This document shows, one piece after another, positions 1 to 64,000 of a DNA stretch of 64,000 nt. Within the stretch, counting starts at the first letter, position 1. Each line of letters begins with the position of its first letter. The DNA comes from Zanthoxylum bungeanum. Taxonomy: Eukaryota > Streptophyta > Magnoliopsida > Sapindales > Rutaceae. The position numbers and the translations under genes are program-made. The DNA lies in contig SKCR01037648.1 of the NCBI GenBank assembly GCA_019454045.1, forward strand, positions 1 through 64,000, read 5' to 3'. The notes below the pieces were generated by a model. That model was not told the DNA's origin. It saw nothing but the letters and a program-made list of their open reading frames with translations, and made no database searches.

Positions 1-190
1 AGACCCGAAACTGCCAAGACAGTGAGCATGGACTGGTTGCAGTAAGCTTACCAAGGCAGTGCGTTTTTGGGCATGATTCGTCTTCAAATCGACATAACCG
101 ATCAATGTAAGTATTCCGCTATCTTCGTTGGTGTATTCACGCATTATTTCATGTCTTGATTTGATCTTGGGACCTTAGAATTAACCAACA
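1..190 (+). repeat. 3' end of a Ty1/copia LTR, cut by the window edge
   Basis: The stretch matches the last part of the copia LTRs elsewhere in the window: a segment with a cytosine-rich 'accgatcaatgtaag' core, then a shared 'cttgggaccttagaa' tail and the terminal CCAACA ending at 190. The sequence changes abruptly after 190 to the minus-strand interior of another copia element, so this LTR was inserted into Copia-F. The five bases CAAAC after the junction would be one half of the target duplication; the other half lies outside the window. Confidence 0.75.
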
Positions 191-367
191 CAAACTAGTT
201 ACATTGTAACAGTTTCCTAATTTAAGTACTCACCTGAAGGGTAGTTCCTAAACTGAGGTATCTACGGTTAAAACAATGACTCTCGTCCCATTTTCAATTC
301 GTAGGTAAATCTCAATTGAGGTCAGTATCTTGCTTATCAGCAGATTCTGCACACCAGCACATACTTA

Positions 368-701
368 TGTACCACACTCAGTATCTAAAATCCAATTTTA
401 ATACTAGTAGTGAACATGTTTATGACAAACATGTTTGAAGTCGGAGTCTTGCCCCTCTTCACTTCCTTCATGTCTGCCTTGTCCATAATACAGGCACGCT
501 TCCAATGACCCTGTTTGCCACAGTTTAGGCAGACATTTTGGGATATGTCTTTTGTCTTCCCATAAGATTATAATGACTTTGCCTTTGCCTCTTTTCCACA
601 CCAGAAGCCTTTGGTCAAGCTTGGCCTTCTGGGATGTCGAAGTAAAATGCGCCTTGCGCTTCTAGCCCTATTGAAAACTCTGGCTTTGTCTCATTGAGTA
701 T
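368..701 (-). pseudogene. gag: gag C-terminus and protease start of Copia-F
   Basis: On the minus strand, positions 531-490 encode CLNCGKQGHWKRAC, a perfect CX2CX4HX4C zinc knuckle. Such motifs bind RNA in the Gag of copia elements. Basic residues flank it, including an LMGRQK-like segment upstream that is usual before the knuckle. Downstream on the same strand, 388-368 reads LDTECGT, matching the copia aspartic protease motif LDTGC(G/S)H. A stop separates the knuckle part from the protease motif, and frameshifts break the upstream part, so no functional product is expected. This is the least damaged gag/protease junction of the copia copies in the window. Confidence 0.75.
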
Positions 702-3401
702 AGCCATTAACTCTCCAAGAGTTTTCTATTGCAATTTCTACTTCTAAGATCTAAGGATAGATCTATGAATATCCTTTAATTTTAATATCACACTATAAGG
801 ATCTAATCTTTAGTTCTGACTAAGAAATTAAGGAGTCTTTTTTGCAAGCTTAATGGATTAAGCATTAAAGTTATCATCACATTAATATTCCAAATATCAT
901 GTTCTATTATTTGCTCAACTCCGGGCTTAGGCTCGAGACGTCACTCTTATCAAATAAAGTAACTTCTTGATAACCCAGGACTATCCTGAGATTTTATTCC
1001 CAATTTGAAAATTAAAACCGTTTAAATACATTTTCACCCAGGATTATGTTTTATACACTAATCTTTCAATTATCTTGATTCTAATAGTCCAACTATTTAA
1101 TCAACGATTTGAGGTACTATTGATTATAATGATTACTATAGTCTAACTAATAATCAACTATAATTTAATTGATTAAATTCAATTATATTGATTACTATAA
1201 TCCAATTATAAAATCAACTATTAATTGAAATAGTTTGAATACAGTCCAACTGTTCAATTAAAACAACATTAAATATTAGTCCAACTAATATATTAATTTA
1301 TTGACGAAAAATTGAATGAGCGCATATTGGCAAGTAACTAAACGAATATTGCAAATTTAATACTTGCCTCCCACTATTTTTCGGCGAGCCTTTAACCCTC
1401 TATTGAGTACTCGGGAAACCTTGTTTCCTAGTGGGCTAGGATCCCGTTAAATAACACACAATCTTGACTTTGGCCAACAAATTGTGTGCTAATTAACTAG
1501 GTAGATCTCTAAGATCAATTGGATCCCATCCAATTCCTAGATCCAGTAGGTGGACATCCAAGTCCGAAACATATATCTTATATATGCCAATATATCCAAT
1601 ATATTCCCTAACCTTTTTTCCTCTGAATCAAATAAGCCTTGGCTTTGGCACAACAAACTTAGTGATCCCAGTTAAGCGAAATCCATTGACCATGGAAAGC
1701 TTCGTAATCGATGTCGATGGACAAGAAGTGATATTGACTTTGGCCAACAAATCACAACTTGGACAAGACACCGATATGGAACAAAGCCTTCATGATTCAA
1801 ACACATCCGCGACAGACAAAAGTCTTGACTTTGGCCAACAAACCAGTGCCAGTCTTGGATCTTGAGTAAGAATCACTCAATGGAAGGAAAAACGTTTAAT
1901 ATTTGTTAAGGGTTTTTCGCGTAAATTGGCAACCAATTTATTATCTTTGTTAAGGTCTCATCATCATACACCTTAAACATGCATTCTAAACACATAATAA
2001 GGCGCGTGAGTAAATAAATATAATAATGATATGCGGATGGATACTTAACACATTGTTCCTAGAACAAATCTCTCCATTTCCTCTCTCCCGCTAGTCCAAG
2101 TATTGCTTCTACCCCATTACATAACACTTCTAAAGAAACCTCATTTACATTGAGGGGAATAGGTGAGAAGAGAAATACATAGAGTTAAGAGGTAATAGGC
2201 TGGACACGCAGGTACAATTTAATAAATTCTAAATTTATTACAATAATTTCCAAAATTTCCCTTACCCATCTAATATCCATCCGATATGCATTATTCATAC
2301 ATCGCATCCATGTATTCACACAAGCATGTTATCAATCAATCTAATCCAATTAATTAATCTGAAAATTAATGACCATTCATTGTTCAAACAACGATTTGAT
2401 TTTGCGCAAGTCCAACTCGTTTTGCGAATAAGTACTCAAAGTATGAATTCTTGAATTAAATTAAACTACAACATTAAATCCAATTTAATTTGTATTTAAT
2501 ACTAATTCTATATTTAATTCCAAAATAAATAATTACACTTTTTAATGTGCCTTTACGACTTAGATTATAAATCTAATCGTTACGGGTCTCAAAGCCCAAT
2601 TAACATCCAATGTTAATTTAATTAAAGTCCAATGGGCTTTTAATTAATTTCTTAAGGCATGGACTTTTGGTCAATATGGGTCAAACCCAAATACCAAAGC
2701 CCATTTAAGGAATCACCCTTATTTTCCAAGAAACCAATTTAGGCCCATTAGGTCCAATTAAAGTTAAAGGTCCATTAAGTCATATTTGGACTTTATGGAT
2801 ATGGTTTTGGGCTCAATTGGATCCAACCAATTGGCCTAAACCAAATTTGGCCCAACCAAGCCCATTAAGCCCAATTACAACTTCTCAAGCGCAATTCCAA
2901 ATTTGGCCCAATTAATTAAATTACCAAAATTCCAAATTTCCTCATTTAATTAACCTAAAGTGTATGCCATAATTAATTAACCAAATTAATATTTCCAAAA
3001 CATCAATTTACACAATTTATTATGCTTATTATCATCAACATATGTCCAACATATTTGAATCAAAAAATCATATCATTTGACATGCTATTAGCTCACGGCA
3101 TTTAGGGTTTTATGTCTAATTTCAAATTCAATCCAATTAAATCTCAAATTAACATTTCCGAAATGATTTCAACTCATCCAATGATCAAAATCAAAAAATA
3201 CCATGACATTAGGGCATTGTAAACTTTCGGCCAAGCCTCAATTTTCGGGGAAAAATTGATCCAATCCATTTTTCACAAAATTGATCACAAACAACTCCAA
3301 GTCATCCATTTACAAGCATGCTCAAACAATTAAATTCACTCAAACATGCTCAAATCCAATTTACCCAAATTTTACCCTAACTTCATTTCATGCTCAAAAT
3401 G
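702..3401 (-). other. Non-coding leader of Copia-F
   Basis: About 2.7 kb between primer-binding site and gag, AT-rich and without a sense-strand frame. It holds a degenerate minisatellite of units with the core AGTTGGACTATTATAAT on the element strand (about 1070-1290), three copies of TTGTTGGCCAAAGTCAAG on the element strand (1463-1480, 1734-1750, 1824-1841), and a stretch rich in GGGCC/GGCCCAATT-type words (about 2690-2900). The same blocks occur in the same order in Copia-C, -D, -H and the copia derivative at 13204-21083, so the leader is a family feature. Confidence 0.7.
1584..1865 (+). CDS. Conserved antisense frame in copia leader, unknown product
   Basis: A 93-residue frame lies antisense to Copia-F. 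The part from residue 19 onward recurs in the leader of Copia-H (60701-60943) and on the minus strand of the copia derivative (19270-19473). Shared segments include PLTMESF, VDGQEV, LTLANK, LGQDT and DSNTS. I recognise no domain, signal peptide or membrane segment, and the frame is acidic and polar. It overlaps two of the three TTGGCCAA motif copies, so DNA-level conservation may explain the frame. Orthologous stretches in Copia-C and -D contain frameshifts. Treat as a hypothetical or chance frame. Confidence 0.3.
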   Translation: MPIYPIYSLTFFPLNQISLGFGTTNLVIPVKRNPLTMESFVIDVDGQEVILTLANKSQLGQDTDMEQSLHDSNTSATDKSLDFGQQTSASLGS

Positions 3402-3414
3402 GCTCAAGATACCA
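3402..3414 (-). promoter_or_regulatory. Primer-binding site of Copia-F
   Basis: On the minus strand this reads TGGTATCTTGAGC, starting one base after the LTR. It matches the initiator-methionine tRNA 3' end (TGGTATCAGAGC in the typical plant copia site) for the first seven bases and less well after that. Copia-H has the same variant. Confidence 0.7.
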
Positions 3415-3415
3415 T

Positions 3416-4516
3416 TATTGGGTTTCTAGGTTAGTCCCAAGGATCAATTCAAGCAAGAAACATGTGCGAATACAACAATGAAACATGGTAGAATCATACT
3501 TATATTGATCGGATTTGGCGATGCGAGGAACAACAAAAACTTCAAGCTTTCCATCCATGGTGCTCTCGGCATTTGCTCCAATTTATACTACAAAAATTCT
3601 TCCATGGTGGTCCTTCAAGCTCCAAGCTTTGTGTGCATTCCATGCCCACATGTGGGTTTCCCTATCACCTTCGCAAGACCCCTAATGTGTGCTAGCACCT
3701 TGGAAATTTTGCCACAAAACTTCTAAGCTTCTCCTTCATCTCACGGTTTTGACAGAAAAATGAAGGAAGAAAATGAGGCCCTTGGCCGAGAAAGAGAAGA
3801 GAGTGAGAGGAGAGAATGTGTTGGTTTTTTGGTTAATTGATTTCCAAACTCAATTAAAACATATACCAAATTTTGAATTTCCAAAAGTCAAAAAGGTACA
3901 AGCATTAAAGCTATCCAACTAACACCATCAATCACAAGTGACAAGTTGTCATATCACTCAAAATGACTAGACATCACATCAATTGATTGACTAGTGATTT
4001 GACGCTTGATGTGACTTGTGGGTCACACTTGAATTCGAAATGCGAGTGGGCCCGCAAACACTCCCGGGCTCGAGTTCGCTAATTCTGAATTAACGAATTT
4101 TTCGTTGCGACGTAATTAAATAATTATGCCTAGCAAAATTACTATTCACGTCGCTAACGAATTAATTCTAAATTAACTCATTCGCCCGAATTAAAATCTA
4201 ATTTTAATTCTGCGTCAAAATCCAATTTCGTATAATATATCGAATATATATTTTATCCATTAATTCCAAATTAATCGTTTTCTCTCTTTAAATAATATTT
4301 TATCCCAGATTAATTTTCTCTCTCTTATAATTAATCTCAGATTAATAAAGTGTGAGTCATACGTCATCGGTGAATCTTTGGGAAGCGACCCATGAGATCC
4401 CTGGATATGTTGGCAGTAAATCCGGTCGTCGGACTCTCCGAACACGTACGTACCTAGTACTACGTTTTTACCGATTTACAAGACATGGTTGGCTTCTAGC
4501 AAATCACCGCGCCTAC
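3416..4516 (-). repeat. 5' LTR of Copia-F, truncated
   Basis: The minus strand ends in a degenerate CCAATA next to the primer-binding site. The segment matches the R/U5 half of the other copia LTRs, including the hairpin-rich stretch (about 4160-4350) and the 'cgatttacaagaca' block near 4475. The missing U3 half was separated by the Tat-like element that starts at 4517. Confidence 0.75.
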
Positions 4517-5160
4517 TGTGGGAACACAAACAGGGCGACCCATTCTATTCCGGGCTCGCAGCCCGGTTGGGAGTACGGAGTAGCCCGCAGGGTACTAAAC
4601 CGGAGAATAATGGAGTCGCCACCCGGTGTGAATCGGGACAAAGATTTAAGGCCGCACTCACCCCTCGCAAGGGAAGACCTCAAACTGTTGGGTTCAGAAT
4701 GGTCCCTTACTTATGCCACTTGTAATGAAATAATTTGTGCAATAATTTAACCTAGCCTAAGCAACATTTATTCCCAAGGACAATTATGCTTCTAAGTTCA
4801 CATGCATGAAAGTAATCATCATAACGACAAACATGCAATAGCACACAACAATCTCATGAACATGTTTCGATCTTATAATACAGAAAACAAATAACAACCT
4901 AAACATAATGCAAATTCCAAACGCCAAAAAAAAAACAAATGATTAATCATGCTTGAAAAAAAACAACCAAATAGGGTAAATCATGCCTAAGAACCAAGTA
5001 ACATATTAATGACCTAATCATGCTTGAATACCATCTCATGAACACATCAAACGGGTAAACGCAAGGATACAAATAATGTGATTGATTACATGATACAAGA
5101 GAAATCACCTAAGAAACAATTATGCATGACATGTGATGAAAAATGACTCAGTTCAGTGTA

Positions 5161-5300
5161 TTCGCATTCGTGTAGCGTTCGTAAATGCGTTCGAACGGTA
5201 AATAGAAGGTTCGCGTTTGTATAGCGTTTGATAACACGTTCGAACGGGACTATACAGAAAACATGCATTCGTGCGGCATTCCGAAATGCGTTCGAATGGG
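5161..5300. repeat. Three degenerate ~60-bp direct repeats in the Tat-like LTR
   Basis: Each unit contains a CATTCGTG/GCGTTTGT-type start, a TAGCGTT or GGCATTC middle and an ending close to GCGTTCGAACGG. The ends are at about 5200, 5258 and 5300. Function unknown; tandem units in U3 sometimes act as enhancers. Confidence 0.55.
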
Positions 5301-5382
5301 GTTACAACAGTGACCTCCAAAATACAGTAAACAATATGACACATACATGAACGGATGAATAGATGGCACCTAATAAATAATA

Positions 5383-5862
5383 ACGGGCTAAAAGGCGTGG
5401 CAAAGCATCGTGGTAAATGATTTTAACCCCTCGAAATAGGGGACCTTTAATCTGACTTACTAAGCCCATGCGTAATACAATGTGATGCATGATTATGCAA
5501 GAAGATGGAATGATTATGCGTAATACAATGTGATGCATGATTATGCGTAATACAATGGGATGCATAATTATTTGAAGAAAAGCGAATAACGAAATGAAAG
5601 GCGCGGCAAAGCATCGTGGTAAAGGATTTTAACCTCCCAAAATAGAGGACCTTTAATCGCACTTACTAAGTCCATGCGCAATCAACACAATACATATATA
5701 AAAAAGTAAAGACAATGATATCGGACTTCGTATACCCGATTGAACACATCTTACATTCAACCGAATATACATCAACCGGCGCGGCAAAGCATCATGGTAA
5801 AGGATTTTAACCCGTCAAAATAGGGGACCTTTAATCCGACTTACTAAGCCCATGCGCTCGAT
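5383..5862. repeat. Three dispersed ~85-bp direct repeats in the Tat-like LTR
   Basis: A block containing GGCAAAGCATCGTGGTAAA, then ATTTTAACC, a 'gggacctttaatc' core and 'acttactaagcccatgcg', occurs at about 5396-5472, 5604-5676 and 5784-5856. The copies are separated by unrelated AT-rich spacers of roughly 110-130 bases. No coding function is apparent. Confidence 0.7.
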
Positions 5863-7829
5863 CACATCATTACATAAACAAATAACATGCGGAAATCAAG
5901 TAGCGAATAATAAACAAATCAAAACAACATAAAATGAAATATGCGCTGTTTACTCAAGTGGTACGTGGAGTTGTATCCTGAGTACAGATCATACTACCGT
6001 CCATTCGGAATCGGCTATGAAATTTATGTCCGGGTTTCCATCCTATACACCACAAGAGGCGACACATTTTCTGTTTTACTCAAGGGCCACAACATACATC
6101 ATTCCACAATACATGCATTTACTATTTATTCAAGGGCCACAATCATGCATCAATAAACGACTCTCATGCGATAAAAATGAATAAAACAAAAAAAGATAGA
6201 TGGAAATAATAGGAAAAGTACCCAAAGGTCTAACCTTTTATGTCGACTTTCGGACTCGCGTTTCACGGCCGTCGGAAGGGCTATCACTCCGCAACTCTTT
6301 CGGTTCACTGGATCAATGCTTTAGCTCGCTGTTTTGCTATTTTGGTCGCTGTTTTCCTTCCGTTTTGCTATTGTTTTCTCTATATTTTCTTGTCACTGTT
6401 CAGGTGTGTTAAGGCTACTTTTTTGGGTGTTTCGGGGACTATTTTAGGCGGTTTCCGGACTGTTTTACTGGGTAGTTTTTTTGGGTTAAGGGGACTGTAT
6501 TCAAGTTATTCTAGGGACTGTTTTAGTAGTATTTCAGTGCATTTTATGCTACTGTTTTGGTCGGTTTTGTCGTTGTTGGCAATGGGCTCTTATGTGAGTG
6601 GTCTGAGCGGTTGTTAATTAATGCGTGAATGTGAGCTTGGTTGAAGTGGCAAAGGGCTACGTGGAGTCTTGGCTGATTTCTGTGGTTACTCGGCGTGAAG
6701 GGCAATGTGAGGAGAGGCTCCCGAGTGTGGGCTTATGGTAAATGGGATGATGGTCGTGAATGGGAGCAGGGTTGAAAGGTTGTATGTGAGCTGTGTTTGG
6801 ATGAGTGAAGGCGTGAAGTGAATGAGGCAGAAGGCTGTGTGAGTGCTAGAGAGAGTAGGAGGAGAATATTGCTTCTTATTATTTGTGTGTATACGTGAAT
6901 GGCTAGGTGGTTTGCTAAGGGGTTGTTATTTGTTGTTGAGGGTTTGGGTAAGGCTGATGAAGGCTAATGGTGACGAGAAGGCTTGGAGTGCTAGTGTGTT
7001 TGGTTTATGGCTGATTGAGTGGGTGAAGTCGGCTTGAGGGGGGCGATTGGCGTGCTGGGCATGAAGTGTTGATGGGTGAAGTGAAGTGCCGATAAATTAT
7101 TTTTTTTTTGTTTGTAATTGCCGTGTGAGAGTGAGATGTCTTAGGGTTGATTTTGTGTTATTTTTATAGTGAGAGATTAGGATTAGGGTTTGCATGCATT
7201 TGTTAAGGAAAGAAATCAAATTAATTGGGGACATGATTTGTTTGTTCAGGAAGGTTATATTTTTGATTGACTTTAATTAGGCATTTATTTGTTTTATTTA
7301 GGTATTTAATTTGTTAATTAGGTGAGTAAATATTTTAAATTGGTGAGTGATTTATTAAATTAGGAAGTGATTTATTTAATTTTGGTAATTATTTATTTAA
7401 TTTTGGTATTAGATTTTAATTAAATATTAGTTTATTTTAATTTAGATTTACTTTAATTGGTTTAACTTAATTTAGATTTAATTTAATTGGTATTTAATTT
7501 GTTTTGGATTTTAATTGGTTTTAATTATATTTTAATTTACTTTAAATTAGTTAACTTTAATTTAATTTAATTTAATTTGGGACATGCATTTTAAATGTTT
7601 TAATTTATTTATTGGATTGGGCTTGGTGTAGTTTTGGGCCAAGGCTAAGGGTGTATTTTAATAACGGAGGTCCAACAAGCGAGCCTGAAGCTAAACAAGC
7701 GACTAAAATCTAACAAAAAATATCGGTTCCCTTCCGACGTCCGTTTCCCGCGGCTCCCGCGACTTAAAAGGTAGTGCCTCCAAATGAGACTCATCATCGG
7801 GTCTTACATGCAAAAATTCAATGCCTACA

Positions 7830-7843
7830 GTCGCCCCCACTTT
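7830..7843 (-). promoter_or_regulatory. Polypurine tract of the Tat-like element
   Basis: The minus strand reads AAAGTGGGGGCGAC immediately before the LTR start TGTAGGC. This is the usual position and composition of the plus-strand primer of Ty3/gypsy elements, and it identifies 4517-7829 as the 3' LTR of a minus-oriented element. Confidence 0.6.
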
Positions 7844-7959
7844 GATGGGACTTGTGTACTGTGTAACAGTGACAATCCTATCAAAGTTATGCAATACATT
7901 TTTACTTACCTGGCTCGCCATCTGCCACCTGACTTGCCTGTTGTTCCATTGAGCTAATA

Positions 7960-9590
7960 ATGCAGTGGACCTCGATCCTGGGATGCATCCCAATAACTGC
8001 AACTAATTTGTGGGCCTCGACCCTGGGACGCTTCCCCAAACTGGAACTGCAGTGGACCTCGATCCTAGGACGCATCCCAATAACTGCAACCGACAACGGG
8101 GGCCTCCACCCTGGGACGCATCCCAATACCGCTGACAAAATGGGCTTCGACCTTGGGACGCATCCCAAAACTAAAGGTGCAGGGGGCCAACGGCCCTGAG
8201 ACGCATCCCGATAACTGCAACTGACAACGGTGGCTCACGGCCCTGGGACGCATCCCGATAACATTGCCAAAATAGGCCTCGACCCTAGGACGCATCCCCA
8301 AAACTAAAGGTGCAGGGGGCCAACGGCCTTGGGACGCATCCCGATAACTGCAACCGAAAACGGGGGCTCACGGCCCTGGGACGCATCCCGATAACGCTGC
8401 CAAAATGGGCCTCGACCCTGGGACGCATCCCCAAAACTAAAGGTACAGTGGGCCAACGGCCTTGGGACACATCCCGATAACTGCAACCGACAACGGGGGA
8501 TCACGGCCCTGTGACGCATCCCGATAATGCTGCCAAAATGGGCCTCGAACCTGGGACGCATCCCCAAAATGCTGATAAACTATGGGCCTCAACCCTGGGA
8601 CGCATCCCCAAACCTGCTGATATGATGAAGTGGGTTAAAACCCCGGAACGCATCTCCAAACAGCTACTGATGCTGATGTGGGTCTCGACCCTGGAACTCA
8701 TCCCTAAAACTAATACTGATACTGTTGCGGGCCTCGACCCTAGGACTCATCCCTAAACTGATGTCGATGCTGATGTGGGTCTCGACCCTGGGACTCATCC
8801 TCAAAACTGATACTGATGCTGTTGCGGGCCTTAACCTTGGGACTCATCCCCAAAACTGATACTGATGATGACGTAGTCCTCAGCCCTGAGACTCATCCCC
8901 GAAACCGATACTGCTGTGGGCCTATACTCTGGGACTCATCCCCACAACTGATATTGATGATGACGTAGGCCTCGGCCCTGAGACTCATCCCTGAAACTGA
9001 TACTGCTGTGGGCCTAGACCCTGGGACTCATCCCCACAACTGATACTGATAATGACGTAGGCCTCAGCCCTAGGACTCATCCCCGAAACTGATGCTGATG
9101 TGGGCCTCTCCCTCAGGACTCATCTCCACAACTGATATTGATGCTGACGTGGGCCTCGACCTCGGGACTCATCCCCAAAATTGATACTAATGCTGATGTG
9201 GGCCTCGACCCTCGAGTGCCATACCAAGCAGGACTGATTCTGAAAAGGATGTGGGCCCCGCCCCCAGAGTGCCATACCTGGCATTACTGATTCTGATAAA
9301 GATGTGGGCCTCGCCCTCAGAGTGCCATACTCGGCAAGACTGGTATTGATAAAGACGTGGGCCTCAACCCCTAGAGTGCCATACCCGGCAAGACTGGTTC
9401 TGATGACGATATGGGCCTCGCCCCCAAAACTGATACTGATATGGGCCTAGCCCCATATTGATACTGCTATGGGCCTCACCCCCATGCTGATACTGATGTG
9501 GGCCTCGCCGCAAACTGATACTGAAATGGGCCTCGCCCTCAGAGTGTCATACTTGACCAGACTGATGCTGATGCTAATGTGTCATTTCAA
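7960..9590. repeat. Minisatellite array in the 3' UTR of the Tat-like element
   Basis: Imperfect units share the core CCTGGGACGCATCCC, later CCTGGGACTCATCCC. From about 8155 to 8580 three unit types of about 44 bases alternate in fixed order, giving a higher-order period near 132: cores at about 8198, 8331, 8463; 8245, 8377, 8510; and 8287, 8419, 8553. From 8620 to 9230 a second version uses ACTCATCCC with ACTGATACTGATG spacers. From 9230 to 9560 a third version uses AGAGTGCCATAC. Apparent proline- and arginine-rich frames on both strands are by-products of the repeat and are not annotated. Tandem arrays next to the polypurine tract are known for Ogre/Tat elements. Confidence 0.85.
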
Positions 9591-10437
9591 CATATTAAAT
9601 TGCCTCTCATGAGATAATCCTGATAGCTATACATATTTTCGTCCTCAACGAATGCTTTCGCATCGAAACCTGAGAACCTTCAAAGTACTTGATACACTCA
9701 ACTCCAATCCTCTGAATAGGTGATCTGAACTATACTCCTAATGTGTGTGTGCTAGGGCTCTTTCGCAGTTTATTCCTTAAGTGAACTAACTCAATGATTT
9801 CGTTTCAGAGAATCGGATCGGTGGGTCTAACCAATCTAGATGTCTCGATCACACTCTGTGATTACTTCGTCATACTCAACATGATATGGTATTCTTCTCT
9901 TTTTTTGTCTCTTTCTTTTCATTCTTTTCATTTTTTTTCTATTTTTTTCTCTTTTTTTTTTCTTTTTCTCTGACACACATACTCTTTAAGGTAGCATTTC
10001 TCCTCATGGTGGTCCTAATACTCGCCCATGGGTAGCTTCACGCTTATCGGTTATAGGCGGTCTATTTTTTCTATTCTTTTCAGAGACTTTCTTTGTTTCC
10101 AACCATATCATATATCGTAGCATAAGTAAACCAGGGTGGACATCCAGGCAAACGGTCATTCACCGATCCATCATCCCTTCGGCTAGCCATCTTGCCAACC
10201 ACTCAGGTTTCCACTATTGAGATCTCGTAATCAAGTGCTCGCGAGTCCAATTGAGATCAATCCATTCAGAATACCGGACGAGAGCACGTCTCGCACTTAT
10301 CGTTTCTAAAGCTTCTCCCTACAGCAAAAAATATCATCACCGGACATATGTCTAACTACAAAGATTTCTCTCTCTCATTTTTTCTCTTTTTTTTCACTTA
10401 TTCCACATAATTCTTCCGTCATCTTCTGATAATATAG

Positions 10438-10605
10438 GCTTCACCCCCTGAGATCCATTCCCGAAACTCAAACTCATGTGGGCCTCAACCCTGGGATTCC
10501 TCCTCAATACCAACATCAATGTGGGCCTCAACCCTCAAATTAATACCTGAATCTAACACCAATGTGGGCCTCAACCCTCAGATTATTACCCGAATCTGAT
10601 ACTGT
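10438..10605. repeat. Outlying units of the Tat-like array
   Basis: Three further units with the core ATGTGGGCCTCAACCCT, spaced about 50 bases apart (near 10475, 10520 and 10562), sit about 850 bases beyond the main array. They are closest to the second version of the array, so the array was once longer or was split by an insertion or divergence. Confidence 0.7.
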
Positions 10606-11084
10606 GCTTTCGCTGTTTCTGAATGGCTTGTCTTTGCCGCTTTCTCTTTTATTCTTCAAAACCTGTGAACACAAAACAAAACAAACACAAAAAAGATGCA
10701 AAATGGGTTACATGTATTCATGCATGCATGTGTTTCTTATCCCGTCGGGCTAGGTCTTCCACCGATACTCTTGGTGGCTGCTAGGTCTTTTGACAAGTCT
10801 GCCCTCTTCCCTAACAGGTATCTATGATGGCTTTTTAGAACACAAGGGGTTAGCATGATGCGTGTATGCATGAGTGCATGTCATGTATGCGATGTATGGA
10901 ATAAATAAGATTATAAAAGAATTTTCACTAATTGGCCCATTATCATTTCAAAGTGTTCAATCATATTATTGCGCGGTGCAAACTTGTCCTAGTTGAAATG
11001 GCCCAACAGGTCGATAACATAACCAAATAACTTCAAATGATAAAAGGCCTATACATAAAATAGTCCACCGGCATTTTAGAAGCC

Positions 11085-11375
11085 TTTGGCCCAACTGTCA
11101 AAGGACACGAACTCGTCCCAGTTTAAATGGCCCAACAAGTTCACATCTCTTGACAAAAGTCCAACTGTATCCAAATAACGATGGTCCAAAACACAAACAT
11201 AACAAGATAATTCAAGCATAAAGCAATAAGTTCTACAGAGTGGCCCACCAACATTTCAGAAGCTTTGGGCCTAATTGTCATAGGATACAAACTCGCCCTA
11301 GTTTAAATGGCCCAACAAGTTCGCATTTCTGACAAAAAGTCCAACCGCATCCAAATGAGGATGGTCCACAAACAC
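11085..11375. repeat. Two ~145-bp direct repeats
   Basis: A block starting near TGGCCCACCA/AGTCCACCG, with 'tttaaatggcccaacaagttc' type text (20-base core shared) and ending in a 'gatggtcca' motif, occurs at about 11062-11197 and 11238-11375. A third, shorter relative precedes at about 10936-11010. No frame or known family was recognised. Confidence 0.6.
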
Positions 11376-11530
11376 AAGGAAATAGTTGCTATAGGCCATA
11401 CAATTCCGGTCTACGTGTGGGTTTGCGGGAGTGTAGACAAAGACTCTCGCTGGCGAAGGATTACCCACAACTAGGTCTCCCACTCAAGGGTTCGAGTTAC
11501 CAAGTGAGCGCACCTTTTTTATACATTACA

Positions 11531-11797
11531 GTACATGCCAACGAGTTATGGTGTGTGTCTAACTGTTAAATGGATTTCTTGTTGCAGATTCCCCAGAAGG
11601 AGGGTGGAGCGAGGCTCTCTAAAGTACCCAAGCCTCTTAGGCTCTTATCGCTTGGTGACAGGAATAAGCAACAAGTCATCCAGATTAGTCTGTCACAATA
11701 GGCTACAAGTAGATGATTATCTAGGTGCCTTCACAGCTTTTCCTTCTAGAAGGGTAGTGAGTGAAGGAAGACACCAAACCATTACCCAGCCTAAACA
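11531..11797. other. Unassigned junction segment
   Basis: About 270 bases between the Tat-like interior and the first recognisable Athila codons. It contains TTTCTTGTTGCAG followed by an AGGAGGGTGGAG stretch, which looks like a splice acceptor, but no protein similarity follows. I cannot tell which element it belongs to. Confidence 0.35.
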
Positions 11798-12660
11798 CTG
11801 GAAATGTCCGGAAATGTCCTCACCATGAGATTCCAAAATGGCTTCAAGTCCAAACTTTCTATAATGGACTTTCTGGATTGTTGTGAACCACAATTGATGC
11901 TGCTGCTTGATGAGCACTAATGGAAAAATGAGAAGATCAAGCCTGGGACCTAATTGAAGAAATGACCAACAATAATTCCTTGTGGCCAACAGAAAGGAGA
12001 ATGTCCAAAGAATTGCTGGAATTTATGAAATTGGAGCCAATACAGCCCTCAACGCCAAGCTGGATCAGATATGCAAATTCATGGAGACTCTCAGAACACA
12101 AAGCAATATTGGATCCACAAGTTCACCATATGGAGGAGCACCAGAGCCAAATCAACAAGAAGAGATGGTGAATTATGTCAATAATTTCAACAGCCATAAC
12201 AATCCATATTCCAACACCTACAATCCAGGGTGGAGGAATCATCCCATTTTTTCATGGAGCAACAATTCAGGAATGAAGAATAATCCACCACCTGGATTCC
12301 AACAGCAGAACTATCCACCATCTGGATTCAAACAGCAGAATAAAGGCCAGGAAAATGAAAAAGAACCAGGAATAGTTGAAGTACTGACTCAACTAAAAAA
12401 ATATGATGTTATGTTTCAAAGTCAATGTGCTTTCATTAAAGCACTGGAGAATCAAATTGGACAACTGGCCAATGCTCAAAGTTACATACCACAATGAAAT
12501 CTTCCCAGCAACACAGAACCAAATCCAAGGAACCGAGGGAAGGAGAAATGTCAAGCCATTACTTTGAAAAACGGTACTGAGATCAACAAAGTTGTTGTAA
12601 TCAATGCATCCATTGAAGAAATTCCAAAAGAAACAGAGCAACAGATGGAGGAAAAAAACA
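11798..12660 (+). pseudogene. gag: Athila-1 gag C-terminal half
   Basis: The first codons read RKCPHHEIPKW, the end of the Retrotrans_gag domain, matching the same region of Athila-2 gag. After two stops the frame continues from about 11982 to 12497 with the low-complexity Gag tail usual in Athila elements: asparagine- and proline-rich segments, YSNTYNPGW, repeated PPxGF(K/Q)QQN, and a helical ALENQIGQLA segment near the end. No CCHC knuckle is visible. A stop at 12495 ends the frame, and the linker toward protease continues with frameshifts. The N-terminal half lies beyond the left break and is absent. Confidence 0.8.
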
Positions 12661-12734
12661 AAGGAAAAAGATCAAATCACTCCACCTCCACCTTTTCCAT
12701 AGCTTCTTCAGAAAAATAAACTGGATAAACAGTT

Positions 12735-13203
12735 TGCTCGTTTCTTGGAGGTTTTCAAAAAGTTACACATCAACATCCCATTTTCAGAAGCGTTAGAAGA
12801 AATGCCCAGCTATGTCAAAATCATGAAAGACATTCTTTCACGAAAATGGAGATTGGGAGATTATGAGACAGTAGCATTGACGGAAGAATGCAGCGCCATC
12901 ATTCAGAGGAAACTTCCCCCAAAGTTGAAAGATCCTGGCAGTTTTACTGTCCGATGCACCATTAGAGAACAATACATCAGTAAGCTTTAAGTGATTTAGG
13001 TGCAAGTGTTAATTTGATGCATTTTCTATTTACATGAAACTGCAAATTTGTGAAGCAATGCCTACCTCAGTCTCTCTGCAACTTGCTAATCGAACGCTCA
13101 TATTTTCGAGAGGAGTTGTTGAAGATGTGCTGGTCAAAGTTGACAAACTTATTCTCCCAGCAGATTTCATTATCCTTGACATGGAAAAAGACAAAGATGT
13201 ACC
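12735..13203 (+). pseudogene. pol: Athila-1 protease, interrupted
   Basis: Frames read FKKLHINIPF, LSRKWRLGDYETV, AIIQRKLPPKLKDPGSFTV, then SDLGASVNLMHF around 13000-13025, where DLGAS is the aspartic protease active-site form of Athila elements. SLQLANRTLIF and GVVEDVLVKVDK follow. A stop at about 12990 and a frameshift at the active site break the frame. The sequence stops at KDVP (13203), where the copia derivative begins, and resumes at 21084 with the IILGRP motif of the same domain. The same region in Athila-2 is better preserved. Confidence 0.85.
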
Positions 13204-15239
13204 TGTTGGACAATTATGACCCATAGCGTCACTATTTGTACAGATCATGGTGTTGTTGTACAAATTAACTATGTGACAAAGGAGATTGCTCTCTTATCAT
13301 TTGTGATTAGATCACCTAGATGTATAAATGATAGGAGGTACCTATGATTAGTTCCTGGATTGAGAATGATATGAGACAATATCAGTCCACGAAGGATTAA
13401 TAATTAAATATCCCTAGTCAGAGCATTGTCGAGATTGGACATCGATAAATGCGTAAAAGACTAGTATTACACTTGTGCACGTTGTGAGGGCATAACAACA
13501 TAGTTCTCATATATTTGGGTCTAGGATACTCATGCAAGTGTAATAGGAGGTTGTGTTTTACCGATGGTACGGGAAACAGCTTCGCTCTGGATAGACCCCC
13601 TCGGAATTCCATTGGTAGTATGACTATGTGTCTATGGAAATCCGAAATCAGGGTAGGTGTATTTGGTCTTAACCTGAGACTTACACCGCTAATACTTGCG
13701 ATAATCATTATACTTTGGTTTTGGTCGTGCAGGGCTTTAATCGGTTTTTATGTAGGCCTCTTCTGGGTATATCGAGAATCGTACTGTGTTGGGTGTGATG
13801 TCAAGACGAAAGTATCACTCCAGTCATAGTGGAGATGATGGTCACGTAGGATACGGGACTGGTTCTCTTAAATGCTACAGCTATCGGGATATTATGACAA
13901 GGTCATGTATATCCGATTATAGAGTCTAGTTACCAGACCTCCGACAAGTGCTTCGTACGGGGCAGAAACAATTCCAGCCCCAGGCCTAGCACGTGATCAT
14001 CCGATGCTGGATCGACATACACAATACTACGTATACTACGTCTGATATAGATCGCTTATTCATGTAAGCATGTTTCTGGAGAATTGGGTAGGCATGGCGC
14101 TTTGCTAGAAGCCACCATTGTCTTGTAAATCGGTAAAACGTAGTACTTGGTACTTACATGTTTGGATAGTCCGACGACCGAATTTACTGCCAACATATCC
14201 GGGGATCTCATGGGTCGCTTCCTGAAGATTCACCGATGACGTATGACTCGCACTCTAAATTAATCTGGGATTCATTAGAAGAGAGAGAAAATTAATATGG
14301 GATTAATTGCGAAGAGAGATAACGATTAATTTGGAATTAATCGATAAATTAATATATTCGATATATTAAACGAAAATGGATTTCGACACAGAATTAAAAT
14401 TATATTTTAATTCGAGCGAACGAGTTAATTTAGAATTAATTTGTTAGCGACGTGAATAGTAATTATACTAGGCATGATTATTTAATTAAATTAGATTTAA
14501 TTACGACGCAACAGAAAATTTATTAATTTGGAATTAGCGAACCCGAGCCCGAGAGTGTTTGCGAGCGCATTCGCATTTTGAATTTGAGTGCGGCACGCAA
14601 GTTACATCAAGCGTCAAATCATTAGTCGCATCAAGCTTCAAATCGCTAGTCACTTCAAGCGTCAAATCACTTGTCACTTTGAGTGATATGACTTGACAAG
14701 TTGATTGATTGAGTGATGTGACTTGATGAAGTGGTTGGCAAAAGCTTTAATCATTTGACTTTTTGAAAGAAAATTTATTATATCTTTATTTGATTTTTGA
14801 AAATCAATTTAAGTGTATATGATACACAGCAAACTCTCTCTCTCACCTCTCTTCTTCTATATTCACGCCCATAGTGGGCTGTTCTTGAGCTTCTGGTTTT
14901 GCTCACTACCGTGAGCAGTAAGAGAAGAAAATGAATGATTTTGTTGCAAAATCAAGGTGCTAGCACACTCCTAAGTCGTCCGTAGGTGATAGGGAAACCC
15001 ACCCGTGTGCATGGAATGATTAAAGAAGAAAGCTTGGAGCTTGATTCACCCTCACATGGCTGAATCTCTTGGACACCAAACTGCTCACTGCCGAATGCAC
15101 AAGGAGGGAGTAGAAGAATTTTTGTTGTCCACCGCATCACTCAACCGATCATTGTGAGTATTCCACGACTTCTTTGATTGTATTCGCACTTATTTTCATT
15201 GCTTGATAAATGATCTTGGGACCTTAGAGAATTCCAACA
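13204..15239 (+). repeat. 5' LTR of the copia derivative
   Basis: 2,036 bases with TGTTGG and CCAACA ends, followed directly by a primer-binding site. It contains the conserved hairpin-rich stretch at about 14260-14560. Its TATA region differs from those of Copia-C and -D (ATATATTTGGG in place of ATATATAAG), which makes this a separate subfamily. Confidence 0.85.
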
Positions 15240-15240
15240 A

Positions 15241-15253
15241 TGGTATCAGAGCC
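15241..15253 (+). promoter_or_regulatory. Primer-binding site, initiator-Met tRNA
   Basis: TGGTATCAGAGCC begins two bases after the LTR. It is the perfect initiator-methionine tRNA complement typical of plant Ty1/copia elements and is the best-preserved site in the window. Confidence 0.85.
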
Positions 15254-15667
15254 AATATTGAGCATGAAAATGACTTAGGGTTAAAATTGGGTAAAATTGA
15301 TTTTGATCATGAATAATGAAATTGGATGATTTAATATGCTTAATTGATGTTTAATTGAGGATTGATTGGATCAATTTGATGAAAAGGTGTTTGGAACATT
15401 TTTCCCCAATTTTTGATGTGTTGGCCGAATGTCAACTATGCCCTAATGTCTTGGATTTTGATTTTTTGATCATTGGGTGTGTTGGAAATCAATTGGGGAT
15501 GTTGATTTAATGTTGATTTGGATTCAATTGGATTGGATTTAAAATTGGACATGAAAATCCCATTTGGCCGGGACATGAGAAGCATGTAATTGGGTTTGAT
15601 TTTTGTTAAATTGTGTTGGACATTATTTAATGTTGATAAGCATGATTTCATAAGGTTCCATAAAATC

Positions 15668-17575
15668 ATGGAACAATTATGACCCATAGCGTAACTATTT
15701 GTACAAATCATGGTGTTGTTGTACAAATTAACTATGTGACAAAGGAGATTGCTCTCTTATCATTTGTGATTAGATCACCTAGATGTATAAATGATATGAG
15801 GTCCCTATGATTAGTTCCTGGATTGAGAATGATATGAGACAATATCAATCCACGAAGGATTAATCATTAAATATCCCTAGTCAGAGCATTGTCGAGATTG
15901 GACATCGATAAATGCGTAAAAGACTAGTATTACACTTGTGCGCATTGCGAGGGCATAACGGCATAGTTCTCATATATTTGGGTATAGGATACTCATGCAA
16001 GTGTAATAGGAGGTTGTGTTTTACCGATGGTATGGGAAACAGCTTCGCTCTGGATAGACCCCCTCAGAATTCCATTGGTAGTATGACTATGTGTCTATGA
16101 AAGTCCGAAATCAGGGTAGGTGTATTTGGTCTTAACCTAAGACTTGCACCGCTAATACTTGCGACAATCAATTTACTTTGGTTTTGGTCGTCCATGGCTT
16201 TAACTGGTTTTTTTGTACGCCTCTTCTGGGTATATCGCGAATCGTAGTGTGTTGGGTGTGATGTCAAGACGGAAGTATCACTCCAGTCATAGTGGAGATG
16301 ATGGTCACGTAGGACACGTGACTGGTTCTCTTAAATGCTACAGCTATCGGGATATTATGACAAGGTCATGTATATCCGATTATAGAGACTAGTTACCAGA
16401 CATCTGACATGTGCTTCATACGGGGCAGACACAATTCCATCCCCAGGCCTAGCACATGATCATCTAATGCTGGATCGACATACACAATAATACGTATACT
16501 ACGCCTGATATAGATCGCTTATTCCTGTAAGCATGTTTCTAGAGAATTGGGTAGGCATGGCATTTTGCTAGAAGCCAACCTTGTCTTGTAAATCGGTAAA
16601 ACGTAGTATTTGGTACTTACGTGATCGGATAGTCCGACGACCGAATTTACTGCCAACATATCCGGGGATCTCATGGGTTGCTTCCCGAAGATTCACCGAT
16701 GACGTATGACTCGCACTCTAAATTAATCTGGGATTCATTAGAACAGAGAGAAAATTAATCTGGGATTAATTGTGGAGATATTTTATCTGGGATAAAATAT
16801 CATTTAAAGAGAGATAAAGATTAATTTGGAATTAATTGATAAATTAATATATTCAATATATTAAACTATTTGTAATATATTAAACTATTCGACATGGTGT
16901 TGTTGTATAAATTAACTATTTGTACAGATTATTTGCGAGCGCATTCGCATTTCGAATTTGAGTGTGGCACGCAAGTCAAATCAAGCGTCAAATTGCTAGT
17001 CGTATCTAGCGTCACATCATTCGTCAATCAAGTGATGGATGTCTTTCACTTTGAGTGATTGACGCCAGTCACTATTCACTGAGTGATGGATTGATGAAGT
17101 GATGTGTGTGGTTGGTGCCATTAGGGCTTGACTTTTTGAAAGCCAAATTCTTGGCAAATGAATTTGAAGCCAACAACACACAACTCTCTCTTTCTCTCAT
17201 CTCTCTCTCTCCCGCCCATGGAGGGCTTTTGCTCACTGGTTTTGGCAGTTCACTGTTGTGAACCAAGATGAATAGGGAAGCTTAGAGTCACGATTTTGTG
17301 GCAAAATCGGGAGTGCTAGCACACTACGAAGTCATGCGAAGGTGATAGGGAAGTCCAACCATGAGCCGGGAATCGTTTGATGAAGCTTGGATTCTTGGAG
17401 ATGGAACTGAAAATGGAGGACCATGGACTGCTCACTGCAGTGAACTGTCAAAGATCATAAATCGATTTTTATTTTTTTAGCGTCGCTCAACTGATCGATG
17501 TGAGTATTCCGCAACTTCTTTGATTTGTATTCGCACTTATTTCATGCTTGTTTATGATCTTGGGACCTTAGCAAA
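15668..17575 (+). repeat. Second LTR inside the copia derivative
   Basis: Closely similar to 13204-15239 but without the first few bases: the leader joins it at ATGGAACAATTATG. The end is degenerate, and PBS-like 'atcttgagcaagg' text follows. No target duplication was seen, so it arose by recombination or template switching more likely than by a separate insertion. A fragment of the LTR head replaces part of its middle at about 16890-16935. Confidence 0.75.
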
Positions 17576-20561
17576 CACCAATAATTTTATCTTGAGCAAG
17601 GTTGAGCATGAAATTGATTTAGGGCTTAAAATTGGGTAAATTGATTTTGAGTATGATTTGATTAAATTGGATGTTTGAATATGCTTAAATCATGTTGAAT
17701 TGAAGTTTGATTTGATCAATTTCAAGAAAATTGATTTGGAACAATTGTCCCCAAAATTGGATGTGTTGGCCGAATGGTTGATGATCCCAAATGTCTTGGA
17801 ATTTTGTTTTTTGATTCATTGGATGACATGAAAACGATTGGGAAAATTGATTTAGGATTTGATTGGATTGAATTCGGAATTAATTTGAAAATTTCCCCAT
17901 TGCCGAAAGTTTGAGAAGCCCTATTGTCTTGGTGATTTTGATTTTTTGATCATTGGATGTGTTGGAAATCATTTGGGAATATTGATTTAATGTCGAATTG
18001 GATTTAATTTGATTGAATTCGAATCGGACATAAAATGCCCTATATTGCCGAGATATGTAGCATGTGTTTTGGGTTTGATTTTAATTAAATTGTGTTGGAC
18101 ATGATTTAATATTAATGAGCATGATTAGTTGTGTAAATTGATGATTTGGAAATGTTAATTTATGTGATTAATTATGCAATGCACTTTGTTTAATTAAATT
18201 ATGAAATTGGATTTTTATGGTTTAATTAAATTGGGCCTATTTTGGAAATTGGACTTTTAAAGTTGTTATTGGGCTTATTGGGCTTGGTTGTACTAAGTTG
18301 GGTTTAGGCAAAATTGGTTGAATCTAATTGGGCCCAAAACTGCATCCATAAAGCCCAAATGCGACTATTGGACCTTTAAAGTTTAATTGGGCCTAATGGG
18401 CCTAAATTGATTTCTAGGCTTATGGGTAATTCCCGGATTGGATTTTGGTTATTCGGTTTGACCCGAGTTGACCAAAAGTCCACGCCTTAAGAAATTAATT
18501 AAAATCCCATTGGACTTTAATTAAATTGACGTTACGTTAATCGGGCTTTGAGACCCGTAACGATTAAATTTGGAATTTAAGTCGTAAAAGGTTTACTATT
18601 AAAGTGTAATGTTTAATTTGGAATTAAATAAGCGAATTAGAATTAAATTCATATTGAATTGGATTTAATTATGTAGTTTAATTTAATTCGAGAATTCGTA
18701 CTTTGAGTACTTATTCGTAAAACGAGTTTGACTCGAGCAAAATCAAATCGTTGTTTGAACATTGGATGATCACTAATTATCAGATTAATTAATTTGATTA
18801 GATTGATTGATAACATGCTTGTGTGAATACATGGTTACGATGCATGAATAATGTATATCAGATGGATATTAGTTGGGTGGGGCAATTTTAGAAATTGTTG
18901 TTGTAAATTTGATTTATTAATTGGACCTGCGTGTCCAGCCTTATCACCTCCTTATTCTTTGTATTCTCTTCTCACCTATTACCCTCAATGTAAATGAGGT
19001 TTCTTTAGAAGTGTAGTGTAATGGGTAGAAGTAATACATGTGCTAGCGGGAGAGAGAAAGGGAGAGATTTGATCTAGGATCAATGTGTAAAGTATCCATC
19101 CGCATATCATTATTATTTTATTATACGCACGTTATTATGTGTTTAGAATGCATGATTAAGGGTGTATGATGATGACACCTTAACAAAGATAATAAATTGG
19201 TTGCCAATTTGCACTCGAAAAACCCTCACAAAATATTAAGCGTTTTTCCTTCTATTGAGTGATTCTCACTCAAGATCCGAGACTAGCATTGGCTTGTTGG
19301 GCAAAGTCAAGGCCTTTGTCCGTCGAGGATGTGTTTGAATCACGAAGGCTTTGTTCCATATTGGTGTCTTGTCCAAGTTGTGGTTTGTTGGCCAAAGTCA
19401 AGACCACTTCTTGTCCATCGACATTGCTTACGAAGCTTTCCATGGTCAATGGGTCGCGCTTAACTGGGATCACTAAGTTTGTTGTGCCAAAGCCAAGGCT
19501 TAGTTGATTCAGAGGAAAAAGGTTAGGTAATACATTGGATGTATTGGCATATATAAGATATATGTTTCGGACATGGATGTCCCCCTACCGGATCTAGGAA
19601 TTGGATTGGATCCAATCGATCTTAGAGATCTACCTAGTTAATTATCATACAATTTGTTGGCCAAAGTCAAGATTTTGTGATATTTAACGGGATCCTAGCC
19701 CGCTAGGATACACGGTTTCCCGAGTACTCGACAGAGGGTTAGAGGCTCGCCGAAAAATAGTAGGAGGCAAGAATTGAATTTGCAATATTCGTTTAATTAC
19801 TTGCCATACGCGCTCAAACAAATATCATTCGTCATATAAATTAAATGTTAGTTAGACTAATATTTAAACGTTGTTTTAATTAACAGTTGGACTGTATTCA
19901 ACTAATTCATTTATAGTTGGTTATATAATTGGATTATAGTAATCAATATATTTGATTTAATTAATTTATAGTTGATTAAATAGTTGTACTATTGTAATCA
20001 TTATAATAAATAGTACCTAAATCGTTGATTAAATAGTTGGACTATTAGAATCAAGATAAAATTGAAAGATTGACATTTAAAACATAATCCTAGGGAAAAT
20101 GAATTTAAATGGTTTACTTTTCAAATTGGGAATAATTTCAGGATGGTCCTGAAAAATAATAAGTTACTTTATTTGATAAAATAACATATTATGCCTAAGC
20201 CCGAAGTTAAGCAAATAGTAGAGCATAATCTTTGGAAGATTTATATAATGATAACCTTAGTGCTTAATCCATTAAGCTTGTCACAGTAGACTCCTTAATT
20301 TCTTAATCAGAACTAAGGATTAGATCCTTAAAGTATGATACTGAAATTGAAGGATCTTCATAAATCTATACTTAGATTTTAGAAGTACTAAATTGCAATA
20401 AATGACCCTTGGAGAGTTAATGAGTATTCTCAAGGAGATAAAGTCAAACTTTGTAATTAGGCAAGTAGCGCAAGGCGTACCTTACTTCGATATTCTAGAA
20501 GGCCAAGGCTTGGCCAAAGGCTTCTGGAGTGTTGAAAAGGGAAAAGGCAAAATCATTATAA
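17576..20561 (+). other. Leader region of the copia derivative, non-coding
   Basis: Matches the leader of Copia-D (46268-49240) and Copia-C in order. It includes the GGGCC-rich stretch (18230-18420), the three TTGTTGG(C/G)CAAAGTCAAG copies (19294-19311, 19385-19402, 19654-19671) and the AGTTGGACTATT minisatellite (about 19845-20060). It ends near the start of the gag region and contains no gag motif. Confidence 0.7.
19270..19473 (-). CDS. Conserved antisense frame in copia leader, unknown product
   Basis: A 67-residue frame on the strand opposite to the element, the counterpart of 1584-1865 and 60701-60943. It keeps RDPLTMESFV, VDGQEVVLTLANKPQLGQDT and SSTDKGLDF and lacks the first ~20 residues because of an upstream stop. 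No known domain. The common occurrence of the frame may only reflect recent common ancestry of the leaders. Confidence 0.3.
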   Translation of the reverse strand: MIPVKRDPLTMESFVSNVDGQEVVLTLANKPQLGQDTNMEQSLRDSNTSSTDKGLDFAQQANASLGS

Positions 20562-20642
20562 TCTCCTTTGTCACATAGTTAATTTGTACAACAACACCAT
20601 GATCTGTACAAATAGTGATGCTATGGTTCATAATTGTCCAAC
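20562..20642 (-). repeat. Inverted copy of the first ~80 bases of the LTR
   Basis: The reverse complement reads GTGTTGGACAATTATG and continues with the LTR head through 'actatgtgacaaagga'. It replaces the missing U3 of the last LTR, so the LTR begins with its own head in inverted orientation. Confidence 0.8.
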
Positions 20643-21083
20643 ACTTTCTCCTAACCAACCAATCAATAACACAACAAAATCTCTCTCTCACCTCTCTTCT
20701 TCCTTATTCACGCCCAAAGTGGGCTGTTCTTGAGCTTCTGGTTTTGCTCACTGCCGTGAGCAGTAAGAGAAGAAAAGGAATGATTTTGTTGCAAAATAAA
20801 TGTGCTAGCACACTCCGAAGTCGTCCGTAGGTGATAGGGAAACCCACCCGTGTGCATGGAATGATTAAACAAGAAAGCTTGGAGCTTGATTCACCCTCAC
20901 ATGGCCGAATCTCTTGGACACCAAACTGCTCACTGCCGAATGCACAAGGAGGGAGTAGAAGAATTTTTGTTGTCCACCGTATCGCTCAACCGATCATTGT
21001 GAGTATTCCGCGACTTCTTTGATTGTATTCGCACTTATTTTCATTGCTTGATAATGATCTTGGGACCTTAGAGAATTCCAACA
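20643..21083 (+). repeat. 3' end of the terminal LTR of the copia derivative
   Basis: Matches the last ~440 bases of 13204-15239, from the CTCTCTCTCACC stretch to the terminal CCAACA. It is followed by GTACA, the partner of GTACC at 13199-13203. Confidence 0.85.
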
Positions 21084-21435
21084 GTACATATCATCCTTGG
21101 AAGACCATTATTGGCTATAGGTCGAACAGTTATTGATGTAAAAAAAATGAGAACTAACCATGAAAGTTCAGGACCAAGAAGTTACCTTTAATGTTTTCAA
21201 AGCCATGAAATTCCCAAGTGATGAAAAAGAGGAAGAATTTTTCAGAGTTGATGTTGTTGATAGTATCATCCAGGATACTAAGCCACCTCCCACAGACAAA
21301 CTTGAAGCTTGCATCACCAATATGACTGACATCGAACTAGATATTGAAATCCTAGAATGTACCAACTATCTTGACAAACTATTTCGGTTCAAATCGACAC
21401 CACCAGTTGAAAGTCTGGAACTCCCGAAAAAATGA
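21084..21435 (+). pseudogene. pol: Athila-1 protease end and linker to reverse transcriptase
   Basis: Resumes with I(I)LGRPLLAIGRTVIDV, the C-terminal hydrophobic motif of the retropepsin fold and what follows it. After a frameshift at about 21150 a 91-residue frame continues with VQDQEVTFNVFKAM, which is also present in Athila-2 (VQDQEVTFNVFKAMNF). This acidic linker leads to the reverse transcriptase. A stop at 21433 ends the frame. Confidence 0.8.
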
Positions 21436-21469
21436 GTGAATCAATCCCTCAATTGAAGAACCACCGCAG

Positions 21470-22138
21470 TTGGAGCTGAAGTTACTTCCGAGCCATCTCA
21501 AGTATGCATTCATTGGAAAATCTTCTGAATTTCCTGTTATTATTTCTTCGTCGCTAACATTGGAGCATGAAGAAAAGTTATTGAGAGTGTTACGAGAACA
21601 CAAGAAAGCCATTGGCTGGACTATAGCAAAAATTCGAGGCATTAGTCCATCATTTTGCATGCACAAGATTCTAATGAATGATGAGTACAAACCCATAGTG
21701 GAGCATCAACGGAGACTAAATCCAATCATGAAGGAGGTCGTGAAGAAAGAAATTATCAAATGGCTGGATGCAGGCATCATTTACCCCATCTCAGATAGCA
21801 CTTAGGTGAGTCATATGCAGTGTGTACCAAAGAAATGAGGAATAACTGTAGTCACAAATGAAAAGAACAAGTTGATTCCAACAAGAACGGTGACTTGATG
21901 GAGAGTATGCATGGACCACCGGAAGCTGAACAAAGTAATAAGGAAAGATCATTTTTCGCTACCATTCATTGATCAGATGTTGGACAGACTGGCGGGACAT
22001 GAATTCTATTACTTTCTGGATGGATATTCGAGGTAAAATCAGATTTCCATCGCCCTAGAAGATCAGGAGAAACCCATTTTTACATGTTTGTATGGTACTT
22101 TTACATTTCGCGGGATGCCATTTGGACTATCTAATGCT
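21470..22138 (+). pseudogene. pol: Athila-1 reverse transcriptase, N-terminal part
   Basis: Contains LPSHLKYAFIG, the HKKAIGWTIAKIRGISPSFC block and VKKEIIKWLDAGIIYPI, then in other frames CMDHRKLNKVIRKDHF, LPFIDQMLDRLAGH, FLDGYS and YGTFTFRGMPFGLSNA. These are blocks 1-4 of Ty3/gypsy reverse transcriptase in order. The catalytic YxDD block and RNase H should follow but are missing: the domain stops at 22138, where the Athila-2 LTR starts, and the right flank of Athila-2 resumes in integrase. Stops at 21803 and about 21895, plus a stop in place of a codon after FLDGYS, inactivate it. Confidence 0.9.
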
Positions 22139-24260
22139 TGACCGGCTTAAACACACACGTATAACGCAAGCGCACGTATCGTTCAAGTAGTATAAAAAGT
22201 ATCGATCCCACGAGGACTTAATACCTAAGCTATTAATTTTATGAGGTCAAATGATTACTAGTATCTAACAGGTTGTTTGATAGATTTGAAAAGGTGACGA
22301 TTCTAAATTTAAAAATAAGTAAATAAAATTGTTCGAAAGTAGGTTTAAGAAAGTTCACTATTAAAAACTATCTAGGGTTGTGATTTCTTCCAATATCATT
22401 TTAAAGATGAAGTGGTTATCTTAAAGTTGGGTAATATATTGATTTATTAACCTGTAACACTAAATTATGTGTAAGCCTCTGTCGATGGTCAGACACAAAT
22501 ACCCAGTATAACCCAATGGAACCATATGTCTATGTCAACCAAATTACCTGGATTCATTAAGATTAAGTTCCAATTATGGCTACCCCCGCCCGACATGAAT
22601 ATTCTTATCCTGTAAGGAAATCTATTAAAGGGTTATCTATCCTCAAGGAAGATCGTGGGCTATTGAGTCTAAGGTCTTAAACTTAAAATCCCTATGTCTA
22701 GTTCATTTTCAGTTTACCAGTTCAATTTTATTAATGGCTAGTTAATAAAAAGCATTAAGATTAAGACTCAAAAAATAAACCTTTATATTACCCAAACTAT
22801 AATTTAACCCCTTATAAACCGGTGATATTGGATTTCATCACAACCCTAGATAACTGGCTTAGTTACGACACATATTTACGGGTAGTAAAAATTTAAAGAA
22901 AATAAAAGACATAAAGTAAATTCTGAAAATTAAATACTGAAAAGTAAATTGCTGAAAAGTAAAAAAAAGAAAAAAGTAAAAGTAAAAAGTAAAAAGTAAA
23001 AAGTAAAAAGTAAAAAAAAATAAAAGTAAATTACTGAAAGTAAATTACTGAAATTAAATAAAGTAAAAGTACAATAAAAGAAAATGCTGGGGTTAGATGA
23101 TCAACTTTTATTAATACTATTTTAGATATCTCCCTTAATATAATATATTAACTTTGCGTGATAATTACCAACCATCCATATAGGCGGTATCCTGATTAAG
23201 TCAAATTAATAATTAATTACCAACCGACCAACCAGGCGGTATCCATACTTAGTCAGGTTAAAACCAATTTATAATTAATTTACAACCGGCCAATATAGTG
23301 GTATCCTCATTAAGTCAGATTTTAAATAGTTTATATTTTATATTTAAGGGAGATTAATCTAGATAGCAATAATAAAAGCTTTACCTTTTACCCCAGCAAA
23401 GGGGAGTTACCTCCTCATTGCTTGAAAAATAAAAACTGCAAAAGTAAAGAAAGAAAAGGTTTGTGCGTAAAAGTAAATTGCGGAAAGTAAAAACTGAAAA
23501 GTAAAGAAAAGAAAGTGCGAAAGCGGAAATTAATTACTGGAAGCTGTAAATAAACAAACAAGATACAATCTTCTTATTTATTCATTAGGAATTTCAAAGA
23601 ATAAAGTATGAATTTTACAAATGAAATGGCTTGGTATTTATAGGCAAAATTTGCCTATATCAAATCATCCATCAAATTCTCCACCAAATCTTATTAATTT
23701 CTCCACTAATTACTCCACCAAATCCATAATTGCTCCACTAATTGCTTATCTTGTTTGGTGTTGATTTGATAATTTTTATTAATTATTTACTAATTTATAT
23801 TTTGCTTTGAAAATGATTGATAATGACTTTAATAATTACACATCACACACTTTTGGATGGTTCATCAATTTCAGTCATGAACTCTTCCGAATTCGAAAAT
23901 ATTTGCTCTTTAAAAGTTGTATATCTTTGAGTCTTCTTTAATCTGGTACTTGAATCACCTCAATCCGATATCTGAGTAAAATGTTATGCCCAAAATACGA
24001 CAGATGCACAAAACTGGAATTCCCAAAACTGCACTTCGTCAAAACGCCCTTTCAAGTTTCCAATCTCCAAAATTAATATATCAAGTCCAATAATTGCCCT
24101 TATTTGACCCATATTTCATCCTAAATGATTTCATTGAGACCCGATATTATTTTATCTGCAAAATAAACTAAAACACATCAAAACATTCATCAAACCCGAG
24201 AAACTAAACAAAATATTAAGTTAAAGGGGCGGTAAATATTAATATATTTTCCGCTCATCA
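22139..24260 (-). repeat. 3' LTR of Athila-2
   Basis: 2,122 bases; on the minus strand TGATGAGCGG at the start and CCGGTCA at the end. It holds an A-rich AAAAGT simple repeat (about 22966-23040), a TATAAATA box on the minus strand near 23640, and three degenerate ~65-base direct repeats with the core ACCAACC...GGCGGTATCC (23160-23320). The U3 portion (about 23650-24250) is unrelated to the U3 of the Athila-1 LTR, whereas the downstream part matches it. Confidence 0.9.
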
Positions 24261-24272
24261 CACCCCCAAACC
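24261..24272 (-). promoter_or_regulatory. Polypurine tract of Athila-2
   Basis: The minus strand reads GGTTTGGGGGTG directly before the LTR start TGATGAGCGG. This form of plus-strand primer is usual for Athila elements. Confidence 0.8.
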
Positions 24273-25606
24273 TAACATTTTGCTAGTCCTCGAGGAAAAC
24301 AAGAAAATAAAAATAAAATTAAACTAAGCCACTTTCGTAGGGATCACGATTGCATTTAGCATATGCAACAAGCCTTTAAACCCCTAGGTCCCTAGTGGAC
24401 GAGTTATAGTCTCGTGAGGGCTTACAGCAACGATACCCACAAACGTTTTACAAAGTAAAAAGATAATAAAACTAATGCACACAAAAGAAAAAAGACAAGA
24501 AAAGAGAATAAAGAAGTTAGTGACTAATCAGGTGAAACTTCTACTTCAAGTTACTAATTGTTTTCTTCCTTCTAAATTACCGAATAAGTAAATTCTCCGA
24601 TTATTTTTACCATTCTTCATATACACAGCCAACAAAATATTAAACAACTCATTTTTGCCCACAACAGTCATAAGTGCAGTTGATAAGAGAGTAATATTTT
24701 TGTCCTAAAGTTCTATCAGATTTCACACCTTTTTGTAGCAATGGAATAATTTTTCTCATTTTTCTGAATTTTTTCTTTGATTTCTATTCTATTTTTTTTT
24801 ATCTATATACAATACCTTCCATATATTTAGCGAGTGTTGGATCGATGACTCGCAAACCAGTTGGCTTTAGGGCACCAGATGTTAAGACACCCCTACGGAC
24901 TTAATTACTCAGACTTCAGATATATATATTTTTGCAGCATCTTCGATCCATGTAACGAGCTTTGGGCCAGTGACTCCCAAACCAGTTGGCTTTAGGGCAC
25001 TAGGTGTTAAAACACCCTTACAGACTTAATAACTCGGATCTTAGACGTTTTTTTTTTTTTTTTTTTTTACTCCATTGCTTTTTGAGATGTTTCCTCCAAT
25101 TAAACGAGAGCACTGAATATTACAAACTTTTCAATTTTAGCTCATGTCCGTATGTTACTATATATGTTGATAATATCTGTCAACTGAGCATATGAAGATC
25201 CATTTTAGTCCGTTTTAAGGAGAATTCACAAATTAAATAATTCAAAATGAAATAAACAAAAATTAACTTGTTTCGAAATAGGTCTGAGATACGTCTCAGG
25301 AGTGGAAACTCCTTACTCAGCTATCTCTTACCAATTTCACCTTTTTAGTCAAAATAAAAAACACAAGAAAAAAAAAAAAAAACAAAAAACAAAATATTTT
25401 TGTAATTTTTGAAAATTTTTCAATTTTGTTTTTGTATTTTTCGAAAAATTTTGGAGTAAAAATAAAAACAACACACAAACTAAAAACGAGGTACTGATCA
25501 ACTAATTCCCTCCCCCAAACTTAAATTAGACATTGTCCCCAATGTCTTAAACAATAGAAGAAGTGTTTAGAATATAATACATGGCTAGCTGAAATTCTAT
25601 AAGAAA
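24273..25606 (-). other. 3' untranslated region of Athila-2
   Basis: Non-coding between the cargo gene stop and the polypurine tract, with long A/T tracts (25049-25070, 25361-25395). A ~115-base tandem duplication at about 24825-25035 contains on the minus strand 'acaccta(g/a)tgccctaaa' and 'ccaactggtttggga' cores twice. The same duplication is in Athila-1 (57047-57245), so it predates the split of the two copies. Confidence 0.7.
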
Positions 25607-26261
25607 TTAAAGGTTAAGGTCCAGATTAATCCTACGCCTCTTACCACGATCGTCCTCGGACCAATTATCTTTGAAAGGATAGGGTCAACTCGTGGTTCAT
25701 AGGCTATGAGTTGGTCTATTAGATCCGGAGCAGTTCTGGCAGTAAAGAGGAGTTCTTTCAAAGGTTTCGACACGAACCCATTTCTCCGAGCATCATCAAG
25801 AAACACACAAGAAAATCATAAAATCCATCAATGTTGAGCAGTCCAAGCGGTTTCTGGTCTATGTTCAGGTTCGCCCAAGATAGCACAATAAAAATTTCCT
25901 CCAATGTACCCAAGCCACCTGGCAAAGCGATAAAAGTATCAGCACGATTAATCATTTCTACCAGTCGTTCAGACATACCTGGCACGATCAGTTCCTCTCC
26001 GTTTGATGATCCAATAAGATTTGCCTCTGCCAAGGGTTTTGGGATGATTCCCAAAACATGACTGCTTTCTTCCTGTACAGCCTTTGAAACGATCCCCATA
26101 AGTCAGAGATTGCCTCCGCCATATATTAAGTGCATATTCCTTGCAGCTAAGACTCGACCCAATTCATGTGCTGCTGCTTCTACGTATTGTGGTTTAGTAC
26201 CAACACTACTACTGCAAAACACACAGATGTTTTCAACTCGTCTTCTTGAAGTGGCTTCCAT
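25607..26261 (-). pseudogene. LOG-like: LOG-like cytokinin-activating enzyme gene carried by Athila-2
   Basis: The LOG family converts cytokinin riboside 5'-monophosphates to free cytokinin bases in the cytosol. The frame begins at ATG 26261 (MEATSRRR), giving about 217 codons to the TAA at 25607, the normal LOG length. In order: ICVFCSSSVG (family form CVFCGSS), YGGGN, VLGIIPK, GMSERLVEM (family GMxxRK, lysine lost), ADTFIALPGGLGTLEE at 25896-25922 (PGGxGTxxE nucleotide-binding and catalytic motif intact), KPLGLLN, then FTARTA. Lesions: a TGA at 26105-26103 after YGGGNL, and one-base losses near 25810 and 25668. No introns, although plant LOG genes are split. The tail after the second shift reads RGKRRRINLDLNL. 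The same gene is in Athila-1, roughly 80% identical by eye. Confidence 0.9.
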
Positions 26262-26574
26262 GTTTTACTCTGGATGTCTTCAAAGTGCAATGATGAGTTG
26301 AATTTATAATACCTGAAAAGGGTGAGTAAAATAATAGCACTAGTACCTGCCAAATGACAATTATTAGTTAAACAAATCGTGATAGTCAAAAAGTTCTGGA
26401 TCTTGTCAGAGAAAATATAACAAAACAAATTACAATTATTAGGAAAAGATAAAGAGATATAATATTTACAAGAAAAGTAGCGGCTTGATTGACGTCTATG
26501 CGTCAGGGACAAGCTTCCCATCCAATTTTCTTATAAATTGGCAACAGGGTCTTTTTGAGTCAGATTCCCAAGAC
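26262..26574 (-). other. Spacer between ORF-X and LOG-like gene in Athila-2
   Basis: Collinear with 55477-55818 of Athila-1 and AT-rich, with no sustained frame. It may be 5' untranslated or intronic sequence of the captured gene. No splice sites can be assigned with confidence. Confidence 0.5.
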
Positions 26575-27043
26575 TTAACAGTTGTCTTTCTTTTTGAAAT
26601 TGTGTATGTAATTTGCGAAGGCTATGTGAACATATCCACTAGGATGCGTCTCAAGAGTTGAAGATATATCATCTAAAGACTCCTTACTCAAGCCATCCCT
26701 AATGAATTTAATTTTGTCTTCGCGATTATCGACACCATTCCTAAAGAACGACAACGAGTATTGCAATTCCATCGTGCACATTTGTAACAAACACCCATTT
26801 GTTTTAGCTCTACTGTTTCTTTGCAGGGTGTTTCTTTTCTTCCAAAACCAGGCAGATGTGAATAAAAGAGTCAGAAGACTCACCTGCCAATCAGACCCGT
26901 GCTTCAATTACCCAACGAATGTCATTAGGAACACCTGGAATTTTTAGTAGTCTCATCTGTTCCAAGCGAACTTTGTAAACTTTCATCAAGATTTTTTAGG
27001 GAGAGAAGGAAATTACTTGTGAAGATTTACGAGAGCTTCTTCC
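26575..27043 (-). pseudogene. ORF-X of Athila-2, four-cysteine frame of unknown function
   Basis: Counterpart of 55013-55476. On the minus strand it retains VNLHK, MKVYK, MRLLKIPG, SDWQ, the four-cysteine motif CYKCARWNCNTRC (26789-26751) and EDKIKFIRDGLSKESLDDIS with LETHPSG. Stops near 27010 and frameshifts around the cysteine motif break it. Its first codons lie across the Copia-C insertion: ATGGAAG is at 37075-37069 and the frame continues at 27038. A GGCAG/GTGAGT word at about 26885 resembles a splice donor. Not recognised as any known family. Confidence 0.5.
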
Positions 27044-27346
27044 TTGTTGGATAATATGACCCATAGCGTCACTATTTGTACAGATCACGTGTTGTTGTAC
27101 AAATTAACTATGTGACAAGGAAATTGCACTCTCATCATTTGTGATTAGATCACCATAGATATATAAATGAAGAGAGGTCCATATGATTAGTTCCTGGATT
27201 GAGATGATATGAGACAGTATCAATCCCCGAAGGATTAATCATTAAATATCCCTAGCCGAAGTATTATCGAGACTGGACATCGATAATGCGGAATAGGCTA
27301 GTATTGCACTTGTGCGTGTTGTGAGGGCACAACGGCATAGTTCTCA

Positions 27347-27370
27347 TATATATAAGTATTGGATACTTAT
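27347..27370 (+). promoter_or_regulatory. TATA-like box followed by a triloop hairpin in the Copia-C LTR
   Basis: TATATATAA (27347-27355) overlaps an 8-bp perfect inverted repeat, ATAAGTAT and ATACTTAT, with loop TGG (27352-27370). The box is repeated in the LTRs of Copia-D and the solo LTR at the same distance (~300 bases) from the LTR start. If it is the promoter, U3 is about 330 bases and the hairpin-rich stretch is transcribed. Confidence 0.5.
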
Positions 27371-28098
27371 GCAAGTGCGATAGGAGGTCGTGTTTCACCG
27401 ATGGTACGGGAAACAGCTTCGCTCTGGATAGACCCCTCGGAATCCCATTGGTATTATGACTATGTGTCTATGGGAGGCCGAATCGAGGTAGGTGTGTATA
27501 GTCTTAACCTGAGACTTGCATCGCTAATACTTGCGATAATCGGTAAACTCTGGTCTTGGTGGTACAGGGCTTTAACCGGTTCTGGGTACACCGCTTCTGG
27601 GTTTATCAGGGAGTCGTAGTGTATTGGGTGTGATGTCGAGACGGAAGTGTCACTTCAGTCATATTGGAGTAGATGTCACGCAGGATATGGTACTAGTGCT
27701 CTTGAGTGTTGCGCAACCAATCGGGATATTGTGACCAGGTCATGTATATCCGATTATAGAGACTATGTTACCAGACATCCGACATGTGTTTCGGACGGGG
27801 CAGACACTTATCCAGCCCCAGCCCTAGCACGTGATTATCCGATACTGGGCCGATATACACAATACTACGGTATTCTACGCTTGATACAGATCTATATATT
27901 CCTGTAAGAATATTTCTGGAGAATTGGGTAGGCATGGCGCTTTGCTAGAAGCCAACCTTGTCTTGTAAATCGATATAAACGTAGTACGAGGTACTTACGT
28001 GTTCGGACAGTCCGACGATCGTATTTACTGCCAACATATCCGGAGATCTCATGGGTCGGTTCCCGAAGATTCACCGATGACGTATTACTCGCACTTTG

Positions 28099-28440
28099 AT
28101 TAATCTGGGATTAATTAGAAGAGAGAGATAGAATTAATCTGGGATTAATTCGATGAGAGAGAAAATTAATCTGGGATTAATTGCGGAGATATTTTATCTC
28201 GGATAAAATATCGTTAAAGAGAGAGAACGATTAATTTGGAATTAATCGATAAATTAATATATTTGATATTAATCGAAATTGGATTTCGACGCGGAATTAA
28301 AATTAGATTTTAATTCGGGCGAACGAATTAATTTAGAATTAATTCGTTAGCGACGTGAATAGTGAATTCGCTAGGCGTAATCACTTAATTACGACGCGAC
28401 GGAAAATTCGTTAATTTGGAATTAGCGAACCCGAGCCCGA
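28099..28440. repeat. Run of consecutive triloop hairpins in the copia LTR
   Basis: Perfect inverted repeats with 3-base loops: 28099-28115 (7 bp, TGG), 28131-28151 (9 bp, TGG), 28164-28182 (8 bp, TGG), 28188-28212 (GATATTTTATC, 11 bp, TCG), 28228-28248 (9 bp, TGG), 28274-28288 (6 bp, TGG), 28294-28316 (10 bp, TAG), 28322-28348 (AACGAATTAATT, 12 bp, TAG). There are imperfect ones at about 28252-28273, 28361-28383 (TAG) and 28407-28429 (TGG). The equivalent stretches lie at 35953-36300, 14260-14560, 43190-43460, 45275-45560, 53395-53690 and, inverted, 4160-4350 and 63160-63475. Confidence 0.9.
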
Positions 28441-29207
28441 GAGTGATTGCGAGCGCATTCGCATTTCGAATTCGAGCGCGGCACGCGAGTCACATCAAGC
28501 GTCAAATCGCTAGTCGCGTCAATCGTCAAATCAATTGTCACTTTGAGTGATATGACTTGACAATATGTCACTTTATTAAAGTGAATAGATGTGATGTGAC
28601 TTAAAGTAAAAGTAGAAATGATGGGTAATAATTTGATTGAAAGCTTTTGCTTTAATTTTAAATAGAAAAAGTAAATGGTTTATTATATATATATAATTTT
28701 GGAAATTAAATATAAACCTTTTTACATTTTTTATTTCTAAATTATCCCTCTCTCTCACATGCAAGACAGAATACGTTTTTCTCTCTTTTCCCTCTTTTCC
28801 CTCTTCTTCTTCTCTTCTCTTCTCACGGCATTGTGCCGATTTCTTTTCTTTAAATTTTTTGGTTTCACGAAAATTGAGAAGCAAGATGAAGATGATTAGT
28901 GCTAGCACACTCTAGGAGTGATACAAAGGTGATAGGGAAGTGAATTTGTGAGCATGGAAGCTTGAAGCTTGGAGCTTCAATGGAGTCTTGCATGGCCGAA
29001 AATGGTGAAGATCTACACGCCCAAAACCGAGCAGTCCACTGACTTTGGAAGCCATTGCCGAGCATGTTGAGGAGCAAAAACGCACCTTGTTCTTCATTTC
29101 ATCAAAACCGAAATTCAAAGTGAGTATATTCCGCACCTCCTTTGATGTGTTCATATGTGGTTTTTATGCATGTTTTGTGATCCTTGGACTTGATTGAACT
29201 CCAACAA

Positions 29208-29221
29208 TGGTATCTAGAGTC
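29208..29221 (+). promoter_or_regulatory. Primer-binding site of Copia-C
   Basis: TGGTATCTAGAGTC matches the initiator-methionine site TGGTATCAGAGC with an inserted T. It starts two bases after the LTR. Confidence 0.8.
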
Positions 29222-32200
29222 ATTGATGCATGAAATCCGAAATTAGGGTTCTTGAGTGATTTGGGGCTTTTTGATTTTGGCTTGATTCTGACAAATTGAT
29301 TGTGTTAGAATGCTTATATATGATCTAATTTGAGATATATGTAATCAATTTGACAAAAAAATCATTGGATTGATTTTCCCCAATTTGCAAATTTTTGGTC
29401 AAAACTTTAATTTGGGTAAACTCGATTTAGGCATGATTTGGTTGAATTGTTTGATGCATTATGCTTGAATGAGGTTGAATTGAAGTTGTGCATGATCAAT
29501 TTCAAGAAAATTGGATTAGATCAATTTTCCCCAATTCTTAGGTTGGATATGAAACTTTAATTGGGTAAAATGTGTTTAAAGCATGTTTTAATTGAATTGG
29601 ATGTTTAAGTATGCTTAGAACATGTTTAATTGAGATTGTGTGTGGTCAATTTCATGAAATTGGATTGGATTCAATTTTCCCCAAATTGGAGGCTTGGCCG
29701 AAAATGGAATAACCTAATGTCTTGGTAATTTTGTTTTGTTTGATCATTGGATGACTTAAAACAATTGGTTAATGTTGTTTTGAAGTTCAATTGGATTGAA
29801 TTTTGATTTGGAACATTTTTCCCTTTTAAAGTGGCTTGGCCGATTTTAAAGGACATGAAATTCATTGTAATTTTGTTGTTTGATTCATTGGATGAATTGA
29901 ATTGATTTGGGAAATTATGATTGTGGACTCAATTGGATTGAAACCGAATCGAATTGAAAAACCCCTAATTGCCGAGACTTGATAGCATGTTAATTGGGTT
30001 TGATTTTAATTGAATTGTGTTGGACACTATTTGGTTGTTAAAGTGCATGATTAATTAGGCTAATTGATATTTTAGAAATGTTAATTGGGTAATTGATTGT
30101 GTATTACACTTAGGTTAATTAATTGTGAAATTTGGAATTTTATAAGTTAATTAATTTGGGCTTATTTTGGAAATTGGGCTTGTTAGGTTGTAATTGGGCT
30201 TTTGGGCTTTGTTGTAACAAAGTTGGGTTTAGGCAAAATTGGTTGGATCCAATTAGGCCCAAAACCGAATCCAAAAGGTCCAATTATGACTTAATGGACC
30301 TTAATTATTTAATTGGGCCTAATGGGCCAAAATTAATTTAAAGGCTTATGGGGTAACTCCCGGATTGGATTTTGGTTGTTCGGTTTGACCCGAGTTGACC
30401 AAAAGTCCACGCCTATAGAAATTAATTAAAAGCCCATTGGACTTTAATTAAATAAAACATTAGATGTTAATCGGGCTTTGAGACCCGTTGCGATTAAATT
30501 TGGAATTTAAGTCGTAAAGGTTCGTTATAAAAAGTGTAATATTTAATTTAGAATTAAATAATGAATTAGAATTAAATACGTATTAAATTGGATTTAATTA
30601 TGTAATTTAATTTAATTCGTAGAAATTGTACTTTGAGTACGTGTTCGCAAAACGAGTTTGACTCGAACAAAAATCAAATCTTTGTTTGAACATTGGATGA
30701 TCACTAATATTCAAGATTAATTAATTTGATTGATTGATTGATAACATGCTTGTATGAATACATGGTTGTGATGTTTGAATAATGTATATCGGATGGATAT
30801 TAGTCGGGTTGGGCGATTTTGGAAATTGTAATAAATTTGATTTATTAAATTGGACCTGCGTGTCCAGCCTTATCTCCTATTTTTCTTTGTATTCTCTTCT
30901 CACCTATTCCCCTCCATGTAAAAGAGGTTTCTTTAGAAGTGTAGTGTAACGGGTAGAAGTAATACAAGTGCTAGCGGGAGAGAGAAAGTGAGAGATTTGA
31001 TCTAGGATCAATGTAAAATATCCATCCGCATATCATTATTATTTTATTTCATACTCGCTTTATTATGTGTTTAGAATGCATGCTTAAGGGTGTATGATGA
31101 TGAGACCTTAACAAAGATAATTAAATTGGTAGCCAATTTGCACGCGAAAAACCCTCGTTAAATATCATGCGTTTTTCCTTCCATTGAGTGATTCTTACTC
31201 AAGATCCGAGATTGGCAGGGGTTTTGGCCAAAGTCAAGCCCTTGTCCATCAAAGATGTGTTTTAATCACGAGGCTTTGTTCCATATCGGTGTCGTGTCCA
31301 AGTTGTGGTTTGTTGGCCAAAGTCAAGACCACTTCTTGTCCATTGACATTGATTACGAAGCTTCCATGTCAATGGGTCCGCGCTTGACTGGAATCATTAG
31401 GTTTGTTGTGCCAAAGCCAAGGCCTAGTTGATTCAGAGGAAATAGGTTAGGGTATACATTCGATGTATAGGCATATATAAGATATATGTTTGGGACTTGG
31501 ATGTCCACCTACTGGATCTAGGAGTTGGATGAGATCCAATTGATCTTCGAGATCTACCTAGTTAATTATCATACAATTTGTTGGCCAAAGTCAAGATTGT
31601 GTGATATTTAACGGGATCCTAGCCCACTAGGAAACACGGTTTCCCGAGTACTCGACAGAGGGTTAGAGGCTCGACGAAAAATAGTGGGAGGCAAGTATTG
31701 AATTTGCAACATTCGTTCGAATACTCGCTAAACACGCTCATTTTATTTTATTTCGTCATTAGATTAAATGTTAGTTGGACTAATATTTAAATTGTTGTTT
31801 TAATAAACAGTTGGACTGTATTATACTTGATTATATATAATTGGATTATATTAATCAATATATTTGAATTAATTAATTTCAGTTTACAGTTGATTTTATA
31901 ATTGGATTATAGTAATCAATGTAATTGAGGTTAATTAATTTGGATTATATTTGATTATATAGTTGGACTATTATAATCATTATAATATATAAAGTACCAC
32001 TAATCGTTGATTAAATAGTTGGACTATTGTAATCAAGATAAAATTGAAAAGTTGGATATTTAAAATATAATCTAGGATTAAAATATTTTAAATGATTTAA
32101 TTTTCAAATTGGGAATATAATAGGTTACTTTATTTGATAAAATAACTTATTATACCTTAGCCCAAAATTAAGCAAGATAAGTAGAGCATAAAATCTTTGG

Positions 32201-32330
32201 AAGATTTTTGTTATGATGACTTTAATGCTTAATTTAATATACTTGTCATAAATCTAATTTTGGATTTAAGAAGTATTAAAATTGCAATTTATAATTCTTG
32301 GAGAATTAATTGACTATTCATGTAAAGTCA
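29222..32330 (+). other. Leader of Copia-C, non-coding
   Basis: About 3.1 kb with repeated runs of 'ttgattggatt'-type text, the GGGCC-rich block (30165-30345), the three palindromic 18-mers (31222-31238 degenerate, 31310-31327, 31578-31595) and the AGTTGGACTATT minisatellite (31780-32045). The antisense frame of related copies is frameshifted here (about 31184-31440, minus strand). Confidence 0.7.
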
Positions 32331-34887
32331 AAGTTTGCAATTGGGCATGTAGCACGAGGTGCACATTCCTTTCAATATTCTAAAAACCAAGGCTTGGCCT
32401 AAGTTTCCTAAAATATTGAAAAGGATAATTGACATATCCCAAAGTGACTACCATTTGGATATGGAAGACACGAAGGAATTAAAGAAAGGGCGAGGCTCTA
32501 ACTTTAAAAATGTTTGTCTTAGTTATGTTCACAGCTAGTATTGAAATTAGATTTTAAATACTTAGTGTGGTACATAAAATATATGTATTGATATTCAGAA
32601 TCTGCTTTGAGCAGGATACTGACTTCAAGCTGAGATTCCTCTGCGAATCGGAAACGGGACGAAAGTCGCTGTTTCGACCGTAGATACCTAAGTTTAGGAA
32701 CTACCCTTAGGGTATATGCTTGAATTAGGAACTGTTATAATGTAACTAGTTTGACTAGAGACATTATCTCTTTATCAGTGTTTAATCCGTTGCGGATAAA
32801 ACCTTTATATTATAGAACACTGAGTGTTTTATTATATAAAGATGATACTGAGATAAACACATTAGATGTGAATAACAGAATTTATATTTTGAATATAAAT
32901 AAAATCTCAAACATATAAATTGACAAATAAATAGCTCAAATTGATTTGATCAATAGAGACTTATTCGTGGCATTGTTGTCTAGGACACAATTTAACGAGA
33001 CTCGTATATCCACACTTTTGAAGAGTGGATACTAGGACTGATTTGACTATTCAAATAAGGTCTGCGAATCTAGTTTATAGGTAAAGTACCTAAAATACTA
33101 TTTACTTGGTAATAGTGTAAGTGCCACCGATCTGTTAGCCCTATTCATGGTGAAGTTAGTGGGCCCATATCTAGCTAGGCTAGATGTGAACATGAATATT
33201 TCGTGACCTTAACGGATGTGGCATCACGTTATGGTTATGTGTTTCTTTTGAAGAACACAAATCAGAAACTTTAAAGTTTCGACACGAAATACACAAACAG
33301 ATCGGCTATAGCATTATTCCGCCACGGTAAGACCGTAATGGAAAATACTTTAGCAGTAAGTTTCTCGTATACTTGAAAGAGTATAGTATTCTTTCAATGA
33401 GGACTCCTCTTGGAACACGTCATTTTGACGGTGTGTCCGAACAGGATTAACCGAATTTTGTTAGACATAATAAGGTTAATCACGAGTCGCTTAAGCTACC
33501 ATTTCCTTCAATAGGATATGTACTAACAGTGCAAAACTTATTTAGAATAAGGTTCCATATAAATCTGTTTGACAGATATCGTATAGGATATGAACAGGAA
33601 AGAAACGAGGTTTCTCATTCCTGACAATTTGGGTATGCTAGGCATAACGTTTGGATGATACCAAACTAAGGACCCAAATTGGATAAGTGCCAATATAGGT
33701 TATCCTATGGAAACCATAAGTATAGTACTTATACATCTCACTAGAGAACAATTAGATTGTTGCTCTCCATGCGGTTTTCCTAAGAGGAATACCGATATGC
33801 AGTGGCAAGTGGGAGGATAGTATAACTCGATGAAAATCGGAGTAATACTATTCTAGGCACTGAATCTTAATGGAACATATATAGTTCATCAAGGATGAAA
33901 CTATACCATTAATCTTCGAATACACAAGAACAAAGGAAGTGATACGAGGTATCGACTCCCTATTATGACAAAGTGTCATGAGTCCGAAATGGATCCATGT
34001 ATATCAATATGTTTGGATTGAAGCAAGCATAGGGTTCTTGGAACTGACGTTTTGAAATAATCAAAATAGTTTATGATTTGACTCAAAACGAAATAATTCT
34101 TGTGTATATAAGGAGGTTAGTGGGAGAGGGCACTGACAATGAAATTCCCATAAAACACTCGGTGAAAGCTTGGCTTTCATAAGAAATTCTCCGTAGAATT
34201 CTGGGAGTAACAACCTTTATTCAAGGAATAAAGATCTACTGGGCTAGATTTGGAGTTGGTAACACTCTCTGAGAAATTCTACATTTAAAATGTACTTGTA
34301 TTGGTGTCTCATACGCTTTGAGCATATGGAGTCACAATCGGGTCAATCCAAGTGATAGTCATTGGATTGAAGATTAAGAACATCAGTTAGTATCTGAGAG
34401 AACTAAAGATGTTGTCTTAAATTATGGAGATGGAGAACTTGAAGTGACTGGGATCACTGTGCAAGTTTCCAAACCGGTAAATACTACTGCGGTACTATAA
34501 AGTTTGAACACTGGGACAGTGAGCTGGAAATCTTCCGAGCAAGATAACTGTTGCCGAATTAACAACAAATACGGATTATTGCTGCAGCTAAGGCAGCAAT
34601 AGAAGCCATTTGGATCGATAATAAATCTAATTAGATTAGATATAGTTCTGTTAGCAGCTGAGCTAGGCGTCAGCACAGGCTAAAGAATTAAAGGTCTCAT
34701 CGACGATCCAGATATATACTTCTATATCATCTGATTCGTTCGGATCATACATCGTGGCGATGTGATGATCGTGTAAATCGCGTCAGACGATAATTAAGCA
34801 AATCCGCTGACGAAAACCTTTCCTCAGCAATTTGAGCGAATTGTACATAGTTCGGGTGTTAGACACTCGAGTGACTGGCTATGTGCC
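32331..34887 (+). pseudogene. pol: Degenerate gag-pol of Copia-C
   Basis: Ty1/copia domains appear in order but broken: gag tail without its zinc knuckle (32420-32540); a protease relic in which LDTECGT has become LNT, stop, CGT (about 32553-32573); the GAG-pre-integrase region with ESSL in place of ESCL near 33070; integrase remnants; a VSEQD word (33435-33450) where copia integrases have GVSE; then a jump past the early reverse transcriptase to FGLKQA (about 34012-34030) and the late part. The RNase H relic near 34420-34560 includes VTGIT and VSWKSS. The end carries ASDDN-like and PLTK words (34780-34825), the classic copia C-terminus. Many stops and shifts preclude function. Confidence 0.85.
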
Positions 34888-34897
34888 AAGTGGGAGA
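34888..34897 (+). promoter_or_regulatory. Polypurine tract of Copia-C
   Basis: AAGTGGGAGA lies two bases (one unpaired T) before the LTR start TGTTGG. It is the standard plus-strand primer of plant copia elements. Confidence 0.85.
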
Positions 34898-34898
34898 T

Positions 34899-37065
34899 TG
34901 TTGGATAATATGACCCATAGCGTCACTATTTGTACAGATCACGGTGTTGTTGTACAAATTAACTATGTGACAAGGAAATTGCACTCTCATCATTTGTGAT
35001 TAGATCACCATAGATATATAAATGAAGAGAGGTCCATATGATTAGTTCCTGGATTGAGATGATATGAGACAGTATCAATCCCCGAAGGATTAATCATTAA
35101 ATATCCCTAGCCGAAGTATTATCGAGACTGGACATCGATAATGCGGAATAGGCTAGTATTGCACTTGTGCGTGTTGTGAGGGCACAACGGCATAGTTCTC
35201 ATATATATAAGTATTGGATACTTATGCAAGTGCGATAGGAGGTCGTGTTTCACCGATGGTACGGGAAACAGCTTCGCTCTGGATAGACCCCTCGGAATCC
35301 CATTGGTATTATGACTATGTGTCTATGGGAGGCCGAATCGAGGTAGGTGTGTATAGTCTTAACCTGAGACTTGCATCGCTAATACTTGCGATAATCGGTA
35401 ACTCTGGTCTTGGTGGTACAGGGCTTTAACCGGTTCTGGGTACACCGCTTCTGGGTTTATCAGGGAGTCGTAGTGTATTGGGTGTGATGTCGAGACGGAA
35501 GTGTCACTTCAGTCATATTGGAGTAGATGTCACGCAGGATATGGTACTAGTGCTCTTGAGTGTTGCGCAACCAATCGGGATATTGTGACCAGGTCATGTA
35601 TATCCGATTATAGAGACTATGTTACCAGACATCCGACATGTGTTTCGGACGGGGCAGACACTTATCCAGCCCCAGCCCTAGCACGTGATTATCCGATACT
35701 GGGCCGATATACACAATACTACGGTATTCTACTACGCTTGATACAGATCTATATATTCCTGTAAGAATATTTCTGGAGAATTGGGTAGGCATGGCGCTTT
35801 GCTAGAAGCCAACCTTGTCTTGTAAATCGATATAAACGTAGTACGAGGTACTTACGTGTTCGGACAGTCCGACGATCGTATTTACTGCCAACATATCCGA
35901 GATCTCATGGGTCGGTTCCCGAAGATTCACCGATGACGTATTACTCGCACTTTGATTAATCTGGGATTAATTAGAAGAGAGAGATAGAATTAATCTGGGA
36001 TTAATTCGATGAGAGAGAAAATTAATCTGGGATTAATTGCGGAGATTTTTATCTCGGATAAAATATCGTTAAAGAGAGAGAACGATTAATTTGGAATTAA
36101 TCGATAAAATTAATATATTTGATATATTAATCGAAATTGGATTTCGACGCGGAATTAAAATTAGATTTTATTCGGGCGAACGAATTAATTTAGAATTAAT
36201 TCGTTAGCGACGTGAATAGTGAATTCGCTAGGCGTAATCACTTAATTACGACGCGACGGAAAATTCGTTAATTTGGAATTAGCGAACCCGAGCCCGAGAG
36301 TGATTGCGAGCGCATTCGCGCATTTCGAATTCGAGCGCGGCACGCGAGTCACATCAAGCGTCAAATCGCTAGTCGCGTCAATCGTCAAATCAATTGTCAC
36401 TTTGAGTGATATGACTTGACAATATGTCACTTTATTAAAGTGAATAGATGTGATGTGACTTAAAGTAAAAGTAGAAATGATGGGAATAAGTTGATTGAAA
36501 GCTTTTGCTTTAATTTTAAATAGAAAAAGTAAATGGTTTATTATATATATATAATTTTGGAAATTATATAAACCTTTTTACATTTTTATTTCTAACTTAA
36601 CTCTCTCTCTCACATGCAAAAAGACAGAATACGTTTTTCTCTCTTTTCCCTCTCTTTTCCCTCTTCTTCTTCTCTTCTCTTCTTCACGGCATGTGCCGAT
36701 TTCTTCTTAAAATTTTTTTGGTTTCACCACGAAAATCTGAGAAGCAAGATGAAGATGATTAGTGCTAGCACACTCTAGGAGTGATACAAGGTGATAGGGA
36801 AGTGAATTTGTGAGCATGGAAGCTTGAAGCTTGGAGCTTCAATGGAGTCTTGCATGGCCGAAAATGGTGAAGATCAACACGCCAAAACCGAGCAGTCCAC
36901 TGACTTTGGAAGCCATTGCCGAGCATGTTGAGGAGCAAAAACGCACCTTGTTCTTCATTTCATCAAAACCGAAATTCAAAGTGAGTATATTCCGCACCTC
37001 CTTGATGTGTTCATATGGTTTTTTATGAATGTTTTGTGATCCTTGGACTTGATTGAACTCCAACA
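34899..37065 (+). repeat. 3' LTR of Copia-C
   Basis: TGTTGG...CCAACA, then target duplication CTTCC. Compared with the 5' LTR I see many one- to three-base indels (for example AAACTC/AACTC near 35400, an extra CTA near 35730, GATATTTTA/GATTTTTA near 36047) and only a few base substitutions, concentrated in the last ~600 bases. Confidence 0.95.
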
Positions 37066-37210
37066 CTTCCATCTTGAAATGACTTAATCTGCAAAAACTA
37101 AACACAGAAAATTAAATCACACAAAATCACAATATATACACAAATTGCATGGGTTGCCTCCCTGCGAGCGCTAAGTTTAGAGTGGTCAGCTAGACTTGAC
37201 TTCTCGAACG
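37066..37210 (-). other. Athila-2 segment between integrase end and ORF-X
   Basis: Minus strand: end of pol, then 'gggaggcaacccatgcaatttg'-like text (20-base core), a TTTAGTTTTTGCAG word resembling a splice acceptor, and the ORF-X start ATGGAAG at 37075-37069, where Copia-C is inserted. The same layout is in Athila-1 (54900-55020), where the acceptor is mutated to TTTTTGCATG. Confidence 0.5.
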
Positions 37211-37560
37211 TTAGGCTAGATCTGAAAGTGTGACACTTTCTTTTTGTCGCTCAAATGATTCTCCCCAATAGTGCTTAACACGCTTGTTTTTAACCTTGAA
37301 ATTTTTGTTGGAGTCAGGATCATGTATCTCAACGGCTCGTCTTGGTAAAACCTTGGTGATCACAAATGGACCTGACCACGTGATTTTGCTTCCATGGGAA
37401 GAATTTCCCCTTGATTTGTTTAACAGTACCTTCTGCCCTGGTTCTAGTTGTATACGCACTATCTTCATCATGTCTTTTCCTTGTACAATTTGGCATCCTC
37501 AAAAGCTTGTAGTGAAATTCCTCCAATTCGTTGAGCTGGTGGAACTTTTTCTCTTCTGTT
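37211..37560 (-). pseudogene. pol: Athila-2 integrase C-terminus
   Basis: The minus strand reads IQLEPGQKVLLNKSRG, KITWSGPFVITKVLPR, AVEIHDPDSNKNFKV and RVKHYWGESFERQ, the chromovirus-independent C-terminal domain of Athila integrases. A short stretch upstream ([10 protein letters not shown]) is in another frame. The core DDE domain, RNase H and reverse transcriptase are missing: the sequence passes from the protease-side linker (…EPEDKAHC) to this region near 37565. No intact pol is possible. Confidence 0.9.
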
Positions 37561-37565
37561 GCTTG

Positions 37566-38420
37566 TAGTGCAAGAATGCTTCTTCAGTACGCAGTGCGCT
37601 TTATCTTCAGGCTCCATAGGTAATTGACATGCTTTAAGTTTGTCAGTAGAACTTTTTCTTTCATCAGAGTTCTGAACGGTACTATGTATCACATCAAGTC
37701 TGAAACATTCCTCCTTCTTTTCATCATCTGGAAAATTCATGGCTTTGAAAACATTGAATGTTACTTCTTGGTCTTGTACCCTCATGGTTAGTTCTCTTTT
37801 TTGTACATCAATAATGGTTCGACCTGTAGCCAAGAATGGTCTCCCAAGGTGATTGGCACGTCTGCGTCTTCCTCCATATCAAGGACAATAAAATCTGCTG
37901 GGAAAATGAATTTGTCAACCTTGACCAGCACATCCTCAACTACGCCTCTTGGAAATATGAGCGTTCTATCAGCAAGTTGTAGTGAGACTGAAGTGGGCAT
38001 TGTTTCTCCAATCTGCAGTTTCCTAAAAATAGAAAAATGCATCAAGTTAACACTAGCACCTAAATCACACAGAGCCTTACAGAAGTCATGTTCTCCTATG
38101 GTGCAAGGAACAGTGAAACTGCCAGGATCTTTCAACTTTAGAGGAAGTTTTCTCTGAATGATGGCGCTGCATTCTTCTGATAATGCTACTGTCATAATCT
38201 CCCAATCTCCACTTTCGTGAAAGAATGTCTTTCATGAATTTGGCATAGCTGGGCATTTGTTCCACGCGCTTCTGCAAATGGAATGTTGATATGCAGCTTT
38301 TTGAACACCTCCAAGAATCGAGCAAACTGCTTGTCCAATTTATTCTTCTGAAACGTGAGGAGGAAAAGGTGGAGGTGGAGTGGTGATCTGTTCTTTCCTT
38401 TGCTTCTTTTTCCTCCATCT
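37566..38420 (-). pseudogene. pol: Athila-2 protease and linker
   Basis: The best frame (38195-37788) reads LSEECSAIIQRKLPLKLKDP, CDLGASVNLMHFSIF (active-site DLGAS), SLQLADRTLIF, GVVEDVLVKVDKF and PADFIVLDMEED. A one-base shift leads to ATGRTIIDVQKREL and VQDQEVTFNVFKAM. Upstream, frames with KKLHINIPFAEA and LSRKWRLGDY are shifted relative to it. The active-site block is intact, unlike in Athila-1, but the domain cannot be translated as one piece. Confidence 0.9.
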
Positions 38421-39197
38421 GTTGCTTTGTTTCTTTTGTAAAATTTCAATTGGTGTTGCCTTGATTCCAACATCTTTGTTGATTTCAGTACCGCTTTTTA
38501 ACATGATGGCATGACATTGCTCCTTCCCAATGTTCCTTGTATTTGGCTCTGTGTTGCTAGGAATGGTACATGGCGGTATGTAACTCTGAGCATTGGCCAG
38601 TTGTCCAATTTGATTCTCCAGTGCTTTAATAGAAGCTGATTGACTTGATTATTAATGCTGCTTGGGATTGAACATAGCATCATATCTTGCTGCTTGAGAT
38701 TGAAACATAGCATCATATCTTGCTGCTTGAGTGTCGTGTTTTGCTTCTATCTTTTTCAAGTGGGTCAACACTTCTGTTATTCCTGGTTCATTTGCATGTT
38801 CCTGGATTTGTTTTTTGTTGTTGGAATCCGGGTGGTGGATTGTTCATCTGCCCTGAATTGTTTCTCCATGCGAAATTGGGATGATTCCTCCACCTTGGGT
38901 TGTGTTGTAGGTGTTGGAATATGGATTGTTCCCCTGTCTGTTGAAATTATTGACATAATTCACCGTTTCTTTATGTTGGTTGAAAGATTCTGACTCAGGT
39001 GCTCCTCCAAAGGTGAACTTGTGGATCCACCATTAACTTTTATGTTAAGAGTTTCCAGATTTTTCAAATCACATCGAGTTTGGAATTCAGTGATGTGTTG
39101 GCTCCAACTTCATAAATTCCTGCTTCTTTGGATCATGCTCCTTTCTGTTGGCCATAAAGAATTGTTGTTGGCCATTTCTTCGATTAGGTCCCAGGCT
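38421..39197 (-). pseudogene. gag: Athila-2 gag C-terminal tail
   Basis: Frameshifted remains of the asparagine/proline-rich Gag tail seen at 11982-12497, for example the counterpart of YNPGW near 38905. A 32/33-base tandem duplication at 38666-38731 repeats QQDMMLC. Several stops occur. Confidence 0.75.
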
Positions 39198-39917
39198 TCA
39201 TCTTCTCCTTTTGCCATTAAAGCCTCCTCCAGCAGCAGCATCGATTGTGGTTCTCATTATTCCAGAAAGTCCATTATAGAATGTTTGGACTTGAAGCCAT
39301 TTTGGAATCTCATGGTTAGGACATTTCCGGATCAAATCTTTGTACCTTTCCCAAGATTCGCAGAGGGATTCTGAATCTTGTTGTACAAAGGATGTGATGT
39401 CATTCCTCAGCTTTCCGGTTCTGGCTGGTGGAAAGTACTTTGCAAGAAATTTGGTGGCTAAAGTGTTCCAAGTTGTGGTAGAACCTGCTGGTAGTGAATG
39501 TAGCCAAGCTTTAGCTCTATCCTTCAAGGAGTATGGGAAAACATGCAGACTCATTACTTCTTCTGATGCTCTGTTGTAGTTGAAAGTGCCACAAACTTCC
39601 AGGAAGTTACTGATGTGGGCATTAGGATCTTCAGTTGCATTCCCCCCGAACTTACCTGACTGCTGAATCATCTGAATGCATGTTTTGATGTCAAACGCAT
39701 TTGCTGGTAAGGGAGGAAGTACAATACAGGAAATGAGTGTGTCAACTACCGGAATGGTTCTGGCTCGAATGGGAATTGGTGGTGCAACCTCCAACGCTTC
39801 AGGTTCCATGTTGACTAAAGCTTATTGGCCTTCTCGCTTTTCCCTTCTCAACTGTCTGATGGTTCTTTCAATTTCTGGGTCAAGCGATCGGAGTTCAAAG
39901 CTTCTGTTTCGTCTCAT
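39198..39917 (-). pseudogene. gag: Athila-2 gag, Retrotrans_gag domain
   Basis: The likely start is ATG 39917 (MRRNRSFELRSLDPEIERT), placed after a TTTCAG acceptor-like word as in other Athila elements. A TAA follows REKREGQ about 31 codons in. From the next ATG (39809) 203 codons stay open. Family landmarks: FGGNATEDPNAHISNFLEVC (residues ~55-75), FPYSLKDRAKAWLHSLP, TWNTLATKFLAKYFPP, ITSFVQQDSESLCESWERYK and HEIPKWLQVQTFYNGL. Gag forms the virus-like particle that packages the element RNA. The frame ends at 39198 after a shift in the alanine/glycine stretch. Confidence 0.9.
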
Positions 39918-40024
39918 GTAGTTTCTGAGAACCTGAAACACAAGAAAACAAAAGCAATAAGTAAAAAGAAATTAGATACAAGTAACGTATCTAACCCCAA
40001 AATTAATAGTGAAAGATAAATAAT

Positions 40025-40042
40025 TCCCCGGCAACGGTGCCA
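40025..40042 (-). promoter_or_regulatory. Primer-binding site of Athila-2, Asp-tRNA type
   Basis: The minus strand reads TGGCACCGTTGCCGGGGA, six bases after the LTR. It differs by one base from the complement of plant tRNA-Asp (TGGCGCCGTTGCCGGGGA), the primer commonly used by Athila elements. Confidence 0.9.
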
Positions 40043-40048
40043 AAAACT

Positions 40049-41654
40049 TGACCGGCGTAAACACACACGTCTAACGCAAGCGCACATATCGTTCAAGTAG
40101 TATAAAAAGTATCGATCCCATGAGGACTTAATACCTAAGCTATTAATTTTATGAGGTCAAATGATTACTAGTATCTAACAGGTTGTTTGATAGATTTGAA
40201 AAGGTTACTATTCTAAATTTAAAAATAAGTAAATAAAATTGTTCGAAAGTAGGTTTAAGAAAGTTCACTATTAAAAACTATCTAGGGTTGTGATTTCTTC
40301 CCATATCATTTTAAAGATGAAGTGGTTATCTTAAAGTTGGGTAATATATTGATTATTAACCTGGAACACTAAATTATGTGTAAGCCTCTGTCGATGGTCA
40401 GACACAAATACCCAGTATAACCTAATGGAACCATATGTCTATGTCAACCAAATTACCTGGATTCATTAAGATTAAGTTCCAATTATGGCTACCCCCGCCC
40501 GACAGGTATATTCCTATCCTGTAAGGACATCTATTAAAGGGTTCTTTATCCTCAAGGAAGATCATGGGCTATTGAGTCTAAGGTCTTAAACTTAAAATCC
40601 TTATGTCTAGTTCATTTTAAGTTTACCAGTTCAATTTTATTAATAGCCAGTTAATAAAAAGTATTAAGATTAAGACTCAATAAATAAACCATTATATTAC
40701 CCAAACTATAATTTAACCCCTTATAAACCGGTGATATTGGATTTCATCACAACCCCAGATAACTGGCTTAGTTACGACACAAATATTTACTGGTAGTAAA
40801 AATTTAAATAAAATAAAAGACATAAAGTAAATTCTGAAATTAAATACTGAAAGTAAATTGCTGAAAAGTAAAAAAAGTAAAAAGTAAAAGTAAAAAGTAA
40901 AAAGTAAAAAAAATAAAAGTAAATTACTGAAAGTAAATTGCTGAAAAGTAAATTACTGAAATTAAAAAAGTAAAAGTACAATAAAAGAAAATGATGGGGG
41001 TTAGAGGATCAACTTTTATTACTACTATTTTAGATATCTCCCTTAATATAATATATTAACTTTGCGTGATAATTACCAACCAGCCATATAGGCGGTATCC
41101 TGATTAAGTCAAATTAATAATTAATTACCAACCGACCAACAGGCGGGTATCCATACTTAGTCAGGTTAAAACCAATTTATAATTAATTCCAACCGGCCAA
41201 TATAGCGGTATCCTCATTAAGTCAGATTTTAAATAGTTTTATATTTATATTTAAGGGAGATTAATCTAGATAGCAATAATAAAAGCTTTACCTTTACCCC
41301 AGCAAAGGGGAGTTACCTCCTCATTGCTTGAAAATAAAAACAGCAAAAGAAAGTAAAGAAAGAAAAGGTTTGTGCGTAAAAGTAAATTGCGAAAAGTAAA
41401 AACTGAAAAGTAAAGAAAGAAAGTGCGAAAGTGGAAATTCATTACTGGAAGCTGTAAATAAACAACAAGATACAATCTTCTTATTTATTCATTAGGAATT
41501 TCAAAGAAGAAAGTATGAATTTTACAAATGAAATGGCTTGGTATTTATAGGCAAAATCTTGCCTATATCAAATCATCCATCAAATTCTCCACCAAATCCA
41601 TTATTAATTTCTCTACTAATTACTCCACCAAATCCATAATTGCTCCACTAATTT
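40049..41654 (-). repeat. 5' LTR of Athila-2, truncated at its U3 end
   Basis: Collinear with 22139-23745 of the 3' LTR, including the AAAAGT simple repeat (40868-40930) and the three GGCGGTATCC repeats (41060-41215). It breaks off at CTCCACTAATT, where the 3' LTR continues for another ~500 bases. The next bases are Athila-1 integrase codons. Confidence 0.9.
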
Positions 41655-42115
41655 CTGGCCCATTCTTTTTAAAGATGCCTACTTGTTTTCTCTTCAATGT
41701 GAAAGGTGCCAGAGAACGAGAAATATTTCAAGGAGAAATGAATGACCTCTGTAAAACATTCTGGAAGTGGAGATATTTGATGTATGGGGATTGATTTTAT
41801 GGGACCTTTTTTTTCCATCAATTGGAAACCTGTACATACTGGTTGTTGTAGACTACGTCTCCAAATGGGTTGAAGCAATTGCACTACCATCAAACAATTC
41901 AAAAGTGGTGATTAAATTCCTTAAAATAATAATTTCACTCGCTTCGGAACACCTTAGGCTATTATTAGTGATGGTGGCACACATTTCTGCAACAAATATT
42001 TCGATGCACTCCTATCCAAATATGGAGTTACTTATAAAGTTGCCACTGCTTACCACCCACAGTCAAACGGACAGGTTGAAGTTTCAAACAGGGAGATTAA
42101 AAGAATCTTGGAGAG
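41655..42115 (+). pseudogene. pol: Athila-1 integrase core
   Basis: Starts WPILFKDA, with C..C of the zinc-binding domain (QCERCQR) near 41690. The core follows with first catalytic D in GIDFMG (about 41795), [21 protein letters not shown], second D in IISDGGTHF (about 41970) and E in [15 protein letters not shown] (about 42085). All three DDE residues are readable, but two frame changes and one stop before AIISD break the protein. It ends at GAGAG, where the solo LTR is inserted. Confidence 0.9.
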
Positions 42116-44145
42116 TGTTGGATAATATGACCCATAGCGTCACTATTTGCACAGATCATTGTGTTGTTGTAGCAAATTAACTATGTAATAAGGAAAATTG
42201 CCACTCTCATCATTTGTGATTAGATCACCATAGATATATAAATGAAGAGAGGTCCCTATGATTAGTTCCTGGATTGAGATGATATGAGACAGTATCAGTC
42301 CACGAAGGATTAATCATTAAATATCCCTAGCCGTAGTATTATCGAGACTGGACATCGATAATGCGGAATAGGCTAGTATTGCACTTGTGCGCGTTGTGAA
42401 GGCACAACGGCATAGTTCTCATATATATAAGTATTGGATACTTGTGCAAGTGCGATAGGAGGTCGTGTTTCACCGATGGTACGGGAAACAGCTTCGCTCT
42501 GGATAGACCCTCGGAATCCCATTGGTATTATGACTAGTGTCTATGGGAGGCCGAAATCAAGGTAGTGTGTATAGTCTTAACCTGAGACTTACATCGCTAA
42601 TACTTACGACGTATTAATGTATTAGACTTACATTGGTAAACTTTGGTTTTGGTGGTGGGGGATCTTAACTGGTTTTGTGTTCACCTCTTCTGGGTTTATC
42701 ATGAATCGTAGTGTATTGGATGTGATGTCAAGACGGAAGTGTCACTCCAGTCATAATGGAGATGATGTCACGCAGGATACGGTATTAGTGCTCTTAAGTG
42801 ATGCGCATCCAATCGTGATATTATGACCAGGTCATGAATATCCGATTATAGAGACTAGTTACCAGACATCCGATATGTGTTTCGGACGGGGCAGACACTT
42901 ATCCAGCCCCAGCCCTAGCACGTGATTATCCGATACTGGGCCGATATGCACAATACAATCTATACTACGCTTGATACAGATCTAGATATTCTTTGATGAA
43001 TATGTCCGGAGACTTGGGAAGACTTGGTGCTTTGCTAGGAGTCGACCTTGTCTCGTAAATCGGTTAGAACGTAGTACTTGGTACGTACGTGATTCGGATA
43101 CTCCGACGACCGCATTTACTGCCAATATATCCGAGATCTCATGGGTCGCTTCCCGATAATCCACCGATGACGCACAACTCGCACTCTTGAATAATCTGGG
43201 ATTATAATAGAAGGAGAGAAAAGTAATCTAGGATTAATTACGGAGATATTTTATCTAGGATAAAATATCGTCTAGAGAGAGAAACGATTAATTGGGAATT
43301 AATCGGTAAATTAATATATTCGATATATTATACGAAATTAGATTTCGACGCGGAATTAAAATAGGATTTTAATTCGGGCAAACGAGTTAATTTAGAATTA
43401 ATTCATTAGCGACGTAAATAATAATTTCGCTAGGCGCAATTATTTATTTAAAATCGATTTAATTAACGTAGCGACGTAAGCTCGGTATTTCGGAAAATCG
43501 AACCCGAACGCGTGAGTGCACGTGGGCCCACTTTCATTTGAAACGTGTGGGGCGCACATGACACATGTCATTCTAATGCATTGCATGTAGATAGTGTACA
43601 ATGCACTCAATGTTATTGCATGGAAATTGAGTGTTTGACACTCTAAGCCATTGCATGTTTTGTGTCATAATTTTATTATTAATTTAATAAATTATGGCAT
43701 AAAATAAATTGATTTTTGGTAAATCATTTTAAAACTTAACAAATTTCATCTCTCTCAAATTCTCCTCCTCTCCTCACGCCAAAAGCTTGAATTGTTCACT
43801 GGTTTGGAACCAGAAATGGCGTGAACAAAGGGAAGCCAAGAGTGGTTTTTTCATGGTGAGAAATCAAGTGCTAGCACACTTACAAGTCTTGCGAAGGTGG
43901 TAGGGAGGTTCGACCATGAGGCGGGACTCATCCGATGGATTTGGAGCTTCGTTTTGAGACCCGAATTTCTGTTTTGCAGGGCAGTGGACTGCCAGCAGTT
44001 TGGCGTGAAGGGCAGTACGTTTTTTGGGCCTTGATTCGTCTTCAAATCGACATAACCGATCAATGTAGTATTCCGCTACCTCCGTTGATGTATTACGCAT
44101 TATTTCATGTCTTGATTTATCTTGGGACCTTAGAATAAACCAACA
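42116..44145 (+). mobile_element. Solo copia LTR
   Basis: 2,030 bases, TGTTGG...CCAACA, with Athila-1 integrase codons on both sides and a slightly imperfect target duplication GAGAG/GAGGA. It lacks the 36-base tandem duplication of the Copia-D LTR. A small insertion near 42600-42635 duplicates 'tattagacttaca'-like text. It presumably arose by recombination between the two LTRs of a complete element. Confidence 0.9.
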
Positions 44146-44216
44146 GAGGAGAACTGTTGGATCAACAAAGAATGACTGGTCTACAAACTGGATGACGCAC
44201 TATGGGCCTACCAGAC
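44146..44216 (+). pseudogene. pol: Athila-1 integrase remnant between two insertions
   Basis: Encodes the segment with KEW and LDDALWAYQT typical of Ty3/gypsy integrases after the core E. It continues at 54375 ([17 protein letters not shown]) across Copia-D. Confidence 0.85.
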
Positions 44217-46253
44217 TGTTGGATAATATGACCCATAGCGTCACTATTTGCACAGATCATTGTGTTGTTGTAGCAAATTAACTATGTAATAAGGAAATTG
44301 CACTCTCATCGTTTGTGATTAGATCACCATAGATATATAAATGAAGAGAGGTCCCTATGATTAGTTCCTGGACTGAGAATGATATGAGACAGTATCAGTC
44401 CCCAAAGGTTTAATCATTAAATATCCCTAGTCGTAGTATTATCGAGACTGGACATCGATAATGCGGAATAGACTAGTATTGCACTTGTGCGCGTTGTGAG
44501 GGCACAACGGCATAGTTCTCATATATATAAGTATTGGATACTTGTGCAAGTGCGATAGGAGGTCGTGTTTCAACGATGGTACGGGAAACAGCTTCGCTCT
44601 GGATAGACCCTTCGGAATCCCATTGGTATTATGACTAGGTGTCTATGGGAGGCCGAAATCAAGGTAGGTGTGTATAGTCTTAACCTGAGACTTGTATCGC
44701 TAATACTTACGACAATCGGTAAACTTTGGTTTTTGTGGTTGGGGATCTTAACTGGTTCTGTGTTCACCTCTTCTGGGTTTATCAGAGAATCGTAGTGTAT
44801 TGGATGTGATGTCAAGACGGAAGTGTCACTCCAGTCGTAATGGAGATGATGTCACGCAGGATACGGTATTAGTGCTCTTAAAGTGATGCGCATCCAATCG
44901 TGATATTATGACCAGGTCATGAATATCCGATTATAGAGACTAGTTACCAGACATCCGATATGTGTTTCGGACGGGGCAGACACTTATCCAGCCCCAGCCC
45001 TAGCACGTGATTATCCGATACTGGGCCGATATACACAATACAATTGTATACTACGCTTGATACAGATCTAGATATTCTTTGATGAATATGTCCGGAGAAC
45101 TTGGGAAGACTTGGTGCTTTGCTAGGAGTCGACCTTGTCTCGTAAATCGGTAGAACGTAGTACTTGGTACGTACGTGATTCGGATACTCCGACGACCGTA
45201 TTTACTGCCAACTTATCCGGGGATCTAATGGGTCGCTTCCCGATAATCCACCGATGACGCACAACTTGCACTCTTGAATAATCTGGGATTATATAGAAGA
45301 GAGAGAAAATTAATCTAGGATTAATAACGGAGATGTTTTATCCGGGATAAAATATCGTCTAGAGAGAGAGAGCGATTAATTCGGAATTAATCGATGTATT
45401 AGACGAAATTTGATTTCGACGCGGAATTAAAATTAGATTTTAATTCGGGCAAACGAGTTAATTAAGAATTAATTCGTTAGCGACGTAAATAATAATTTCG
45501 CCGGGGGCGATTATTTATTTTAATTCGATTGAATTAACGTCGCGACGTAAGCTCGGTATTTCGGAAATATCGAACCCGAACGCGTGAGTGCACGTGGGCC
45601 CACTTTCATTTGGAACATGTGGGGCCCACATGACACATGTCATTCTAATGCTTTGCATGTAGATTGTGTACATTGTACTCAATGTCATTGCATGTAGATT
45701 GTGTACAATGCACTCAATGTTATTGCATGGAAATTGAGTGTTTTATACTCTAAGCCATTGCATGTTATGTGTCATAATTTTATTATTAATTTAATAAATT
45801 ATGGAATAAATATAAATTGATTTTTGGTAAATAATTTTAATTAACATAACACAACTTCTTCTCTCTCAAATTCTCTCATCTCTCTCACGCCCAAGTGTGG
45901 CTTTTCTTCACTGGTTTTGAACCAGTTTGGGCGTGAGCTAAAGGGAAGCAAGAGTGGTTTCTCATGGTGAGAAATCAAGTGCTAGCACACTTACAAGTCT
46001 TGCGAAGGTGGTAGGGAGGTTCGACCATGAGACGGGATCCATCCGACGAAGCTAGGAGCTCCGTTTCTTCACTAAATTTTCTGTTTTTGTAGGCAGTGGA
46101 CTGCATGCAGTAAGCTTACATGGCAGTGCGTTTTTGGTTCATTGTCTTCAAATCGACTCTACCGATCAATGTGAGTATTCCGCTACCTCCGTTGATGTGT
46201 TCACACATAATTTCATGTCTTGTTTGATCTTGGGACCTTAGAATAAACTAACA
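44217..46253 (+). repeat. 5' LTR of Copia-D
   Basis: Includes the TATATATAAG box near 44522 and the hairpin run with the perfect 12-base palindrome ACGTCGCGACGT (45537-45548). A 36-base tandem duplication (about 45653-45725, core TGCATGTAGATTGTGTAC) is shared with the 3' LTR but absent from the solo LTR. Confidence 0.95.
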
Positions 46254-46254
46254 A

Positions 46255-46267
46255 TGGCATCATGAGC
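46255..46267 (+). promoter_or_regulatory. Primer-binding site of Copia-D
   Basis: TGGCATCATGAGC is a mutated form of the initiator-methionine site TGGTATCAGAGC. It starts two bases after the LTR. Confidence 0.7.
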
Positions 46268-49240
46268 TAATGTTGCAAGCATGAATTTGTAGGGCTTAAA
46301 ATTTGGGTAAATGTTTGTTGAGCATGATTTGAATAAATTGTTTGTTGTTTGAGTATGCTTATAACATGTTTAATTCATTTTGGTTGGACTAATTTGATGA
46401 AAAATGATTTGGAATTATTTTCCCCAAACTTATTGCCTTGGCCGAATGTGTAATGGATTTTGAATCCTTGGAATTTTTTGATTTTGATTCATTGGATGAG
46501 TTAAAATCATGTAGGATGATGTTAATTTGAATCGAATTGGATTAGATTTTGAATTGAACATAAACCCTAAATCTAGATGTTGGCCGAATGGTGTGATGAA
46601 ATTGATTGAAGCATGTTCTTGTGAAATTTGATGAATAAGAATGCTTACATGTATATAGAATGATGTTACATGGAATCAATTTATGAAAAATGCATTGGAT
46701 GATTTTTCCCCAAAAATTCCACCTTGGCCGAATGAGTAATGCCCTTTAATGTCTTGGTAATTTGATTTTGTGACATTGGATGTGTATAAAATCAAATCGG
46801 AGGTGATTTGATGTCGATTGTAGGTTCGATTGGATCGAAACCAAATCGGACACAAAATCCCTCCTTGGCCGAGAGCATGAAAGCATGTAAATGGGTTTGA
46901 TTTTTCATTATGTGTGTTTGACATGTGATAATGAATTGAATATGATTAATAAGACTAATTTGGTGTTTTAAAAATGTTGATTTAGTTGATTAATCATATA
47001 ATGCACTTTAGGTAATTAAATTGCGTAATTGGATTAGTGTAATTTAATTATTTAGGCTTAATTGGATTTGGGCTTGAATTGTTGTATTTGGGGCTATTGG
47101 GCTTGATTTATCAAGTTTGGTTTAGGCCAAGTGGATTGGATCCAATTGGGCCCAAAACCTTAACCATAAAGCCCAATTGCGACTAATGAACCTTTAATGT
47201 TCAATTGGGCCTAATGGGCCAAGATTGATTTATGGGCTTATGGGGTAAATCCCGGATTGGACTTTGGTTATCGGTTTGACCCGAGTTGACCAAAAGTCCA
47301 CGCCTTAAGAAATCAATCAAAAGCCCATTGGACTTTAATTGAATTGACGTTGGACGTTAATCGGTCTTTGAGACGCGTTACGATTAGATTTGGAATTTAA
47401 ATCGTAAAAGGTTTATTAAATAAAAGTGTAATATTTAATTTTGAATTGAATAGTGAATTAGTATTAAATACATGTTAAATTAGATTTAATAATGTAGTTT
47501 AATTTAATTCATGAATTCGTACTTTAGTACTTATTCGCAAAAACGAGTTTGACTCGAACAAAATCAAATCGTTGTTTGAACATTGGATGATCACTTAATT
47601 ATCAGATTAATTAATTTGATTAGATTGATTGATAGCATGCTTATGTGTGTGAATACATGGTTGTGTTGAATGAATAATGTATATCGGATGGATATTAGTC
47701 GGGTGGGCAATTTTAGAAATTGTTGTAATAAATTCGATTTATTAAATTGGACCTGCGTGTCCAGCCTTATCACCTTCTTTCTCTTTGTATTCTCTTCTCA
47801 CCTATTCCCCTCTATGTATATGAGGTTTCTTTAGAAGTGTAGTGTAACGGGTAGAATTGTACTAGTGCTAGCTTGAGTGAGAAAGGGAGAGATTTGATCT
47901 AGGATCAATGTGTTAAGTATCCATCCGCATATCATTATTATTTTATTTCATACTCGCTTTATTATGTATTTAGAATGCATGTTTAAGGGTGTATGATGAT
48001 GAGACCTTTATAAAGATAATTAAATTGGTAGCCAATTTGCACGCGAAAAACCCTCATTAAATATCATGCGTTTTTCCTTCCATTGAGTGATTCTTACTCA
48101 AGATCCGAGATTGGCAGGGGTTGTTGGCCAAAGTCAAGCCCTTGTCCATCAAAGATGTGTTTTAATCACGAGGCTTTGTTCTATATCGGTGTCGTGTCCA
48201 AGTTGTGGTTTGTTGGCCAAAGTCAAGACCACTTCTTGTCCATTGACATTGATTACGAATCCTCCATGGTCATGGGTCCGCCTTGACTGGGATCATCAGG
48301 TTTGTTGTGCCAAAGCCAAGGCCTAGTTGATTCAGAAAAAAGGTTAGGGTATATATATTGGATATATAGGCATATATGAGATATATGTTAGGACTTGGAT
48401 GTCCACCTAACCGGATCTAGGAATTGGATGAGATCCAATTGATCTTAGAGATCTACCTAGTTAATTATCATACAATTTGTTGGCCAAAGTCAAGATTGTG
48501 TGATATTTAACGGGATCCTAGCCCACTAGGAAACACGGTTTCCCGAGTACTCGACAGAGGGTTAGAGGCTCGACGAAAAATAGTGGGAGGCAAGTATTGA
48601 ATTTGCAACATTCGTTCGAATACTCGCTAAACACGCTCATTTATATTTTACTCGTCATATTAACAAAAGTATTAGTCGGACTAATATTTTATGTTGTTTT
48701 AATAAATATTATAGTTGGACTATATACAAACTCATTCAATATATAGTTGATTTTGTAATTGGATTATAGTAATCAATATAATTGAATTAAATGATAGTTG
48801 ATTTTATAATGGGATTATAGTAATCAATATTAAAATTGTAGTTGATTAAATAATTGGATTATTGTAATCATTATAATAAATAGTACCTTAATAATTTGAT
48901 TAAATAGTTGGACTATTAAATCAAGTAAAAATTGAAAGGTTGAATATTTAATATATAATCATTGGATTAAATGTTTTAAATGATTTAATTTTCAATTGGG
49001 AATTTATAATAGGTTAATTTATTTGATAAAATAACTTATTATTACTAAGCCCATATAATTAGCAAATAGTAGAGCATAAAGTCTTTGGAAGATTTATGTG
49101 ATGATGACTTTAGTGCTTAATTGATATACTTATAATAAATCTATCTTTAGATTTAAAAGTATTAAAATTGCAATTAATAATTCTAGGAGATTAATTGACT
49201 ATTCTAGTGGAGAAAAGTCAAAATTTGCAATTGGGCATGT
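46268..49240 (+). other. Leader of Copia-D, non-coding
   Basis: Same order as the other copia leaders: GGGCC-rich block (47055-47230), three exact copies of TTGTTGGCCAAAGTCAAG (48121-48138, 48210-48227, 48477-48494) and the minisatellite (48665-48930). The antisense frame is broken. Confidence 0.7.
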
Positions 49241-52200
49241 AGCACAAGGTGCACATCATTTCGATATTCTAAACCCAAGGCTTGCCCAAAGGTTTGTGAA
49301 ATATTGAAAAGGTAATTGACATATCCCAAAGTGACTACCATTTGGATATGGAAGACACGAAGGAATTAAAGAAAGGGCGAGGCTCTAACTTCAAAATATT
49401 TGTCAAAGTTATGTTCACTAGTAGTATTAAAATTGGATTTTAAATACTTAGTGTGGTACATAAAATATATGTATTAACGTTCAGAATCCGCTGTGAGCTG
49501 GATACTGGCTTCAGCCGAGATTTCTCTGCGAATTGGAAACGGGACGAAATCGCTGTTTCGACCGCAGATACCTAAGTTTAGGAACTACCCTTTGGGTATG
49601 TACTTAAATTAGGAAATGTTATAATGTAACTAGTTTAACTCTAGAGACATTATCTCTATATCAGTGTTTAATCCATTGCGGATAAAACCTTTATATTCTA
49701 GAACACTAAAGTGTTTCAATATATAAAGATGATACTGAGATAAATACATTGGATGTAAATAACAGAATTTATATTTTGAATATAAATAAAATCTCAAACA
49801 TATAAAATGATAAATAAATAGCTCAAATTGATTTGATCAATGGAGACTTATTTGTGGCATTGTTGTCTGGGACACAATTAAACAAGACTCGTATATCCAC
49901 ACTGTTGAAGAGTGGGTACTAGGACTGATTTGACTATTCAAATAAGGTCTACGAATCTAGTTTATTAAACAAGACTCGTATATCCACACTTTTGTAGAGT
50001 GGGTACTAGGACTGATTTGACTATTCAAATAAGGTCTGCGAATCTAGTTTATTAGGTAAAATACCTAAAATGCTATTTACTTGGTAATAGTAAAAGGGCC
50101 ACCGATCTGTTAGCCCTATTCATGGTGAAGTAAGTGGGCCCATATCTAGCTGGGCTAGATGTGAACATGAATATTTCGTGACCTTAACAGATGTGACATC
50201 ACGTTGTGGTTATGTGTTTCTTTTGAAGAACACAGATCGGAAACTTTAGAGTTTCGACACGAAGTAGACAAACAGATCGGCTATAGTATTATTCCGCCAC
50301 GGTGAAACCGTAATGGAAAATACTTAAGCAGTAAGTTTCATACATAAATGAAAGAGTACGGTATTCTTTCGTATGAGGACTCCTCCCGAGACACGTTAGT
50401 TAAACGGTGTGTCCGAACCAAAAACCGAATTTTGTTGGACATAATAAGGTTTATCACGAGTCGCTCTGAGCTACTATTTCCTTCAACAGGATATGTATTA
50501 ACAGTGCAAAACTTATTTAGAATAAGGTTCCATATAAATCTGTTTGACAGATATCATATAGGATATGAACAGGGAAGAAACGAGGTTTGTCATTCCTGAT
50601 AATTTGGGTATGCGAGGCATAGCGTTTGGATGATACCAAACTAAGGACCCAAATTGGATAAGTGCCAATATAAGTTATCCTAAGGGAAACCTTAAATATA
50701 GTACTTGTAAATCCCACATGAGAACAATATAATTGTTGCTCACCATGCGGTTTTCCTGAGAGGAATACCGATATGCAGTGGTCAGTGGGAGGATAGTGAT
50801 ACTCGATGAAAATCGGGGTAATACTGATCAAGGCACGAAGTCCTTAATGGAACACAAACAGTTCATCTATGATGAATCTATACCATTAATCTTCAAATAC
50901 ACAAGAAACTAGTAGATCGGATAGAGTCAGAAAACAACCTAGGGTATGGGTTTTTGATCTCACCCCATAAAGATGTCAATCTTATGGTGGTGTACCATCT
51001 GACTACGTTTAGAGGAAGTGATACGAGGTATCGACTCCATGTTATGGCAAAGTGCCATGAGTCCGAAATGGATTCCATGTATAACAACTATGTTTGGATA
51101 CTAGTTGTTGTACCACAAGGCGTTGTGCCTATGATACATTAAAGGTCTTCAAGGAAGACATACATGGAAGGCAACATACCAACGTACAAAGCAGGGCTTT
51201 TGACGGAAAGGTAGCGTTATCAACATTATGTTAATAACGGTTCAACCTTTTTACCTGTTGCCATGATAAATCCATTTTGAAGATGCTTGTTGATAACTGT
51301 ATATTTCATTGATGAAATATGTCAGTTACAAATCAAAATCGCTTTCCTGAAAAGGAAACCTTTTGGAGGATGCTTACAACATCCTGACGATTTTGTATAA
51401 CCGACAAACCAGGTTTGCGGGTTATTCGATCCATGTTTGGATTGATGCAAGCATAAGGTTCTTGGAACTGTTGTTTTGAAATAATCATAATGGTTTATGA
51501 TTTGACTCAAAACGAAATAATTCTTGTGTATATAAGGAGGTTAGTGGGAGAGCGCACTGACAGTGAAATTCCCATAAAACAATTGGTGAAAGCTTGGTTT
51601 TCATAAATATTCTTTCATAGAAATTCTCTGTAGAATTCTGGGGAGTAACAACCTTTATTCAAGGAATAAAGATCTACTGGGATAGATTTGGAGTTGTTAA
51701 CACTCTCTGGGAAATTGTACATTTAAAATGTACTTGTATTGGTGTCTCATACGCTTCGAGCATATGGAGTCACAATCGGGTCAATCCAAGTGACAGTCAC
51801 TGGATTGAAGATTAAAGAACATCTGTTAGTATCTGAGAGAACTAAAGATGTTGTCTTAAACTATGGAGATGGAGAACTTGAAGTGACTGGGATCACTGCT
51901 GCAAGTTTCCAAACCGGTAAATACTACTGCGGTACTATAAAGTTTGAACACCGGGACAGTGAGCTGGAAATCTTCCTAGCAAGATAACTGTAGCCGAATA
52001 AACAACAAATGCGGATCATTGCTGCAGCTGCAGCAATAGAAGACCATCTGGGTCGAAAATAAATCTGATAAGATTAGATAAAGTTCTGTTAGCAGCTGAG
52101 CTAGGCGTCAGCATAGGCTAAGGAATTAAAGGTCTCATCGACGATCCAGATATATACTTCTGTATCATCTGATTCGTTCGGATCATACATCGTGGCGATG

Positions 52201-52324
52201 TGATGATCGTGTAAATCGCGTCAGACGATATTAAGCAAATCCGCTGACGAAAACCTTTCCTCAGCAATTTGAGCGAATTGTACATAGTTCGAGTGTAGGA
52301 CACTTGAGTGACTCGCTACGTGCC
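49241..52324 (+). pseudogene. pol: Degenerate gag-pol of Copia-D
   Basis: More complete than in Copia-C but also broken. The gag tail lacks the zinc knuckle and the protease has the same LNT-stop-CGT change (about 49437-49457). Integrase and post-integrase remnants follow; NNYVWILVVVPQGVVP (51082-51130) and a TYKAGLL word (about 51193) match the start of copia reverse transcriptase (…VWxLVDLPxG, TYKARLVAKG). RNase H keeps NYGDGELEVTGITAASFQTG (about 51856-51920) and WKSS, and the C-terminus runs to the polypurine tract. A tandem duplication lies at 49881-50054. Confidence 0.85.
49881..50054 (+). repeat. 87-bp tandem duplication in Copia-D pol
   Basis: Two copies (49881-49967 and 49968-50054) of a block starting AACAAGACTCG and ending CTAGTTTATT, with few mismatches. 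Copia-C has one copy (about 32993-33080). The period is a multiple of three, 29 codons. Confidence 0.85.
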
Positions 52325-52334
52325 AAGTGGGAGA
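52325..52334 (+). promoter_or_regulatory. Polypurine tract of Copia-D
   Basis: AAGTGGGAGA precedes TGTTGG by one T, identical to Copia-C. Confidence 0.85.
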
Positions 52335-52335
52335 T

Positions 52336-54374
52336 TGTTGGATAATATGACCCATAGCGTCACTATTGCACAGATCATTGTGTTGTTGTAGCAAATTAAC
52401 TATGTAATAAGGAAATTGCACTCTCATCGTTTGTGATTAGATCACCATAGATATATAAATGAAGAGAGGTCCCTATGATTAGTTCCTGGACTGAGAATGA
52501 TATGAGACAGTATCAGTCCCCAAAGGTTTAATCATTAAATATCCCTAGTCGTAGTATTATCGAGACTGGACATCGATAATGCGGAATAGACTAGTATTGC
52601 ACTTGTGCGCGTTGTGAGGGCACAACGGCATAGTTCTCATATATATAAGTATTGGATACTTGTGCAAGTGCGATAGGAGGTCGTGTTTCAACGATGGTAC
52701 GGGAAACAGCTTCGCTCTGGATAGACCCTTCGGAATCCCATTGGTATTATGACTAGGTGTCTATGGGAGGCCGAAATCAAGGTAGGTGTGTATAGTCTTA
52801 ACCTGAGACTTGCATCGCTAATACTTACGACAATCGGTAAACTTTGGTTTTGGTGGTTGGGGATCTTAACTGGTTCTGTGTTCACCTCTTCTGGGTTTAT
52901 CAGAGAATCGTAGTGTATTGGATGTGATGTCAAGACGGAAGTGTCACTCCAGTCGTAATGGAGATGATGTCACGCAGGATACGGTATTAGTGCTCTTAAA
53001 GTGATGCGCATCCAATCGTGATATTATGACCAGGTCATGAATATCCGATTATAGAGACTATTACCAGACATCCGATATGTGTTTCGGACGGGGCAGACAC
53101 TTATCCAGCCCCAGCCCTAGCACGTGATTATCCGATACTGGGCCGATATACACAATACAATTGTATACTACGCTTGATACAGATCTAGATATTCTTTGAT
53201 GAATATGTCCGGAGAACTTGGGAAGACTTGGTGCTTTGCTAGGAGTCGACCTTGTCTCGTAAATCGGTAGAACGTAGTACTTGGTACGTACGTGATTCGG
53301 ATACTCCGACGACCGTATTTACTGCCAACTTATCCGGGGATCTCATGGGTCGCTTCCCGATAATCCACCGATGACGCACAACTTGCACTCTTGAATAATC
53401 TGGGATTATAATAGAAGAGAGAGAAAATTAATCTAGGATTAATAACGGAGATGTTTTATCCGGGATAAAATATCGTCTAGAGAGAGAGAGTGATTAATTC
53501 GGAATTAATCGATGTATTAGACGAAATTAGATTTCGACGCGGAATTAAAATTAGATTTTAATTCGGGCAAACGAGTTAATTAAGAATTAATTCGTTAGCG
53601 ACGTAAATAATAATTTCGCCGGGGGCGATTATTTATTTAAATTCGATTGAATTAACGTCGCGACGTAAGCTCGGTATTTCGGAAATATCGAACGAACCCG
53701 AACGCGTGAGTGCACGTGGGCCCACTTTCATTTGGGAACATGTGGGGCCCACATGACACATGTCATTCTAATGCTTTGCATGTAGATTGTGTACATTGTA
53801 CTCAATGTCATTGCATGTAGATTGTGTACAATGCACTCAATGTTATTGCATGGAAATTGAGTGTTTTATACTCTAAGCCATTGCATGTTATGTGTCATAA
53901 TTTTATTATTAATTTAATAAATTATGGCATAAATATAAATTGATTTTTGGTAATAATTTTAATTAACATAACACAACTTCTTCTCTCTCAAATTCTCTCA
54001 TCTCTCTCACGCCCAAGTGTGGCTTTTCTTCACTGGTTTTGAACCAGTTTGGCGTGAGCTAAAGGGAAGCAAGAGTGTTTCTCATGGTGAGAAATCAAGT
54101 GCTAGCACACTTACAAGTCTTGCGAAGGTGGTAGGGAGGTTCGACCATGAGACGGGATCCATCCGACGAAGCTAGGAGCTCCGTTTTTCACTAAATTTTC
54201 TGTTTTTGTAGGCAGTGGACTGCATGCAGTAAGCTTACATGGCAGTGCGTTTTTGGGTTCATTTGTCTTCAAATCGACTCTACCGATCAATGTGAGTATT
54301 CCGCTACCTCCGTTGATGTGTTCACACATAATTTCATGTCTTGTTTGATCTTGGGACCTTAGAATAAACTAACA
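52336..54374 (+). repeat. 3' LTR of Copia-D
   Basis: Nearly identical to 44217-46253; ends CTAACA followed by CAGAC. Hairpin loops and the 36-base duplication are conserved. Confidence 0.95.
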
Positions 54375-54900
54375 CAGACAACTTATAAAACACCCATTGG
54401 TATGTCCCCATATAGAATGGTTTTTGGGAAAGTGTTCCATCTGCCGGTTGAGCTTGAACACAAGGCGTATTGGGCACTGAAGAAGTTGAATCTTGATCCA
54501 CAAGTTGCAGGAGAGAAACGACTTCACCAACTCAACGAATTGGAGGAATTTCGCCTACAGGCTTATGAGAATGCAAGATTATACAAAGAAAAGACCAATA
54601 AATGGCATGATAAAAAAAATAGTATGTAGACAACTTGAACCAAGGTAGCAGGTGTTGTTATACAATTCAAGGTTAAAACTATTCCCTGGAAAGTTGAAAT
54701 CAAGGTGGTCAGGTCCATTTGTGATCACTCAAGTTTTACCATATGGAGTTGTTGAGTTACTTGATCCCAACACCAACGAAACATTCAAAGTTAATAGCCA
54801 GCGTGTCAAGCACTACTAGGGAGAATCATTTGAGCGACAAAAAGAAAGTGTCACACTTTCAGGTCCAGCCTAACGTTCAGGCAGTCATGTCTAGCTGACG
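54375..54900 (+). pseudogene. pol: Athila-1 integrase C-terminus
   Basis: [54 protein letters not shown] and [12 protein letters not shown] in one frame to a stop at 54627. The C-terminal domain follows in shifted frames: RWSGPFVI (about 54710), VELLDPN and KHY, and a TAG where Athila-2 has tryptophan in HYWGE. The pol end and the downstream GGGAGGCAACC region align with Athila-2. Confidence 0.9.
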
Positions 54901-55012
54901 ACTTTAAACTTAGCGCTAGCAGGGAGGCAACCCATGCAATTTGTGTATTTATCGTGATCTGATGTGTTTTATTTTTGTGTGTTTAATTTTTGCATGTAAA
55001 GTTATTTCACGA

Positions 55013-55476
55013 TGGAAGATGTTCTCGTAAATCTTCACAAGCAATTTCCTTCTCTCCCTCAAAATTCTCTGATGAAAGTCTACAAAGCTAGCTTGGAACG
55101 AATGAGACTACTGATGATAAAAGGTATTCCTACTGACATTCATTGGATTATTGAAGCACGGGTCTGATTGGCAGGTGAGTCTTCTGACTCTTTTATTTCA
55201 CATTTATTTGGTTTAGGAAGAAGCACATATGCTAAAAATAGAAGAGCTAAAAGAATGGGTGTATGCTATAAATGTGCTCGTGTGTTTTGTAATACTCGTT
55301 GTCATTCTTTAGGAATGGTATCTAATAACTATGAAGATAAGATAAATTTCATTAGGGATGGCTTCAGTAAGAAGTCTTTGGATGACATATCTAAGACTCT
55401 TGAGACGCATCCCAGTGGAAACGTGTATCACGAAATTCTCTTGTTATATACACAATTCCGAAAAGAAAGACAATAG
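55013..55476 (+). pseudogene. ORF-X of Athila-1, four-cysteine frame of unknown function
   Basis: ATG 55013 opens MEDVLVNLHKQFPSLPQNSL, then MKVYKASLERMRLL, ending at a TGA (about 55167) in the same place as in Athila-2. A second frame (to 55476) follows at once: NRRAKRMGVCYKCARVFCNT with cysteines spaced C-x2-C-x4-C-x3-C (55264-55302), then EDKINFIRDGFSKKSLDDIS and LETHPSG. GGCAG/GTGAGT at about 55170 could be a splice donor. Known: many Athila elements have an env-like frame here. Seen: no signal peptide or membrane segment. The four cysteines suggest metal binding, but I recognise no family. Conservation in both copies indicates a former gene. Confidence 0.5.
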
Positions 55477-55818
55477 TTAAGTCTCAGGAATCTGACTCTA
55501 AAAGACCATATTTGCCAATTTATAAGAAAATTGGATGGGAAGCTTGTCCCTGACGCATAGACGTTAATCAAGCATTTACTTTATTGTAAATATTATTTGT
55601 ATTTATCTAATAATTGTGATTTTTGTTGTTGTTTTCTTTTATTTTCTCTCAAAGGATCCAGATCTTTTTGACCTTTCATCGATTTACTGTTTTACTACTA
55701 ATCGTTCTTTGGAAGATACTAGTGCTATTATTACTCACCCCTTTTTCAGTTGTTATAAATTCAACTCATCATTGCACTTTTGAAGGCATCCAGATTTGAG
55801 AAAAGAAACATACATAAA
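55477..55818 (+). other. Spacer between ORF-X and LOG-like gene in Athila-1
   Basis: AT-rich and collinear with 26262-26574. Contains a TTTTATTTTCTCTCAAAG word that could be a splice acceptor. No frame of note, apart from a 13-codon in-frame extension upstream of the LOG-like ATG. Confidence 0.5.
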
Positions 55819-56471
55819 ATGGAAGCCACTTCAAGAAGACGAGTTGTAAATATCTGTGTCTTTTATGGTACTAGTGTTGGTACTAAGCCACAATACGTAG
55901 CGGCAGCACATGAATTGGGTCGAGTCATAGCTGAAAAGAATATGCACCTAGTATATGGCGGTGGAAATCTTGGACTAAGGGGGATCGTTTCAAAGGTCGT
56001 ACAAGAAGGAGGTAGTCAAGTCTTGGGAATCATCCCAAAACCCTTGGTGGAGGCGAATCTGATAGGATCATCAAACAGAGAGGAACAAATTGTGTCAGGT
56101 ATGTCTGAACGACTGGTAGAAATGATTAACCGTGCTGATGCTTTTATTGCTTTGCCAAGTGGCTTGGGTACAATGGAGGAAATTTTTACAGTACTATCTT
56201 GGGAAAACTTGAACATACACCAGAAACCAATTGGACTGTTTAACGCTGATGGATTCTATGATTTTCTTTGTGTATTTCTTGATGATGCCCGAAGAAATGG
56301 GTTCGAGTCAAACCTTTAAAAGAACTCATCTTCACTGCCAGAACTGCCCATGATTTAATTGACCAAATCTTAGCCTTTGAACCACAAATTGACCCTATCC
56401 TTTCCAAGATAAACTGGTCCGATAATGATCGTGGTAAAAAGCGTCAGATGAATCTGGTTGTTAACGTATAA
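55819..56471 (+). pseudogene. LOG-like: LOG-like cytokinin-activating enzyme gene carried by Athila-1
   Basis: Start chosen at ATG 55819 (MEATSRRR) because Athila-2 starts there; an upstream in-frame ATG (55780) is not shared. It stays open to NGFESNL at 56319, then a single lost A near 56311 shifts the frame. Reading on in the shifted frame gives PLKELIFTARTA, INWSDNDRGKKRQ and a TAA at 56471, again about 217 codons. Motifs: ICVFYGTSVG, YGGGNLGL, QVLGIIPK, GMSERLVEM, ADAFIALPSGLGTMEE (56155-56181; first glycine of PGG replaced by serine), KPIGLFN. The gene is intronless and about 80% identical to the Athila-2 copy. It needs one repair fewer than that copy but has a changed catalytic motif. 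Confidence 0.92.
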
Positions 56472-57786
56472 TTTTAATATAGAATTTCTACTAACCAGGT
56501 ACTATCTTATAAACTCATCTTCTACCTTTTAAGACATTGGGGACAATATCTCATTTAGGTTTGGGGCTGGGGAATAGTTTTGGTATTTGTTTTTTATGTT
56601 GTTTTTATTTTTAGTAAAAAATAGTTGTAGTATTTTGTTTTGTTTTTATTTTTAGTCAAAAATTTTCGAAAAATAAAAAAAAAATTGAAAAATTTAACAA
56701 AAAATCAAAAAAAATTATTTTGTGTTTTTAATTTGATTAATCTGATTAATCAGGTGAAATTGGTATGAGATTGTTGTGTAAGGAATTTCCACTCCTGAGA
56801 CATATCTCAACCTATTTCGGAACAAGTTAATTTTTGTTTATTTCATTTTGAATTATTTAATTTGTGAATTCTCCATAATACTAATTAAAATGAATCTTCA
56901 TATGCTCAGTTGACAGATATTATCAACATACATGGTAACATACGGACATGAGTTGTAATTGACAAGTTTTTAATATTCAAAGCTCTAGTCTAATTGGAGG
57001 AATCATCTAAAAAATGATGGGATAAAAAAAAAACATCTGAGATCCGAGTTATTAAGTCCGTATGGGTGTTTTTAACACCTAATGCCCTAAAACCAACTGG
57101 TTTGGGAGCCACTGGCCCAAAGCTCGCTACATAGATCAAGGAATATATATATATATCTGAAGTCTAAGTAATCAAGTCCGTAGGGGTGTCTTAACACCTA
57201 GTGCCCTAAAGCAAACTGGTTTGGGAGTCACTGGCCTAAAGCTCGCTACATGGATGGAAGATATTGTATATATAAAAAAAATCAGAAAAATATTCAATTG
57301 TTTAAAAAAGATGTGAATTCTGATATAACTTTAAGACTCAAATATTACCTTCTTTTCAACTACATTTGTGACTATTGTAGGCAAAAATGAGTTGATTAAT
57401 ATTTTGTTCGCTGTGTGTATGGAGAATGGTAAACATAATCGGAGAATTTACTTATTCAGTAATTTAGAAAGAAAGAAAACAACTTTAAACTTGGATAAGA
57501 AGTTTCATCTGATTAGTCACTAACTTCTTTATTCTCTTTTCTCTTGTCTTTTTGTTTTTATGTACATCAGTTTTACTATCTTTTTACTTTTGTAAAACAT
57601 TTGTGGGTATCGTTGCTGTAAGCCCTCACGAGACTACAACTTGTCGACTAGGGACAGCTAGGGGTTTAAAGACTTGTTGCATATGCTAAATGCAACTGTG
57701 ATCCCTACGAAAGTGGCTTAGTTAAATTTTATTTTAAAGATGTTTATGTTATTTTATGTTGTTTTGCTCGAGGACTAACAAAATGT
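56472..57786 (+). other. 3' untranslated region of Athila-1
   Basis: Non-coding. Includes an A-rich stretch (56620-56715) and a tandem duplication at about 57047-57130 and 57160-57245 with ACCAACTGGTTTGGGAG and GCTCGCTACAT cores, shared with Athila-2 (24825-25035). A CATTTGTGGGTATCGTTGC region (57598-57616) is also shared. Confidence 0.7.
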
Positions 57787-57800
57787 TAGGTTTGAGGGTG
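57787..57800 (+). promoter_or_regulatory. Polypurine tract of Athila-1
   Basis: AGGTTTGAGGGTG immediately precedes the LTR start TGATAAGTGG. It corresponds to GGTTTGGGGGTG of Athila-2 with one change. Confidence 0.8.
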
Positions 57801-59650
57801 TGATAAGTGGTAAATGTATCATTATTTCCCACTCATTTGACCTAATATTTTGTATAGTTTCTTATGTTTTGTGAATATTTTGATGTGTTTTGTGTTTCTT
57901 TGTAGATAAATAAAGTTTCAGGACTCTCTGGAGGTGATTTCTTGGTCAAAACAATGAAAAACGGACAAAAGGGCAAAATCATCTTTTGGCGCGTCGCGAC
58001 CGTTAACGTTTTCCGGACCTCTGCTAATATACGCCGGGACACGTGTACCAATCAGAGGGATTCTGCTAAAATGTGCTGGCTTACTAACATGCACCGAATC
58101 TGCTAACGTGCGCATGCCATGTGTCAACATCATAGCAAATCATGCTAACGTACACCGGACACGTGTCACCATCACACGGTGCCGACAATCAACATCGCCA
58201 CATCATCGTCACATCAGAATAATCATTGAGTTGCCGACGCCGTCTGCCATGTGTCATCTTATTGCAAATTTGTCTGCCACATGGCATCGCCTCTGTATGC
58301 CACGCCGTAAATCACGGTGCGTCGCGACGCGTGAACCCATCGACGCCTATAAATTCAGCTCGAAATTTCAGTTTCAGATGTACCTTCCTCTCTGTAATTC
58401 CTTGAGAATTCTAAGGAGTTTGTATATAGTTTGTTTAATTTCAGTTTTATAATTAATTTTATTTACTTTTTATAATAGTAATTTACTTTCTTTACTTTTT
58501 CAGTTTTTACTATTCAGCAATGAAGAGGTAACTTCCCCTTGCTAAGGCGAAAGGTAAAGCTTTTATTATTGTTATTTTGATTAATCTCCCTTAATTATAA
58601 TGTAATAACTATTTAAAACTTGACTTAATGAGGATATCGCTATATTAGCCGGTTGGTAATTATATTAAATTGGTTTTAACCTAACTAAGCAAGGATACCG
58701 CCTAGTTGGTCGGTCGGTAATTAATTATTAATGTGACTTAATCAGGTTACCGTCCTAATGGCTGGTTGGTAATATCACACAAGTTATTATATTATATTAA
58801 GGGAGATATCTAAAATAGTAGTAACAAAAGTGGATCTTTTAACCCTAACATTTTCTTTTATTATACTTTTTCCTTTTTAATTTCTAGCATTTACTTTTCA
58901 TCATCTTACTTTATGTCTTTTATTTTTAAGTTCTTACTAGTTGTAAATATGTGTCGTAGCTAAGCCCATTATCTGGGGTTGTGATGAATTCCAATATCAC
59001 CGGTTTATAAGGGGTTATTTTATAATTGGGGTAATATAAAGGTTTACTTATTAAGTCTTAAGCTAATGTGTCTTGTTAACTGGCCACTAATAAGATTGAT
59101 CGGGTAAACTTAAAATAAACTTGACGAAGGAATTTTAGGTTTAAAACCCTAGACTTAATAGCCCACGATCTTCATTGAGGATAGATAACCCTTTAATAGA
59201 TTTTCTTACAAGATAGACATATAGATGTCAGGCGGGTGTAACCACAATTGGAACTTAGTCTTAATGAATTCAGGTAACTTGGTTGACATAGACATATGAT
59301 TAATTGGGTTACACTAGGTATTTGCATCCGACTATCAACAGAGGCTTTTGCAGAATTTTGTGTTCCCGGTTAGTAAACCAATATATTATACAAACATAAA
59401 ATAATCACTTCATCTTTAAAAGATATTGGAAGAAATCACAACCCTTGATAGTTTAATAAATTTGTATTTTCCTCAACCAACTTTTGCGCCATTTTATTTA
59501 CTTGTTTTAAATTTAAGTCACCATTACAATCAACAATCATCCATTAGATACTAGTAATCATTTGAGTTCATAAAACTAATAACTTAGGTATTAAGTCCTC
59601 GTGGGATCGATACTTCTTATACTACTTGAATGATACATGCGCTTGCGTTA
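57801..59650 (+). repeat. 3' LTR of Athila-1, truncated
   Basis: Starts TGATAAGTGG and matches the Athila-2 LTR at the first ~100 bases and from about 58430 onward, including the three GGTATCC/GGATACCGCC repeats (58625-58770). It stops near 59650 within 'gcttgcgtta', about 30 bases short of the expected end. The segment from about 57905 to 58400 is GC-rich and unrelated to the Athila-2 U3. Confidence 0.85.
58039..58355 (+). promoter_or_regulatory. Putative U3 promoter of Athila-1 with G-boxes and TATA box
   Basis: TATAAATT at 58348-58355, preceded by two ACACGTGT palindromes (58039-58046 and 58159-58166) containing the plant G-box CACGTG. Related CATGTGTCA and CCACATGG words lie between. G-boxes are bound by bZIP and bHLH factors, often in stress or light responses. 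The Athila-2 LTR has a TATA box at the corresponding place but none of these boxes. Confidence 0.5.
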
Positions 59651-59858
59651 AAGTATAAGTACTATACTTTGGTATCCCTAGGATAACCAACAATTGGCAC
59701 TTATCCTATTTGGGTTTTAGTTTGGTATCATCCAAACATATGCATGGCATTCCCAAATTTTCAGGAATGTGAAACCCGGTTTCTTTCCCGTTCATATCTA
59801 ATATGAAATCCGTCAAACAGATTTTATGGAACCTTATTCAAAATAAGTTCTTGCATTG
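59651..59858 (-). pseudogene. pol: Short pol remnant of Copia-H
   Basis: The minus strand matches the stretch of Copia-C around 33500-33740, for example 'aaacttattttgaataagg' and 'aagtgccaattgttgg' text. This is the post-integrase part. Too short and broken to encode a domain. Confidence 0.7.
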
Positions 59859-62449
59859 TTTATACGTATTCGTTTAAGGATCTAATCCTTAGTTCTGATT
59901 CAGAAATTAATGAGTCTAATGCGACAAACTTAATGGATTAAACACTAAAGTTATCATCACATACATCTTCCAAAGATTATGCTCTACTATTTGCTTAACT
60001 CCGGGATTAGGCATAATATGTTATTTTATCAAATAAAGTAACTTATTATTTTCCAGGACCATCCAGAAATTTATTCCCAATTTGAAAATTAAACCATTTA
60101 AATGCATTTTCCCTAGGATTATGTTTTAAATGTCAATCTTTCAATTACATCTTGATTATAATAGTCCAACTATTTAATCAACGATTTAGGTACTATTTAT
60201 TATAATGATTACAATAGTCCAACTATTTAATCAACTATAATTTAATAGATTAAAATCAATTATATTGATTACTATAATCCAATTATAAAATCAACTATAA
60301 ATGAATAGTTTGAATATAGTCCAACTATTTATTAAAACAACGATTTAAATATTAGTCCAACTGATATTTAATTTATTTGACGAAATGATATTTGTTTGAG
60401 CGCGTATGGTAAGTAATTAAACGAATATTGCAAATTCAATTCTTGCCTCCCACTATTTTTCGGCGAGCCTCTAACCCTCTGTCGAGTACTCGGGAAACCA
60501 TGTTTCCCAGTGGGCTAGGATCCCGTTAAATATCACACAATCTTGACTTTGGACAACAAATTGTATGATAATTAACTAGGTAGATCTTTAAGATCGATTG
60601 GATCCAATCCAATTCCTAGATCCGGTAGGGGGACATCCAAGTCCGAAACATATATCTTATATATGCCAATACATCCAATGTATTACCTAACATTTTTCCT
60701 TTGAATCAACTAAGCCTTGGCTTTGGCACAACAAAATTAGTGATCCAAGTTAAGAACGACCCATTGACCATGGAAAGCTTCATAATCAATGTCGATGGAC
60801 AAGAAGTGGTCTTGACTTTGGCCAACAAACCACAACTTGGACAAGACACCGATATGGAACAAAGCCTTCACGATTCAAACACATCCTCGACGGACAAAGG
60901 CCTTGACTTTGGCCAACAAGCCAATGCCAGTCTCGGATCTTGAGTGAGAATCACTCAATGGAAGGAAAGACGTTTAATATTGTTTGAGGGTTTTTCACGT
61001 GCAAATTGGCAACCAATTTATTATCTGTTAAGGTCTCATCATCATACACCCTTAAACATGCATTCTAAACACATAATAAAGCGCGTATAAATAAAATAAT
61101 AATGATATGCGGATAGATACTTTACACATTGATCCTAGATCAAATCTTTCCCTTTCTCTCTCCCGCTAGCACAAGTATTACTTCTACCCGTTACACTACA
61201 CTTCTAAAGAAACCTCATTTACATTGAGGGGAATATGTGAGAAGAGAATACAAAGAATATGGAGGTGATAAGGCTGGACACGCAGGTCCAATTAATAAAT
61301 TCCAAATTTATTACAACAATTTCTAAAATTGCCCCACCCATCTAATATCCATCTGATATACATTATTCATGCATCGCAACCATGTATTCACACAAGTATG
61401 TTATCAATCAATCTAATCAAATTAGTTAATCTGATAATTAGTGACCATCCAATGTTCAAACAACGATTTGATTTTGCTCGAGTCAAAATCGTTTTGCGAA
61501 TAAGTACTCAAAGTACTAATTCTCGAATTAAATTAAACTACATAATTAAATCCAATTCAATTTGTATTTAATACTAATTTGTTATTTAATTCCAAATTAA
61601 ATATTACACTTTATTAATAAACCTTTTACGATTTAAATTCCAAATTTAATCGTTACGGGTCTCAAAGCCCGATTAACGTCCAACGTCAATTCAATTAAAG
61701 TCCAATGGGCTTTTAATTAATTTCTTAAGGCGTGCACTTTTGGTCAACTCGGGTCAAACCGAATAACCAAAATCCAATCCGGGAGTTACCCATAAGCCCA
61801 GAAATCAATTTTGGCCCATTAGGCCCAATTAAACTTTAAAGGTCCATTAGTCGCATTTGGGCTTTATGGATGCGGTTTTGGGCCCAATTGGATCCAATCC
61901 ATCTGGCCTAAACCTAACTTGGTACAACCAAGCCCAATTAGCCCAATAACAACATAACAAGCCCAATTCAATTTAAGGCCCAAATAATTAAATTCCAAAA
62001 ATCCAATTTATTAATTTAATTACACTAAAGTGTATAACACAATTAATCACCCAAATTAACATTTCTAAAACATTAATTTACACAATCAATCATGCTCAAT
62101 TACAACAAAATATGTCCAACACATTTCATCAAAAATCAAACCCAATTTTATGCCCAAATCAAATTCAATCCAATTAAATTCAATTCAACATTAAATCAAT
62201 ATCCCCAAATGATTTCCAACACATCCAATGATCAAAATCAAAAAATCCAAGACAATTTAGGGCATGCTCATTTTCGGCCAAGCCATAAAATTTGGGGAAA
62301 TTTTTTCCAAACAAAATTTCATCAAATTTATCCAATCAATCATCAATTAAAACACATTTAAGTGTACTAATTCATCCAATTTCATTATACATGCTCAAAA
62401 TCAATTTTACCCAAATTTTAAGCCCTAAATCAATTTCATGCTCAACCTT
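59859..62449 (-). other. Leader of Copia-H, non-coding
   Basis: Minisatellite at about 60150-60370, the repeated palindromic 18-mer at 60542-60559 (one mismatch), 60811-60828 and 60902-60919, and the GGCCCAATT-rich block at about 61750-61960. It contains the antisense frame listed separately. Confidence 0.7.
60701..60943 (+). CDS. Conserved antisense frame in copia leader, unknown product
   Basis: An 80-residue frame antisense to Copia-H, matching 1584-1865 for nearly its whole length (LSLGFGTT, PLTMESF, VDGQEVVLTLANKPQLGQDT, MEQSLHDSNTS, ASLGS). No domain recognised. Differences from the Copia-F frame include several conservative replacements, but the number of sites is too small to judge selection by eye. 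Confidence 0.3.
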   Translation: MNQLSLGFGTTKLVIQVKNDPLTMESFIINVDGQEVVLTLANKPQLGQDTDMEQSLHDSNTSSTDKGLDFGQQANASLGS

Positions 62450-62462
62450 GCTCAAGATACCA
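62450..62462 (-). promoter_or_regulatory. Primer-binding site of Copia-H
   Basis: The minus strand reads TGGTATCTTGAGC, one base after the LTR end CCAACA. Identical to the Copia-F site. Confidence 0.75.
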
Positions 62463-62463
62463 T

Positions 62464-64000
62464 TGTTGGTATTTGCTAAGGTCCCAAGATCATAAACAAG
62501 CATGAAACAAGTGCAAATACAAATCAACGAAGTTGCGGAATACTCACATCGATCGGTTGAGCGACGCGGCAATGAACAAAACTCGAAATTCTGCCACATG
62601 AAGTCACGGTAGTGAGCTGCATCCAGTCCACTATTTTCGGTCATGTGTCTTCAATTTTTGAGCTCCAAGCTTCGTCAAACGATTCCCGGCTCATGGGTGG
62701 ACTTCCCTATCACCTTCGCATGTCTCTCGGAGTGCTAGCTCTTGTGATTTTTGCCACAAAATCACCACATTTGCTTCCCATTTCCTCTTGGTTCTCGGCA
62801 GTTCACTACAAAAACAGAGGAAAAATTTGCCTACCATGGCGTGTGAGAGAGGAGAGAAAAGAGAGAAGAGAGAGATGTAAAATGTGTAATTGTTGTTTGG
62901 TAAATGAATTTCTAAAATCATATACCCACTTTGCTTTCCAAAAGTCAAAGTAATTAAACAACAACATATTCCACTCAAGCTTTCAAAAAGCTTTTCAAAA
63001 ACTCCCATCAAGTCACATCTTTCAATCAAGTTGTCAAGTCACATCACTGAAAGTGGCAAGTGATTTGACGCTTGATGCGACTAGTAATTTGACGCTTGAT
63101 TTGACTTGCGTGCCTCACTCGAATTCGAAATGCGAATGCGCTCGTAAATAATCCCGGGCTCGGGTTCGCTAATTTCAAATTAACGAATTTTCTGTTGCGA
63201 CACAATTAAATGATTATGCCTAGCAATTTACTATTCACGTCGCTAACGAATTAATTCTAAATTAATTCATTCGCCCGAATTAAAATCTAATTTTAATTCA
63301 GCGTCGAAATCCAATTTCGTTTAATATATCGAATATATTAATTAATCGATTAATTCCAAATTAATCGTTATCTCTCTTTAAATCATATTTTATCCTAGAT
63401 AAAATATCTCTGTAATTAATCCCATATTAATTTACTCTCTCATCTAATTAAACCCATATTAATTAAAAGTGCGAGTCATACGTCATCGGTGAATCTTCGG
63501 GAAGCGACTCATGAGATCCCCGGATATGTTGGTAGTAAATTCAGTCGTCGGACTATCCGAACACGTAAGTACCTCGTACTACGTTTATACCGATTTACAA
63601 GACAAGGTTGGCTTCTAGCAAAGCGCCATGCCTACCCAATTCTCCATAAATATCCTTACAGGAATAAAAGATCTATATCAGGCGTAGTATACGTAGTATT
63701 GCGTATTTCGATCCAGTATCGGATGATCACGTGCTAGGCCTGGGGCTGCAATTGTGTCTGCCCCATACTAAGCACATATCGGATGTCTGGTAACTAGTCT
63801 CTATAATCGGATATACATGACCTTGTCATAATATCCCGATAGCTGCAGTATTTAAGAGAACCAGTCCCGTATCCTACGTGACCATCATCTCCATATGACT
63901 GGAGTGACACTTCCATCTTGACATCACACCCAATACACTACGATTCTCAATATACCCCGCATAGGCGTACACAGAACCTGTCAAAGCCCTGGACGACCGC
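62464..64000 (-). repeat. 5' LTR of Copia-H, incomplete in the window
   Basis: The minus strand ends CCAACA at 62464. It matches the other copia LTRs through the hairpin-rich stretch (63160-63475), the CGATTTACAAGACAAGG block (63590-63606) and on to the right edge. Confidence 0.85.

Follow-up and report, generated by a model that had tools for sequence, protein, structure and literature searches.

A selected LOG-type gene with an EAR-type C-terminal tail in an Athila-like retrotransposon family of Zanthoxylum bungeanum

Why should an LTR retrotransposon carry a gene of the LONELY GUY (LOG) type, whose product would belong to the cytokinin riboside 5'-monophosphate phosphoribohydrolase family? 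The window analysed here, a stretch of 64,000 nucleotides of Zanthoxylum bungeanum DNA, holds two Athila-like elements, Athila-1 and Athila-2, each with such a gene apparently sited between integrase and the 3' LTR. To our knowledge, the roles of the extra genes of plant retrotransposons are mostly unknown; this cargo comes from a well-understood hormone-enzyme family, offers direct evidence of selection and bears a readily testable motif. The following features of the window are used throughout.

11807–13203, plus strand: end of gag and protease region of Athila-1, 82–84% identical to stretches of Athila-2 37855–39331
21090–22134, plus strand: end of protease and N-terminal part of reverse transcriptase (RT) of Athila-1, 3' side broken by Athila-2; 21090–21273 matches Athila-2 37672–37853
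22135–41656, minus strand: Athila-2, with LTR copies at 22137–23746 and 40047–41656, a PBS-like site (40042) and, nested within it, another element (27044–37065)
25607–26261, minus strand: LOG-like gene of Athila-2, homologous end to end, interrupted by an in-frame stop and by two changes of frame; tail GKRRRINLDLNL kept
26575–27052, minus strand: Athila-2 counterpart of ORF-X, interrupted by stops and frameshifts (tblastn pieces)
41657–42109, plus strand: integrase core of Athila-1 (rve 1.7e-4, Integrase_H2C2 0.021, both under the curated cutoffs)
54378–54819, plus strand: presumed integrase C-terminal part of Athila-1, 5' of ORF-X, with DNA homology to Athila-2 37066–37614
55012–55476, plus strand: ORF-X of Athila-1, which would encode a Carla_C4/Viral_NABP-like nucleic-acid-binding protein and is interrupted by a single in-frame stop
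55742–55749, plus strand: possible splice acceptor TTTTTCAG 5' of LOG in Athila-1 (predicted function); aligned site CTTTTCAG at 26320 (minus strand)
55819–56471, plus strand: LOG-like gene of Athila-1, open over 55819–56319 (166 aa), the remainder in another frame to a stop at 56471
58482–59650, plus strand: 3' LTR sequence of Athila-1, part matched, 85% and 84% identical to the two Athila-2 LTRs

The nested order was derived from a self-comparison of the window and a reading of the junctions. Athila-1 (plus strand) is scattered across 11807–59650 through nested insertions, in the pieces listed above and one more at 44149–44212, ending with ORF-X, LOG and the 3' LTR to about 59650; no 5' LTR turned up in the sequence before 11807. 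Frames 11976–12497 and 12703–12990 of Athila-1 gave no Pfam match, nor did its RT frames within 21090–22134, which we take to be RT from typical Athila motifs, nor 54402–54629 and 54652–54819, which by their motifs are presumably the integrase C-terminus. In Athila-2 the gag is clear (Retrotrans_gag, 5.3e-22), the protease-like frame is weak and under its cutoff (Asp_protease_2, 0.0086), and the frames pass from the protease region near-directly to the integrase C-terminus (37614–37672, minus strand), so that this element appears to be without RT and integrase core. Directly after its 5' LTR stands TGGCACCGTTGCCGGGGA, presumably an Asp-tRNA primer binding site of the Athila type. The order gag, protease, RT, integrase, with the extra gene or genes before the 3' LTR, is pieced together from homology, Pfam matches that are weak beyond gag, and sequence motifs; the Athila name itself we take from such motifs and the label of the first-pass annotation. 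Two further nested LTR elements, at 44213–54377 and 27044–37065, are younger (LTRs 98.9% and 98.0% identical), and CAGAC stands on each side of the one at about 44213–54377.

Athila-2 was inserted inside the RT of Athila-1 in the opposite orientation, and one side of the insertion seems to have been deleted along with part of that RT. The internal regions of the two elements are 84% identical, against 96% for Athila-2's own LTRs (96.3% over aligned bases, K2P 0.038). Because of the orientation, the position inside RT and this difference in identity, the two are separate transpositions.

The first-pass annotation had described a full-length LOG reading frame in Athila-1 and an orthologous one in Athila-2; homology does run the whole length of both, but the open frames do not. 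In Athila-1 an ATG-to-stop frame of 166 aa (55819–56319, plus strand) matches Pfam Lysine_decarbox (PF03641; 3.2e-28, 99 bits against a cutoff of 27), exceeds the cutoff of NCBIfam TIGR00730 (2.4e-40, 138 bits, cutoff 96) and finds Arabidopsis At2g37210 (LOG3) in the PDB at 8.2e-45. The frame shifts near 56305, and homology runs on in a second frame to 56468, just 5' of the stop ending at 56471. Athila-2 aligns from 26261 to 25610 (minus strand); its LOG codon 52 is an in-frame TGA, and its frame shifts at two points. A 113-aa piece of it passed PF03641 (104 bits) and stayed below the TIGR00730 cutoff (89.8). NCBIfam NF058542 (cutoff 300) is uninformative for these proteins, since the Arabidopsis LOG3-type protein P0140 itself scores 132, far under it. 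Neither window copy is intact (one frame change in Athila-1, one stop and two frame changes in Athila-2), so neither can make a full LOG. As read from its sequence, the gene is intronless in both elements and located after integrase. Element sequence on both sides of it aligns as had been claimed, 24151–27043 against 57910–55014 forming one colinear HSP at 80.7%.

A search of the source genome covered 3.956 Gb in 51,709 contigs. With the Athila-1 copy as DNA query, the best 40 of 12,854 first-look candidates, which are not confirmed copies, were scored; these are the Athila-1 copy itself plus 39 more, at 90–92% identity. Athila-2 and these 40, the best matches to a broken copy, make up a set of 41. 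LOG is present in all 41 and ORF-X lies on the same strand in 35, its first residue 684–736 bases ahead of that of LOG. Twelve copies have no stop and 29 carry a stop, and seven align without any interruption. The motif PGG.GT.E reads exactly so in 21 and differently in 20; the arginine of M..R is kept in 32, the other nine having a stop at its codon. On the 3' side of 20 copies an LTR end could be located in 11; comparing the flanks of these 11 gave no match among 55 pairs, which is what separate transpositions should produce. The outcome in which no further element carries the gene is contradicted by the 39 additional LOG-bearing copies.

The other caveat raised in the first-pass annotation, that both window copies derive from one segmental duplication and not from two transpositions, is ruled out by the nesting, the opposite orientation, Athila-2's own LTR pair and the unmatched flanks of the further copies. 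A broader form of it, adding two separate LOG captures as a source of the window copies, also runs against the colinearity of ORF-X, spacer, LOG and 3' untranslated stretch; nothing in its favour came to light, and we give it almost no credence.

For the protein search, with LOG3 as query, the best 150 of 58,158 candidates were scored; no internal stop is listed for 133 of them, and the other 17 contain at least one. All 150 match without a break over 200–209 of the 215 query residues, so there is no exon-by-exon host gene among them, and the host donor LOG was not found among these best 150 of 58,158 matches. Eight copies picked at near-even steps down the 150-row list all hold a complete 217-aa LOG frame ending in RINLDLNL. 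PGG.GT.E is kept in seven of the eight, and their identity to LOG3 is about 48–50% across some 203 residues. ORF-X occurs in three, as matches with stops; the other five show none in the 1 kb or so preceding LOG.

Is the frame maintained, or is it debris? A transduced host LOG could be a passive passenger, functionless in the element and hitch-hiking with it, as the broken state of both window copies and the stop in 29 of 41 copies might suggest. The substitutions point the other way. Between Athila-1 and Athila-2 the LOG Ka/Ks is 0.27 (bootstrap 0.18–0.41, 215 codons), or 0.24 (0.14–0.42) before the indels, whereas the intervals of all 18 spacer and 3' untranslated frames reach 1. Low values in this comparison also occur in one antisense frame each of LOG (0.38, 0.22–0.68) and ORF-X (0.37), that of LOG being in register with third codon positions. 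Among the eight complete copies, a sample biased by a LOG3-ranked list that favours conserved and intact frames, the 28 pairs have a median Ka/Ks of 0.125 (0.02–0.25; Ks 0.176, Ka 0.0225), out-of-frame medians are 0.99 and 2.09, and differences at the three codon positions number 249, 101 and 643. In the 40 DNA-ranked copies the LOG median is 0.35, with 0.48 and 1.12 in frames 1 and 2; spacer and 3' untranslated sequence there gives 0.66–0.73, a non-coding baseline of about 0.7 and not 1. This weaker signal is as expected if most differences post-date insertion. The in-frame constraint speaks against a strict passenger, as do 217-aa homologues elsewhere, and we regard that reading as very unlikely. 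We are all but certain that the Athila-lineage LOG came from a plant LOG before the split of Athila-1 and Athila-2 and that purifying selection on the protein has preserved it as copies of the element accumulated. The proposal that the cargo was present in an Athila-like family before both insertions, and was amplified with the element, is upheld by the colinear flanks, the separate insertions and the further copies.

A search with the window LOG returned 1209 proteins, the best 120 of which were examined. Among these 120 the nearest four full-length relatives (217 aa, 74–83% identical) are without names, and the named ones come from Xanthoceras, Acer, Dipteronia and Populus. For the tree, 100 rows were assembled: 85 of the 120 LOG homologues, 11 of a host set of 120, 1ydh, 1t35, 5zbj and the Athila-1 frame, with Athila-2 omitted and the hosts being LOG1/LOG3-type plus LOG8. 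Athila-1 groups with P0001, P0002, P0003 and P0005 (support 100/99). It forms with the 85 homologues one 86-row clade (100/95) apart from the 12 host rows (LOG1/LOG3-type, LOG8), a clade that arises partly by construction because the window LOG was the query that supplied its rows. With hosts of these two kinds, the tree points to no particular donor LOG. A 39-row group with Populus names has many short branches, resembling a burst of copies. Populus proteins named LOGL10 (P0050, P0055) fall inside the retro-LOG clade and may be cases in point: in genomes such as this one, annotation could mistake intact element-borne LOG frames for LOG genes of the host. The leader of P0007, DTSAIITHPFQVYKF, resembles element sequence upstream of the window LOG, DTSAIITHPFFSCYKF; the latter part of that leader recurs in P0012, and this likeness ties P0007 and P0012 to homologous elements.

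What kind of protein is being kept? The catalytic signature is mostly preserved across the 120 homologues: PGG.GT.EE in 100, PGGxGTxE in 103 and the arginine of M..R...M in 104. Athila-1 itself has PSGLGTMEE at the first motif, and MSERLVEM where the host has MHQRKAEM, the lysine of the host M..RK motif being replaced. That replacement, the 20 of 41 genome copies that depart from PGG.GT.E and the EAR-type tail described below would fit a LOG fold that no longer has an enzyme role and instead scaffolds the recruitment of corepressors in the nucleus or interferes with silencing in some other way. We think this improbable, given the conservation of both motifs among the homologues and of PGG.GT.E in seven of the eight complete copies.

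The C-terminal tail can be read in 85 of the 120 homologues (72 of the main clade and 13 of an early-branching Xanthoceras/Acer group). In the main clade a conserved tryptophan is followed by a basic cluster (69 of 72 tails) and then by LxLxL, present in 60 of 72 compared with a mean of 6.1 and a maximum of 16 in shuffled tails; one further tail reads DLNLTP. The motif is kept amid varied residues (LDLSLSL, LDLTLRL, NLDLNL). It is found in 32 of the 38 readable tails among the 41 copies of this genome and in all eight complete copies, and Athila-2 retains it, whereas Athila-1 has lost it (a degraded MNLVVNV). None of 120 LOG1/LOG3-type proteins has LxLxL in its last 20 residues. The EAR consensus is given as LxLxL or DLNxxP in the relevant passage of PMC6283911, and on this sequence definition the retro-LOG tail is of the EAR type. 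Most homologues thus show, in their sequence, a LOG catalytic signature together with a C-terminal basic cluster and then an EAR-type LxLxL. We infer that such a tail would bind TOPLESS.

Another possibility is that the cargo is a plain cytokinin-activating enzyme, its tail being structural or a simple nuclear signal, with no corepressor recruited. The strong retention of PGG.GT.EE (100/120) and M..R...M (104/120) is consistent with this, as is the Xanthoceras/Acer group, where the basic cluster is present in 11 of 13 tails and LxLxL in none. It accounts poorly for an LxLxL that persists among changing neighbours at ten times or so the shuffled expectation (60 of 72 against 6.1), and we hold it to be a minority prospect, though a serious one. 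Compared with host LOG1, LOG3 and LOG8 (At2g37210, At5g11950), retro-LOG shares about 48–50% identity to LOG3 (in its complete copies) and a mostly kept catalytic signature; it differs in being contiguous without introns, in lying in LTR elements, in forming a separate clade and in its basic and LxLxL tail.

The neighbouring ORF-X adds a second, less constant component. Its 102-aa stretch in Athila-1 (55168–55476) matches PF01623 (4.8e-8) and PF05515 (1e-5), both above cutoff, and a 110-aa piece of the Athila-2 gene alone gave no Pfam match. Of 19 homologues, precomputed annotation places PF01623 in 15 and PF05515 in 12; a rescan of 15 found PF05515 at or above cutoff in 13 and PF01623 in 10, with none in three reversed controls. 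Between Athila-1 and Athila-2 the Ka/Ks is 0.26 (0.14–0.52) over 55168–55476 and 0.73 (0.30–2.70) over the 5' part. When guided by whole homologues it is 0.34 (0.20–0.56) or 0.68 (0.42–1.07), which makes the case for selection weaker for ORF-X; in the 40 DNA-ranked copies it is 0.51, with 0.77 and 0.66 out of frame. ORF-X is less well kept than LOG and was not found in some copies. It resembles the Carla_C4/Viral_NABP proteins of flexuous plant viruses in its above-cutoff Pfam matches, which span a basic arm and zinc-finger region; it differs in being retrotransposon-borne, and the weak model of the homologue P0124 (pLDDT 67, pTM 0.54) had no structural match at E ≤ 0.001 among the 46 BFVD matches listed. 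In IMG/VR viral contigs, 194 pattern stretches for relatives of ORF-X and 39 for those of LOG yielded no confirmed relative. According to PMC12172455, silencing is suppressed by a cysteine-rich protein that a citrus mandarivirus encodes; the analogy does no more than suggest a similar role for ORF-X. Whether the NABP-like gene acts, or once acted, on nucleic acid or silencing we would put at even chances. A splice-donor-like CAGGTGAG lies inside ORF-X at the homologous sites 55172 (plus strand) and 26886 (minus strand), with one further occurrence in the window.

Taking these lines together, the overall reading that we favour, with somewhat more confidence than doubt, is that of a selected, probably nuclear, cytokinin-activating effector carried by an Athila-like family. 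The LOG protein would be made from the element's own transcript, perhaps spliced to the acceptor just upstream, and would enter the nucleus to act as a small effector. Release of active cytokinin could keep cells that are able to transmit new copies dividing and permissive, and the EAR tail could dock on TOPLESS-type corepressors and so bias host transcription; that the enzyme and EAR functions operate together is a tentative proposal, slightly short of an even bet. The NABP-like gene, related to the cysteine-rich proteins of flexuous plant viruses, may be an older or optional partner. In its fullest form the model is speculative and we would not expect all of it to hold: retro-LOG would be the element's nuclear effector, releasing cytokinin and docking on TOPLESS, in some copies beside a silencing-suppressor-type gene, and would condition meristem or germline for transposition much as a pathogen effector might. 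If true, a resident mobile element would be manipulating host development for its own spread.

Two Athila-like elements in Steinbauerova et al. 2011 are said to be similar to LOGL4, and reportedly share with ours the Athila lineage and the 3' position of the cargo. Alvarado-Marchena et al. 2022 (PMC9289625) found a LOG-type YgdH domain in consensus LTR retrotransposons from Citrus sinensis and C. clementina and, once their filter was off, from Populus trichocarpa as well; they describe this as 'in line with' Steinbauerova et al. 2011. The first-pass statement that no Ty3/gypsy family with LOG cargo had been described was therefore mistaken. The Citrus and Populus elements have the same cargo domain and belong to the same superfamily; they come from other host genomes, and selection, an EAR-type tail and an NABP neighbour go unmentioned in that section of PMC9289625. 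LOG cargo was not found in the passages of PMC7264820, PMC6317226 and PMC11963269 that bear on the subject. Neither the NABP neighbour nor an EAR tail on LOG was found among the full-text matches listed, which is weak evidence, as subscription papers are mostly uncovered. New here are the selection on the LOG frame, the EAR-type tail and the NABP neighbour; the LOG cargo itself had already been published.

The same section describes Gypsy elements of Phalaenopsis that carry an AlkB-type m6A RNA demethylase with activity shown in vitro (PMC9289625). There too an additional enzyme domain has become fixed in one Ty3/gypsy lineage; the enzyme and the plant group differ. Among pathogen effectors, HaRxL21, Jsi1 and PopP2 are, in the passages concerned, likewise foreign agents with an EAR motif in the plant cell; here the motif sits on the LOG protein of a mobile element resident in the genome, and TOPLESS binding is a prediction.

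Two repeat tracts of the window may be recorded. A tandem duplication of about 120 bases occupies 57035–57273 in the 3' untranslated part of Athila-1, and imperfect tandem repeats, partly of 43–49 bases, lie at 7977–9434 in the window's most G+C-rich 4-kb block.
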